The notes under the pieces were generated by a model that saw only the letters and a list, made by a program, of their open reading frames with translations, searched no databases and was not told where the DNA came from. Below are positions 1 to 64,000 of a stretch of 64,000 nt of DNA, one piece after another (positions within the stretch are counted from its first letter, which is position 1; every line of letters begins with the position of its first letter). A program made the position numbers and the translations under genes. Origin of the DNA: Lotus japonicus (Eukaryota > Streptophyta > Magnoliopsida > Fabales > Fabaceae); the NCBI RefSeq assembly GCF_012489685.1, contig NC_080042.1:28711158-28775157 (forward strand), written 5' to 3'.

Positions 1-608
1 TCCCAGGTAAGCTGGCCGGGCACAATGACTCATTAAAAGCCCTTCTTGCCTTAGACAGAACAACCCAAGTTCTTACGTGAATTCAAATGGGGTTTTTCCA
101 ATATCATTTTCAAACTCAATTTTCCTTTGAGAAGGTCTCGATCCATAAAACAATAATAGGGTACGAACCTCGGTCCGTCCCATCAAACTTTATCCAAAAA
201 CTCGTCAGGAGTCTGGCATAACTACCCGTTATCCACTATCTTGACGTTCCTCACTCATTCGCACAATTGCACGGTATATTCAATATAGTCAGCAATTCAA
301 GTGCGTAATAGAAAGACACAATATAATCAATATAATCCAAATATCATGTGAACAAGTAATCCCATAGCCTATAGTTAACCATTTAACAATTAAGCATGCG
401 AGTCAATTATCAACATATCAATGCGATAAATCCTGATCTCCCATGTCGGCCGAAGCCCAGAAAATGGAGACACACGTCTCAATCAGTTCACTCGGCCGAA
501 GCCTTCAGAAAACATTTTCAATCCAGACAATTCATATGCATAAACAATAATTCAATTCGAATTTATCGACGCCTACAAAGCATTAGCTAGCAAGTAAGTT
601 GCCCTAAC

Positions 609-686
609 CTCGAACTCGTCCAGTGTGTTCAAGCAAGGCTCCTTCACAATCCTCTTTTCCTGCTCCAAGTGTTCCTCCAAACGAAT
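609..686 (-). other. 78-nt exon-like block in LTR A
   Basis: Read on the minus strand, the block follows CAAAG (acceptor-like) and is followed by GTTAGG (donor-like). It is exactly 78 nt long, as are the blocks at the same place in LTRs B, C and D. In the frame with two leading bases it is open and contains Glu-Asp-Cys-Glu-Gly-Ala-Leu, which aligns with Glu-Cys-Glu-Glu-Ala-Leu in LTR C. It contains no ATG. The copy in the right LTR is at 59002-59079. I infer an internal exon of an LTR transcript. In A no matching downstream exon was found, so the gene is incomplete here. Confidence 0.5.
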
Positions 687-1676
687 CTTTGAGCAAACGA
701 AGCGAAAGTCAATCAAAACAAGTCAATTCGGTCAATACAATACTAACTAGCGTTTAGACAAAGCTTAAGAAGCTTCAGAGTACAATTTTTAAGCATGAAT
801 AGACGACAGAACCTCGTTCGCTAAAACGAGCATAACTCGAGCTACAGAACTCGGAATGACACGAAACCAGCGCCAAAATTTCGACAATCGAAAGAGCTAC
901 GCAATGGCTCAGGTCATAGAGACCCAAAAATTATTTTTGGACACGGTACCCTAAGCAATAGGTTTCGGCCACTATGTAAAATAGGGTTTCCGAGCTTTTT
1001 CTTCGATCTAAATCGATTCCTCGGTATTCTTAGGCGATATCTAGGCCAAGGAAACTCTCAGAAAAATTATCGAATCGAAATCTGTCGCAGGGGTATTTTG
1101 GTCAATATTTTTAGCTTAGAAACTCAAAATCAGAATTTCGAAAAACAAATTAGATGGGGTTGATACCAACGACGATTATAACGACTAATCTTACTAACGC
1201 TAAGCTCAGTCGAGGGTTTTAAGCCCAAAGGTTGGAACTTTAGCCAAAAATGGGTATTATGAGCAGAATTGAAACTCGGCGGCATTTCGGCGAGAATCGG
1301 CGAAATGTAATCCGCTAAACATGCTCATGGGCACGCAGGGAATAAGTTTGGATAGAAAGATGAAGTTATTTGGATAGTTTTGCCAAAAAAACTCAAAACT
1401 TAGAGCATAGAAGAACATAGAAAAAAGCTACGGAAACGACGATCAGAGGTAAGGATTAGCGACTATACCTCGATACCTTCAAGTAGCAACTGTTGAATCA
1501 ACGATCAAGCAAGAAATGGCAAAAATCTCTTATCCTCCTCCTCTTGGTGAAGCTCGCGGGTTTGGGAAAGAAAATGGTGAATTTTTTTGTTTTTTATTTT
1601 TCAAGCTACAACAACATATATATAGTGAATGAAATGGAAGATATTTTGTAAAGGTTAGATAAGGATAGAAAGATAT

Positions 1677-1745
1677 TTGTAAAGATCGGATAAGGATGAA
1701 TAGATATTTATCAAAGATCGGATAAGGATGAATAGATATTTTGTA
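1677..1745. repeat. 32-bp tandem repeat in LTR A (two units)
   Basis: A 32-bp unit beginning aaagatcggataagg occurs about twice here and three times at the matching place in the right LTR (60074-60170). The copy-number change explains most of the length difference between the two LTRs. Confidence 0.8.
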
Positions 1746-2485
1746 AACCGGTACATATTAGTTTAGATATCGGAGGATTTAACTCATAGAGTTAAGATAA
1801 AAAATATAAGAGCGATTCCGATTTTTCCTACTGATTCCAACGTATTTTAGACACGATATTCTTCCCGCTGAATCTTCTAATTCTTCAAAGAGATATCAGT
1901 ACGATTTTTGGTTTTCGAGGCTTGTTTTTAATGTTTGCCGGCTTAAAATGCACTTTATGGTTTTGACCTCGGATGTAGAAACTTCCATCTAAAGAAAGAT
2001 TTGGAACGTCAATTAGAGTGGGCGTACGCGGATGAAATCTTTATTTGAAGCTCCGAACAGAAAAAGTCTTCATCAACCGTTCATCTTAGGTTTCTTGGAC
2101 TATCAGGGTTTTAGTTTCGGCAAACCTCCGAGGATTGGAATCGGACATTCGTACATTCTAGGGTTTCGCCTCGAAACGCTTGTTATATATGGATTAAGAG
2201 AAGTTCTAACATTTCTCTGAAGATTTTTGGAATTAGTTTCCGTCGTGTCTTTAAGTGTAAACTAGCTATTTACTGGTGTTTTTGCCCTAGGTTTAAGCGT
2301 ATATCGATCGTGCTATAACTTTTATCGATTTTGATGAAATCCTTAGACTTTTCCTGAAGTTTCTCCTTCATAAATTTATTCCTTTCGATAAACTCTTGTT
2401 CAGGTTTTTCCTTCACGATACATCAAACCTAATCGTGAATAGGATTTTATTCACTTACTCTAAACTCAGAAACTTGGGTCTTACA

Positions 2486-2717
2486 TTACTACCCTCCAAA
2501 AAGAAAGTTTCTTCCTCGAAACTTAGAGTTCACCGAAAAGTTCTGAATACCGTTCCTTAATCTTTTCCTCTAACTCCTACTCATACACTATTCAAATTAA
2601 TTTTCGTCTTGCGTCTTAATACTTTGTCCTGCACTAAACTCATTTCCTAAAACCACTCTCTTGGTTTAGTATGTCATTCTAAACTTCGTATAACTTTCGT
2701 AGTTTAAAGCACGAGCG
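2486..2717 (-). pseudogene. Element A: last codons of pol and polypurine tract
   Basis: Read on the minus strand, the final codons of a chromoviral polyprotein are still recognisable at 2523-2576. They resemble the last residues of the polyproteins of B, C and E (Glu-Lys-Ile..., Tyr-x-Glu-Leu-Phe) and end in TAA. They are followed by the same purine-rich stretch ending ggagggtagtaa that sits directly before the 3' LTR in those elements. The rest of the 232 bp shows no recognisable pol sequence. With the gag-only interior at 56403-57849, this shows that protease, RT and integrase are missing from A. Confidence 0.75.
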
Positions 2718-3435
2718 ACCGTTGCAAGGCCCAAGTTTTCAAACTTATGCTAAGTGAATAAACTTCTTATTCACGATTAGGGTTGATGTAATGTGAAGGG
2801 AAACCTGAACAAAAGTTCATTAAATGAAATATATTTATGAAGGAGAAAGTTCAGGAAAAGTCTGAGGATTGTATCAAAGTCGATTTAAGTTATAGCACGA
2901 CTAATATTCGCTTTAAAAACCTAGGACAAGAATCTTAGGAAATAACACTATGTTCCACCCTTGGAACACTGTAGGATTTTAGTCCAAAAATCTTCAGAGA
3001 AATGTTAGAACTTCTCTTTTTCCATATATCAACATCGTTTCGAGACGAAACTCTAGGATCTACGAACGCCCGATTCCAATCATCGGAAGTTTGCCGAAAC
3101 CGAATCCCTAGTATTTCAAAACCCTAGAATCAACCGACAATGAAGACTTTTTCTATTCAGAGCTTCAAATGAAGATTCTACACGCGTACACCCATTTCTC
3201 TTGATGATTTCAATCTTTCTTCAGAAGGAAGTTTTCCATTCCGACATTCGATGCAAAAAGCAACTTATCGGGTAAAATAGTTTTACACCGACTATGCATT
3301 AGTTGCCAAAAATACAAGGAGACATCTATTTAGTTTTGGAATTCTTTTGCCAAAACATATCTTAGAATTCACGGAGAATGACGCCGGAAAAATCAGATTC
3401 GCGAAACTTTCATTTTCCCGTGAATTTCCATCTTC

Positions 3436-3443
3436 TATATATA
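3436..3443 (+). promoter_or_regulatory. TATA box of LTR B
   Basis: The sequence tatatata lies in the context cttctatatatagcaagc. The same box occurs in the 3' LTR of B (35604-35611), in C (9365-9372) and in E (12604-12611). It also lies on the minus strand in A (1617-1624), and D has a related tatttata (30826-30833). Transcription probably starts about 30 bp downstream, which makes 3470-3583 a leader exon without ATG. Confidence 0.7.
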
Positions 3444-4256
3444 GCAAGCAAGTGAGAAAAAAACACAAAACTCCTCCATTTTTCTCTACAAGGCCGCGAG
3501 CTTCAACAAGGAAGAAGGAAGAAGAGTTTTCTTCATTACTTGCTTGATCGTTGATCCGTTAGTTGCTGCTTCAAGGTTTCGAGGTATAGTCGCTAATCCT
3601 TACCTCTGATCGCTTTTTCCATAGCTTTTCTGTAGACTTTTCTGAGCTGATAGTTTATGGGTTTTTGCAAAACTATCCTGAAAATTTCATTTCTGATTCT
3701 AAACCTCTTCCTTATGTGCCCAAGATCACTTCTGCCGGGTTAGATTTTCCGTTATGTCGCCGGAATTCCGCCGGAATCAATTTTAGCCTTAAATACCCAT
3801 TTTTGGAGTTTTTGGAGTAAAGCTTCAACCTTTAGGCTAAAAACTATCGCCTTAGCTTAGTGCTAGTAGGATTAGTTGTCATAAACGTCGTTGGTGACGT
3901 CCCTGTCAAATTTGGTTTTTGGGATTTCAGTTTTGAAAATCCTAAGTTAAAAATCATGACCAAAATACCCCTACGACAGTTTTTGATCCGATAATTTTTC
4001 CGAGTTCAGAATACCCTTAGTTACGGCTAATGATAGCATAGGAACCAAGTTTGATCGAAGAAAAATCGAGTCTCCTAATTGTGAAAAGTGGCCGAACCTA
4101 TTAAGGGGGAGGAGGAAAATTTCCTTTTCCGAAAACTTGTCTTTCACGCTAGATTATCGTACCTTAGAGTATAGATTACTTCGAGTAACCTTAGTAAGTA
4201 TCGATAGCTTAGTTTTCGATAGATTCTGATAGTATTTCTGTGATTTTGTTTTAAAG

Positions 4257-4334
4257 GAACTTTTGAGGAATTTCCTGAGGAACAACACTTTGATTGTGAG
4301 GAAGAGTTGGAAATTCATTCTGGAGAACCTACAG
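4257..4334 (+). other. 78-nt exon-like block in LTR B
   Basis: The block is preceded by TTTTGTTTTAAAG and followed by GTGAGG, which are good plant splice-site contexts. In the frame with two leading bases and one trailing base it reads as an acidic peptide containing FEEFPEEQHFDCEE. Against the C copy (FEDFPEDQHFECEE), six of the first seven substitutions fall on third codon positions, as expected for protein-level selection. The trailing base joins in phase to the acceptor at 5791/5792, so the frame continues into the long LTR ORF. No ATG was found upstream in this frame, so the start codon is unresolved. Confidence 0.55.
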
Positions 4335-5791
4335 GTGAGGGCTTCTCACTGAATCTCTAGTTAATACTTAGGGTCGATGCTTTCGACATTGTTTACTGTT
4401 TATGCACTGGATTGTGTGTGATTGGAAAATGTTTTCTGAGGCTTCGGCTGACAATGTAGATGATGCATCTACTGAATGTTTTTGATGAGTGAATTACATG
4501 CTAAGTGCTAATTGGGTAATTTAGGATGTGTGGTGCATGCCTTATATGCTAAGTGCTATGTGGTTATTGCTTAATATATTGATATATGACATGTTGATTG
4601 GTTGTGCTGAGTTATTTATACTTATGCAATGAGATCTGAGATTCTGAATGGTGAGAATAGCGGGCAGGTCATGCCGATTTTATTCTGAGAGTTTTAAGAA
4701 AGTTTGATAGGACGAATGAGATTCGGACCTTGTTATGATGTGTATGGATCGAGACATTCTCTGGAGTCATTTGGGGATTTGGAGATCCCGAGAACTTATA
4801 GGATTTGCGATAAGACTAAAAGGATAGTATTTTGTAAAGAAAACTCATAAGACATTAAACAACCTCTAAATCTTTAATTAATGATAATAAACTCGAAAGG
4901 AAGGCGTGGAAGTCAAATCTTAGTTTTGGAAAACGAGAAGTGTCGTCGGATCCCAGTATTGAGAAAGTTGAGAGGCTTCGAGTATGTAGATGTTGTGGTG
5001 CTGTTGGAGCAGCGTTTGTTGTTGTGCTGTTGGAGCAGCTATGTTGTTGGGCTATCCTGGGGATAAGTCCGGGAAACCGTTAGTTTCCGAGAGTGTGATA
5101 CTCTGTGCTCGTTGAGCAGTTGTGACCATCGGATTGAGATGAGTCGGATGATTTGGAGATCATCGTGAGTTATGTGTTGTTGTGAAGAAGTGTCTTTTGT
5201 CGCAGAATCGACTTTACCTTAGGGTAAGCTTTTAGAGACTTTAATTTACCTAGAACACGTGGCGACGTGTCGAGTGAGATTCAGAGACGTTGTTTGTCTA
5301 ATCATCCTGCATTCATGCAACATTAATGAGGTATTAACACAGGACGTACTCTGGACCTCGTCGGATTCCAAAATGGTCATAAGACCCGGATTTCCGTGTA
5401 AGAGCGTATGTAGACGTCTCTTGTAGCAGACCGAAATGGCAGACCTACGGGTTACGGCTGATCTGACTACCGCTGTCGTTGGAGTAAGAGGCACGCGGGC
5501 CGAAATGGTCCCACCGTGGCTGGTGCTAGGGCTGATCCGTTGATGTCCATCCGTTCCGGATTGCATATTGGTTGACTGGGTTAACCTGCATACATATCAC
5601 GCAACATGCATACTAATTTAGTTGTTGAGTGTGATTGCTTCTTGTTAATCCTATTTGGAACATGCTATCTGTTATTATTGCGTTTATGTTATTGTGGAAC
5701 ATGCAACCCTAAGATGTTATCTCTAGCTATAAGCCTAAGTGGCTATCTATTATTTGTACCTATTGGGTTTATTATCTACATAGTTCTTTAG

Positions 5792-6325
5792 AGTTGACCC
5801 TCGCGTCTTCTGTGTGTGTTTTGGCGGACAACGCCTTTTGTCAGATGTCCATTGCGGACTGGTTCACAATGGTCCACCCTTCGGGGGGGGATTAGGTACG
5901 AGATGATCGATCAGGACGACCCCGAGTCGTGGGTGGTTGACCCCGCGAGCCATCGAGCGACGTATTCGGGGCGTATCATGGAGGACCACGTAGATAGTGG
6001 AGGACTCCTGAGGTCAGGAGTGTTGAGGAGGTGCTCTGTCAGCTTCAACTTGCCACCGGGCGTTCACTGTGGACCAGGACTTGGAGGACCACCACCACCA
6101 CCGTTGTCTTCAGACGAGGAGGATCCCTCAGAGGAGGAGCTAGTGGGAGTGCCTTCGGCAGAGTCTAGTGCACCCAGCTTAGCGGTCATTGATGATCAGG
6201 GTTCGGGCCCTAAGCCCGTGAGTCCAGCATCGGAGCGCACTGCGGTTGCGAGGGGAGGACGGATAGGGTTGGTAGACTTGGTCGTTCTGGATTCTGATTC
6301 GGACGACGATCATGCTAGCACGTAG
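5792..6325 (+). pseudogene. LTR-encoded acidic proline-rich ORF (LTR B, 5' copy, frameshifted)
   Basis: The frame opens after the acceptor-like TTCTTTAG and runs through an ATG at 5845 towards a stop ending at 6325. An extra G in the run at 5883-5890 (eight G against seven in the 3' LTR copy) shifts the frame, so this copy is broken. Conserved parts in order are MSIADWFTMVHPSG, then VVDPASHRATYS, a run of five prolines followed by SSDEEDPSEEE, and a C-terminal VDLVVLDSDSDDD. The last is a hydrophobic core followed by acidic/serine residues, like a SUMO-interacting motif. I do not recognise the family. D and C carry related, shortened copies. Function is unknown. Confidence 0.5.
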
Positions 6326-6820
6326 GTTTAGTGCTGGTGTGAGCTCCTTGAGTTAGGATTAGTGTAGGAGTAGAGTTTAGCTCTGACAGTCTTTGTTTCA
6401 TTTGTTTCTTTGGGGGACAGGGTAGTTCCGCCTATAGCTTTTTGTGTGGTTTCCTTACGGGAATCACAGAGAGTTGGTTGGACTTAGGAGGTCTTATTTT
6501 CAGGCCATTGGGTCAGCTTATTCTCAGTTTTGAGGGATAGTGTTGCGGACACTTACCTTTATATTCGGTTTGTACATATTGCCTACGGGCGCTACTCTTC
6601 TATTACCGTCACTGGAGGTTTACTCGTGACGAGGTTGTTACTTACAGCGGGGGCTGTTATATATATATTGTACATTAGTTCTGATTATTGTTATCGTTGG
6701 GTTTATTTATTTCAGTCTCGTCTTAGTTATTATCGAAAAAAAAAAAATATTTACGTTTTTCCGCATTAAGTTTACTTTTGGTTACTAAAGTGACGCCACC
6801 GAAATCGGGGTGTTACATTG

Positions 6821-6832
6821 TGGTATCAGAGC
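6821..6832 (+). other. Element B primer-binding site
   Basis: TGGTATCAGAGC lies 3 bp after the LTR end. It is complementary to the 3' end of plant initiator tRNA-Met, the usual minus-strand primer of these elements. About 200 bp of untranslated leader follow before gag. Confidence 0.9.
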
Positions 6833-7029
6833 ACGGTCGAGTCTTTCGGGAGTTGTTGGGGAATAGGTCTTCTGTGCTAGGTTGTGTGACTCTGCAAAGA
6901 GTGAAAATTGATTGTCTGCAAGCGATTTTTCGCTTAGAATTGATTGAAGTTATTGCTTACTCATATTGTATAGTGATGCTAGATGCTATCTTATGATGAG
7001 TACTGACTGTTTGCTTCCTTTAACAGAAC

Positions 7030-8657
7030 ATGGTGAATACAAATCAGTTAGCTGAGATGATGGCCACTATGGCCCAAGCCGTTACCGCACAGGCAAATGA
7101 TAATGCCATGAGGCGTGCTGCTGAAGAAGCACGTGAACAACATCAACGTCAAAGAGAGGTAACTCTCGACCAGAACAAGGGCCTCAATGACTTCAAGAGG
7201 CAAAACCCACCAAATTTCTCTGGTGGTACTGACCCAGACAAAGCGGATCTCTGGATCCAGGAGGTTGAAAAGATATTCGGCGTCCTACAGACTGTTGAGG
7301 GTGCCAAGGTGGGCATGGCGACATATCTGTTGCTCGGTGATGCTGAGTACTGGTGGAAGGGCAACAAGGGGATCATGGAAGCCAACCACGAGGAGATCAA
7401 CTGGAACTCCTTCCGAACTGCATTTTTGGAGAAATACTTTCCAACAAGTGCTCGGGATGAGCGGGAGTCACAGTTTATGACACTCCGTCAGGGAGGTATG
7501 TCTGTACCGGAATTTGCTTCGAAGCTGGAGTCTTTGGCTAAGCATTTCCAATTCTTTCATGATCACGTGAACGAGCGCTACATGTGCAAGCGTTTCGTTA
7601 ATGGACTTAGGCCGGATATTGAGGACTCAGTGAGGCCACTGGGAATCATGCGATTCCAATCATTGGTGGTGAAAGCCACGGAAGTGGAGCTGATGAAGAA
7701 CCGGAGGCTAAACCGGGCTGGAACTGGAGGGCCGATGAGGTCGAGCTCTCAGAATTTTCAGAACAGGGGAAGGTTTCAAAATAGGAGGCCGTATCAGCGT
7801 CCTGTTGGTAGAGGAGCGGCTTCGGGATCTTACAGGCCCATGGTGGGTGCTGCTGGTGGTTCAGGAGGTCAGACTCAGAACCGGGAACTGACTTGCTTCA
7901 AGTGTGGGAAGCCAGGGCATTATGCTCGTGATTGTCCCGACACGAGACCTCAATGCTACCACTGTAACAAACTGGGGCATACTGCGGCACAGTGCAAGGT
8001 ACCAAAGGCGGAACCAACCGTCAACACTGCGCGAGGGAAGCGTCCTGCTGCAAAGGCGAGAGTCTACACCATGAATGGTGAAGATGCTGAGGGGGTCGAT
8101 GGACTGATTAGAGGCGACCGCGAGATTGACGGTAACCTCCTATCCGTACTTTTTGATTCCGGTGCAACGCATTCATTTATCTCTAGGGAATGCGCGATCA
8201 GATTAAAACTTCCTATTACTGCTTTGAGCTTCGATCTGATAGTTACTACTCCTGCCAAGACTCTACTTGCTAATTCAGCATGCATGTATTGTTCGATAAC
8301 ATATAACAATAGGATCTACCAAGCTAACCTAGTATGCCTAACTCTTAAGAACCTAGATATTATCCTAGGAATGGATTGGTTGTCCCGCTATCATTGTCTT
8401 TTGGACTGCAACCGAAAGAGAGTGGTATTTCCTGATTCGGATCTTTCCGAGTATCTATCTGCCAATCACATTGGCGTCTCTTTGAACGAGGGATCTCAAG
8501 AGTATTCCGTTCTGCTGAGCTTGGAGAGTAAAGGGAATCCGGGAGTTGATAGTATTCCAGTGGTGAAAGAATTCACAGATGTTTTTCCTGGCGATGTACC
8601 TGGATTGCCGCCTGTACGCAACATTGAGTTTGCTATAGACATCATACCGGGAACAGG
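7030..8657 (+). pseudogene. gag-pol: Element B gag-protease part of polyprotein (split by element C)
   Basis: An ATG at 7030 begins [16 protein letters not shown], the gag N-terminus shared by A, B, C and E. A retrotransposon gag domain follows (around [14 protein letters not shown]), then two CCHC zinc knuckles ([14 protein letters not shown] and [14 protein letters not shown]) that bind RNA, then the aspartic protease signature [10 protein letters not shown]. The frame is open up to 8657, where element C is inserted just before the RT domain, and resumes in phase at 32063. Without C the polyprotein would be 1,472 residues plus stop. It lacks the 7-residue gag duplication seen in C and E. 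Confidence 0.92.
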
Positions 8658-10185
8658 TGTAAGGCCCGAGTTTTTAAGTTCATGCTAAGTGAATAAACTT
8701 CTTATTCACGACTAGGGTTGATGTAATGTGAAGGGAAACCTGAACGAAAGTTTATTAAATGAAATATATTTATGAAGGAGAAAGTTCAGGAAAAGTTCAA
8801 GGATTTCATTATGATCGATAAAAGTTATAGCACGAACGTTTTACGCTTAAACCTAGGTCAGAAACCCTAGTATATAGCTAATTTTCACTTTTAGGCACGA
8901 TGGCAGTTAATTCCAAAAATCTTCAGAGAAATGTTAGAACTTCTCTTTTTCCATATATCAAAATCGTTTCGAGGCGAAACTCTAGGATCTACGAACGTCC
9001 GATTCCAATCATCGGAAGTTTGCCGAAACCGAATCCCTGGTATTTCAAAACCCTAGAATCACCCGACTATGGGGACTTTATCTATTCAGAGCTTCAAATG
9101 AATATTCTACACGCGTACACCCATTTCTCTTGATGATTTCAATCTTTCTTCCGAAGGAAGTTTTCTACTCCGACATTCGATGCAAAAAGCAACTTATCGG
9201 GTAAAATAGTTTTATACCGACTATGCATTAGTTGCCAAAAATACAAGGAGACCTCTTTATAGTTTTGGAATTCTTTTGCCAAAACATATCTAATAATTCA
9301 CGGAGAATGACGCCGGAAAAATCAGATTCGCGAAACTTTCATTTTCCCGCGAATTTCCAACCTTTATATATAGCAAAGAAAGGAAGAAAAATCAAAACAA
9401 ACTACCCAAAACCCACCCAAAGGCCGCGAGTTTGCTAAGGAGAGGAGGAGAAGAGATTTTGTTCAATCCTTGCTTGATCGTTAATTAATCAGTTGCTGCT
9501 TCAAGGTTTCGAGGTATAGTCGCTAATCCTTACCTCTGATCGCTTTTTCCATAGCTTTTCTGTAGAGTTTTCTGAGTGGATAGTTTATGGGTTTTTGTAA
9601 AACTATCCTGAATCTTTCATTTCTGATTCTAAACCTCTTCTATATGTGCCCAAGATCACTTCTGCCGGATTAGATTTTCCGTTATGTCGCCGGAATTCCG
9701 CCGGAATCAATTCTAGCCTAAAATACCCATTTATGTAGTTTTTGAGTAAAGTTCCAACCTTTAGGCTGTAAACTATCGCCTTAGCTTAGTGCTAGTAGGA
9801 TTAGTTGTCATAAACGTCGTTGGTGACGTCCCTGCAAAATTTTATTTTTGGGATTTCAGTTTTGAAAATCCTAAGTTAAAAATCATGACCAAAATACCCT
9901 TGCGACAGTTTTTGATCCGATAATTTTTCCGAGTTCAGAATACCCTTAGTTACGGCTTATGAAAGAATAGGAACCAAGTTTGATCGAAGAAAAATCGAGC
10001 CCCTTAATTGTGAAAAGTGGCCGAGCCTATTAGAGGGGGAGGAAGAAATTTCCTTTTCCGAAAACTTGTCCTTTCGCGCTAGATTATCGTACCTTAGAGT
10101 ATAGATTACTTCGAGTAACCTTAGTAAGTATCGATAGCTTAGTTTTCGATAGATTCTTATAGTATTCTGTGATTTTGTTGTAAAG

Positions 10186-10263
10186 GTGCTTTTGAGGATT
10201 TCCCCGAGGACCAACACTTTGAGTGCGAGGAAGCACTAGTTGATAATTCTGGAGAACTTTCAG
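10186..10263 (+). other. 78-nt exon-like block in LTR C
   Basis: The block lies between TTGTAAAG and GTGAGG and is the same length as the block of LTR B. Its open frame contains FEDFPEDQHFECEEALVDNSGE. The copy in the 3' LTR of C is at 26288-26365. The leader exon upstream has a TAA in this frame, so translation is unlikely to start in that exon. Confidence 0.52.
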
Positions 10264-10894
10264 GTGAGGGCTTCTCACTGAATCTCTAGTTAATGTTTAG
10301 GGTCGATGTTTCGACATTGTTTACTGTTTATGCACTGAGATTGTGTGTGATTGAAAATGTTTTCTGAGGCTTCGGCTGACAATGTAGATGATTCATCTAC
10401 TGAATGTTTTCGAAGATTGACTTACATGCTATGTGCTATGTGGGTAATCTAGGATGTGTGGTGCATGCTTTATATGCTAAGTGCTAAGTGTTAATGTTGA
10501 GATTTCTTGATATATGACATGTTGATTGTGATGATCTAAATATGCTTTACACTGGAAATCTGAGATTCTGAATGGTGAGAATAGCGGGCAGGTCATGCCG
10601 ATTTTATTTTGAGAGTTTTGAGAAAGTTTGATAGGACGAACGAGGTTCGGGCCTTGATTTTGTTTAGTGGATCGAGACATCCTCTGGAAGCGACTTGGGA
10701 TTGGTAGATCCTGTAAATGTATAAGACTTGCGATAAGAAAAAATGGAATCTATTTTATAAAGAAAACTCATAAGACCTTAAATAACCTCTAAATCTTTAA
10801 GTAATGATAATAACCTCGAAGGAAGGCATTGGAAGTCAAATCTTAGTTTTGGAAAAACGAGGAGTGTCATCGGATCCAAGTGTTGAGTATGTCG

Positions 10895-10971
10895 TTGTTG
10901 TGCTGTTGGAGCAGCGTTGGTTGTTGTGCTGTTGGAGCAGCGTTGGTTGCTGTGCTGTTGGAGCAGCTATG
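10895..10971 (+). repeat. 26-bp minisatellite in LTR C
   Basis: Three units of about 26 bp around tgtgctgttggagcagcg occur here and again in the 3' LTR (27000-27076). LTR B has two related units near 4999-5042. The unit adds nothing obvious to the coding model and lies in the proposed second intron. Confidence 0.8.
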
Positions 10972-11673
10972 TAGTGGGACTATCCTGGGGATAAGTCCGG
11001 GGAACCGTTAGTTCCCGAGTATGTGATACTCTTGTGCTGTTGGAGCAGCTATGCGTGTTGTGAAGTGTGTCTTTTGTCGCAGAATCGACTTTACCTTAGG
11101 GTAAGCTTTTAGAGACATTAATTTAGCTAGAACACGTGGCGACGTGTCGAGTGAGGTCGGAGACGTTGTTTGGCTAATCACTGCATTGCATGCACTCATT
11201 AAGTGGTTTAAACACGGCGAGATACCGGACCACGGCGGATTCCAAAATTGGTTATAAGACCAGGATTTCCGCGTAAGAGCGCTGCTAGGTGACTCTTAGT
11301 AGCAGACCGAAATGGCAGGCCTTCGGGTTTTATGCGGATCTGGCTACATGATGATGTTGGAGTAAGAGGCATCACGGGCCGAAATGGCACCACCGTGGCT
11401 GGTGAAGGGCTGATCCGATGATGTCCATCCATTCCGGAATGCATATTGGTTGACTGGGTTAACCTGCATTGCATATCATGCAACATACATACTAATTTAG
11501 TTGTTGAGTGTGATTGTTATTTGTCAATCCTATTTGGAACATGCTATTTGTTATTGTCGTCATTTACATTCGATATGGAACATGCAACCCTAGGAATGAT
11601 ATCTCTAGTTATAAGCCTAAGTGGCTATCTATTATTTGTACCTATTGGGTTTATTATCTACATAGTTCTTTAG

Positions 11674-11810
11674 AGTTGACCCTCGTGTCTTCTGTGTGTG
11701 TTTTGGCGGACAACGCCTTTTGTCAGATGAGTATTGCGGACTGGTTCACCATGGTCCACCCTTCGGGGGAAACTAGGTTGGGATGCTGGAACAGGAGCGC
11801 GTCGCGGTAG
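11674..11810 (+). pseudogene. LTR ORF of element C (internally deleted)
   Basis: The frame follows the acceptor-like TTCTTTAG and includes an ATG at 11727. It keeps the conserved MSIADWFTMVHPSGETR but then jumps by deletion into the GC-rich part and stops at 11810. The proline-rich and acidic half found in LTR B is lost, except for a short out-of-frame remnant before 11880. The 3' LTR copy (ATG 27832, stop ending 27915) has the same deletion, so the deletion predates insertion of C. Confidence 0.5.
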
Positions 11811-11885
11811 CGAGAGGATGACGGATGGTGTACATAGACTAGGTCGTTCTGGATTTCGAATTCGGACGACGATCATGCTAGCATG

Positions 11886-13389
11886 TGTAAGGCCCGAGTT
11901 TTAGGCTTATGTTATGTGAATAAACTTTTTATTCACGATTAGGGTTGATGTAATGTGAAGGGAAACCTGAACGAAAGTTTATTAAATGAAATATATTTAT
12001 GAAGGAGAAAGTTCAGGAAAAGTTCAAGGATTTCATTATGATCGATAAAAGTTATAGCACGAACGTTTTACGCTTAAACCTAGGTCAGAAACCCTAGTAT
12101 ATAGCTAATTTTTCACTTTTAGGCACGCTGGCAGTTAATTCCAAAAATCTTCAGAGAAATGTTAGAATTTCTCTTCTTCCATATATAACAATCGTTTCGA
12201 GGCGAAACTCTAGGATCTACGAACGTCCGATTCCAATCATCGGAAGTTTGCCGAAACCGAATCCCTGGTATTTCAAAACCCTAGAATTTCCCGACTTTGA
12301 GGACTTTATCTATTCAGAGCTTCAAATGAATATTCCACACGCGTACACCCATTTCTCTTGATGATTTCAATCTTTCTTCAGAAGGAAGTTTTCCATTCCG
12401 ACATTCGAGGCAAAAAGCAACTTATCGGGTAAAATAGTTTTACACCGACTTTGCACCGACTTTGCATTAGTTGCCAAAAATACAAGGAGACATCTTCTTA
12501 GCTTGGGAATTCCTTTGCCAAAACCTATCTTAGAATTCATGGTGAATGACGCCGGAAAAATCGGATTCGCGGAACTTTCATTTTCCCGCGAATTTCCACC
12601 TTCTATATATAGCAAACAAAGGAAGAAAAAACACAATTTTCCTCCATTTTCTCTCCTCTAAACCGTGGCCAAGAACAAGGAAGAAGGAAGAAGAGTTTTT
12701 CTTCATCGTTTGCTTGATCGTCGATCAATCAGTTGCTACTTCAAGGTTTCGAGGTATAGTCGCTAATCCTTACCTCCGATCGCTTTTTCCATAGCTTTTC
12801 TGTAGAGTTTTCTGAGTGGATAGTTTATGGGTTTTTGCAAAACTATCCTGAATCTTTCATTTCTGGATTCTGATTCAGACGACGATCATGCTAGCACATA
12901 GTTTTGAGTGTTGGTATGAGCTCCTCGAGTTAGGATTAGTGTAGGAGTAGAGTTTTAGCTCTGACAGTCTTGCTTCATTTGTTACTTAGGGGACAGGGTA
13001 GATCCGCCTATAGCTTTTTGTGTGGTTTCCTTACGGGAATCACAGAGAGTTGGTTGGACTTAGGAGGTCTTATTTTCAGGCCATTGGGTCAGCTAAATCT
13101 CAGTTTTGAGGGATGGTGTTGCGGGCACTTCACCCTTTTCATTTGGTTTGTATATATTGCCTACGGGCATTGCACTTTTCTTTCCGTCACTGGAGGTTAC
13201 TCGTGACGAGGTTGTTACTTACAGCGGGGGCTGTTTATATATTGTATATTAGTTTTATTACTTTTCGCATTTGGGTTTTATTTAATTCAGTCTTGTCTTA
13301 GTTATTATCAAAAAAAAAATATTCACGTTTTTCCGCATTAAGTTTACTTTTGGTTACTAAAGTGACGCCACCGAAATCGGGGTGTTACA
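11886..13389 (+). repeat. Element E, 5' LTR (1,504 bp)
   Basis: The ends match LTR C, but about 2.2 kb of the middle is missing. Sequence jumps at about 12863-12880 from the region just after the leader donor straight to the tail of the LTR ORF (gattctgattcagacgacg). The TATA box (12604-12611) and leader donor remain. The exon-like block and most of the LTR ORF are gone. The same junction is in the 3' LTR (about 19063-19080). Confidence 0.94.
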
Positions 13390-13392
13390 TTG

Positions 13393-13404
13393 TGGTATCA
13401 GAGC
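13393..13404 (+). other. Element E primer-binding site
   Basis: TGGTATCAGAGC, complementary to initiator tRNA-Met, lies 3 bp after the 5' LTR. The leader to the gag ATG at 13603 is about 200 bp. Confidence 0.9.
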
Positions 13405-13602
13405 ACGGTCGAGTCTTTCGGGAGTTGTTGGGGAATAGGTCTTCTGTGCTAGGTTGTGTGACTCTGCAAAGAGTGAAAATTGATTGTCTGCAAGCGATTT
13501 TTCGCTTAAAAATTGATTGAAGTTATTGCTTACTCATATTGTATAGTGATGCTAGATGCTATCTTATGATAAGTACTGACTGTTTGCTTCCTTTAACAGA
13601 AT

Positions 13603-16600
13603 ATGGTGAATAATAACCAGCTAGCTGAGATGATGGCCACTATGGCCCAAGCGGTAACAGCGCAGGCCCAAGCAGTAACAGCACAGGCAAATGATAATGC
13701 CATGAGGCGTGCTACTGAAGAAGCACGTGAACAACATCAGCGCCAGAGGGAAATAACTCTGGACCAGAACAAAGGCCTCAATGACTTCAGGAGGCAAAAC
13801 CCACCCAAGTTCTCTGGTGGTACTGATCCAGACAAAGCAGATCTCTGGATTCAGGAGGTTGAAAAGATATTCGGCGTCCTACAGACTGTTGAGGGTGCCA
13901 AGGTGGGCATGGCGACTTATCTGTTGCTCGGTGATGCCGAGTACTGGTGGAAGGGCCACAAGGGGATCATGGAAGCCAACCATGAAGAGGTTAACTGGAA
14001 CTCTTTCCGGGACGCATTCTTGGAGAAATACTTTCCAACTAGTGCTCGGGATGAGCGGGAGTCACAGTTTCTAACCCTCCGTCAGGGAGGTATGTCTGTA
14101 CCGGAATTTGCTTCGAAGCTGGAGTCTCTGGCCAAGCATTTCCAATTCTTTCACGACCATGTGAACGAGCGCTACATGTGCAAGCGTTTCGTGAATGGGT
14201 TGAGGCCAGATATTGAGGACTCAGTGAGGCCGCTGGGAATCATGCGATTCCAATCTTTGGTTGAGAAGGCCACGGAGGTGGAACTGATGAAGAACCGGAG
14301 GCTAAACCGGGCAGGAGCTGGAGGGCCGATGAGGTCGGGTCCTCAGAATGTTCAGAATCGAGGGAGGTTTCAAAACAGGAGGCCATATCAGCGTCCTGCT
14401 GGAAGGGGATTTGCCTCGGGATCTTACAGGCCCATGGTGGGTGCTGCTGGTGGTTCAGGAGGTCAGACTCAGAACCGGGAACTGACTTGCTTCAAGTGTA
14501 GAAAGCAAGGGCATTATGCTCGTGATTGTCCCGACACGAGACCTCAATGTTACAACTGTAACAAACTGGGGCATACTGCGGCACAGTGCAAGGTACCAAA
14601 GGCGGAATCAGCCGTCAACACTGCCCGAGGGAAGCGTCCTGCTGCGAAGGCGAGAGTCTACACCATGGATGGTGAGGATGCTGAGGGGGTCGATGGACTG
14701 ATTAGAGGCGACGGCGAGATTGACGGTAACCTTCTATCCGTACTTTTTGATTCCGGTGCAACGCATTCTTTTATCTCTAGAGAGTGTGCAATCAGATTAA
14801 GACTTCCCATTACTGCTTTGAGCTTCGATCTGATAGTTGCTACTCCTGCCAAGACTCTACTTGCTAATTCAGCATGCATGTATTGTCCGATAACATACAA
14901 CAATAGGATCTACCATGCTAACCTAGTATGCCAAACTCTTAAGAACCTAGATGTTATCCTAGGAATGGATTGGTTGTCCCGCTATCATTGTCTTTTGGAC
15001 TGCAACCGAAAGAGAGTGGTATTTCCTGATTCGGATCTTTCCGAGTATCTATCTGCCAATCACATCAGCGTCGCTTTGAACGAGGGATCTCAGGAGAATT
15101 CTGTTTTGCTAAGCTTGGAGAGCAAAGGGAACCCAGAAGTTGGCAGTATTCCAGTGGTGAAGGAATTCACAGACGTTTTTCCTGGCGATGTACCTGGATT
15201 GCCGCCTGTACGCGACATTGAGTTTGCGATAGACATCGTACCGGGAACAGGGCCGATATCGATTGCACCATATCGTATGGCACCTGCGGAGCTAGTGGAA
15301 CTGAAGTCCCAACTCAAAGATCTTCTGTCGAAGGGATTCATACGACCAAGCGTTTCACCTTGGGGAGCTCCAGTCTTATTGGTGAAGAAGAAGGACGGGA
15401 AATCGAGATTATTTGTCGACTACCGGCAACAGAACAAAGTAACCGTCAAGAATAGGTATCCGTTACCTAGGATTGATGATTTGATGGATCAACTGCGAGG
15501 AGCTACGGTATTCTCGAAGATCGACCTGAAGTCGGGTTATCATCAAATCAGGGTCAAGACCGAGGATATCCAGAAGACGGCATTCAGAACCCGTTATGGA
15601 CACTATGAGTACTTAGTGATGCCATTTGGGGTAACGAACGCACCTGCAATATTCATGGCTTACATGAATATGACTTTTCATACGTTCCTGGATCGATTCG
15701 TCGTGGTGTTTATCGACGATATCTTAATCTACTCGAAGAATGCCGAAGACCACGAGGAGCACTTGCGACAAGTTTTACAAGTGCTGAGGGAGAAGGAGTT
15801 GTATGCCAATCCTTCCAAGTGCGAATTTTGGCTCGAAGAGGTAAAATTCTTAGGTCATGTGATCTCTAAGGAGGGAATAGCTGTGGACCCAGCAAAGGTG
15901 GAGACCGTATTGTCATGGGAACGGCCGAAGACAGTGACGGAGATCAGAAGTTTTGTCGGTTTGGCGGGATACTATCGCCGTTTTATCGAGAATTTCGCGA
16001 AGATAGTTGGACCTTTGACTCAACTGACGAGGAAGGACCAACCTTTTGCATGGACTGAAGCGTGCGAGACTAGCTTTCAGACGATGAAGGAACGGTTGAC
16101 GACGTCACCTGTACTCGTCTTACCGCAACCGGAGGAACCTTATGAGGTATACTGTGATGCTTCGCATCAAGGTTTGGGTTGTGTGCTGATGCAACATCGG
16201 AAGGTGGTTGCTTATGCTTCAAGACAACTGAAGGTGCATGAGAAGAATTATCCGACTCATGACTTGGAACTAGCAGCAATCGTATTTGCGCTGAAGATTT
16301 GGAGACATCACTTATATGGATGCAATTTCACCATATTCAGTGATCATAAGAGCTTGAAGTACTTGTTTGAGCAGAAGGAGCTGAACATGAGACAGCGTCG
16401 GTGGATGGAATTTCTTAAAGATTACGAGTTCACTCTACAATATCATCCTGGAAAGGCGAACGTTGTTGTTGATGCCTTGAGCAGGAAGATGCACATCTCG
16501 TCGATGATGGTGAAGGAGCTGCAGCTGTTAGAGCAATTTCGAGATTTGAGCTTGGATGTGAGATTGTCCGAGGGAGAACTGAAGTTCGGGATGATCAGAA

Positions 16601-18041
16601 TTACCAATGGATTGATGGAAGAAATCTGAGATCAACAGTTACAAGATGAGTTTCTGCTCGGGAAAAGGAATTTGGTAAGTCAAGGTAAAGACCCAGAATT
16701 CAAGGTAGGAAGTGACAACATCCTACGGTGCAAGGATAGGGTTGTGTGCCTAACAACCCTGAATTGAGAAGATTGATTATGGATGAAGGTCACAAGAGCA
16801 AGTTAAGCATTCATCCTGGAATGAAGAAGATGTACCAAGACTTGAAGATGAATTTTTGGTGGCCAGGAATGAAAAGACAAGTGGCTGAGTATGTAGCCGC
16901 ATGTTTGACATGTCAGAAGGCGAAGGTGGAACATCAGAAGTCTTCAGGTATGCTACAAAGCTTGGATGTGCCAGAATGGAAATGGGATAGCATATCGATG
17001 GATTTCGTTGTGGCTTTGCCAAGAACTCAGAAGGGATACGATTCTATTTGGGTAATCGTGGATCGACTGACTAAGTCGGCTCATTTCGTACCGGTGAGGA
17101 CTACGTACAACGTGGAGAAACTATCAGAGTTATATATAGCGGAGATTGTACGACTTCACGGAGTACCGACAAGTATTGTATCCGATCGAGACCCGAAGTT
17201 TACATCACATTTTTGGGGAGCTCTTCAAGAGGCTTTGGGAACAAGGCTGAGACTAAGTTCTGCTTATCATCCGCAGACTGATGGACAGACTGAGAGAACT
17301 ATTCAGTCGTTGGAGGATTTGCTACGCGCTTGCGTTCTGGACAACAAGGGGAGTTGGGATACCTTATTGCCATTGATTGAGTTCACATACAACAACAGTT
17401 TTCATACGAGCATTGGTATGGCACCGTATGAGGCTTTGTATGGCCGCAAGTGTAGAACACCTTTGTGTTGGTACCAAAACGGAGAAAATCTGTTGGTAGG
17501 ACCGGAACTTCTGCAACAGACCACTGAGAAGATCAAGCAGATCAGAGAGAAGATGAGGACTTCTCAGAGTAGACAGAAGAGTTATGCAGATCAGAGGCGC
17601 AGAACTCTGGAGTTCGAAGAAGGAGATCATGTATTTCTGAGAGTTACTCAGACGACGGGTGTTGGTCGAGCAATCAAGTCAAAGAAGCTTACGCCCAAGT
17701 TCATTGAACCGTATCAGATCACTCGTCGAATTGGACCAGTCGCATATCAGATTGCACTACCTCCATTTCTATCAAACATTCATGACGTATTCCACGTGTC
17801 ACAACTGAGGAAATATATTGCGGATCCGACACATGTTATCGAGCTGGATGACATTGAGTTGAAGGATGATCTGTCTTTCGAGACACCGCCAATTAGCATT
17901 GGTGACACCAGGATAAAACAGTTGAGAGGGAAAGAGATCGAGCTAGTGAAGGTCATTTGGAACAAAGACACTGGTGATGCGACATGGGAGCTGAAGGAGA
18001 AGATTCAAGAACAATATCCAGAACTATTTACTAACCCTTAA
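13603..18041 (+). pseudogene. gag-pol: Element E gag-pol polyprotein (one stop, one frameshift)
   Basis: The frame starts at ATG 13603 and runs gag, two zinc knuckles (the first is [14 protein letters not shown]), protease (DSGATHSF), reverse transcriptase (FIDDILIY) and RNase H without a break to codon 1008. Codon 1009 is TGA (16627-16629) where C has CGA. Loss of one T near 16742 then shifts the frame. The integrase and chromodomain-like part continues open to 18041 in the new frame. Odd residues against B and C include [11 protein letters not shown] for [11 protein letters not shown] in the RT and VVVDALS for VVADALS after RNase H. The element cannot make a full polyprotein. Confidence 0.94.
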
Positions 18042-18066
18042 GTTTCGAGGTCGAAACTTTCTTTTT

Positions 18067-18078
18067 GGAGGGTAGTAA
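18067..18078 (+). other. Element E polypurine tract
   Basis: The sequence ggagggtagtaa directly precedes the 3' LTR. It is the plus-strand primer site, identical in B (34879-34890) and C (24759-24770). Confidence 0.75.
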
Positions 18079-19589
18079 TGTAAGGCCCGAGTTTTAGGCT
18101 TATGTTAAGTGAATAAACTTTTTATTCACGATTAGGGTTGATGTAATGTGAAGGGAAACCTGAACGAAAGTTTATTAAATGAAATATATTTATGAAGGAG
18201 AAAGTTCAGGAAAAGTTCAAGGATTTCATTATGATCGATAAAAGTTATAGCACGAACGTTTTACGCTTAAACCTAGGTCAGAAACCCTAGTATATAGCTA
18301 ATTTTTCACTTTTAGGCACGCTGGCAGTTAATTCCAAAAATCTTCAGAGAAATGTTAGAATTTCTCTTCTTCCATATATAACAATCGTTTCGAGGCGAAA
18401 CTCTAGGATCTACGAACGTCCGATTCCAATCATCGGAAGTTTGCCGAAACCGAATCCCTGGTATTTCAAAACCCTAGAATTTCCCGACTTTGAGGACTTT
18501 ATCTATTCAGAGCTTCAAATGAATATTCCACACGTGTACACCCATTTGTCTTGATGATTTCAATCTTTCTTCAGAAGGAAGTTTTCCATTCCGACATTCG
18601 AGGCAAAAAGCAACTTATCGGGTAAAATAGTTTTACACCGACTTTGCACCGACTTTGCATTAGTTGCCAAAAATACAAGGAGACATCTTCTTAGCTTGGG
18701 AATTCCTTTGCCAAAACCTATCTTAGAATTCATGGTGAATGACGCCGGAAAAATCGGATTCGCGGAACTTTCATTTTCCCGCGAATTTCCACCTTCTATA
18801 TATAGCAAACAAAGGAAGAAAAAACACAATTTTCCTCCATTTTCTCTCCTCTAAACCGCGGCCAAGAACAAGGAAGAAGGAAGAAGGAAGAAGAGTTTTT
18901 CTTCATCGTTTGCTTGATCGTCGATCAATCAGTTGCTACTTCAAGGTTTCGAGGTATAGTCGCTAATCCTTACCTCCGATCGCTTTTTCCATAGCTTTTC
19001 TGTAGAGTTTTCTGAGTGGATAGTTTATGGGTTTTTGCAAAACTATCCTGAATCTTTCATTTCTGGATTCTGATTCAGACGACGATCATGCTAGCACATA
19101 GTTTTGAGTGTTGGTATGAGCTCCTCGAGTTAGGATTAGTGTAGGAGTAGAGTTTTAGCTCTGACAGTCTTGCTTCATTTGTTACTTAGGGGACAGGGTA
19201 GATCCGCCTATAGCTTTTTGTGTGGTTTCCTTACGGGAATCACAGAGAGTTGGTTGGACTTAGGAGGTCTTATTTTCAGGCCATTGGGTCAGCTGATTCT
19301 CAGTTTTGAGGGATGGTGTTGCGGGCACTTCACCCTTTTCATTTGGTTTGTATATATTGCCTACGGGCATTGCACTTTTCTTTCCGTCACTGGAGGTTAC
19401 TCGTGACGAGGTTGTTACTTACAGCGGGGGCTGTTTATATATTGTATATTAGTTTTATTACTTTTCGCATTTGGGTTTTATTTAATTCAGTCTTGTCTTA
19501 GTTATTATCAAAAAAAAAATATTCACGTTTTTCCGCATTAAGTTTACTTTTGGTTACTAAAGTGACGCCACCGAAATCGGGGTGTTACA
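18079..19589 (+). repeat. Element E, 3' LTR (1,511 bp)
   Basis: Near-identical to 11886-13389, with the same large internal deletion. It ends at TTACA before the TSD gcatg. Confidence 0.95.
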
Positions 19590-19594
19590 GCATG

Positions 19595-20080
19595 TAGGTT
19601 TTAGTGCTGGTGTGAGCTCCTCGAGATGGGATTAGTGTAGGAGTAGAGTCTTAGCTCTGAACATCATTTGTTTTCTTTCGGGACAGGGTAGTTTCCCACC
19701 TATAGCTTTTTGTGTGGTTTCTTTACGGGAATCACAGAGAGTTGGTTGGACTTAGGAGGTCTTATTTTCAGGCCATTGGGTCAGCTGATTCTCAGTTTTG
19801 AGGGATGGTGTTGCGGGCACTTCACCCTTTTCTTTTGGTTTGTATATATTGCCTACGGACGTTACAGTTTTCTTTCCGTCACTGGAGGTTACTCGTGACG
19901 AGGTTGTTACTACTACAGCGGGGGTTGTTTACATATTGTATATTAGTTTTATTACTTTTCGCATTCGGGTTTTATTCAATTCAGTTTTGTCTTAGTTATT
20001 ATAAAAAAAAATATTCACGTTTTTCCGCATTAAGTTTATTTTGGTTACTAAAGTGACGCCACCGAAATCGGGGTGTTACA
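19595..20080 (+). repeat. Element C, 5' LTR, second part
   Basis: This 486-bp part continues the LTR of C after the E insertion and ends GGGTGTTACA at 20080. It matches 31571-32057 of the 3' LTR. Confidence 0.94.
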
Positions 20081-20083
20081 TTG

Positions 20084-20095
20084 TGGTATCAGAGC
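20084..20095 (+). other. Element C primer-binding site
   Basis: TGGTATCAGAGC follows the LTR by 3 bp and is complementary to initiator tRNA-Met. Confidence 0.9.
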
Positions 20096-20293
20096 ACGGT
20101 CGAGTCTTTCGGGAGTTGTTGGGGAATAGGTCTTCTGTGCTAGGTTGTGTGACTCTGCAAAGAGTGAAAATTGATTGTCTGCAAGCGATTTTTCGCTTAA
20201 AAATTGATTGAAGTTATTGCTTACTCATATTGTATAGTGATGCTAGATGCTATCTTATGATGAGTACTGACTGTTTGCTTCCTTTAACAGAAC

Positions 20294-23200
20294 ATGGTGA
20301 ACACTAATCAATTAGCGGAGATGATGGCCACTATGGCCCAAGCGGTAACAGCGCAGGCCCAAGCGGTAACAGCACAGGCAAATGATAATGCCATGAGGCG
20401 TGCTACTGAAGAAGCACGTGAACAGCATCAACGTCAGAGAGAGATAACTCTGGACCAGAACAAAGGCCTCAATGACTTCAGGAGGCAAAACCCACTAAAG
20501 TTCTCTGGTGGTACTGACCCAGACGCAGCGGATCTCTGGATCCAGGAAATCGAGAAGATTTTCGGCGTTCTGCAGACTGTAGAGGGTGCCAAGGTGGGCA
20601 TGGCGACTTATCTTGTGCTGGGAGATGCTGAATACTGGTGGAAGGGCACCAGGGGGATCATGGAAGCTAACCATGAAGAGATCAACTGGAACTCTTTCCG
20701 GGACGCATTCTTGGAGAAATACTTTCCAACAAGTGCTCGGGACGAGCGGGAGTCACAGTTTCTGACCCTCCGTCAGGGAGGTATGTCGGTGCCGGAATTT
20801 GCTTCGAAGCTGGAATCCTTGGCGAAGCATTTCCAATTCTTTCATGACCACGTGAACGAGCGCTACATGTGCAAGCGTTTCGTTAATGGACTGAGGCCGG
20901 ATATTGAGGACTCAGTGAGGCCACTGGGAATCATGCGATTCCAATCATTGGTGGAGAAAGCCACTGAAGTGGAGCTGATGAAGAACCGGAGGGTGAACTG
21001 GGCTGGAACTGGAGGGCCGATGAGGTCGGGCTCCCAGAATAATCAGAACAGGGGGAGGTTTCAGAACAGGAGGCCGTATCAGCGTCCTGCTGGTAGAGGG
21101 TTTGCCTCGGGATCTTACAGGCCCATGATGGGTGCTGCTGGTGGTTCTGGAGGTCAGACTCAGAACAGGGAGCTGACTTGCTACAAGTGTGGGAGGCCGG
21201 GGCACTATGCTCGCGATTGTCCCGACACGAGACCCCAATGCTTCAATTGTCAAAAACCGGGGCACACTGCTGCACAGTGCAGGCTACCAAAGGCGGAACC
21301 AACCGTCAACACTGCTAGAGGAAAGCGTCCTGCTGCGAAGGCGAGAGTCTACACCATGGATGGTGAAGATGCTGAGGGAGTCGATGGACTGATTAGAGGC
21401 GACTGCGGGATAGACGGTAACCTTCTATCCGTACTTTTTGATTCCGGAGCAACGCATTCATTTATCTCTAGAGATTGTGCAATCAGATTAAGACTTCCTA
21501 TTACTGCTTTGAGCTTCGATCTGATAGTTGCTACTCCTGCCAAGACTCTACTTGCTAATTCAGCATGCATGTATTGTCCGATAACATACAACAATAGGAT
21601 CTACCATGCTAACCTAGTATGCCTAACTCTTAAGAACCTAGATGTTATCCTAGGAATGGATTGGTTGTCCCGCTATCACTGTCTTTTGGACTGCAACCGA
21701 AAGAGAGTGGTATTCCCTGATTCGGATCTTTCCGAGTATCTATCTGCCAATCACATCAGCGTCGCTTTGAACGAGGGATCTCAGGAGTATTCTGTTTTGC
21801 TAAGCTTGGAGAGCAAAGGGAACCCAGAAGTTGGCAGTATTCCAGTGGTGAAAGAATTCACGGATGTTTTTCCTGGCGATGTACCTGGATTACCGCCTGT
21901 GCGCGACATTGAGTTTGCTATAGACATCGTACCGGGAACAGGGCCGATTTCGATTGCACCATATCGTATGGCACCTGCGGAGCTAGTGGAATTGAAGTCC
22001 CAACTCGAAGATCTTCTGTCGAAGGGATTCATACGACCAAGCGTTTCACCTTGGGGAGCGCCAGTCTTATTGGTGAAGAAGAAGGACGGGAAGTCGAGAT
22101 TATGTGTCGACTACCGACAATTGAACAAGGTAACCGTCAAGAATAGGTATCCGTTACCTAGGATTGATGATTTGATGGATCAACTACGAGGAGCTACAAT
22201 ATTCTCGAAGATCGACCTGAAGTCGGGTTATCATCAAATCAGGGTCAAGACCGAGGATATCCAGAAGACGGCATTCAGAACCCGTTATGGACACTACGAG
22301 TACTTAGTGATGCCATTTGGGGTGACAAATGCGCCGGCAATATTCATGGCTTACATGAATATGACCTTCCATACATTCCTGGATCGATTCGTCGTGGTGT
22401 TTATCGACGACATTCTGATCTATTCAAAGAATGCTGAGGAACATGAGGAGCACTTGCGACAGGTTTTACAAGTGCTGAGGGAGAAGGAGTTGTATGCCAA
22501 TCCTGCCAAGTGCGAATTTTGGCTCGAAGAGGTAAAATTCTTAGGCCATGTGATCTCTAAGGAGGATATAGCTGTGGACCCAGCAAAGGTAGAGACCGTA
22601 TTGTCGTGGGAACGGCCGAAGACAGTGACGGAGATCAGAAGTTTTGTCGGTTTGGCGGGATACTATCGTCGTTTCATCGAGAACTTCGCGAAGATAGTTG
22701 GACCTTTGACTCAACTGACGAGGAAGGACCAACCTTTTGCATGGACTGAAGCGTGCGAGACTAGCTTTCAGACGATGAAGGAACGGTTGACGACGTCACC
22801 TGTACTCGTCTTACCGCAACCGGAGGAACCTTATGAGGTATACTGTGATGCTTCGCATCAAGGTTTGGGATGTGTGCTGATGCAACATCGGAAGGTGGTT
22901 GCTTATGCTTCAAGACAACTGAAGGTGCATGAGAAGAACTACCCAACTCATGACTTGGAACTAGCTGCAATCGTATTTGCGATGAAGATTTGGAGACATC
23001 ACTTATATGGATGCAATTTCACCATATTCAGTGATCATAAGAGCTTGAAGTACTTGTTTGAGCAGAAGGAGCTGAACATGAGACAGCGTCGGTGGATGGA
23101 ATTTCTCAAAGATTACGAGTTCACTCTGCAATATCATCCTGGAAAGGCGAATGTCGTTGCTGATGCCTTGAGCAGGAAGATGCACATCTCGTCGATGATG

Positions 23201-24733
23201 GTGAAGGAGCTGCAACTGCTGGAACAATTTCGAGATATGAGCTTGGATGTGAAATTATCCGAGGGAGAACTGAAGTTTGGGATGATCAGAATTACCAATG
23301 GATTGATGGAAGAAATCCGAGATCAACAGTTACAAGATGAGTTTCTGCTCGGAAAAAGGAATTTGGTAAGTCAAGGTAAAGACCCAGAATTCAAGGTAGG
23401 AAGTGACAATATCCTACGGTGCAAGGATAGGGTTTGTGTACCTAACAACCCTGACTTGAGAAGATTGATTATGGATGAAGGTCACAAGAGCAAGTTAAGC
23501 ATTCATCCTGGAATGAAGAAGATGTATCAGGACTTGAAGGTGAATTTTTGGTGGCCAGGAATGAAAAGACAAGTGGCTGAGTATGTAGCTGCATGTCTGA
23601 CATGTCAGAAGGCGAAGGTGGAGCATCAGAAGTCTTCAGGTATGCTACAAAGCTTGGATGTGCCAGAATGGAAATGGGATAGCATATCGATGGATTTCGT
23701 CGTGGCTTTGCCAAGAACTCAGAAGGGATACGATTCTATTTGGGTAATCGTGGATCGACTGACTAAGTCGGCTCATTTCGTACCGGTGAGGACTACGTAC
23801 AACGTGGAGAAACTATCAGAGTTATATATAGCGGAGATTGTACGACTTCACGGAGTACCGACAAGTATTGTATCCGATCGAGACCCGAAGTTTACATCAC
23901 ATTTTTGGGGAGCTCTTCAAGAAGCTTTGGGAACGAGGCTGAGACTAAGTTCTGCCTATCATCCGCAGACTGATGGACAGACTGAGAGAACTATTCAGTC
24001 GTTGGAGGATTTGCTACGCGCTTGCGTATTAGACAACAAGGGCAGTTGGGATACCTTGTTACCGTTGATTGAATTCACATACAACAACAGTTTTCATACG
24101 AGCATTGGTATGGCACCGTATTAGGCTTTGTATGGCCGCAAGTGTAGAACACCTTTGTGTTGGTACCAAAACGGAGAAAATCTGTTGGTAGGACCAGAAC
24201 TTCTGCAACAGACCACTGAGAAGATCAAGCAGATCAGAGAGAAGATGAGGACTTCTCAGAGTAGACAGAAGAGTTATGCAGATCAGAGGCGCAGAACTCT
24301 GGAGTTCGAAGAAGGAGATCATGTATTTCTGAGAGTTACTTAGACGACGGGAGTTGGTCGAGCAATCAAGTCAAAGAAGCTTACGCCCAAGTTCATTGGA
24401 CCGTATCAGATCACTCGTCGAATTGGACCAGTCGCATATCAGATTGCACTACCTCCATTTCTATCAAATATTCATGATGTATTCCACGTGTCACAACTGA
24501 GGAAATATATTGCGGATCCGACACATGTTATCGAGCTGGATGATATTGAGTTGAAGGATGATCTGTCTTTCGAGACACCGCCAATTAGCATCGGCGACAC
24601 CAGGATAAAACAGTTGAGAGGGAAAGAGATCGAGTTAGTGAAGGTCATTTGGAATAAAGACACTGGTGATGCGACATGGGAGCTGAAGGAGAAGATTCAA
24701 GAACAGTATCCAGAACTTTTTACTAACCCTTAA
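20294..24733 (+). pseudogene. gag-pol: Element C gag-pol polyprotein (two stop codons)
   Basis: From ATG 20294 a single frame of 1,480 codons encodes the whole chromoviral polyprotein. Approximate residues: gag domain 60-230, zinc knuckles 296-309 and 316-329, protease Asp-Ser-Gly at 383, RT active-site Asp pair at 705-706, and RNase H first Asp at 852. Integrase follows with its zinc-binding region and a D-D-E triad at 1134, 1195 and 1231 (35 residues between the last two). The C-terminal stretch from about 1430 is chromodomain-like, with [22 protein letters not shown] replaces Glu at codon 1277 (24122-24124) and Gln at codon 1350 (24341-24343). Both lie after the integrase catalytic triad. 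Confidence 0.95.
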
Positions 24734-24770
24734 GTTTCGAGGTCGAAACTTTCTTTTTGGAGGGTAGTAA

Positions 24771-27700
24771 TGTAAGGCCCGAGTTTTTAAGTTCATGCTA
24801 AGTGAATAAACTTCTTATTCACGATTAGGGTTGATGTAATGTGAAGGGAAACCTGAACGAAAGTTTATTAAATGAAATATATTTATGAAGGAGAAAGTTC
24901 AGGAAAAGTTCAAGGATTTCATTATGATCGATAAAAGTTATAGCACGAACGTTTTACGCTTAAACCTAGGTCAGAAACCCTAGTATATAGCTAATTTTCA
25001 CTTTTAGGCACGATGGCAGTTAATTCCAAAAATCTTAAAAGAAATGTTAGAACTTCTCTTTTTCCATATATCAAAATCGTTTCGAGGCGAAACTCTAGGA
25101 TCTACGAACGTCCGATTCCAATCATCGGAAGTTTGCCGAAACCGAATCCCTGGTATTTCAAAACCCTAGAATCACCCGACAATGGGGACTTTATCTATTC
25201 AGAGCTTCAAATGAATATTCTACACGCGTACACCCATTTCTCTTGATGATTTCAATCTTTCTTCCGAAGGAAGTTTTCTACTCCGACATTCGATGCAAAG
25301 AGCAACTTATCGGGTAAAATAGTTTTATACCGACTATGCATTAGTTGCCAAAAATACAAGGAGACCTCTTTATAGTTTTGGAATTCTTTTGCCAAAACAT
25401 ATCTAATAATTCACGGAGAATGACGCCGGAAAAATCAGATTCGCGAAACTTTCATTTTCCCGCGAATTTCCAACCTTTATATATAGCAAAGAAAGGAAGA
25501 AAAATCAAAACAAACTACCCAAAACCCACCCAAAGGCCGCGAGTTTGCTAAGGAGAGGAGGAGAAGAGATTTTGTTCAATCCTTGCTTGATCGTTAATTA
25601 ATCAGTTGCTGCTTCAAGGTTTCGAGGTATAGTCGCTAATCCTTACCTCTGATCGCTTTTTCCATAGCTTTTCTGTAGAGTTTTCTGAGTGGATAGTTTA
25701 TGGGTTTTTGTAAAACTATCCTGAATCTTTCATTTCTGATTCTAAACCTCTTCTATATGTGCCCAAGATCACTTCTGCCGGATTAGATTTTCCGTTATGT
25801 CGCCGGAATCAATTCTAGCCTAAAATACCCATTTATGTAGTTTTTGAGTAAAGTTCCAACCTTTAGGCTGTAAACTATCGCCTTAGCTTAGTGCTAGTAG
25901 GATTAGTTGTCATAAACGTCGTTGGTGACGTCCCTGCAAAATTTTATTTTTGGGATTTCAGTTTTGAAAATCCTAAGTTAAAAATCATGACCAAAATACC
26001 CTTGCGACAGTTTTTGATCCGATAATTTTTCCGAGTTCAGAATACCCTTAGTTACGGCTTATGAAAGCATAGGAACCAAGTTTGATCGAAGAAAAATCGA
26101 GCCCCTTAATTGTGAAAAGTGGCCGAGCCTATTAGAGGGGGAGGAAGAAATTTCCTTTTCCGAAAACTTGTCCTTTCGCGCTAGATTATCGTACCTTAGA
26201 GTATAGATTACTTCGAGTAACCTTAGTAAGTATCGATAGCTTAGTTTTCGATAGATTCTTATAGTATTCTGTGATTTTGTTGTAAAGGTGCTTTTGAGGA
26301 TTTCCCCTAGGACCAACACTTTGAGTGCGAGGAAGCACTAGTTGATCATTCTGGAGAACTTTCAGGTGAGGGCTTCTCACTGAATCTCTAGTTAATGTTT
26401 AGGGTCGATGTTTCAACATTGTTTACTGTTTATGCACTGAGATTGTGTGTGATTGAAAATGTTTTCTGAGGCTTCGGCTGACAATGTAGATGATTCATCT
26501 ACTGAATGTTTTCGAAGATTGACTTACATGCTATGTGCTATGTGGGTAATCTAGGATGTGTGGTGCATGCTTTATATGCTAAGTGCTAAGTGTTAATGTT
26601 GAGATTTCTTGATATATGACATGTTGTTGATTGTGATGATCTAAATATGCTTTACACTGGAAATCTGAGATTCTGAATGGTGAGAATAGCGGGCAGGTCA
26701 TGCCGATTTTATTTTGAGAGTTTTGAGAAAGTTTGATAGGACGAACGAGGTTCGGGCCTTGATTTTGTTTAGTGGATCGAGACATCCTCTGGAAGCGACT
26801 TGGGATTGGTAGATCCTGTAAATGTATAAGACTTGCGATAAGACAAAATGGAATCTATTTTATAAAGAAAACTCATAAGACCTTAAATAACCTCTAAATC
26901 TTTAAGTAATGATAATAACCTCGAAGGAAGGCATTGGAAGTCAAATCTTAGTTTTGGAAAAACGAGGAGTGTCGTCGGATCCAAGTGTTGAGTATGTCGT
27001 TGTTGTGCTGTTGGAGCAGCGTTGGTTGTTGTGCTGTTGGAGCAGCGTTGGTTGCTGTGCTGTTGGAGCAGCTATGTTGTGGGGCTATCCTGGGGATAAG
27101 TCCGGGGAACCGTTAGTTCCCGAGTATGTGATACTCTTGTGCTGTTGGAGCAGCTACGCGTGTTGTGAAGTGTGTCTTTTGTCGCAGAATCGACTTTACC
27201 TTAGGGTAAGCTTTTAGAGACATTAATTTAGCTAGAACACGTGGCGACGTGTCGAGTGAGGTCGGAGACGTTGTTTGGCTAATCACTGCATTGCATGCAC
27301 TCATTAAGTGGTTTAAACACGGCGAGATACCGGACCACGGCGGATTCCAAAATTGGTTATAAGACCAGGATTTCCGCGTAAGAGCGCTGCTAGGTGACTC
27401 TTAGTAGCAGACCGAAATGGCAGGCCTTCGGGTTTTATGCTGATCTGGCTACATGATGATGTTGGAGTAGGAGGCATCACGGGCCGAAATGGCACCACCG
27501 TGGCTGGTGAAGGGCTGATCCGATGATGTCCATCCGTTCCGGAATGCATATTGGTTGACTGGGTTAACCTGCATTGCATATCATGCAACATACATACTAA
27601 TTTAGTTGTTGAGTGTGATTGTTATTTGTCAATCCTATTTGGAACATGTTATTTGTTATTGTCGTCATTTACATTCGATATGGAACATGCAACCCTAGGA

Positions 27701-27931
27701 ATGATATCTCTAGTTATAAGCCTAAGTGGCTATCTATTATTTGTACCTATTGGGTTTATTATCTACATAGTTCTTTAGAGTTGACCCTCGCGTCTTCTGT
27801 GTGTGTTTTGGCGGACAACGCCTTTTGTCAGATGAGTATTGCGGACTGGTTCACCATGGTCCACCCTTCGGGGGAAACTAGGTTGGGATGCTGGAACAGG
27901 AGCGCGTCGCGGTAGCGAGAGGATGACGGAT
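24771..27931 (+). repeat. Element C, 3' LTR, first part
   Basis: Starts TGTAAGGCCCGAG right after the polypurine tract and runs to the TSD cggat (27927-27931) of solo LTR D. It carries the same TATA box, 78-nt block (26288-26365), minisatellite (27000-27076) and shortened LTR ORF (ATG 27832, stop ending 27915) as the 5' LTR. Confidence 0.94.
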
Positions 27932-28375
27932 TGTAACACCCCGATTTCGGTGGCGTCACTTTAGTAACCAAAGAAATAACTTAAGCGGAAAAACGTGAAT
28001 TATTTTTTTTCGATAATGTAAGTAAAGACAGAAAGAGATGAAACTCTAAAACGAAGATAACAGAACTAATATACAATATGATTACAGCCCCCACTGTAAG
28101 TTGTAAACCACGTCACGAGTAAACCTCCAGTGACGGAAAGTAAAAGAGAGTAACGCCCGTAGGCAAAAGTACAAACCAAGGTAAAAATACTGTGTCCGCA
28201 ACACTAAACCTCAAAATCTGAGAACAAGTTGGCCCAGCGGCCTAAGAAAAGACCCCCTAAATCCAACCAGCTCTCTGTGATCTCCATAGGAAACCACACA
28301 AAAAGCTACCGGTAGGAAACTACCCTGTCCCTAAAACTGAAGCATGACGGTCAGAGCATCGACACTACTCCTACA

Positions 28376-28504
28376 CTAATCCCATCTCGAGTAAGTCGCT
28401 CGGTGGCCAGCGGGGTCGACCACCCCTGAACCGTAGTCCTCCTGATCAAGCTTCTTCAACCTAGTTTCCCCTGAAGGGTGAACCATCGTGAACCGGTCCG
28501 CCAT
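28376..28504 (-). pseudogene. LTR ORF of D (42 residues, truncated)
   Basis: On the minus strand an ATG at 28504 starts MADRFTMVHPSGETRLKKLD, followed by VVDPAGHRATYS and a stop. Against LTR B, most base changes within the shared part fall on third codon positions (for example GTC/GTT, TCG/TCA, CAT/CAC, TAT/TAC). That supports this frame as a real protein in the ancestor. The proline-rich and acidic half is missing. Confidence 0.5.
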
Positions 28505-29946
28505 ACTCAACTGACAATGGCGTAGTCCGCCCAAACACACACAGAAGACGCGAGGGTCAACTCCAAAGAATTATATAAATAATAAAACCAGATATATAGG
28601 GTAATAATTATTTAGCCTCTCAGGCTTATACGTTTAGGGATAACATCCTAGGGTTGCATATATCACAACGAATATAAAGATCATAATAACAATTAGCATG
28701 CCTCAAGTAGGATAAACAGGTACCAATCACACTCAGCAACTAAGTCAGCATGTATGTTGCATGAAATGCAATGCTGGGTAACAAAATGCATTCCGGAAGA
28801 AGGATGGACACCATCGAGTCAGCCCTAACACCGGCCAAAGTGGGACCATTCCGCTCGGGCGCCTCTTACACCACACAAAAGTAGTCAGATCAGCAGTGAA
28901 CCCGTAGGTCTGCCATTCCGTCTGCTACTAAGGACCACCGTAGTGTCCTAAATATGGAAATCCGGGTCTTATGACCATTTTGGAATCCACCGAGGTCCGG
29001 TATCACGCCGTGTATTAACCTCAAAATGAGTGCATGAATGCAAGTGATTAGCCAAACAACGTCTCCGACCTCACTCGACACGTCGTCACGTGTTCTAGCT
29101 AACTTATTGTCTCTAAAAAGCCTACCCTAAGGCAAACGTCGATTCTGCGACAAAATGAATTAATCAAAAGAAGAAGAAGATACTTTGGAACTCATGGTTC
29201 CCGGCAAAACTTTAGATAGCCAATCAATAAACTGCTCATCGAGCGAAAAGGTACCGAAGTACTTGGAAACTTATAGTCTCCGGCTAAACTTTAGATAGCC
29301 AAACAATAAACTGCTCATCGAGCGAAAAGAGTATCAACATACTCGAAAACTTGTAAGTTCCTCAAAACTTGGACTCGACGACACTTATCATATCTTCAAG
29401 ACTAATATTCAGGCTCTAAGCTCTTATCTAAAGTTGTTATCATTGTTCAAGGGGTTTAGAGATTGATTAATGTCTTATGAATTTTCTTTGAGAAAATAGA
29501 TTTCGTTTAGTCTTATGATACTTCCTATGAGTTTCAGGGATCCCATAATCCCAATTAATTTCTGAGAAGGTCTCGATCCATTAAAATATAACAAGGTCCG
29601 AACTTCGTTCGTCCTTTCAAACTCTCTCAAAATCTCATAAAAATTCGGCATGACTTGCCCGTAATCCTCACTTTCCAGAAACATAGGCACGAGTGGAATA
29701 GCATCAATGAAACAGCTCAACCAATAGGCATAAACAGCATATTCCAACACATCCTAAGTTAACCATGTAGCACATAGCATGTGAATCATTTAGCACACAA
29801 TATCATGGCATCAAGTACTCAACAAGTTCGGCCGAAGCCTCAGAAATCATTTCAGACATTTAGCAATTAGGTGCATAACACATAAATCAAGTCGAATTTC
29901 ATCGACACCTAAAGCATTATCTAGTAATTCAGAGAGTAGCCCTCAC

Positions 29947-30024
29947 CGGTGGGTCTTCCAGCTTCTTCCTCAAGATGTTCTCCAAACTCTTCTCCTTGAT
30001 TTCTGGGAATCTCCTCAAACGAAC
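29947..30024 (-). other. 78-nt exon-like block in LTR D
   Basis: On the minus strand it lies between GCTTAAG and GTGAGG. Length is again 78 nt, and the open frame (two leading bases) reads SFEEIPRNQGEEF followed by an acidic tail. Sequence has diverged from B and C, but length, phase, splice-site-like borders and acidic character are kept. Confidence 0.48.
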
Positions 30025-31511
30025 CTTAAGCAAAAATCACAGAAATCAACACCAAGAGTCAGAAACTCAGCAATCAAAGAGTCCTAGGGTTACACAGTAC
30101 ACTACTACCTCCTTGGTACGACAATCTAACGCGTTAAGACAAGTTTTCGAAAAATCGGATTCTCCTCCCCCCTTGATATAGCTCTCGGCCACTTTCCTTA
30201 ATTGGGAGGGTCGATTTTTCTTCGATCAAACTTGGTTCCTAGGTTAACATAAGCCGTAACTAAGACGGTTCTAGGCTCGGAAAAATTTTCGGATCGAAAA
30301 CTGATATAGGGGTAGTTTGGTCATTATTTTTAGCTCAGAATTTCAAAATTGGATTTTTGAAAAACAAATTGGATGGGGACGTCCACAACGACGTTTATGA
30401 CGACAAATCCTACTAGCACTAAGCCAAGTCGATAGATTAGAGTGTAAAGGTTGCGACTTTGCCGAAAAATGGGTATTTAGGGTAGAAATTGATCCCGGCG
30501 GCATTTCGTCGACATTTGACAAAATCTAATCCGCAGAACACGCTCAGGAGCATGCAGGGAAGAAGTTTAGACGCTGAAATCAGCTGATTTGAACAGTTTT
30601 TCAAAAACCTCAAAATTTTGAACTCAGAAAGTCGCAGGAGAAATGGACAGAAACGACGATTCGAAGGAGAGTATAGATTACCTACCTCGAGGTCTTCGAT
30701 TAGTGACGATCGGTGAAGCAAACGGGCAAGAAACGACGAAGATCCGGATCTCTCTCTCTCTCTAGGAACTCGCGGTTTTGGGGGTGGGGAAAATGGGTTT
30801 TTTCTCAAAAATCTAATTTTCAAGCTATTTATAGGTTTTGGAAAAAACGGAAAAATGATTTTTTTGCGATTCCGATTTTTCCTGCGCGTTCCTCTGCGCA
30901 TTCTAAGATAGGTTCTGGCGACAGAATTCCAGAACTCAAAATAGGATTCTTGGAATTAAACCAAAAGATCCAAAATCGGCATAAGTCGGTGTAAGTCGGT
31001 TTATCCCGAAAAACTACTTTTTGCAGTGATCGTCGGATGAGAAAACTTCCTTCTGAAGAAAGATTAGGAATGATGAGAGAAGTAGGAGAACGCGGGTGGA
31101 ATCTTCATTTGAGTTTCCGGATAGAAAAAGTCTTCATCGTCTGTCGATCTTAGGTTTTTCGAACTATCAGGGATTCCGTTCCGGCAAACTTCCGAGAATT
31201 GGAATTTGACGTTCGTACTTTCCAGGATTTCGCATCGAAATGGTTGTTTAAGGACGGAAAAGAGAAGTTCTAACATTTCTCTGAGGATTTTTGGAATTAG
31301 TTTCCATCGTGTCCTAAAGCGTAAATTAACTATTCACTAATACCTTCGACCTAGGATTAAGCGTATGTTAGTCGTGCTATAACTCTTTCGGTTTTTCGAT
31401 ACATTCTTGGACTTTTCCTGAACCTCTTTCCTTCCCAAATTTATCTTAATCAAATAACTCTTTTATTTTATTCACTTATCCAAAGCGTTAAAACTTGGGC
31501 CTTACACGGAT

Positions 31512-32057
31512 GGTGTACATAGACTAGGTCGTTCTGGATTTCGAATTCGGACGACGATCATGCTAGCATGTAGGTTTTAGTGCTGGTGTGAGCTCCTCGA
31601 GATGGGATTAGTGTAGGAGTAGAGTCTTAGCTCTGAACATCATTTGTTTTCTTTCGGGACAGGGTAGTTTCCCACCTATAGCTTTTTGTGTGGTTTCTTT
31701 ACGGGAATCACAGAGAGTTGGTTGGACTTAGGAGGTCTTATTTTCAGGCCATTGGGTCAGCTGATTCTCAGTTTTGAGGGATGGTGTTGCGGGCACTTCA
31801 CCCTTTTCTTTTGGTTTGTATATATTGCCTACGGGCGTTACAGTTTTCTTTCTGTCACTGGAGGTTACTCATGACGAGGTTGTTACTACTACAGCGGGGG
31901 CTGTTTACATATTGTATATTAGTTTAATTACTTTTCGCATTCGGGTTTTATTCAATTCAGTTTTGTCTTAGTTATTATAAAAAAAAAATATTCACGTTTT
32001 TCCGCATTAAGTTTATTTTGGTTACTAAAGTGACGCCACCGAAATCGGGGTGTTACA
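31512..32057 (+). repeat. Element C, 3' LTR, second part
   Basis: Continuation of the LTR after solo LTR D. It ends GGGGTGTTACA at 32057, followed by the TSD acagg and the resumed pol frame of B. The site where E sits in the other LTR is intact here (gctagcatgtagg). Confidence 0.94.
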
Positions 32058-32062
32058 ACAGG

Positions 32063-34853
32063 GCCGATTTCGATTGCACCATATCGTATGGCACCTGCGG
32101 AGCTAGTGGAATTGAAGTCCCAACTAGAAGATCTTTTGTCGAAGGGATTCATTTGACCAAGAGTTTCACCTTGGGGAGCGCCAGTCTTATTGGTGAAGAA
32201 GAAGGACGGGAAATCGAGATTATGTGTCGACTACCGACAACTGAACAAAGTAACCGTCAAGAATAGGTATCCGTTACCTAGAATTGATGATTTGATGGAT
32301 CAACTGCGAGGAGCGACAATATTCTCGAAGATCGACCTGAAGTCGGGTTATCATCAAATCAGGGTCAAGACCGAGGATATCCAGAAGACGGCATTCAGAA
32401 CCCGTTATCGACACTATGAGTACTTAGTGATGCCATTTGGGGTGACAAATGCACCGGCAATATTCATGGCTTACATGAATATGAATTTCCATACATTCTT
32501 GGATCGATTCGTCGTGGTGTTTATCGACGATATCCTAATCTACTAAAAGAATGCTGAGGACCATGAGGAGCACTTGCGACAAGTTTTACAAGTGCTGAGG
32601 GAGAAGGAGTTGTACGCCAATCCTTCTAAGTGCGAATTTTGGCTCGAAGAGGTAAAATTCTTAGGCCATGTGATCTCTAAGGAGGGGATAGCTGTGGACC
32701 CAGCAAAGGTAGAGACCGTATTGTCATGGGAACGGCCAAAGACAGTGACTGAGATCAGGAGTTTTGTCGGTTTGGCGGGATACTATCGTCGCTTTATCGA
32801 GAATTTCGCCAAGATTGTTGGACCGTTGACTCAACTTACGAGGAAGGACCAACCTTTTGCATGGACTGAAGCGTGCGAAACTAGTTTTCAGACGATGAAG
32901 GAACGGTTGACGACGTCACCTGTACTCGTTTTACCGCAACAAGAGGAACCTTATGAGGTTTACTGTGATGCTTCGCATCAAGGTTTGGGATGTGTGCTGA
33001 TGCAACATCGAAAAGTGGTTGCTTATGCTTCAAGACAACTGAAGGTGCATGAGAAGAATTATCCAACTCATGACTTAGAGCTAGCTGCCATCGTATTTGC
33101 GCTGAAGATTTGGAGACATCACTTATATGGATGCAATTTCACCATATTCAGTGATCATAAGAGCTTGAAGTACTTGTTTGAGCAGAAGGAGCTGAACATG
33201 AGGCAGCGTCGGTGGATGGAATTTCTCAAAGATTACGAGTTCACTCTGCAATATCATTCTGGAAAGGCGAACGTAGTTGCTGATGCCTTGAGCAGGAAGA
33301 TGCACATCTCGTCGATGATGGTGAAGGAGCTGCAACTGCTGGAACAATTTCGAGATTTGAGCTTGGATGTGAGATTGTCCGAAGGGGAACTGAAGTTCGG
33401 AATGATCAGAATCACAAATGGATTGATGGAAGAAATCCGAGACCAACAGTTACAAGATGAGTTTCTGCTCGGGAAAAGGAATTTGGTAAGTCAAGGTAAA
33501 GACCCAGAATTCAAGGTAGGAAGTGACAACATCCTACGGTGCAAGGATATGGTTTGTGTGCCTAACAACCCTGACTTGAGAAGATTGATTATGGATGAAG
33601 GACACAAGAGCAAGTTAAGCATTCATCCTGGAATGAAGAAGATGTACCAGGACTTGAAGGTGAATTTTTGGTGGCCAGGAATGAAAAGACAAGTGGCTGA
33701 GTATGTAGCGGCATGTTTGACATGTCAGAAGGCAAAGGTGGAGCATCAGAAGTCTTCAGGTATGCTACAAAGCTTGGATGTGCCAGAATGGAAATGGGAT
33801 AGCATATCAATGGATTTCGTCGTGGCTTTGCCAAGAACTCAGAAGGGATATGATTCTATTTGGGTAATCGTGGATCGACTGACAAAGTCAGCTCATTTCG
33901 TACCTGTGAGGACTACGTACAACGTGGAGAAACTATAAGAGATTTACATATCCGAGATTGTACGACTTCACGGAGTGCCGACAAGTATTGTATCCGATCG
34001 AGACCTGAAGTTTACATCACATTTTTGGGGAGCTCTTCAGGAAGCTTTGGGAACGAGACTGAGACTAAGTTCTGCTTATCATCCGCAGACTGATGGACAG
34101 ACTGAGAGGACAATCCATTCGTTGGAAGATTTGCTACGCGCTTGCGTGTTAGACAACAAGGGCAGTTGGGATACCTTGTTACAGTTGATTGAGTTCACAT
34201 ACAACAACAGTTTTCATACGAGCATAGGTATGGCACCGTATGAGGCTTTGTATGGCCGCAAGTGTAGAACACCTTTGTGTTGGTACCAAAACGGAGAAAA
34301 TCTGTTGGTAGGACCGGAACTTCTGCAACAGACCACTGAGAAGATCAAGCAGATCAGAGAGAAGATGAAGACTTCTCAGAGTAGACAGAAGAGTTATGCC
34401 GATCAGAGGCGCAGAACTCTGGAATTCGAAGAAGGAGACCATGTATTTCTGAGAGTTACTCAGACGACGGGAGTTGGTCGAGCAATCAAGTCAAAGAAGC
34501 TTACGCCCAAGTTTATTGGACCTTATCAGATCACTCGTCGAATTGGACCAGTCGCTTATCAGATTGCACTACCTCCATTTCTATCAAACATTCATGATGT
34601 ATTCCACGTGTCACAACTGAGGAAATATATTGCGGATCCGACACATGTTATGGAGCTGGATGACATTGATTTGAAGGATGATCTGTCTTTCGAGGCACCG
34701 CCAATTAGCATTGGTGACACCAGGATAAAACAGTTGAGAGGAAAAGAGATTGAGTTAGTGAAAGTCATTTGGAATAAAGACACCGGTGATGCGACATGGG
34801 AGCTGAAGGAGAAGATTCAAGAACAGTATCCAGAACTTTTTACTAACCCTTAA
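32063..34853 (+). pseudogene. gag-pol: Element B pol: RT, RNase H, integrase, chromodomain-like tail (three stops)
   Basis: This is the second half of the B polyprotein, resumed in phase after element C. It holds RT (FIDDILIY), RNase H ([10 protein letters not shown]), integrase (LTCQKAK zinc-binding region, SMDFVV, SDRD and [10 protein letters not shown] around the catalytic residues) and the chromodomain-like tail ending YPELFTNP. Stops interrupt it at 32154-32156 (TGA for CGA), 32544-32546 (TAA for TCG, just after the RT active site) and 33936-33938 (TAA for TCA, in integrase). No frameshift is needed. These breaks make B non-autonomous. Confidence 0.94.
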
Positions 34854-34890
34854 GTTTCGAGGTCGAAACTTTCTTTTTGGAGGGTAGTAA

Positions 34891-37800
34891 TGTAAGGCCC
34901 AAGTTTTCAAACTTATGCTAAGTGAATAAACTTCTTATTCACGATTAGGGTTGATGTAATGTGAAGGGAAACCTGAACAAAAGTTCATTAAATGAAATAT
35001 ATTTATGAAGGAGAAAGTTCAGGAAAAGTCTGAGGATTGTATCGAAGTCGATTTAAGTTATAGCACGACTAATATTCGCTTTAAAAACCTAGGACAAGAA
35101 TCTTAGGAAATAACATTATGTTCCACCCTTGGAACACTGTAGGATTTTAGTCCAAAAATCTTCAGAGAAATGTTAGAACTTCTCTTTTTCCATATATCAA
35201 CATCGTTTCGAGGCGAAACTCTAGGATCTACGAACGCCCGATTCCAATCATCGGAAGTTTGCCGAAACCGAATCCCTGGTATTTCAAAACCCTAGAATCA
35301 ACCGACAATGAAGACTTTTTCTATTCAGAGCTTCAAATGAAGATTCTACACGCGTACACCCATTTCTCTTGATGATTTCAATCTTTCTTCAGAAGGAAGT
35401 TTTCCATTCCGACATTCGATGCAAAAAGCAACTTATCGGGTAAAATAGTTTTACACCGACTATGCATTAGTTGCCAAAAATACAAGGAGACATCTTTTTA
35501 GTTTTGGAATTCTTTTGCCAAAACATATCTTAGAATTCACGGAGAATGACGCAGGAAAAATCAGATTCGCGAAACTTTCATTTTCCCGCGAATTTCCATC
35601 TTCTATATATAGCAAGCAAGTGAGAAAAAAACACAAAACTCCTCCATTTTTCTCTCCAAGGCCGCGAGCTTCAACAAGGAAGAAGGAAGAAGAGTTTTCT
35701 TCATTACTTGCTTGATCATTGATCCGTTAGTTGCTGCTTCAAGGTTTCGAGGTATAGTCGCTAATCATTACCTCTGATCGCTTTTTCCATAGCTTTTCTG
35801 TAGACTTTTCTGAGCTGATAGTTTATGGGTTTTTGCAAAACTATCATGAAAATTTCATTTCTGATTCTAAACCTCTTCCTTATGTGCCCAAGATCACTTC
35901 TGCCGGGTTAGATTTTCCGTTATGTCGCCGGAATTCCGCCGGAATCAATTTTAGCCTTAAATACCCATTTTTGGAGTTTTTGGAGTAAAGCTTCAACCTT
36001 TAGGCTAAAAACTATCGCCTTAGCTTAGTGCTAGTAGGATTAGTTGTCATAAACGTCGTTGGTGACGTCCCTGTCAAATTTGGTTTTTGGGATTTCAGTT
36101 TTGAAAATCCTAAGTTAAAAATCATGACCAAAATACCCCTGCGACAGTTTTTGATCCGATAATTTTTCCGAGTTCAGAATACCCTTAGTTACGGCTAATG
36201 ATAGCATATGAACCAAGTTTGATCGAAGAAAAATCGAGTCTCCTAATTGTGAAAAGTGGCCGAACCTATTAAGGGGGAGGAGGAAAATTTCCTTTTCCGA
36301 AAACTTGTCTTTCGCGCTAGATTATCGTACCTTAGAGTATAGATTACTTCGAGTAACCTTAGTAAGTATCGATAGCTTAGTTTTCGATAGATTCTGATAG
36401 TATTTCTGTGATTTTGTTTTAAAGGAACTTTTGAGGAATTTCCTGAGGAACAACACTTTGATTGTGAGGAAGAGTTGGAAATTCATTCTGGAGAACCTAC
36501 AGGTGAGGGCTTCTCACTGAATCTCTAGTTAATACTTAGGGTCGATGCTTTCGACATTGTTTACTGTTTATGCACTGGATTGTGTGTGATTGGAAAATGT
36601 TTTCTGAGGCTTCGGCTGACAATGTAGATGATGCATCTACTGAATGTTTTTGATGAGTGAATTACATGCTAAGTGCTAATTGGGCAATTTAGGATGTGTG
36701 GTGCATGCCTTATATGCTAAGTGCTATGTGGTTATTGCTTAATATATTGATATATGACATGTTGATTGGTTGTGCTGAGTTATTTATACTTATGCAATGA
36801 GATCTGAGATTCTGAATGGTGAGAATAGCGGGCAGGTCATGCCGATTTTATTTTGAGAGTTTTAAGAAAGCTTGATAGGACGAATGAGATTCGGACCTTG
36901 TTATGATGTGTATGGATCGAGACATTCTCTGGAGTCATTTGGGGATTTGGAGATCCCAAGAACTTATAGGATTTGCGATAAGACTAAAAGGATAGTATTT
37001 TGTAAAGAAAACTCATAAGACATTAAACAACCTCTAAATCTTTAATTAATGATAATAAACTCGAAAGGAAGGCGTGGAAGTCAAATCTTAGTTTTGGAAA
37101 ACGAGAAGTGTCGTCGGATCCCAGTATTGAGAAAGTTGAGAGGCTTCGAGTATGTAGATGTTGTGGTGCTGTTGGAGCAGCGTTTGTTGTTGTGCTGTTG
37201 GAGCAGCTATGTTGTTGGGCTATCCTGGGGATAAGTCCGGGAAACCGTTAGTTTCCGAGAGTGTGATACTCTGTGCTCGTTGAGCAATTGTGACCATCGG
37301 ATTGAGATGAGTCGGATGATTTGGAGATCATCGTGAGTTATGTGTTGTTGTGAAGAAGTGTCTTTTGTCGCAGAATCGACTTTACCTTAGGGTAAGCTTT
37401 TAGAGACTTTAATTTACCTAGAACACGTGGCGACGTGTCGAGTGAGATTCGGAGACGTTGTTTGTCTAATCATCCTGCATTCATGCAACATTAATGAGGT
37501 ATTAACACAGGACGTACTCTAGACCTCGTCGGATTCCAAAATGGTCATAAGACCCGGATTTCCGTGTAAGAGCGTCTGTAGACGTCTCTTGTAGCAGACC
37601 GAAATGGCAGACCTACGGGTTACGGCTGATCTGACTACCGCTGTCGTTGGAGTAAGAGGCACGCGGGCCGAAATGGTCCCACCGTGGCTGGTGCTAGGGC
37701 TGATCCGTTGATGTCCATCCGTTCCGGATTGCATATTGGTTGACTGGTTTAACCTGTATACATATCACGCAACATGCATACTAATTTAGTTGTTGAGTGT

Positions 37801-38655
37801 GATTGCTACTTGTTAATCCTATTTGGAACATGCTATCTGTTATTATTGCGTTTATGTTATTGTGGAACATGCAACCCTAGGATGTTATCTCTAGCTATAA
37901 GCCTAAGTGGCTATCTATTATTTGTACCTATTGGGTTTATTATCTACATAGTTCTTTAGAGTTGACCTTCGCGTCTTCTGTGTGTGTTTTGGCGGACAAC
38001 GCCTTTTGTCAGATGTCCATTGCAGACTAGTTCACAATGGTCCACCCTTCGGGGGGGATTAGGTACGAGATGATCGATCAGGACGACCCCGGGTCGTGGG
38101 TGGTTGACCCCGCGAGCCATCGAGCGACGTATTCGGGGCGTATCATGGAGGACCACGTAGATAGTGGAGGACTCCTGAGGTCAGGAGTGTTGAGGAGGTG
38201 CTCTGTCAGCTTCAACTTGCCACCAGGCGTTCACTGTGGACCAGGACTTGGAGGACCACCACCACCACCGTTGTCTTCAGACGAGGAGGATCCCTCAGAG
38301 GAGGAGCCAGTGGGAGTGCCTTCGGCAGAGTCTAGTGCACCCAGCGTAGCGGTCATTGATGATCAGGGTTCGGGCCCTAAGCCCGTGAGTCCAGCATCGG
38401 AGCGCACTGCGGTTGCGAGGGGAGGACGGATAGGGTTGGTAGACTTGGTCGTTCTGGATTCTGATTCGGACGACGATCATGCTAGCACGTAGGTTTAGTG
38501 CTGGTGTGAGCTCCTCGAGTTAGGATTAGCGTAGGAGTAGAGTTTAGCTCTGACAGTCTTTGCTTCATTTGTTTCTTTGGGGGACAGGGTAGTTCCGCCT
38601 ATAGCTTTTTGTGTGGTTTCCTTACGGGAATCACAGAGAGTTGGTTGGACTTAGG
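34891..38655 (+). repeat. Element B, 3' LTR, first part
   Basis: Starts TGTAAGGCCCAAG after the polypurine tract (34879-34890) and runs to the TSD ttagg (38651-38655) of Sirevirus F. With 56070-56397 it makes 4,093 bp against 4,095 bp for the 5' LTR. It repeats the TATA box (35604-35611), the 78-nt block (36425-36502) and the LTR ORF (37960-38492). Confidence 0.95.
37960..38492 (+). pseudogene. LTR-encoded acidic proline-rich ORF (LTR B, 3' copy, one nonsense codon)
   Basis: This copy has seven G in the run at 38051-38057, so the frame from the acceptor-like site (exon start 37960) through the ATG at 38013 to the stop at 38492 is continuous. The exception is one TAG at 38028-38030 that replaces the Trp codon of the conserved ADWF. 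Downstream of that, an ATG at 38037 gives an open 151-residue frame with VVDPASHRATYS, five prolines, SSDEEDPSEEE and the terminal VDLVVLDSDSDDD. Comparing the two LTR copies implies an intact ancestral ORF of 159 codons from the ATG. Confidence 0.55.
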
Positions 38656-39025
38656 TGTAAGATCAAAGTTTTGATCTAGTAGTACAACTCTATGTTTTGA
38701 TGATTACAAGTTAACCTTTTGATATGAACAATTGTGGTACTCTAACGTGTTTTTCTGAGTGTGCTATTTGCAGGCTCTGACCTCAACTCAATCTCACACG
38801 AATCAGAAGCACTGTGTATAAAGAGCAACCCAAGCAACGCTTTCGCATTCACCATGTTCAGTATGAACAGTGGAAAAGCTTCAGAAGTTCTGAAGTTATA
38901 CAAACTCTGATGTGGACTCAGTCACTAGAAGTTCTGAAGATCCAGAAAGTCTGATAACCAAGAAACACTGAAGGCTCAGATGTTCTGATGGTGTAGAAGA
39001 CTCTGAAGATCCAGAAGCTGATTAG
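38656..39025 (+). repeat. Element F, 5' LTR, first part
   Basis: The first 370 bp of the LTR, rich in short tctgaag/ccagaag motifs, interrupted at the TSD attag (39021-39025) by element G. This part has no counterpart in the truncated 3' LTR. Confidence 0.9.
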
Positions 39026-41605
39026 TGTAACGCCCCGATTTCTCGAGTGTTACACAGTAACTAATTAACCAATTTTCGTAAAGAGTTTTCGTCGATTCAC
39101 TTATTAATCTTGAATTAATGATAAAAGTTCAAAGTTACAAAATTCTCGAAACTTAACCATTTCAAACTTGCGGAAATAATCATCAACGTAAACCTCAAAC
39201 TTTATTAATCATTGAAAAGAGTATGAAATGATTATCCGAAGAAAACTTCAAAGTAAATTACATCAAGTTAAACTATCTCAACTAAAATAAAGTAATGGTT
39301 CAATACTTCCAAAACTCAGTACTCTCAACCCAAAAGAAAAATGGATGTCTCACAACCCAACCATATCCTTGGCCCCTTCCTCTTTATCTTCTTCCTCTTC
39401 ATCAGAAGTGTAGTCGTCATCCGGTAGTGGCTCGTCACGTAGCATCAACTCCCAAGAATGAGTCCTCGTCATTATCTTCACGACCATCTACCCCCCCCCC
39501 CCCAAAATAAACACATAGCAAACAAGCAGGGTCAGGTCCAACAAAAAGAATGATAATGACAAAATCAACAACAACATAATATAAGTACATTATATGTCTT
39601 TTATGGGAAAGAGTCAGTTACTAACGGAATCTCACTTCACACAACCCACCAAAACTTCCATGGCCATCTTCGTGCTTCCGCAGAGGCACGGTTATCACGG
39701 TGACCGCAGTCAACCAAATCACGTGGAGCCGCAATGATCCACAAAAGTTCACGGTGACCGCAGTCAACCAAATCACGTGAAGCCACACCGGCCCACAAGG
39801 TTCACGGGAGACCGCAGTCAACCCAAATAACTCCCTCGCGTGCAAGGTACCATCGTTCTCATGGTCCATAGTCTCACTAGACCTATGACCGTTTTATCAC
39901 ATTTACTTGCAAGCGAGTTATAAATTCATTCTCTTGGTGTTTAAGGCTCTAATGTCAATCCTAGAGTCTTATGAGTTAATATCGTATCAGATTACAACGT
40001 CAAGAAATAACAGTCACACTAGGAGGAATTACAGCTGGGTGAGCGACCTCCTAAACAAGTCACAACTAAACTTCATGCAAAGCATAGAAATAATCAGGGC
40101 CTCCCAAATTCACAAATTATTTACAAATTCCAGAGGCTCAGTTTACAGATATCATCATATAAAAATCTCACAAAGGTCCCTAATCACATGTTACTAACAT
40201 TTCCAACAATTTCTCAAATTTAGTGTTTTTGGACAACAGGTGCAGCGTGTACTAAAACTGGTCTACAGACCGCAATACTTAGCCACAAAATTCACATGAT
40301 ACATGACTGGAAAGATAATTCGAAACTCTACACTTTTATAGTTTATCACTTTTCCATTTGAGATCCAGAATTAGGTGATATTAGGCCTTAAAGCTTGCTG
40401 TCCGGTACAGGAAGAACAGCAGGTATGACAGTTACCCAAAACGACCTACAACACACAATACTAGACCAAAATTTATGATCTTTATATGCCTGGAAAGCTC
40501 TTTCGAATATCTACAATTTGTATTTTAATCATTTCTTTATTTGACGACCAGAAACAAGTGAAAATAGGACCTGAAGTTTACTGTCCAGCACAGAAATCTG
40601 AAAGAGAATGCATTTGCCATCAATTTCGTTTAAGCCATTCTATTCTAAGGGTTCTAAGTCATCTACCAGCATCAAATATAGTAACATGTTCACAGTGTAA
40701 CCCAATATGACCTGGAAAAGTCCAGCACACATCGCATATTCAAAACCTCAAGCACATCAATCAAGTTCATACATAAAATCATGTCAAAGCATGGCAAGAA
40801 TCATAATTTTTCCAAGAAAACTCATGATATAACCCCTATTCTACCCAAAAGATCCTAAGACCAGCCCTTACCTTGGGTTCTTGGTCTGAAAAAGAGAAAA
40901 GATGTGGGTTCATAACTCAGTTGCTTGCTGTCCACGTCCCTCTTCTCCTCCTCCACGCGAATCCTCCCCCTCTCGCAAGGCTCTCTCACTCGCGCGGCGT
41001 CACGGGTTGCGGTGGTGGTTTGGTCGGCGGCGGCTAAGGGTTCAAGGGGTGGTTCTCTCACTCTTTTCTCTTCTGTTTTCTTTACGTAAGGAGTGCAAGG
41101 GTTTCTGTTTCAGAACTGAATGGAAAAGAAATTTTTCCCCCCTGCAGAACCCTAATACAACCGCGGGCTCCCCCTCATCATGGGTTTAGGTTTCTTTTCT
41201 TTTCTCTTGAGCCCGCTCCAAGTCAAACCCTTGACCCAATAACTTAATCAGACCTGAATCTAATTAAAAACTTAAGCCCTCTTAAGGAATTTCATAATCC
41301 AATTCGGAATTAGAAGAAAACAAACTAATTTACTCGCTGGTACTGTACAGCCTTAACGACAGTCACTAAAACGAAAATATCTTAAGCTACAGAGGTCGGA
41401 TTGACACGAAATCACTTGGAGAATTTTTTAGACTTAAAGGGCTACAACTCTCATGAAGGAAGTATTCCCAAATGAAGTCGTTAAGACCCTCTAAAAATTC
41501 GCACAAGTTGACAGTTCTAATCTGCCAGTTATCAAACATTAGCTAAAACCCCAATTTTATTCAAACTTTCATAAAATCGTTCCAAATTGAACTTAGGGCC
41601 TTACA
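39026..41605 (-). repeat. Element G, 3' LTR (2,580 bp)
   Basis: Plus-strand borders are TGTAACGCCCCGATT and GGGCCTTACA. It differs from 43707-46286 at about four positions (for example 39240, and three sites near 41430-41500). It contains a run of eleven C near 39490. No ORF in it is convincing. Confidence 0.95.
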
Positions 41606-41620
41606 ATACCACCCCCCTTG
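41606..41620 (-). other. Element G polypurine tract
   Basis: On the minus strand CAAGGGGGGTGGTAT lies directly before the 3' LTR, the expected plus-strand primer. Confidence 0.75.
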
Positions 41621-41641
41621 AAATAGTTTCGCCCTCGAAAC

Positions 41642-43462
41642 TTAAGGGTTTACAAATAAATCGGGATGTGACTCCCGCATCTTATCCTCTAACTCCCAGG
41701 TCGCGTCACCAGTCTCTTGGTTCCACACGACCTTCACTAAAGGCACCTCCTTGTTTCTTAAGCGCTTTATGCTTCGGTCGACGATCTTGATGGGTGGCAC
41801 CTCCATTGTCAGATCATCTCTCAGTTGTATGTCGGCTGGTGTAATCACATGCGAATCATCTGCCATGTACTTCCGCAACTGCGACACATGAAGAACGTCA
41901 TGGATGTTGGATAGAAACGGTGGTAGGGCGATCCTGTACGCCACCGGTCCAACTCGCTCCGTGATCTGGTACGGCCCTATAAACTTCGGAGTAAGCTTCT
42001 TGGACTTGATTGCCCTTCCGACACCTGTCATCGGGGTAACCCGCAAGAAGACATGGTCTCCGGCCTGAAATTCCAACTCCTTTCGTCGGTTGTCGGCGTA
42101 ACTCTTTTGGCGTCTAGACTTGATCTCTTCCAAAAGTTCACTTGACATCGTCACCATTCCGAAACTCAGTCTTCCTGGTGCGAGCTTAACGTCCAAGCTC
42201 AGATCTCGGAAAGCCTCCAACAGTTCTAACTCCTTGACCATCATTGAGGACACATGTATAACCTTCCGGCTGAGAGCGTCGGCTACGACATTGCTTTTCC
42301 CCGGATGGTACTGTAGAGTGAACTCATAGTCCTGAAGGAATTCCATCCACCTCCGCTGCCTCATGTTCAGATCCTTCTGATCAAATAAGTACTTTAAACT
42401 CTTATGATCGCTGTAGATCGTGAACGTACTGCCATAGAGATAGTGTCTCCAAATCTTGAGAGCATAAACTATGGCAGCCAACTCCAAGTCATGTGTGGGG
42501 TAGTTCTTCTCATGAGTCTTCAACTCCCTTGAAGCATAAGCAATTGCTTTCTTATCTTGCATCATTACACAACCCAAACCATTGTGTGACGCATCACAGT
42601 ACACGTCATAAGGTTCTCCTTCCTTAGGTAAAGCTAGTATGGGTGCGGTGGTCAGCCGCTTCTTCAACTCCTGGAAACTAGCCTCACACTTCTCCGTCCA
42701 TGCAAACGGTTGATTTTTCTTCGTCAACTGGGTCAACGGCGAAATCAACTTTGCATAATCTTTGACGAATCGTCTATAGTAGCCAGCAAGCCCAACAAAG
42801 CTTCTGATGTCGCTTGCCGTCTTAGGTTGCTCCCATGACAGAATCGTCTCAATCTTGCTAGGGTCCACTGCCACACCCTGACTTGATATGACATGCCCCA
42901 AAAATTTCACCTCCTCCATCCAGAACTCACACTTTGAGCCGTTAGCATATAGCGGGTTCTCTCGCAACACGCCCAACACCTGGCGTAGATGCTCCTCATG
43001 TTCCTCTCTACTCTTCGAGTAGATTAGGATGTCATCGATGAATACCACCACGAACTTGTCCAGTAATGGCCTGAACACACGGTTCATGTAGTCCATGAAT
43101 ACAACGGGTGCATTGGTAACTCTGAATGGCATCACAAGGTACTCATAATGCCCGCATCGAGTTTTGAATGCGGTCTTCTGGATGTCAACCTCCTTGACAC
43201 GGATCTGGTGATATCCTGACTTCATATCTATCTTCGAGAAAACAACAGCACCCCGAAGTTGATCCATCAAATCATCTATCCGAGGGATCGGATAACGATT
43301 CTTCACGATCACTTTGTTGAGTTGTCGGTAGTCCACACATAGTCTGGACCTTCCATCCTTTAGCTTCACCAACAGCACTGGTGCACACAAACGCACACAG
43401 GCGTACACCTTGGGGCGCAAAAGGGATTCCAAAGCCCACTCTTCCTTCGATTGACATTCCAT
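41642..43462 (-). CDS. pol: Element G: RT-RNase H fused to pol C-terminus (integrase core missing)
   Basis: The ATG at 43462 opens an uninterrupted frame of 606 codons. About 25 unfamiliar residues (MECQSKEEW...) lead straight into RT at [11 protein letters not shown], so gag, protease and the first part of RT are absent. RT has [10 protein letters not shown] at its active site. RNase H follows ([24 protein letters not shown]). At about 42115-42130 the protein jumps from LLEEI to SRRQKSYAD, removing roughly 315 residues with the integrase zinc finger and D-D-E core, compared with C. The chromodomain-like tail ([19 protein letters not shown]) is kept. The fusion is in frame and has no stops. 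Whether it is translated or active is unknown. Confidence 0.88.
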
Positions 43463-43691
43463 CAATCGATCTCAGAGTTCAAACATCTTAATATAATCAA
43501 ACACTTAGTCTCAAGTATCACGGCAATGATACTAACTACAGACAATCTCACAGCCAAGCAAACATCTTAGCAAACAAGTCTACCCAATCTCACCGTGAAG
43601 CTTTGAAAACATCTTTATCAAAAACAAAAACACCAACGAGTTCAGAAACTCGTAAACCCAAAACCCTTAGTGCTCTGGTTTCTCAACCGGA

Positions 43692-43703
43692 GCTCTGATA
43701 CCA
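43692..43703 (-). other. Element G primer-binding site
   Basis: On the minus strand TGGTATCAGAGC follows the 5' LTR by 3 bp and matches initiator tRNA-Met. About 230 bp of leader separate it from the ORF. Confidence 0.9.
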
Positions 43704-43706
43704 CAA

Positions 43707-46286
43707 TGTAACGCCCCGATTTCTCGAGTGTTACACAGTAACTAATTAACCAATTTTCGTAAAGAGTTTTCGTCGATTCACTTATTAATCTTGAATTAAT
43801 GATAAAAGTTCAAAGTTACAAAATTCTCGAAACTTAACCATTTCAAACTTGCGGAAATAATCATCAACGTAAACCTCAAACTTTATTAATCATTGAAAAG
43901 AGTATGAAATAATTATCCGAAGAAAACTTCAAAGTAAATTACATCAAGTTAAACTATCTCAACTAAAATAAAGTAATGGTTCAATACTTCCAAAACTCAG
44001 TACTCTCAACCCAAAAGAAAAATGGATGTCTCACAACCCAACCATATCCTTGGCCCCTTCCTCTTTATCTTCTTCCTCTTCATCAGAAGTGTAGTCGTCA
44101 TCCGGTAGTGGCTCGTCACGTAGCATCAACTCCCAAGAATGAGTCCTCGTCATTATCTTCACGACCATCTACCCCCCCCCCCCCAAAATAAACACATAGC
44201 AAACAAGCAGGGTCAGGTCCAACAAAAAGAATGATAATGACAAAATCAACAACAACATAATATAAGTACATTATATGTCTTTTATGGGAAAGAGTCAGTT
44301 ACTAACGGAATCTCACTTCACACAACCCACCAAAACTTCCATGGCCATCTTCGTGCTTCCGCAGAGGCACGGTTATCACGGTGACCGCAGTCAACCAAAT
44401 CACGTGGAGCCGCAATGATCCACAAAAGTTCACGGTGACCGCAGTCAACCAAATCACGTGAAGCCACACCGGCCCACAAGGTTCACGGGAGACCGCAGTC
44501 AACCCAAATAACTCCCTCGCGTGCAAGGTACCATCGTTCTCATGGTCCATAGTCTCACTAGACCTATGACCGTTTTATCACATTTACTTGCAAGCGAGTT
44601 ATAAATTCATTCTCTTGGTGTTTAAGGCTCTAATGTCAATCCTAGAGTCTTATGAGTTAATATCGTATCAGATTACAACGTCAAGAAATAACAGTCACAC
44701 TAGGAGGAATTACAGCTGGGTGAGCGACCTCCTAAACAAGTCACAACTAAACTTCATGCAAAGCATAGAAATAATCAGGGCCTCCCAAATTCACAAATTA
44801 TTTACAAATTCCAGAGGCTCAGTTTACAGATATCATCATATAAAAATCTCACAAAGGTCCCTAATCACATGTTACTAACATTTCCAACAATTTCTCAAAT
44901 TTAGTGTTTTTGGACAACAGGTGCAGCGTGTACTAAAACTGGTCTACAGACCGCAATACTTAGCCACAAAATTCACATGATACATGACTGGAAAGATAAT
45001 TCGAAACTCTACACTTTTATAGTTTATCACTTTTCCATTTGAGATCCAGAATTAGGTGATATTAGGCCTTAAAGCTTGCTGTCCGGTACAGGAAGAACAG
45101 CAGGTATGACAGTTACCCAAAACGACCTACAACACACAATACTAGACCAAAATTTATGATCTTTATATGCCTGGAAAGCTCTTTCGAATATCTACAATTT
45201 GTATTTTAATCATTTCTTTATTTGACGACCAGAAACAAGTGAAAATAGGACCTGAAGTTTACTGTCCAGCACAGAAATCTGAAAGAGAATGCATTTGCCA
45301 TCAATTTCGTTTAAGCCATTCTATTCTAAGGGTTCTAAGTCATCTACCAGCATCAAATATAGTAACATGTTCACAGTGTAACCCAATATGACCTGGAAAA
45401 GTCCAGCACACATCGCATATTCAAAACCTCAAGCACATCAATCAAGTTCATACATAAAATCATGTCAAAGCATGGCAAGAATCATAATTTTTCCAAGAAA
45501 ACTCATGATATAACCCCTATTCTACCCAAAAGATCCTAAGACCAGCCCTTACCTTGGGTTCTTGGTCTGAAAAAGAGAAAAGATGTGGGTTCATAACTCA
45601 GTTGCTTGCTGTCCACGTCCCTCTTCTCCTCCTCCACGCGAATCCTCCCCCTCTCGCAAGGCTCTCTCACTCGCGCGGCGTCACGGGTTGCGGTGGTGGT
45701 TTGGTCGGCGGCGGCTAAGGGTTCAAGGGGTGGTTCTCTCACTCTTTTCTCTTCTGTTTTCTTTACGTAAGGAGTGCAAGGGTTTCTGTTTCAGAACTGA
45801 ATGGAAAAGAAATTTTTCCCCCCTGCAGAACCCTAATACAACCGCGGGCTCCCCCTCATCATGGGTTTAGGTTTCTTTTCTTTTCTCTTGAGCCCGCTCC
45901 AAGTCAAACCCTTGACCCAATAACTTAATCAGACCTGAATCTAATTAAAAACTTAAGCCCTCTTAAGGAATTTCATAATCCAATTCGGAATTAGAAGAAA
46001 ACAAACTAATTTACTCGCTGGTACTGTACAGCCTTAACGACAGTCACTAAAACGAAAATATCTTAAGCTACAGAGGTCGGATTGACACGAAATCACTTGG
46101 AGAATTTTCTAGACTTAAAGGGCAACAACTCTCATGAAGGAAGTATTCCCAAATGAAGTCGTTAAGACCCTCTAAAAAGTCGCACAAGTTGACAGTTCTA
46201 ATCTGCCAGTTATCAAACATTAGCTAAAACCCCAATTTTATTCAAACTTTCATAAAATCGTTCCAAATTGAACTTAGGGCCTTACA
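43707..46286 (-). repeat. Element G, 5' LTR (2,580 bp)
   Basis: Near-identical partner of 39026-41605, of the same length. Confidence 0.95.
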
Positions 46287-46291
46287 ATTAG

Positions 46292-47128
46292 TGAAGTTCT
46301 GATGTCCAGAAGCAAGATACTCTGAAGACCATGTTCTTCCCTCTGAGTTCAGAATCAGAAGAAACAATGGTCAGAGGATCTGGGCTTTCCCTCTGACTCT
46401 GATCAACCGGCTTCACAAGTTCCAATATGAAGCATCCCCTGATCAGAAGTCTCCTAGGTTTAAAGGTCAAGTCGCTATCCAAGTACAAAAGCAACTGTAC
46501 CTTCCTGACGACCTACCTAACAGTCTCAGACACAGCAGAAGCTGGATTTTCCAGAACTGCCCTCCAACGGTAGCATTTCCCATGCAACGCTCAACCCTAA
46601 TCCTTGGAGTATATAAAGAGGCTGAAGACTGAAAGAAACGGTTAGAAGCATTCACATACGCGCAAGACAAACTTAAATTCTTCTAAGCTTTCTTTCATCT
46701 GAAATTCATTGAGTTTACTATTAGCTTTTTAGAAGCAAATCTCTTGTAAACAATTCTTTGATAAACAGTTTGTTTAGTTCCTTTAGGAGATCAAGGCTGA
46801 TCGGATCCTAGAGAAGACTAAGAGAGTGAATCTTAGTGTGAGCTAAGTCAGTGTAATTGTTAGTCACTTGTAGGTTTCAAGTGCAGTTGTAACTCTTACC
46901 TGATTAGTGGATTGCCTTCATTCTAAGAAGGAAGAAATCACCTTAACGGGTGGACTGGAGTAGCTTGAGTGATTTATCAAGTGAACCAGGATAAAATCCT
47001 TGTGTGCTTTTCTATCTCTTATCTTTAGCACTTAAGTTCTCGAAAGATTTGTCAAAATCTTTAAGGTGGAAGTTTTATACTGAAAACGTTATTCAAACCC
47101 CCCCTTTCTACCGTTTTTCATACCTTCA
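46292..47128 (+). repeat. Element F, 5' LTR, second part, with promoter
   Basis: Continuation of the Sirevirus LTR after G, ending ACCTTCA at 47128. A TATA box (tatataaag) lies at 46610-46618 and again at 55546-55554 in the 3' LTR. The last 536 bp (46593-47128) pair with 55529-56064. Confidence 0.92.
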
Positions 47129-47130
47129 AT

Positions 47131-47142
47131 TGGTATCAGAGC
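47131..47142 (+). other. Element F primer-binding site
   Basis: TGGTATCAGAGC lies 2 bp after the LTR end and is complementary to initiator tRNA-Met, as usual for Sireviruses. Confidence 0.9.
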
Positions 47143-47200
47143 GCAAGTTCTGATTACCACACCTAACAGTGTTCAGTGATCCGGGCCGGTGTGAAAAACA

Positions 47201-47852
47201 ATGGCTGCCACCACCAGTGAAACTCAAAGAGATGGTTACAATGCAAAGCCTCCTATGTTCGACGGTCAAAGGTTCGAATATTGGAAAGATAGACTGGAAA
47301 GTTTCTTTCTGGGTTTCGATGCAGATCTCTGGGATATTATTGTGGATGGCTACGAGCGTCCAGTTGATGCAGATGGCAAGAAGATCCCAAGGTCAGAGAT
47401 GACTGCAGATCAAAAGAAGCTGTACTCACAACATCACAAAGCAAGAGCAATTCTTCTAAGTGCATGGCATTGGCTATTCTAAACCAATTAGAAATGAGCC
47501 CTCTGTGTCTAAAGCTAAATCCTTGTATGAATGCTTTGTTCCCTCTGGTACCATATTGCCTGATCCTGTACCTGCTAAAGTTGCTAAACACCCTCTTAAA
47601 AAGGGATCCTTCTCTGTGACTAAATATCATGCAAATATTCCTTTAAAATATCATGTTGAGACACCCAAGGTGATCAGAACCTCTGGGGTAACTAACAAGA
47701 AAGGACCCAGAAAGTGGGTACCTAAGGACAAGATTATCTATGTTGCAGATATCCTTGATAGCTCCACTAAAACACCAATCATGGTATCTGGACAGTGGAT
47801 GCTCGCGTCACATGACGGGAGAAAGGCGTATGTTCCGAGAGCTGAAACTTAA
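47201..47852 (+). pseudogene. gag: Element F gag remnant (central part deleted, frameshifted)
   Basis: An ATG at 47201 starts MAATTSETQRDGYNAKPPMF, a copia gag N-terminus, and runs about 86 residues to AILLSA. There a deletion joins it, out of frame, to a later gag segment (from about 47460 in another frame: SKPIRNEPSVSKAKSLYE, then [15 protein letters not shown]). No CCHC zinc knuckle remains. The second segment runs into a third frame at about 47782, where protease begins, so it shifts again at the gag/pol border. A functional gag cannot be made from this copy. Confidence 0.85.
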
Positions 47853-50841
47853 GCCTGGAGGCGAAGTTGGCTTTGGAGGAAATGAAAAGGGTAAAATTGT
47901 TGGTACTGGCACTATTTGTGTAGATAGTAGTCCATGCATTGATAATGTGTTATTGGTAGACGGCTTAACACATAACTTATTGTCTATAAGTCAATTAGCT
48001 GACAAGGGTTATGATGTTATATTCAATCAAAAGTCCTGCCGGGCTGTAAGTCAAATCGATGGCTCTGTTCTGTTTAACAGCAAGAGGAAGAACAACATTT
48101 ATAAGATCAGATTATCTGAGTTGGAGGCTCAGAATGTGAAGTGCCTTCTGTCTGTTAATGAAGAGCAGTGGGTATGGCATAGACGGTTAGGGCATGCCAG
48201 TATGAGAAAGATTTCTCAGCTGAGCAAGCTAAACCTTGTCAGGGGCTTACCCAATCTGAAGTTCGCTTCAGACGCTCTTTGTGAAGCATGTCAGAAAGGC
48301 AAATTCACAAAAGTCCCTTTCAAGGCAAAGAATGTTGTCTCAACCTCAAGGCCGTTAGAACTTCTGCATATCGACCTTTTTGGACCAGTGAAAACTGAGT
48401 CTATAGGTGGCAAGAGATATGGGATGGTTATCGTTGATGACTATAGCCGCTGGACATGGGTAAAGTTTCTAACCCGCAAGGATGAGTCTCATGCTGTGTT
48501 CTCTACCTTCGTTGCTCAAGTGCAAAACGAGAAGGCTTGTAGGATTGTGCGTGTCAGAAGTGACCATGGTGGAGAGTTTGAGAATGACAAGTTTGAGAGT
48601 CTGTTTGATTCCTATGGAATTGCACATGATTTCTCTTGTCCCAGAACTCCTCAACAGAACGGTGTTGTTGAGAGGAAGAACAGAACTCTTCAGGAGATGG
48701 CTAGAACCATGCTCCAAGAAACTGGCATGGCTAAGCACTTTTGGGCAGAGGCAGTAAATACAACATGTTACATTCAGAACAGAATCTCTGTGAGACCAAT
48801 TCTGAATAAGACTCCTTATGAATTGTGGAAGAACATAAAACCCAACATTTCTTATTTTCATCCTTTTGGCTGTGTTTGTTATGTTCTCAATACTAAGGAT
48901 AGATTGCATAAATTTGATGCTAAGTCTTCTAAGTGTCTATTACTCGGTTATTCTGAGAGATCTAAAGGTTTTAGATTTTATAATACTGATGCTAAGACTA
49001 TTGAAGAATCTATTCATGTTAGATTTGACGATAAGCTTGACTCTGACCAGTCAAAGCTAGTTGAAAAGTTTGCAGATTTAAGCATTAATGTTTCTGACAA
49101 AGGCAAAGCTCCAGAGGAAGCTGAGCCAGAGGAAGATGAACCAGAGGAAGAAGCTGGTCCCTCTAACTCACAAACTCTGAAGAAGAGCAGAATCACTGCA
49201 GCTCACCCTAAGGAATTGATTTTGGGCAACAAAGACGAACCAGTCAGAACCAGATCTGCCTTCAGACCCTCTGAAGAGACCTTGCTCAGTCTGAAAGGAT
49301 TGGTGTCCTTAATTGAACCCAAGTCCATAGATGAAGCTCTTCAGGACAAGGATTGGATTCTGGCCATGGAAGAAGAATTGAATCAATTTTCCAAGAACGA
49401 TGTTTGGAGCTTAGTGAAGAAGCCTGAGAGTGTCCATGTTATTGGAACGAAATGGGTATTCAGAAACAAGCTGAATGAGAAAGGAGATGTAGTCAGAAAC
49501 AAGGCAAGGCTAGTTGCTCAAGGCTACAGCCAGCAGGAAGGAATAGACTACACTGAAACATTTGCTCCAGTAGCAAGACTGGAGGCAATCAGACTGTTGA
49601 TCTATTTTTCAGTAAATCACAACATAGTTCTACATCAGATGGACGTAAAGAGTGCCTTCCTAAATGGTTATATCTCAGAGGAAGTCTATGTTCATCAACC
49701 CCCAGGTTTTGATGAGAAGAAACCAGACCATGTGTTCAAATTGAAGAAATCACTCTACGGTCTGAAGCAAGCTCCCAGAGCATGGTATGAGAGACTTAGC
49801 TCATTCCTTCTGGAGAATGAGTTTGTAAGGGGTAAAGTAGATACAACTCTTTTTTGCAAGACTTATAAAGATGATATCTTAATTGTGCAAATTTATGTTG
49901 ATGATATTATATTTGGTTCTGCTAATCAATCTCTATGCAAAGAAATTTCTGAGATGATGCAGGCTGAATTTGAGATGAGTATGATGGGAGAATTAAAGTA
50001 CTTTCTGGGAATACAAGTTGATCAAACACCAGAAGGAACTTATATACATCAGAGCAAGTACACTAAAGAACTTCTGAAGAAGTTCAATATGCTGGAATCT
50101 ACAGTGGCCAAGACTCCAATGCATCCTACATGCATTCTGGAGAAAGAAGATAAAAGTGGTAAAGTATGTCAGAAGCTCTATCGTGGCATGATAGGTTCAC
50201 TTCTATACTTAACTGCATCTAGGCCAGACATACTATTTAGTGTTCATTTATGTGCTCGTTTCCAATCAGATCCAAGGGAAACCCACTTAACTGCTGTTAA
50301 GAGGATCCTAAGGTATCTGAAAGGCACCACTAACCTTGGCTTGATGTATAAGAAAACATCAGAGTATAAGCTTTCAGGTTACTGTGATGCTGATTATGCT
50401 GGAGATAGAACAGAGAGAAAAAGTACTTCCGGAAATTGTCAATTTCTGGGAAGCAATCTAGTCTCATGGGCAAGCAAGAGGCAATCAACCATTGCACTAT
50501 CAACTGCAGAGGCAGAATATATCTCAGCAGCAATATGCAGCACTCAGATGCTCTGGATGAAACATCAGCTGGAGGATTATCAGATCCTTGAGAGCAATAT
50601 CCCAATCTATTGTGATAACACTGCTGCAATCTCATTGAGTAAGAATCCTATCCTGCATTCAAGGGCAAAGCACATTGAGGTAAAGTATCACTTTATTAGA
50701 GATTATGTACAGAAGGGCGTACTTCTTCTGAAGTTTGTTGATACTGACCATCAATGGGCAGACATCTTTACAAAGCCCTTAGCAGAGGATAAATTTAATT
50801 TTATTCTGAAAAATCTAAACATGGACTTTTGTCCAGAGTGA
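47740..50841 (+). CDS. pol: Element F pol: protease, integrase, RT, RNase H
   Basis: The frame is open throughout. Recognisable homology begins at about 47782 with the aspartic protease signature [10 protein letters not shown] (Asp codon 47791). Integrase follows: a zinc-binding region (WHRRLGHAS ... CEACQKGK), then catalytic residues at codons 48373 (HIDLFGP), 48562 (SDHGGEF) and 48670 (VVERKNRT), with 35 residues between the last two. An acidic linker (near 49105-49160) leads to RT with YVDDIIFG at 49894-49917, then RNase H ([25 protein letters not shown]). It ends in TGA after NMDFCPE. Integrase before RT is the Ty1/copia order. The true N-terminus is unclear because gag is broken. Confidence 0.93.
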
Positions 50842-51285
50842 AGATGGATCAGAACCTCTGACTATGATACTTCTTGATCAGAAGATGTCTAGTCCAGAAG
50901 GTAACTCAATCAGAGTGTGTGTACCCACTGGTACTGACTCTGAAGCTGAGACAGCAACACGTGTGTCAGTATTTCTGATGCATAGTTCCTTGTGCCCGTG
51001 TGACAGTCTGTTATGATTGCGTGTAGATATGCTTCTCTCCTGTGTGTGATTTGTGTATTTACTGTTACTATCTATCTTTAATTTTCAACCGTTGATCTTA
51101 AATTGCTTTTTGAATCAACAACGGTTATTTGTCAAAACCCACTATACACACACGATCTCTTTCACTTCCGGTTTTTACTCTCGCTCTCTCTGCTTTTCAA
51201 AAACCGCTTATCCTCGATTTCTCTCTCGATCTCTCTTCATCTTTCAACCTTCATCTTCTACCTCAAACCTTCAACCACTTCGAAA
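50842..51285 (+). other. Leader between pol and env-like ORF (possible internal promoter or splice region)
   Basis: This 444-bp stretch has no ORF. After the pol TGA there is at least one more in-frame stop (TAA at 51079-51081), so simple readthrough into the env-like ORF is not possible. The last 130 bp are CT-rich (repeated ctctct and cttc motifs), like a plant 5' leader, and end in the good start context cgaaaATGG. A weak TATA-like ctataca lies near 51144. Confidence 0.45.
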
Positions 51286-54144
51286 ATGGTGAGTCAAACC
51301 AGAAGATCTACTGCAGATGCACCCCAGTTCCCTCACATGGTAGTTGGTCTAGCAACGGGTCAAAGGGGCCCTGAGAATCCGACACAAGATCAAGGTCAAG
51401 CTCAAGAGCAGATTATTCCAATTGCAGAACGGGGCTGTGCCGTTCACTGCGTATTTGCTCCTGAGGAACTTCAAGTCCTGGCAGAATGGAGATTCGACCT
51501 CGACAACCTGGCTGCAAATGGGTATGATCTTCGTCCTGAAGTCCAAGTTCAAGGTTGGGGAAATTACTTCAACAGACTTCGAGGACCGGTGTATGATAGA
51601 CTGGTCAAAGAATTCTGGAAGCACGCCGACTGCGATGATACTCAGGTGGTATCTCACATTCTTGGAAGAAAGATCATCATCACAGAGAAGTCTTTCGTGA
51701 ATTTGCTGGGTGCAGACACTGCTTTTGGGTATCGTTTCCAACTCACGGAATCGAAGCTGAAACCCAGCACCAAGGATACAATCAACCAGGCCCTGTACAC
51801 CAATTACAAACCGGGCAAGACGAATTACAAGGTGATGGACCTTCATCCCAAGCTCAGGATCTGGCACAAAATTTTGCTCTACTGCATAAACCAGAGACCA
51901 AAGGGCAGTTCCCCAGACTACATCAACTTCAACCAGAAGGTGATGTTGTTCTTCATCCAAGACCAGAAGAAGATCTGCCTTCCCTACTTCCTGTTCTCCT
52001 ACTTGAAGGAATGTATCCGGAAGTCTCGTACCACTGCCTCCATCAAGTCAGCGATCAAGTATATTCCCTTCGGGAGACTTTTGTCTGATCTCTTCATTGA
52101 GAGTGGCCTCGTTCAAGATCTGATAAATGCTGGATGCACAGAGGATCTGAGCACCATTGTCAGTGATGTCTTCACGGCAAAGTCTCTAAAGAAGATGGGC
52201 CTAATCAAGAAGAAGATTGCTCCTGCCCATGAAGACACATCTTCTGAGATCAGAAGTAGAAGGATGCCTCTGAATGACTACCCTCTGTGGACACAGGCAG
52301 ACAATCCTGACGCCATTAAGTGCTATGTTGAAGACCTAAGGGCTCAAGGATTCGAAATTGATCTCGATGATTTCTTCAGCAGACTGCCGCCAGCTCCAGA
52401 GTTTCCTTCTCCTCCCAAGAAGAAAGCTCAGAGGAAGATGATCCTAGAAGAATCTTCTGAGGAATCAGATGTCCCTCTGGTCAAAAAGAAGAAGAGAAAG
52501 CCTGATGATGGTGATGATAGTGATAATGAGGATGGTCCTCCTAAGAAGAAGAAGAAGCAGGTCAGAATCGTAGTGAAGCCTACTCGGGTGGAACCAGCTG
52601 CTGAAGTGCTCCGAAGGACTGAACCTCCTGCCAGAGTGACACGATCATCAGCACATTCAAGTAAGTCTGCAATTGCTTCTGATGATGATTTGAATTTATT
52701 TGATGCACTCCCCATTTCTGCCATGCTCAAACACTCTTCAAATCCCCTCACTCCTATTCCTGAATCCCAACCAGCTGCACAAACCACCTCTCCACCACAT
52801 TCCCCAAGGTCTTCATTTTTTCAACCTTCCCCTACTGAAGCACCTCTCTGGAATCTGCTCCAGAACCAACCCTCTAGGTCAGAAGAACCTACCTCTCCCA
52901 TTACCATTCAGTACAACCCATTATCTTCTGAACCCATCATTCATGCACAACCAGAGCCTACCCACACAGAACCTGAACCCAGAACCTCTGATCACTCTGT
53001 CCCAAGAGCATCAGAACGTCTGGCTCTCAAACCCACGGATACAGACTCTTCCACAGCCTTTACACCTGTATCCTTCCCAACCAATGTTGCTGATTCTTCT
53101 CCCTCCAATAACTCTGAATCCATTAGAAAATTCATGGAGGTCAGAACAGAAAAGGTGTCTACCTTAGAAGAGTATTATCTCACTTGTCCAAGCCCTAGGA
53201 GATATCCTGGCCCTAGACCTGAACGTCTAGTTGACCCAGATGAACCTATCTTGGCCAATCCTTTACAAGAGGCAGACCCTTTGGCTCAACAAGCTCACCC
53301 TGCCCCAGACCAACAAGAGCCTATTCAACCAGAACCTGAACCCGAACAATCAGTGTCTAACCAATCCTCGGTTAGATCACCCCATCCTCTGGTTGAAACT
53401 TCAGAACCTCACCTTGGAACCTCTGAACCCAATGCTCAAACGTTTAACATTGGCTCTCCACAAGGTGCCTCTGAAGCTCACAGCAGCAATCACCCAGCCT
53501 CTCCTGAAACCAACCTCTCCATAATTCCTTACACTCACCTCCGACCCACATCTCTCTCTGAGTGCATCAATACTTTCTATCATGAAGCTTCTTTGATGCT
53601 ACGCAATGTGCACGGTCAGACTGACCTCAGTGAGAATGCTGAACGTGTAGCTGATGTGTGGACCAATCTGGGCACTTGGCTAGTGGCTCAAGTTCCAATT
53701 ATGATGCAGCTCCTGCATGCAGAGGGAAGTCAGAGCATTGAGGCTGCAAAGCAAAGGTTTGCTCGAAGGGTGGCTCTTCATGAACAAGAACAGAGACATA
53801 AGCTTCTTGAAGCTATTGAAGAAGCCAAGAGAAAGAAAGCTCAAGCAGAAGAAGCTGCACGTCAAGCAGCAGCTCAAGCTGAACAAGCCCGATTAGAGGC
53901 AGAACGACTTGAGGCTGAGGCTGAGGCTCTTAGATGCCAAGCACTTGCACCAGTAGTGTTTACTCCTACTGCTTCTGCTTCCATTCCAGATCCTCAAGCT
54001 GCTCAGAATGTTCCTTCCAGTTCTGCTCAGTCAAGCTCATCCAGACTCGACATCATGGAACAGCGTCTTGACACTCATGAATCCATGCTAATTGAAATGA
54101 AGCACATGATGATGGAACTTCTGCGACGAACTGATAAACCTTAG
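51286..54144 (+). CDS. Element F envelope-like protein (952 residues)
   Basis: The ATG at 51286 in context AAAATGG starts MVSQTRRSTADAPQFPH; the frame is the same as pol. Residues about 60-310 form a folded N-terminal region of the kind annotated in plants as a putative transposon protein domain (GWGNYFNRLRGPVYDRLVKE). Next come basic clusters (PPKKKAQRKM, KKKKRK, PPKKKKKQ) that could act as nuclear signals, and a long disordered region rich in Pro, Ser and Glu. A C-terminal coiled coil (EEAKRKKAQAEEAARQAAAQ and following) comes last. I see no signal peptide or clear transmembrane segment, so the name envelope-like follows Sirevirus usage and says nothing certain about function. The ORF is unbroken. 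Confidence 0.85.
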   Translation: MVSQTRRSTADAPQFPHMVVGLATGQRGPENPTQDQGQAQEQIIPIAERGCAVHCVFAPEELQVLAEWRFDLDNLAANGYDLRPEVQVQGWGNYFNRLRGPVYDRLVKEFWKHADCDDTQVVSHILGRKIIITEKSFVNLLGADTAFGYRFQLTESKLKPSTKDTINQALYTNYKPGKTNYKVMDLHPKLRIWHKILLYCINQRPKGSSPDYINFNQKVMLFFIQDQKKICLPYFLFSYLKECIRKSRTTASIKSAIKYIPFGRLLSDLFIESGLVQDLINAGCTEDLSTIVSDVFTAKSLKKMGLIKKKIAPAHEDTSSEIRSRRMPLNDYPLWTQADNPDAIKCYVEDLRAQGFEIDLDDFFSRLPPAPEFPSPPKKKAQRKMILEESSEESDVPLVKKKKRKPDDGDDSDNEDGPPKKKKKQVRIVVKPTRVEPAAEVLRRTEPPARVTRSSAHSSKSAIASDDDLNLFDALPISAMLKHSSNPLTPIPESQPAAQTTSPPHSPRSSFFQPSPTEAPLWNLLQNQPSRSEEPTSPITIQYNPLSSEPIIHAQPEPTHTEPEPRTSDHSVPRASERLALKPTDTDSSTAFTPVSFPTNVADSSPSNNSESIRKFMEVRTEKVSTLEEYYLTCPSPRRYPGPRPERLVDPDEPILANPLQEADPLAQQAHPAPDQQEPIQPEPEPEQSVSNQSSVRSPHPLVETSEPHLGTSEPNAQTFNIGSPQGASEAHSSNHPASPETNLSIIPYTHLRPTSLSECINTFYHEASLMLRNVHGQTDLSENAERVADVWTNLGTWLVAQVPIMMQLLHAEGSQSIEAAKQRFARRVALHEQEQRHKLLEAIEEAKRKKAQAEEAARQAAAQAEQARLEAERLEAEAEALRCQALAPVVFTPTASASIPDPQAAQNVPSSSAQSSSSRLDIMEQRLDTHESMLIEMKHMMMELLRRTDKP

Positions 54145-54294
54145 TTTTAGGATCTCTTCGTTTTTCTTTTTCTTTAACGTTGTTTTATTTCTGTTAAACT
54201 CTGTTTCTTTTTATTTACTTATTCTACTTTGTTCGTTTGTGATTATCTATGCATATCTATATATATTTGTGTCACATATGTTTGCAAAAATCTT

Positions 54295-54300
54295 TTTATT
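54295..54300 (-). terminator. Poly(A) signal of the antisense ORF
   Basis: AATAAA on the minus strand, about 44 nt after the stop of the antisense ORF. It is preceded by TGTA-type motifs (aatgtatgatgtaaac) of the kind found upstream of plant poly(A) sites. Confidence 0.5.
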
Positions 54301-54343
54301 CATCATATCTTTGTGTTTACATCATACATTCTTTCCCTAAAGT

Positions 54344-54736
54344 CTAGAATGGAGGATCCCTCCTCATTCTTCTGCACTCCTGGCGCTGCTCTGACCTATC
54401 CTTCTCCAGACGCTCCAGTGCATGCTGGATGTTGTTGAGCCTGTCCTTTAGCTCATCCCTCTCCAGAATCTCTTCTGCGGTCTTGAGCTTCTCTTCCAAA
54501 CTCTCTTTTTCTTCCAGCAGCTTGAGTTCAAGCCGGCTGAGTTCTAGCACCTCCTCCACGAAGGCAAGAAATTCCCTCAGGTCTCTCTTCACCTCTGGAC
54601 GCAGGTCCTCTTCCAGCAGTGTCCGTGTCAGCTCCGCGATGGTCGTTGTACCCTCTGGATGCCTGATGTTCAGGAACAAGTCCTCCTCAAAGGCCTTCTT
54701 CCTCAGCTCTTCTAGTGCTACGATGTATGATGCCAT
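54344..54736 (-). CDS. Antisense coiled-coil-like protein of the Sirevirus (130 residues)
   Basis: On the minus strand the ATG at 54736 (context AAAAATGGC) starts MASYIVALEELRKKAFEEDL. The protein is very rich in Glu, Leu, Arg and Lys with heptad-like spacing from about residue 65 to 125 (LELKLLEEKESLEEKL and on), so a long helix or coiled coil is likely. A TATA box lies about 66 bp upstream and a poly(A) signal downstream. The leader ends in a tract of about 20 A. It is convergent with the env-like ORF. No membrane segment or known domain is visible, and I do not recognise the family. Antisense extra ORFs are known in some Ty3/gypsy elements (Tat lineage), but I know of none described in this position in Sireviruses. 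Confidence 0.6.
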   Translation of the reverse strand: MASYIVALEELRKKAFEEDLFLNIRHPEGTTTIAELTRTLLEEDLRPEVKRDLREFLAFVEEVLELSRLELKLLEEKESLEEKLKTAEEILERDELKDRLNNIQHALERLEKDRSEQRQECRRMRRDPPF

Positions 54737-54800
54737 TTTTTTTTTTTTTTTTTTTTACTAAAAATTGTTCGAGGTGTGAAGCTTACCTTTCTCTCCAACG

Positions 54801-54810
54801 CTTTATATAG
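54801..54810 (-). promoter_or_regulatory. TATA box for the antisense ORF
   Basis: CTATATAAAG on the minus strand. A start about 30 bp downstream would give a leader of roughly 40 nt before the ATG at 54736. Confidence 0.55.
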
Positions 54811-55528
54811 GCTTCACTTTCTCTCTGAAAGTTAATGCTCCTACGGTTTCTCGAGGTTAAGTTCTTGGTAACTGACCCTTCTCTTTACTCACTTGACCGG
54901 TGGTAAACGTTCTTCTCTTGCATTAACTCTTCTATTTATTTCGCCTAACTCTGATTCTTGCATCGTTTTCGTTTCCTTTAAACTTAGACCTTCTCTAAGG
55001 GGGAGTACCTTGTACTTCAAGCTAAGTTTTTCACACCCCAAGCTTTTTGCTTATGACAAAAAGGGGGAGTAAACCCAGTTTTTGATGTGTAAGATGTGTT
55101 AGTGTGATTTAATTTTTTTTTTTCTTTTGGAAAATTTAAGAGTTCCACCTTCATGACCATAGATGTGTCACTGGGCAAATACAAGGAATACATTTCACTT
55201 CTTCTGAAGTGATTATAAGTTGACTCTGATACCCAAGACTCTGATACCTTGTCCGTGACTCTGATTACTTATGCGCTCTGATTACTCGATTTTCATCTAT
55301 GTCATAAGTTTTTCACTCTGAACTCTTATATCATTTAGCTCAGAATCTAGACTTTACTAACGTTTTCATCAAGTATTAGATTCAGGGGGAGCTAAGCTCA
55401 GAATCAAGCAGTGACTTGAATTCAGAATGAGCAAGATAAACTATTCACATCAGGATAAGTATTATTCTATATCTCTAAACTCTGAGTGAATTCAGTTTAA
55501 TGTTTAAGAATTGTTCATCAAATCTCTA
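54811..55528 (+). other. Sirevirus 3' untranslated region with repeated polypurine-tract motifs
   Basis: No ORF. Three purine tracts of the form aagggggagt or caggggga lie at 54997-55006, 55056-55070 and 55383-55393. Repeated polypurine tracts before the 3' LTR are reported as typical of Sireviruses. None now sits next to an LTR start, because the first 671 bp of the 3' LTR (and probably the functional tract) are deleted at about 55528. Confidence 0.65.
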
Positions 55529-56064
55529 AACCCTAATCCTTGGAGTATATAAAGAGGCTGAAGACTGAAAGAAACGGTTAGAAGCATTCACATACGCGCA
55601 AGACAAACTTAAATTCTTCTAAGCTTTCTTTCATCTGAAATTCATTGAGTTTACTATTAGCTTTTTAGAAGCAAATCTCTTGTAAACAATTCTTTGATAA
55701 ACAGTTTGTTTAGTTCCTTTAGGAGATCAAGGCTGATCGGATCCTAGAGAAGACTAAGAGAGTGAATCTTAGTGTGAGCTAAGTCAGTGTAATTGTTAGT
55801 CACTTGTAGGTTTCAAGTGCAGTTGTAAATCTTACCTGATTAGTGGATTGCCTTCATTCTAAGAAGGAAGAAATCACCTTAACGGGTGGACTGGAGTAGC
55901 TTGAGTGATTTATCAAGTGAACAGGGATAAAATCCTTGTGTGCTTTTCTATCTCTTATCTTTAGCACTTAAGTTCTCGAAAGATTTGTCAAAATCTTTAA
56001 GGTGGAAGTTTTATACTGAAAACGTTATTCAAACCCCCCCTTTCTACCGTTTTTCATACCTTCA
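55529..56064 (+). repeat. Element F, 3' LTR (truncated to 536 bp)
   Basis: Aligns without gaps to 46593-47128 with three substitutions. The TG start and about 671 bp of the LTR are missing. The TSD ttagg follows at 56065-56069. Confidence 0.93.
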
Positions 56065-56069
56065 TTAGG

Positions 56070-56397
56070 AGGTCTTATTTTCAGGCCATTGGGTTAGCTT
56101 ATTCTCAGTTTTGAGGGATAGTGTTGCAGACACTTACCTTTATATTCGGTTTGTACATATTGCCTACGGGCGCTACTCTTCTATTACCGTCACTGGAGGT
56201 TTACTCGTGACGAGGTTGTTACTTACAGCGGGGGCTGTTATATATATATTGTACATTAGTTCTGATTATTGTTATCGTTGGGTTTATTTATTTCAGTCTC
56301 GTCTTAGTTATTATCGGAAAAAAAAAATATTTACGTTTTTCCGCATTAAGTTTACTTTTGGTTACTAAAGTGACGCCACCGAAATCGGGGTGTTACA
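56070..56397 (+). repeat. Element B, 3' LTR, second part
   Basis: The last 328 bp of LTR B after Sirevirus F. It ends GGGGTGTTACA at 56397, followed by TSD accgt (56398-56402). Beyond lies the interior of element A. Confidence 0.94.
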
Positions 56398-56402
56398 ACC
56401 GT

Positions 56403-56524
56403 CACATAAGGTCTTAATAGGGGTGATAACTATAAGGTCAAAGCTCAATAATAAAAGCAATTAGTTGTGGTGCACATGCTTCGAGAGTAAAGGTGTAGGT
56501 TATACTAGAAATTAGAAGGAATAG
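56403..56524 (-). other. Element A: unrecognised sequence after gag
   Basis: On the minus strand this follows the premature end of gag, where B, C and E have protease. It resembles none of their pol sequence. B was inserted at its end, and the rest of the A interior continues at 2717. Confidence 0.6.
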
Positions 56525-57637
56525 TTAGAAGTTACCATCGTTCCTGCGTTTCTCTCTAATTACCCCATCAGCTCCTCCAACTTCTTCCCCATCCATGATA
56601 TAAACTCTTCCTCTAGCAGCAGGACGCTTTCCCATTGCAGTGTTGACAGTTGGTTCAGCCTTGGGTGCCCTGCAATCGACGGTCATATGCCCTGGTTGGT
56701 TGCAATTGAAACATCGGCGCCCTTGGTTCATACATGCGTTCGCATAATGTCCAGTCTTCCCACACCTGAAGCAGGTCACCTCTGGGTGTGCTGATCGGTT
56801 TCTCGCCCCTGGAGTGACAGCAATCAAAGGCTTGTAAGATCCTGAGGTAAAACCTCCCCCCTCCGGGCGTTGATACGGCTTCTTCTGCTGAGGTTTTTCC
56901 TTTCCGTGGTAAGTCTGAGAACCTGACCTCATCGGTCCTCCAGTACCAGCACGGTTCAACCTCTTGTTTTTCATCAGTTCCACTTCAGTGGCTTTCTCAA
57001 CCAGCGACTGGAAACGAAAGATTCCCAGCGGCCTCACAGAATCTTCAATATCAGGCCTCAGCCCATTCACAAAACGCTTACACATATAGCGCTCGTCCAC
57101 ATGGTTGTGGAAGAATTGGAAATGCTTGGTCAAAGACTCCAGTTTAGAAGCATATTCAGGTATGGACATGCTCCCCTGACGAAGTGTCAGAAACTGTGCC
57201 TCCCGCTCATCCCGAGTACTAGTGGGAAAGTACTTCTCCAGAAAAGCAGCTCGGAAAGAGTTCCAGTGAATTTCTTCTCCATTTGCTTCCATAATTCCTC
57301 TGGCGCCTCTCCACCAGTATTCAGCATCCCCAAGTAAAAGGTATGTAGCCATGCCCACCTTGGCACCTTCAGCAGTTTGCAGTACACCAAAAATTTTCTC
57401 GATCTCTTGGATCCAGAGATCCGCTTTGTCAGGGTCAGTTCCACCAGTAAACTTAGGAGGATCTTGTCTCCTAAAGTCATTGAGTCCCTTGTTTTGGTCG
57501 AGAGTTACCTCTCTCTGACGTTGGTGATGATCACGTGCCTCCTCAGCAACACGCCTTTGAGCGTTATCGTTAGCTTGTGCAGTTACAGCTTGGGCCATAG
57601 TGGCCATCATTTCCGCTAGTTGGTTAGCGTTCACCAT
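56525..57637 (-). CDS. gag: Element A gag (370 residues, no pol)
   Basis: On the minus strand the ATG at 57637 starts [20 protein letters not shown], the same gag N-terminus as in B, C and E. A gag domain ([16 protein letters not shown]) and two CCHC zinc knuckles (CFRCGKTGHYANAC, CFNCNQPGHMTVDC) follow. The frame ends at a TAA shortly after the knuckles, at the point where protease begins in the full-length relatives (GDREIDGN in B, RRNDGNF then stop here). The gag itself has no internal stop. The element could supply gag or depend on relatives for all enzymes. Confidence 0.9.
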   Translation of the reverse strand: MVNANQLAEMMATMAQAVTAQANDNAQRRVAEEARDHHQRQREVTLDQNKGLNDFRRQDPPKFTGGTDPDKADLWIQEIEKIFGVLQTAEGAKVGMATYLLLGDAEYWWRGARGIMEANGEEIHWNSFRAAFLEKYFPTSTRDEREAQFLTLRQGSMSIPEYASKLESLTKHFQFFHNHVDERYMCKRFVNGLRPDIEDSVRPLGIFRFQSLVEKATEVELMKNKRLNRAGTGGPMRSGSQTYHGKEKPQQKKPYQRPEGGGFTSGSYKPLIAVTPGARNRSAHPEVTCFRCGKTGHYANACMNQGRRCFNCNQPGHMTVDCRAPKAEPTVNTAMGKRPAARGRVYIMDGEEVGGADGVIREKRRNDGNF

Positions 57638-57828
57638 GTTCTGTTAAGTTACACGAACGGTTAGTACTCATCATAAGATAGCATTTGTTATGACTATACA
57701 ATATGATTAAGCAATAACTTCAATCAATTTTAAGCGAAAAATCACTTGCAGACAATCAATTCTCACTCTTTGCAGAGTCACACAACCTAGCACAGAAAAC
57801 CTATTCCCCAAAGACTCCCGAAAGACTC

Positions 57829-57846
57829 AACCTGGCTCTGATACCA
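57829..57846 (-). other. Element A primer-binding site (18 nt)
   Basis: On the minus strand TGGTATCAGAGCCAGGTT follows the LTR end by 3 bp. The match to the 3' end of initiator tRNA-Met is longer than the 12 nt of the other elements here. Confidence 0.9.
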
Positions 57847-57849
57847 CAA

Positions 57850-60800
57850 TGTAACACCCTAAGGTACACAAAGAAGTGCTAATCGCATTTGGTAACTTTC
57901 CTAGTCACTTGGGCTCACCGTCTCGATGGCCAACCAAACTGCTCAACGAGCAAAAGAATGCAACTCGCACTCAGTGACCTTTCAACTTACCATGGCTCAC
58001 CATCTCGATGGCCAAACAAACAGCTCAACGAGCAAAAGAGCATCAACATACTCAGAACTGACTAGTTCCCCGACTTATCCCTTGGATTGGCCAACCAATA
58101 AAACTTGCTCATCGAGCAAAGTGCCAACGCACAATGGTTTCCCCAGAAACCTGGATCCGACAACACTTCTCATTTTCAAAACTTAATGTTCAAGCCCTAA
58201 ACTTTCGTCTGAGTCTTTTATCATTATATTAAGGGTTTTGAGGTTGTTTAATACATTATGGAGGTTCATTATGAAATTGTTTAAGTTTCATCTCTAATCC
58301 TATTAGTTTCAAAGATCCTATAATTCCAATGATTCCCTGGAGAAGGTCTCAAAACAAAAGGTCCATCATCACCCAAGTAATGGCCCGAGAAGTTCCCAGG
58401 TAAGCTGGCCGGGCACAATGCCTCATTAAAAGCCCTTCTTGCCTTAGACAGAACAACCCAAGTTCTTACGTGAATTCAAATGGGGTTTTTCCAATATCAT
58501 TTTCAAACTCAATTTTCCTTTGAGAAGGTCTCGATCCATAAAACAATAATAGGGTACGAACCTCGGTTCGTCCCATCAAACTTTATCCAAAAACTCGTCA
58601 GGAGTCTGGCATAACTACCCGTTATCCACTATCTTGACGTTCGTCACTCATTCGCACAATTGCACGGTATATTCAATATAGTCAGCAATTCAAGTGCGTA
58701 ATAAAAAGACACAATATAATCAATATAATCCAAATATCATGTGAACAAGTAATCCTATAGCCTATAGTTAACCATTTAACAATTAAGCATGCGAGTCAAT
58801 TATCAACATATCAATGTGATAAATCCTAATCTCCCATGTCGGCCGAAGCCCAGAAAATGGAGACACACGTCTCAATCAGTTCACTCGGCCGAAGCCTTCA
58901 AAAAACATTTTCAATCCAGACAATTCATATGCATAAACAATAATTCAAGTCGAATTTATCGACGCCTACAAAGCATTAGCTAGCAAGTAAGTTGCCCTAA
59001 CCTCGAACTCGTCCAGTGTGTTCAAGCAAGGCTCCTTCACAATCCTCTTTTCCTGCTCCAAGTGTTCCTCCAAACGAATCTTTGAGCAAACGAAGCGAAA
59101 GTCAATCAAAACAAGTCAATTCGGTCAATACAATACTAACTAGTGTTTAGACAAAGCTTAAGAAGCTTCAGAGTACAATTTTTAAGCATGAATAGACGAC
59201 AGAACCTCGTTCGCTAAAACGAGCATAACTCGAGCTACAGAACTCGGAATGACACGAAACCAGCGCCAAAATTTCGACAATCGAAAGAGCTATGCAATGG
59301 CTCAGGTCATAGAGATCCAAAAATTATTTTTGGACACGGTACCCTAAGCAATAGGTTTCGGCCACTATGTAAAATAGGGTTTCCGAGCTTTTTCTTCGAT
59401 CTAAATCGATTCCTAGGTATTCTTAGGCGATATCTAGGCCAAGGAAACTCTCAGAAAAATTATCGAATCGAAATCTCTTGCAGGGGTATTTTGGTCAATA
59501 TTTTTAGCTCAGAAACTCAAAATCAGAATTTCGAAAAACAAATTAGATGGGGTTGATACCAACGACGATTATAACGACTAATCTTACTAACGCTAAGCTC
59601 AGTCGAGGGTTTTAAGCCCAAAGGTTGGAACTTTAGCCAAAAATGGGTATTATGAGCAGAATTGAAACTCGGCGGCATTTCGGCGAGAATCGGCGAAATG
59701 TAATCCGCTAAACATGCTCATGGGCACGCAGAGAATAAGTTTGGATTGAAAGATGAAGTTATTTGGATAGTTTTGCCAAAAAAACTCAAAACTTAGAGCA
59801 TAGAAAAACATAGAAAAAAGCTACGGAAACGACGATCAGAGGTAAGGATTAGCGACTATACCTCGATACCTTCAAGTAGCAACTGTTGAATCAACGATCA
59901 AGCAAGAAATGGCAAAAATCTCTTCTCCTCCTCCTCTTGGTGAAGCTCGCGGGTTTGGGAAAGAAAATGGTTAATTTTTTTGTTTTTCATTTTTCAAGCT
60001 ACAACAACATATATATAGTGAATGAAATTGAAGATATTTTGTAAAGGTTAGATAAGGATGGATAGATATTTGTAAAGATCGGATAAGGATGAATAGATAT
60101 TTATCAAAGATCGGATAAGGATGAATAGATATTTATCAAAGATCGGATAAGGATGAATAGATATTTTGTAAACCGGTACAGATTAGTTTAGATATCGGAG
60201 GATTTAACTCATAGAGTTAAGATAAAAATATAAGAGCGATTCCGATTTTTCCTACTAATTCCAACGTATTTTAGACACGATATTCTTCCCGCTGAATCTT
60301 CTAATTCTTCAAAGAGATATCAGTACGATTTTTGGTTTTCGAGGCTTGTTTTTTATGTTTGCCGGCTTAAAATGCACTTTATGGTTTTGACCTCGGATGC
60401 AGAAACTTCCTTCTGAAGAAAGATTTGGAACGTCGATTAGAGTGGGCATTCGCGGATGAAATCTTTATTTGAAGCTCCGAACAGAAAAAGTTTTCATCAA
60501 CCGTTCATCTTAGGTTTCTTGGACTATCAGGGTTTTAGTTTCGGCAAACCTCCGAGGATTGGAATCGGACGTTCGTACATTCTAGGGTTTCGCCTCGAAA
60601 CGCTTGTTATATATGGATTAAGAGAAGTTCTAACATTTCTCTGAAGATTTTTGGAATTAGTTTCCGTCGTGTCTTTAAGTGTAAACTAGCTATTTACTTG
60701 TGTTTTTTCCCTAGGTTTAAGCGTATATCGATCGTGCTATAACTTTTATCGATTTTGATGAAATCCTTAGACTTTTCCTGAAGTTTCTCCTTCATAAATT

Positions 60801-60909
60801 TATTCCTTTCGATAAACTCTTGTTCAGGTTTTTCCTTCACGATACATCAAACCTAATCGTGAATAGGATTTTATTCACTTACTCTAAACTCAGAAACTTG
60901 GGTCTTACA
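57850..60909 (-). repeat. Element A, 5' LTR (3,060 bp)
   Basis: Complete LTR from TGTAACACCC to GGGTCTTACA (plus-strand view), next to the primer-binding site. Its last 2,516 bp pair with 1-2485. It holds the 78-nt exon-like block (59002-59079), three 32-bp tandem units (about 60074-60170) and the leader donor. It lacks the long LTR ORF found in B. Confidence 0.95.
60074..60170. repeat. 32-bp tandem repeat in LTR A (three units)
   Basis: Three units of aaagatcggataaggatgaa-type repeats, one more than in the left LTR. Confidence 0.8.
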
Positions 60910-61860
60910 CCACCACCATTCCCTCCTCCTCATGACCGCGAGCCACTACACCACATCACCATACCCATGGGCTCCTCCCCTTTTGTGCGACCACCACCGC
61001 CGCTGAACCACCGTCACAAACCCACAACGTGCCAGCCACCACGTCCTCCCCCCTTACGAAGCCACCGTGAGCAGAACAAAACGAAACTGACGTCGCCGAC
61101 GCCGTAATCTTCGACCTTCGGTTCCGGTGTCATCGGATCTCCGTTCATAGCGAGGTTAGTACCGTTGAGATCCTTGCGATGTGCACAACAAAACCCATGT
61201 CCCGAATCGCCGTTCGGTTGCCGTCGACCGCCGCCGCTGCCGCCTTCTATCAACTCCAGCGACTGATGGAAAAACGGAGTATACCACGACGATCCTTGCC
61301 GCGAGAGGAATAATAGCCCTCAATCATTTCAGTTTTGGACAACTTTTGTCGGCGAGCTCCGCCGAACTACAATTTGATTTTCAGAGTAAATTGTCAACTT
61401 TTTGGGGAAACAGACAGCGCCACTAAGATCCTGGCCGCGAAAGAATAAAGAACCACTATCTCTTTTGTGTCTCCTGCGACAATTCCTCCGTCAACCACCG
61501 CGAACCACAACTTTCTCCGGCGACTCTTCGCCGACAAGCTTTCAGAAACTTGATTTTCGTAAGCCTTCAACTCTTGTATATGTTTTAGCCTCGAGTAAGC
61601 AAGTTTTAAAGAAAAATAAACATTTTCATTGTAATTGTGAAAATCGAAGTTTAACAGTTGATTAGTGAAGAGTTGCGATTTATTTTACAAAATGGTTTTC
61701 ATTTCAAAAAGAGATAAGTAGTCTACTAATAACTGTAGTTGTTGACTGAGAAAGACTCGTTTAACATGTGTTCGCTTCGAGACAATTGCCTGAAGTCATA
61801 GCTCTAGACTTGAGTAGTAAGTAGCTCGATTAGTGATTTCGTTAAGTATGCTTGTGAAAG

Positions 61861-61977
61861 GTACGACGAACGGAAGCACCTTGCATCGACGCTACACAAT
61901 AGTAGGAACCGAGCAGACGCAGGCAAACAAAGATGTAATCGGATCGGAGTTGCACCTTAGTATGGAAATTGGCTAAG
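61861..61977 (+). other. Possible exon-like block in LTR H (117 nt)
   Basis: Lies between TTGTGAAAG and GTGAGGG, the place of the 78-nt block in A-D. It is 117 nt long (78 plus 39). The matching frame stays open except for a TAA in the last full codon. Weak support. Confidence 0.25.
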
Positions 61978-62829
61978 GTGAGGGAAACTTACTTGCTAGC
62001 TAATGCTACTAGGCGTCGATCAATTCGACTTGGTTATTGTGTTGATATTGAATATTGCTTTGATTTTGATTATTGTTTGGAACAGAGAAAATGATTTCTG
62101 GAGGCTTTGGCCGAGTGAACTTATATGAGACGTGTGTCTCCGTTTTCTGAGAGGCTTCGGCCGTTTACTGGTTTCTGTCTTATCGCTTTCTAGTGGATAG
62201 GACAAGATTATGTTTATAGCACTGCAATATTGATTCATCGCTCGATAGAGCTTGATGTATTTGCGTTTATGATTAAATTGTGTTGACTATATTCGTGCAT
62301 TTGATGCCACTCTCGGAGCGTGGAATACACTTACCCTTGTCATGACAATGACGGGTTTGTTTTGGGACTGTTTGTTAGGTCGAACCAAGGTTCGAACCTT
62401 TATTATTTTAGGGAATCTAGTGTTTTCTCGAGGAGTTTTTGGGTTTGATGGGAACTTTGAACTTATAGAGTTTTGGACTAAAAATAATCATAATTTGTTT
62501 TATATAGATAAATTCATAATATATTTATTAAGAATATAACGCTTTTAATTAATGACGACGATTTGATGGAAAAGACTTAGGAATGAACTTGAGTTTGGAA
62601 AACGGGAATCGGTCGGTGATCCTAGTTTTAGGAACATTATTTTGAAAGGTTTTGGAAAATGAGAATTGGATTTTGGAATTAATAATCATAATGCACTAAC
62701 TTACGATGAAACCTTTTACCTAATGAGAGAACTATTTTTAAGGGAACTCATATTATGGAAAAGAATTTGTAGACGGGCTTCGCCAAGGATCTAGGCGTTA
62801 GTGAGGTACCTAGTAGAGTACTCTTGGTG

Positions 62830-63291
62830 TAGCAGGATTTGACGGTTAACCGTATAGAGTTGCATCGTCCCTGACTATACCTAGCACAACAAGAAGTGAC
62901 GGTCAACCGCGTAGAGTTGTATCGTTCCTGTTGAAGTCTGGCATAGCAAGCAGGATGGTTAAACCCGTAGGGTCACAACCGACTTGACTATAGCCTAGGT
63001 TTCTCATTGTAGAAGCCTTTGGTATATCAACCAATTTTTACCTGTGAGGACGAATCGTTGTTTTGCTAATCATATTGCACTCATGGATACACGCGATGAA
63101 GTGCCAAGCGGAGTACTTCGGTATAGCAGGAAGCAACGATCAGCCGTGTAGAGTTGAATCGGTCCTGACTATACCTGGCACAACAGGAAGTGACGATCAT
63201 CCGTGTAGAGTTGTATCGTCCCTGTTGATGTTCGGCATAGCAAGCAGAAATGGTCAAACCATGTAGGGTATGCACCGTCTTGACTATAGCC
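62830..63291 (+). repeat. Two direct repeats of about 167 bp in LTR H
   Basis: 62830-62995 and 63124-63291 share the order tagcagg, gtagagttg-atcg, actataccт-type and ggcatagcaagcag motifs and both end cttgactatagcc. Each also contains a smaller internal repeat around tagagttg(t/c)atcg. They are separated by about 130 bp. Confidence 0.75.
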
Positions 63292-64000
63292 AAAGGTGAT
63301 AAGCGACACCTGAGCAGAAATGGTTAAACACGAGGCCAGTGTTACGACCGTCTCGAGGTGCCCAGCCTTTAAGTGGAAATACCGTTGGTTTGTCCCGTTG
63401 CCAAGCAGAGTGACGTTATTCGGATTTGTGTCAGCATATTCTGCATAAGCACACCATGCATCTTATTATGATTGACGTTGCATGACATGTCATGCCCTTT
63501 AATTATATGTGTTTAGATCTTGATGATCGGATTATTATTAGGGCTTTAATAACATGTTATGTATATACCTTAGGGTAGGCAACACAGAACTTATACGTAT
63601 ATATTCAACATATATATACCACCTCATTCTTCAAATGTTGGTTGTATATCTATTGTATTCTGTAAGTTGACCCTAGCGCCTTGACTTTGTTTGTATGTCT
63701 GTGTTTCGGCGGTCGGCCTGCTGCCAGACGTTCAACAACTGATTCGTGATGGTTCAATGTTCGGGGAGGACTTGGAGCGAAATAACTACTACTGAGCCTT
63801 CGACGTGGACCCGGACTTCGTGCAGGATCGGATGAGGGTCGATGTTAAGGGTGTAGTACATCGGGTGTCGTTGTCATAGCTCTGATTTTCATTTCTTATT
63901 CTGGGGCAGGGTAGGTCCCCGACTATTAGCTTGTTGTGTGGTTCTCTTCCGTGAGGATCACAGGGAGTTTGTCGGACGTAGGAGGTCTTTTGGAGGCCGT

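What the first reader, a model, noticed from the sequence alone, without database searches (positions are those of the whole stretch)
2723..6817. A spliced gene appears to be hidden inside the long chromovirus LTRs
Seen: downstream of the LTR TATA box, LTRs B and C share a leader donor (TTTCGAG|GTATAG), a block of exactly 78 nt bordered by AAAG and GTGAGG, and an acceptor (TTCTTTAG) that opens a long ORF. The phases fit: the block ends with one base and the ORF exon begins with two. The 78-nt length is also kept in the diverged LTRs D (29947-30024) and A (609-686, 59002-59079), and in each the same phase is open and acidic. Between B and C, six of the first seven changes in the block are third-position. 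Inference: the LTR R/U5 region carries a multi-exon gene under past protein-level selection. I know of no description of this. Weak point: no ATG lies upstream in the frame, so the first ATG is in the last exon (5845) unless another exon or a non-AUG start exists.
Basis: partly seen in the sequence, partly recalled or inferred. Interest (0 to 1): 0.88.

Follow-up and report, generated by a model that had tools for sequence, protein, structure and literature searches.

The report
Accessory protein gene inside retrotransposon LTRs

Summary
The window is very probably Lotus japonicus. That is one exon from ATG 5845, encoding ~159 aa (221 aa in a diverged subfamily), with a conserved N-terminal domain, an acidic proline-rich linker and, in two of three sampled groups, a SUMO-interacting-like C-terminus. 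Among the 150 best-scoring genome matches, 125 and 132 lack stops. dN/dS between families is 0.18, against 0.08-0.13 for gag. Every copy in this window is broken: the two B LTRs by different lesions, C, D and E by deletion; A lacks the ORF. The 78-nt block is probably a 5'-UTR exon: AG|78|GT is kept, ATG is rare, and in-frame stops precede it in 13 of 29 exon-1 sequences. Two NCBI models join the exon-2 donor to that CAG. A residual bias keeps one frame of the block open, unexplained. No RNA reads could be tested. Searches listed no plant LTR-internal ORF.

The parts
2723..6817 (+). 5' LTR of element B (TG...CA), host of the gene
   Evidence: self-comparison; sequence; PBS TGGTATCAGAGC follows
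3436..3443 (+). TATA box (TATATATA)
   Evidence: sequence; seen in relatives
3465..3583 (+). exon 1, ATG-free 5' UTR (start inferred, some 20-30 nt after the TATA box), donor CGAG|GTATAG
3584..4256 (+). intron 1; between B-type L009 and C it is less diverged (0.05) than exons 1 and 2 (0.29, 0.26)
4257..4334 (+). exon 2: the 78-nt block, probably a 5'-UTR exon
4335..5844 (+). intron 2, ending TTTTGTCAG; 42 ATGs
5845..6325 (+). coding exon of the LTR protein (MSIADWF...DSDSDDDHAST); broken here by a frameshift in a G-run near 5890
6326..6817 (+). 3' UTR to LTR end; the stop-to-LTR-end distance is 465-498 nt in the 37 of 40 intact relatives where the end motif was found
7011..7032 (+). acceptor-like site TTCCTTTAACAG|AAC before the gag ATG (7030)
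36425..36502 (+). exon 2 in the 3' LTR of element B
38013..38492 (+). coding exon in the 3' LTR of B: full length with one in-frame stop at residue 6, a different lesion from B5
10186..10263 (+). exon 2 in C 5' LTR
11727..11885 (+). C 5' LTR remnant of the coding exon (internal deletion)
27832..27906 (+). C 3' LTR remnant of the coding exon
29947..30024 (-). exon 2 in LTR D
28388..28510 (-). LTR D remnant of the coding exon (TTG in place of ATG, internal deletion)
609..686 (-). exon 2 in A 3' LTR
59002..59079 (-). exon 2 in A 5' LTR; no coding-exon match in the A LTR
11886..13389 (+). E 5' LTR: keeps exon 1 and donor, lacks LTR positions ~978-3563 (most of intron 1, exon 2, most of the ORF)
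18079..19589 (+). E 3' LTR with the same deletion

Best explanation
Full-length LTRs of this Lotus Ty3/gypsy family carry a small protein gene nested in the LTR. Shown: a conserved ~159-aa (221-aa in one subfamily) ORF under purifying selection sits at a near-fixed distance from the LTR end, with CAG|ATG at its start. Inferred: transcription starts below the TATA box; two nearly ATG-free leader exons (exon 1 and the 78-nt exon 2) are spliced to CAG|ATG so that the first AUG is the protein's own, removing intron sequence that holds 47 ATGs in B; the RNA ends near the LTR end. The same donors could splice to the acceptor-like site before the gag ATG, so the LTR gene and gag may be alternative outputs of one leader, with only unspliced RNA packaged. 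The product probably works as an accessory protein: a small folded N-terminal domain, an acidic proline-rich linker and, in two of three sampled groups, a C-terminal SUMO-interacting-like motif. My guess, about 0.3, is that it tethers element proteins to SUMO-modified host chromatin or counters silencing. It may act in trans for relatives that lack the ORF.
For: Homologues: 5 of the 8 hits are NCBI Lotus proteins. Matches with no stop in the matched range: 125 of 150 and 132 of 150, my counts from the tables; these are the best-scoring rows only. dN/dS B-P 0.18 (first 75 codons 0.10), P-P 0.14, Q-Q 0.28, B-B 0.36 (5 B, 28 P, 7 Q copies); gag yardstick 0.08-0.13. CAG|ATG in 39 of 40 intact copies; LTR end 465-498 nt after the stop in 37 of 40; PBS then follows in 5. 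The two LTRs of B carry different lesions, so the ORF was probably intact when B inserted. Exon 1: 0 of 32 unique copies with ATG (0.84 expected per copy). Exon 2: 4 of 48 with ATG, 26-33 expected. NCBI models P0006 and P0007 were placed on the genome and end exon 2 at |GTGAGG and resume at CAG|; P0004 carries a 26-residue stretch, exactly exon-2 length, before MSMADW (not placed). Acceptor-like TAACAG before the gag ATG in B, C, E, A, in three P-type loci and in Q. SIM-like C-terminus in 5 of 5 B and 28 of 28 P copies, shuffled rate 0.05-0.10.
Against: No RNA evidence was available; I do not know whether the NCBI models rest on reads. No intron-less retrocopy was found for two junction patterns, so splicing is not shown. 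Strict SIM pattern 0 of 7 in the 221-aa subfamily, which ends MITVDSDSDSE, and absent in P0005, P0011, P0012 and P0018; P0010 matched only outside that tail. ORF-less forms have inserted (both LTRs of A, of C and of E share their loss), A-type copies are frequent and a C-like deletion is in 9 of 20 B-related loci, so the protein is not needed in cis. Protein-based searches favour conserved copies, which biases the P and Q dN/dS low; B copies were found by DNA but only the 5 intact ones were used. One frame of exon 2 is kept open more than a plain UTR exon should be. The fold prediction is weak (pLDDT 51.7, 12 sequences).
Confidence: 0.74

Rival explanations
1. One reading: exon 2 is a coding exon continuous in frame with the ORF, starting at a non-AUG codon or an unseen exon.
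For: The frame is open in 45 of 48 unique copies; P=0.005 or 0.035 against neutral simulation; pN/pS 0.75 and 112 of 285 changes at third positions. NCBI model P0007 reads exon 2 in this frame.
Against: In-frame TGA four codons upstream in 13 of 29 exon-1 sequences; no ATG in 32 of 32 exon-1 copies; phase fits the ORF only through TTTAG|AG, seen only in B, C and six B relatives; frame broken in L009, L010, L018; amino-acid constraint weak.
Confidence: 0.12
2. Exon 2 is a UTR exon in the LTR mRNA whose open frame is translated from elsewhere, for instance when gag or pol RNA splices into the 3' LTR, giving an acidic C-terminal tail.
For: Explains an open frame without AUG; openness exceeds neutral expectation.
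Against: No such donor was tested; the frame runs out of phase into the ORF exon and ends about 16-18 codons later (read by eye and 50 sequences).
Confidence: 0.1
3. The ORF is a captured host gene fragment or a chance ORF carried along by amplification.
For: ORF-less copies exist in number.
Against: dN/dS 0.18 between families at dS 0.77; shared by a subfamily only 51-54% identical to a B-type protein; no named non-Lotus homologue (one search scored only the 7,988 candidates sharing most words; some hits have no species name).
Confidence: 0.08
4. The leader is never spliced; the ORF is translated from short transcripts starting just upstream of 5845.
For: No spliced retrocopies found with two patterns.
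Against: ATG depletion sits in exons 1 and 2; splice borders kept while the exon sequence drifts; NCBI models use them.
Confidence: 0.15

Closest known systems
5' additional ORFs (aORF/eORF) of Tekay-clade chromoviruses, e.g. RIRE3, Retrosat-2, sunflower Tekay group 2 (PMC11728184, abstract and passages seen)
   Same: Sense-strand extra protein on the 5' side of gag in a probably related lineage, conserved across hundreds of copies (500 of 523 in sunflower), largely disordered and proline-rich, function unknown.
   Different: Reported as lying 5' of GAG-POL, and a search of that text for 'within the LTR' and 'inside the LTR' gave nothing; here the ORF is inside the LTR, so it exists twice per element and can persist in solo LTRs, behind a split leader. 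Sequence similarity to those proteins was not tested directly.
MMTV sag and other LTR-encoded retroviral genes (recalled; only search listings of MMTV papers seen)
   Same: Protein encoded inside an LTR.
   Different: MMTV sag lies in U3 of the 3' LTR (recalled); here the ORF lies downstream of the LTR TATA box, probably in R.
Retroviral leader architecture: major splice donor, packaging signal only in unspliced RNA (recalled)
   Same: One LTR leader donor, possible alternative acceptors for an accessory ORF and gag; little-diverged intron downstream of the donor.
   Different: A packaging role of intron 1 is only guessed from its low divergence.
Maize Grande gene23, Retand ORF4 and similar aORFs (PMC7264820, parts 1 and 2 of 3 read)
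   Same: Accessory ORFs of plant Ty3/gypsy elements; Grande's product is nuclear.
   Different: These lie between pol and 3' LTR, antisense.

Membership tests
Ty3/gypsy LTR retrotransposon | gag, protease, RT, RNase H, integrase domains in that order | tested here: met
   Pfam Retrotrans_gag, RVP_2, RVT_1, RT_RNaseH, Integrase_H2C2, SH3_Tf2-1 on four window ORFs
Ty3/gypsy LTR retrotransposon | paired LTRs and tRNA primer binding site | tested here: met
   B5/B3 99% identical; TGGTATCAGAGC after LTR
Chromovirus (Tekay clade) | chromodomain at the integrase C-terminus | tested here: inconclusive
   No chromodomain family at E<=0.01 on 33975-34850; type II chromodomains are divergent (recalled)
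Chromovirus (Tekay clade) | RT phylogeny places the element in Tekay | not tested
Tekay 5' aORF | extra sense ORF on the 5' side of gag | tested here: met
   ORF 5845-6325 upstream of gag 7030; L064/L065: ORF, LTR end, PBS, gag
Tekay 5' aORF | sequence homology to known aORF proteins | not tested
   known aORF proteins were not compared; no Pfam match for 4 proteins
SUMO-interacting-motif protein | hydrophobic core followed by an acidic or serine stretch | tested here: inconclusive
   33 of 33 in B and P, 0 of 7 in Q by strict pattern
SUMO-interacting-motif protein | binding to SUMO | not testable with these tools
   needs a binding assay
LTR-encoded viral gene (MMTV sag kind) | complete ORF inside the LTR | tested here: met
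   window B5 and B3 (broken copies) lie inside their LTRs; LTR end found after the stop in 37 of 40 intact relatives, whose LTR starts were not checked
Spliced gene | RNA with introns removed at the named sites | not testable with these tools
   no reads held; NCBI models P0006 and P0007 consistent

The most novel reading that the evidence does not exclude
The LTRs of an abundant plant retrotransposon lineage are themselves self-sufficient spliced protein genes, so an intact element carries two and a solo LTR can keep one. The SUMO-linked product serves the family in trans, including ORF-less and gag-only relatives, and the 78-nt leader exon carries a second, separately selected reading frame.
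Probability: 0.25. Interest if true: 0.87.

Novelty: new variant of a known kind. Interest (0 to 1): 0.7.

Why it matters
Plant LTRs are usually treated as non-coding control regions. A high-copy family whose LTR carries a protein gene under purifying selection would mean that solo LTRs remain potential genes, that annotation pipelines report retrotransposon proteins as host 'uncharacterized proteins', and that some long LTRs may be explained by coding content. The survey I consulted counted extra ORFs of at least 250 codons (PMC6317226, passages), so a 159-221-codon ORF falls below its cut. Elements with and without the ORF coexist, which makes its role testable.
Full report
What the window is. 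The LTR of the finding (B5, 2723-6817) is one of several related LTRs nested in each other: B5/B3, C5/C3, E5/E3, solo LTR D and A5/A3. The internal ORFs carry Ty3/gypsy gag, protease, RT, RNase H and integrase domains. The genome has 553,688,102 bases. The protein hits that bear a species name are Lotus japonicus, and the contig length reported for P0003 (97,635,135) equals contig C3 of this genome; the lengths given for other records differ slightly from the other contigs. I take the species to be Lotus japonicus.

The observation. Donor, 78-nt block and B/C acceptor are there. All seven block copies in the window have AG before and GTGAGG or GTTAGG after. The claim that the acceptor opens a long ORF is not right for these copies: in B5 the frame from 5794 stops after 33 codons and the rest of the protein lies in another frame; in C the region is deleted.

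The coding exon. Searching the downstream piece of the B5 ORF found 8 proteins, five of them NCBI 'uncharacterized' Lotus proteins. A profile search found 18, including a second subfamily of 221-222 aa and an entry named 'unknown' from Lotus (P0014), which I believe to be a cDNA clone (recalled). In the genome the best 150 matches to the 158-aa type include 125 without a stop and those to the 221-aa type 132; the first looks gave 9,887 and 7,036 unconfirmed candidates. Forty ORFs of at least 150 codons in fetched loci gave dN/dS 0.18 between B-type (5) and P-type (28) copies at dS 0.77, with 0.10 in the first 75 codons; within groups B, P and Q 0.36, 0.14 and 0.28; B-Q and P-Q 0.39 and 0.40. 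The yardstick, gag of elements A, B, C and E, gave 0.08-0.13. Hence this is a protein gene under purifying selection, looser than gag. B5 has a frameshift and B3 has a stop at residue 6. Because LTRs are identical at insertion, two different lesions suggest that B inserted with an intact ORF.

Where translation starts. 39 of 40 intact copies read CAG|ATG. Three B-type copies with an intact ORF from that ATG have a frame break just upstream. The 221-aa subfamily has a stop 17 codons upstream and, by eye, no other AG between. So the protein most likely starts at ATG 5845.

What the 78-nt block is. Each of 58 detected copies in 35 unique forms is 78 nt (the pattern allowed 60-95 nt; some loci overlap), including the 221-aa subfamily. 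With later pieces there are 48 unique forms. Four of 48 hold an ATG. Exon 1 has no ATG in 32 of 32 unique forms, and in 13 of 29 an in-frame TGA lies four codons before its donor. NCBI models P0006 and P0007, placed on the genome, run through exon 2, leave at |GTGAGG and resume at CAG|; P0004 has a 26-residue stretch of exactly exon-2 length. The plain reading is a 5'-UTR exon of an ATG-poor leader, while the introns in B hold 47 ATGs.

Results against that reading. Neutral simulation expects 28 of 48 copies with a stop in frame 2; 3 were seen (P=0.005). With site-specific state profiles 16 are expected (P=0.035) (200 runs each). pN/pS is 0.75 against 1.08 and 0.94; changes by position 78/112/95 (chi-square P 0.048, permutation 0.08). 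So a weak coding-like signal remains without a start codon, and I cannot explain it.

Leader and gag. Before the gag ATG stands an acceptor-like site with TAACAG in B, C, E and A, three P-type loci and the 221-aa type. The leader donors may therefore also serve gag. Between B-type L009 and C, intron 1 differs at 5% of sites against 29% and 26% in exons 1 and 2; gag synonymous sites of window B and C differ at 26%. The exon-1 figure may be inflated because that comparison was aligned almost without gaps, and in other pairs the contrast is smaller or reversed (B-A: intron 0.36, exon 1 0.24). Low divergence of the intron could reflect control or packaging signals, or a recent exchange between families. 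Two pattern searches for spliced retrocopies found none.

The protein. An N-terminal domain of about 70 residues is predicted as one helix and four strands at pLDDT about 75; the rest is low-confidence, probably disordered; no close PDB match. A proline-rich acidic stretch (SSDEEDPSEE) and a C-terminal LVVLDSDSDDD follow. The SIM-like pattern is present in 33 of 33 B and P copies and 0 of 7 of the 221-aa type under the strict pattern; among database records P0002, P0003, P0004, P0006, P0007 and P0017 have it at the C-terminus, P0005, P0010, P0011, P0012 and P0018 do not. SUMO binding is an inference.

Dispensability. A (LTR 3,060 nt, gag-only interior of about 1.7 kb), C, D and E lack an intact ORF. 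Both LTRs of A, of C and of E share the loss, so these elements inserted without it. A-type copies are common (40 scored at 99-100% identity, 1,835 candidates) and a C-like deletion is seen in 9 of 20 B-related loci; how common E is was not tested. The protein is therefore not needed in cis; help in trans or loss of need are both possible.

Known work. A review of additional ORFs places them mostly between pol and the 3' LTR (PMC7264820, parts 1 and 2 of 3 read). Tekay elements can carry a 5' aORF (PMC11728184, abstract and passages). A large survey counted extra ORFs of 250 codons or more (PMC6317226, passages). LORE1 and LORE2 are the two transpositionally active Gypsy families that PMC2832683 (passages) names in Lotus; I did not test whether this family is LORE2. 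None of the searches listed an LTR-internal ORF of this kind in plants.

Noticed in passing
56398-60909 and 492-2722 (minus strand): Element A looks like a non-autonomous, gag-only family: LTR 3,060 nt without the ORF, interior about 1.7 kb; three genome pairs of its exon 2 lie 4.73-4.77 kb apart.
   Followed up: partly
11886-13389 and 18079-19589: Element E has both LTRs shortened by the same ~2.6-kb deletion that removes exon 2 and most of the ORF, yet its gag and much of pol are open.
   Followed up: partly
3584-4256 compared with exons 1 and 2: Between B-type L009 and C, intron 1 is far less diverged (5%) than the leader exons (29%, 26%) and than gag synonymous sites (26%); constraint or recent recombination; other pairs show less contrast.
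   Followed up: partly
   Followed up: partly
L110, L111: NCBI protein P0007 joins this LTR exon to an N-terminal exon whose motifs were not found in the 3.5 kb upstream, a possible chimeric host-LTR gene model.
   Followed up: no
47740-50841 and 51103-54144: Another insertion with a polyprotein that looks Ty1/copia-like by eye and a separate long ORF lies inside the split 3' LTR of B.
   Followed up: no
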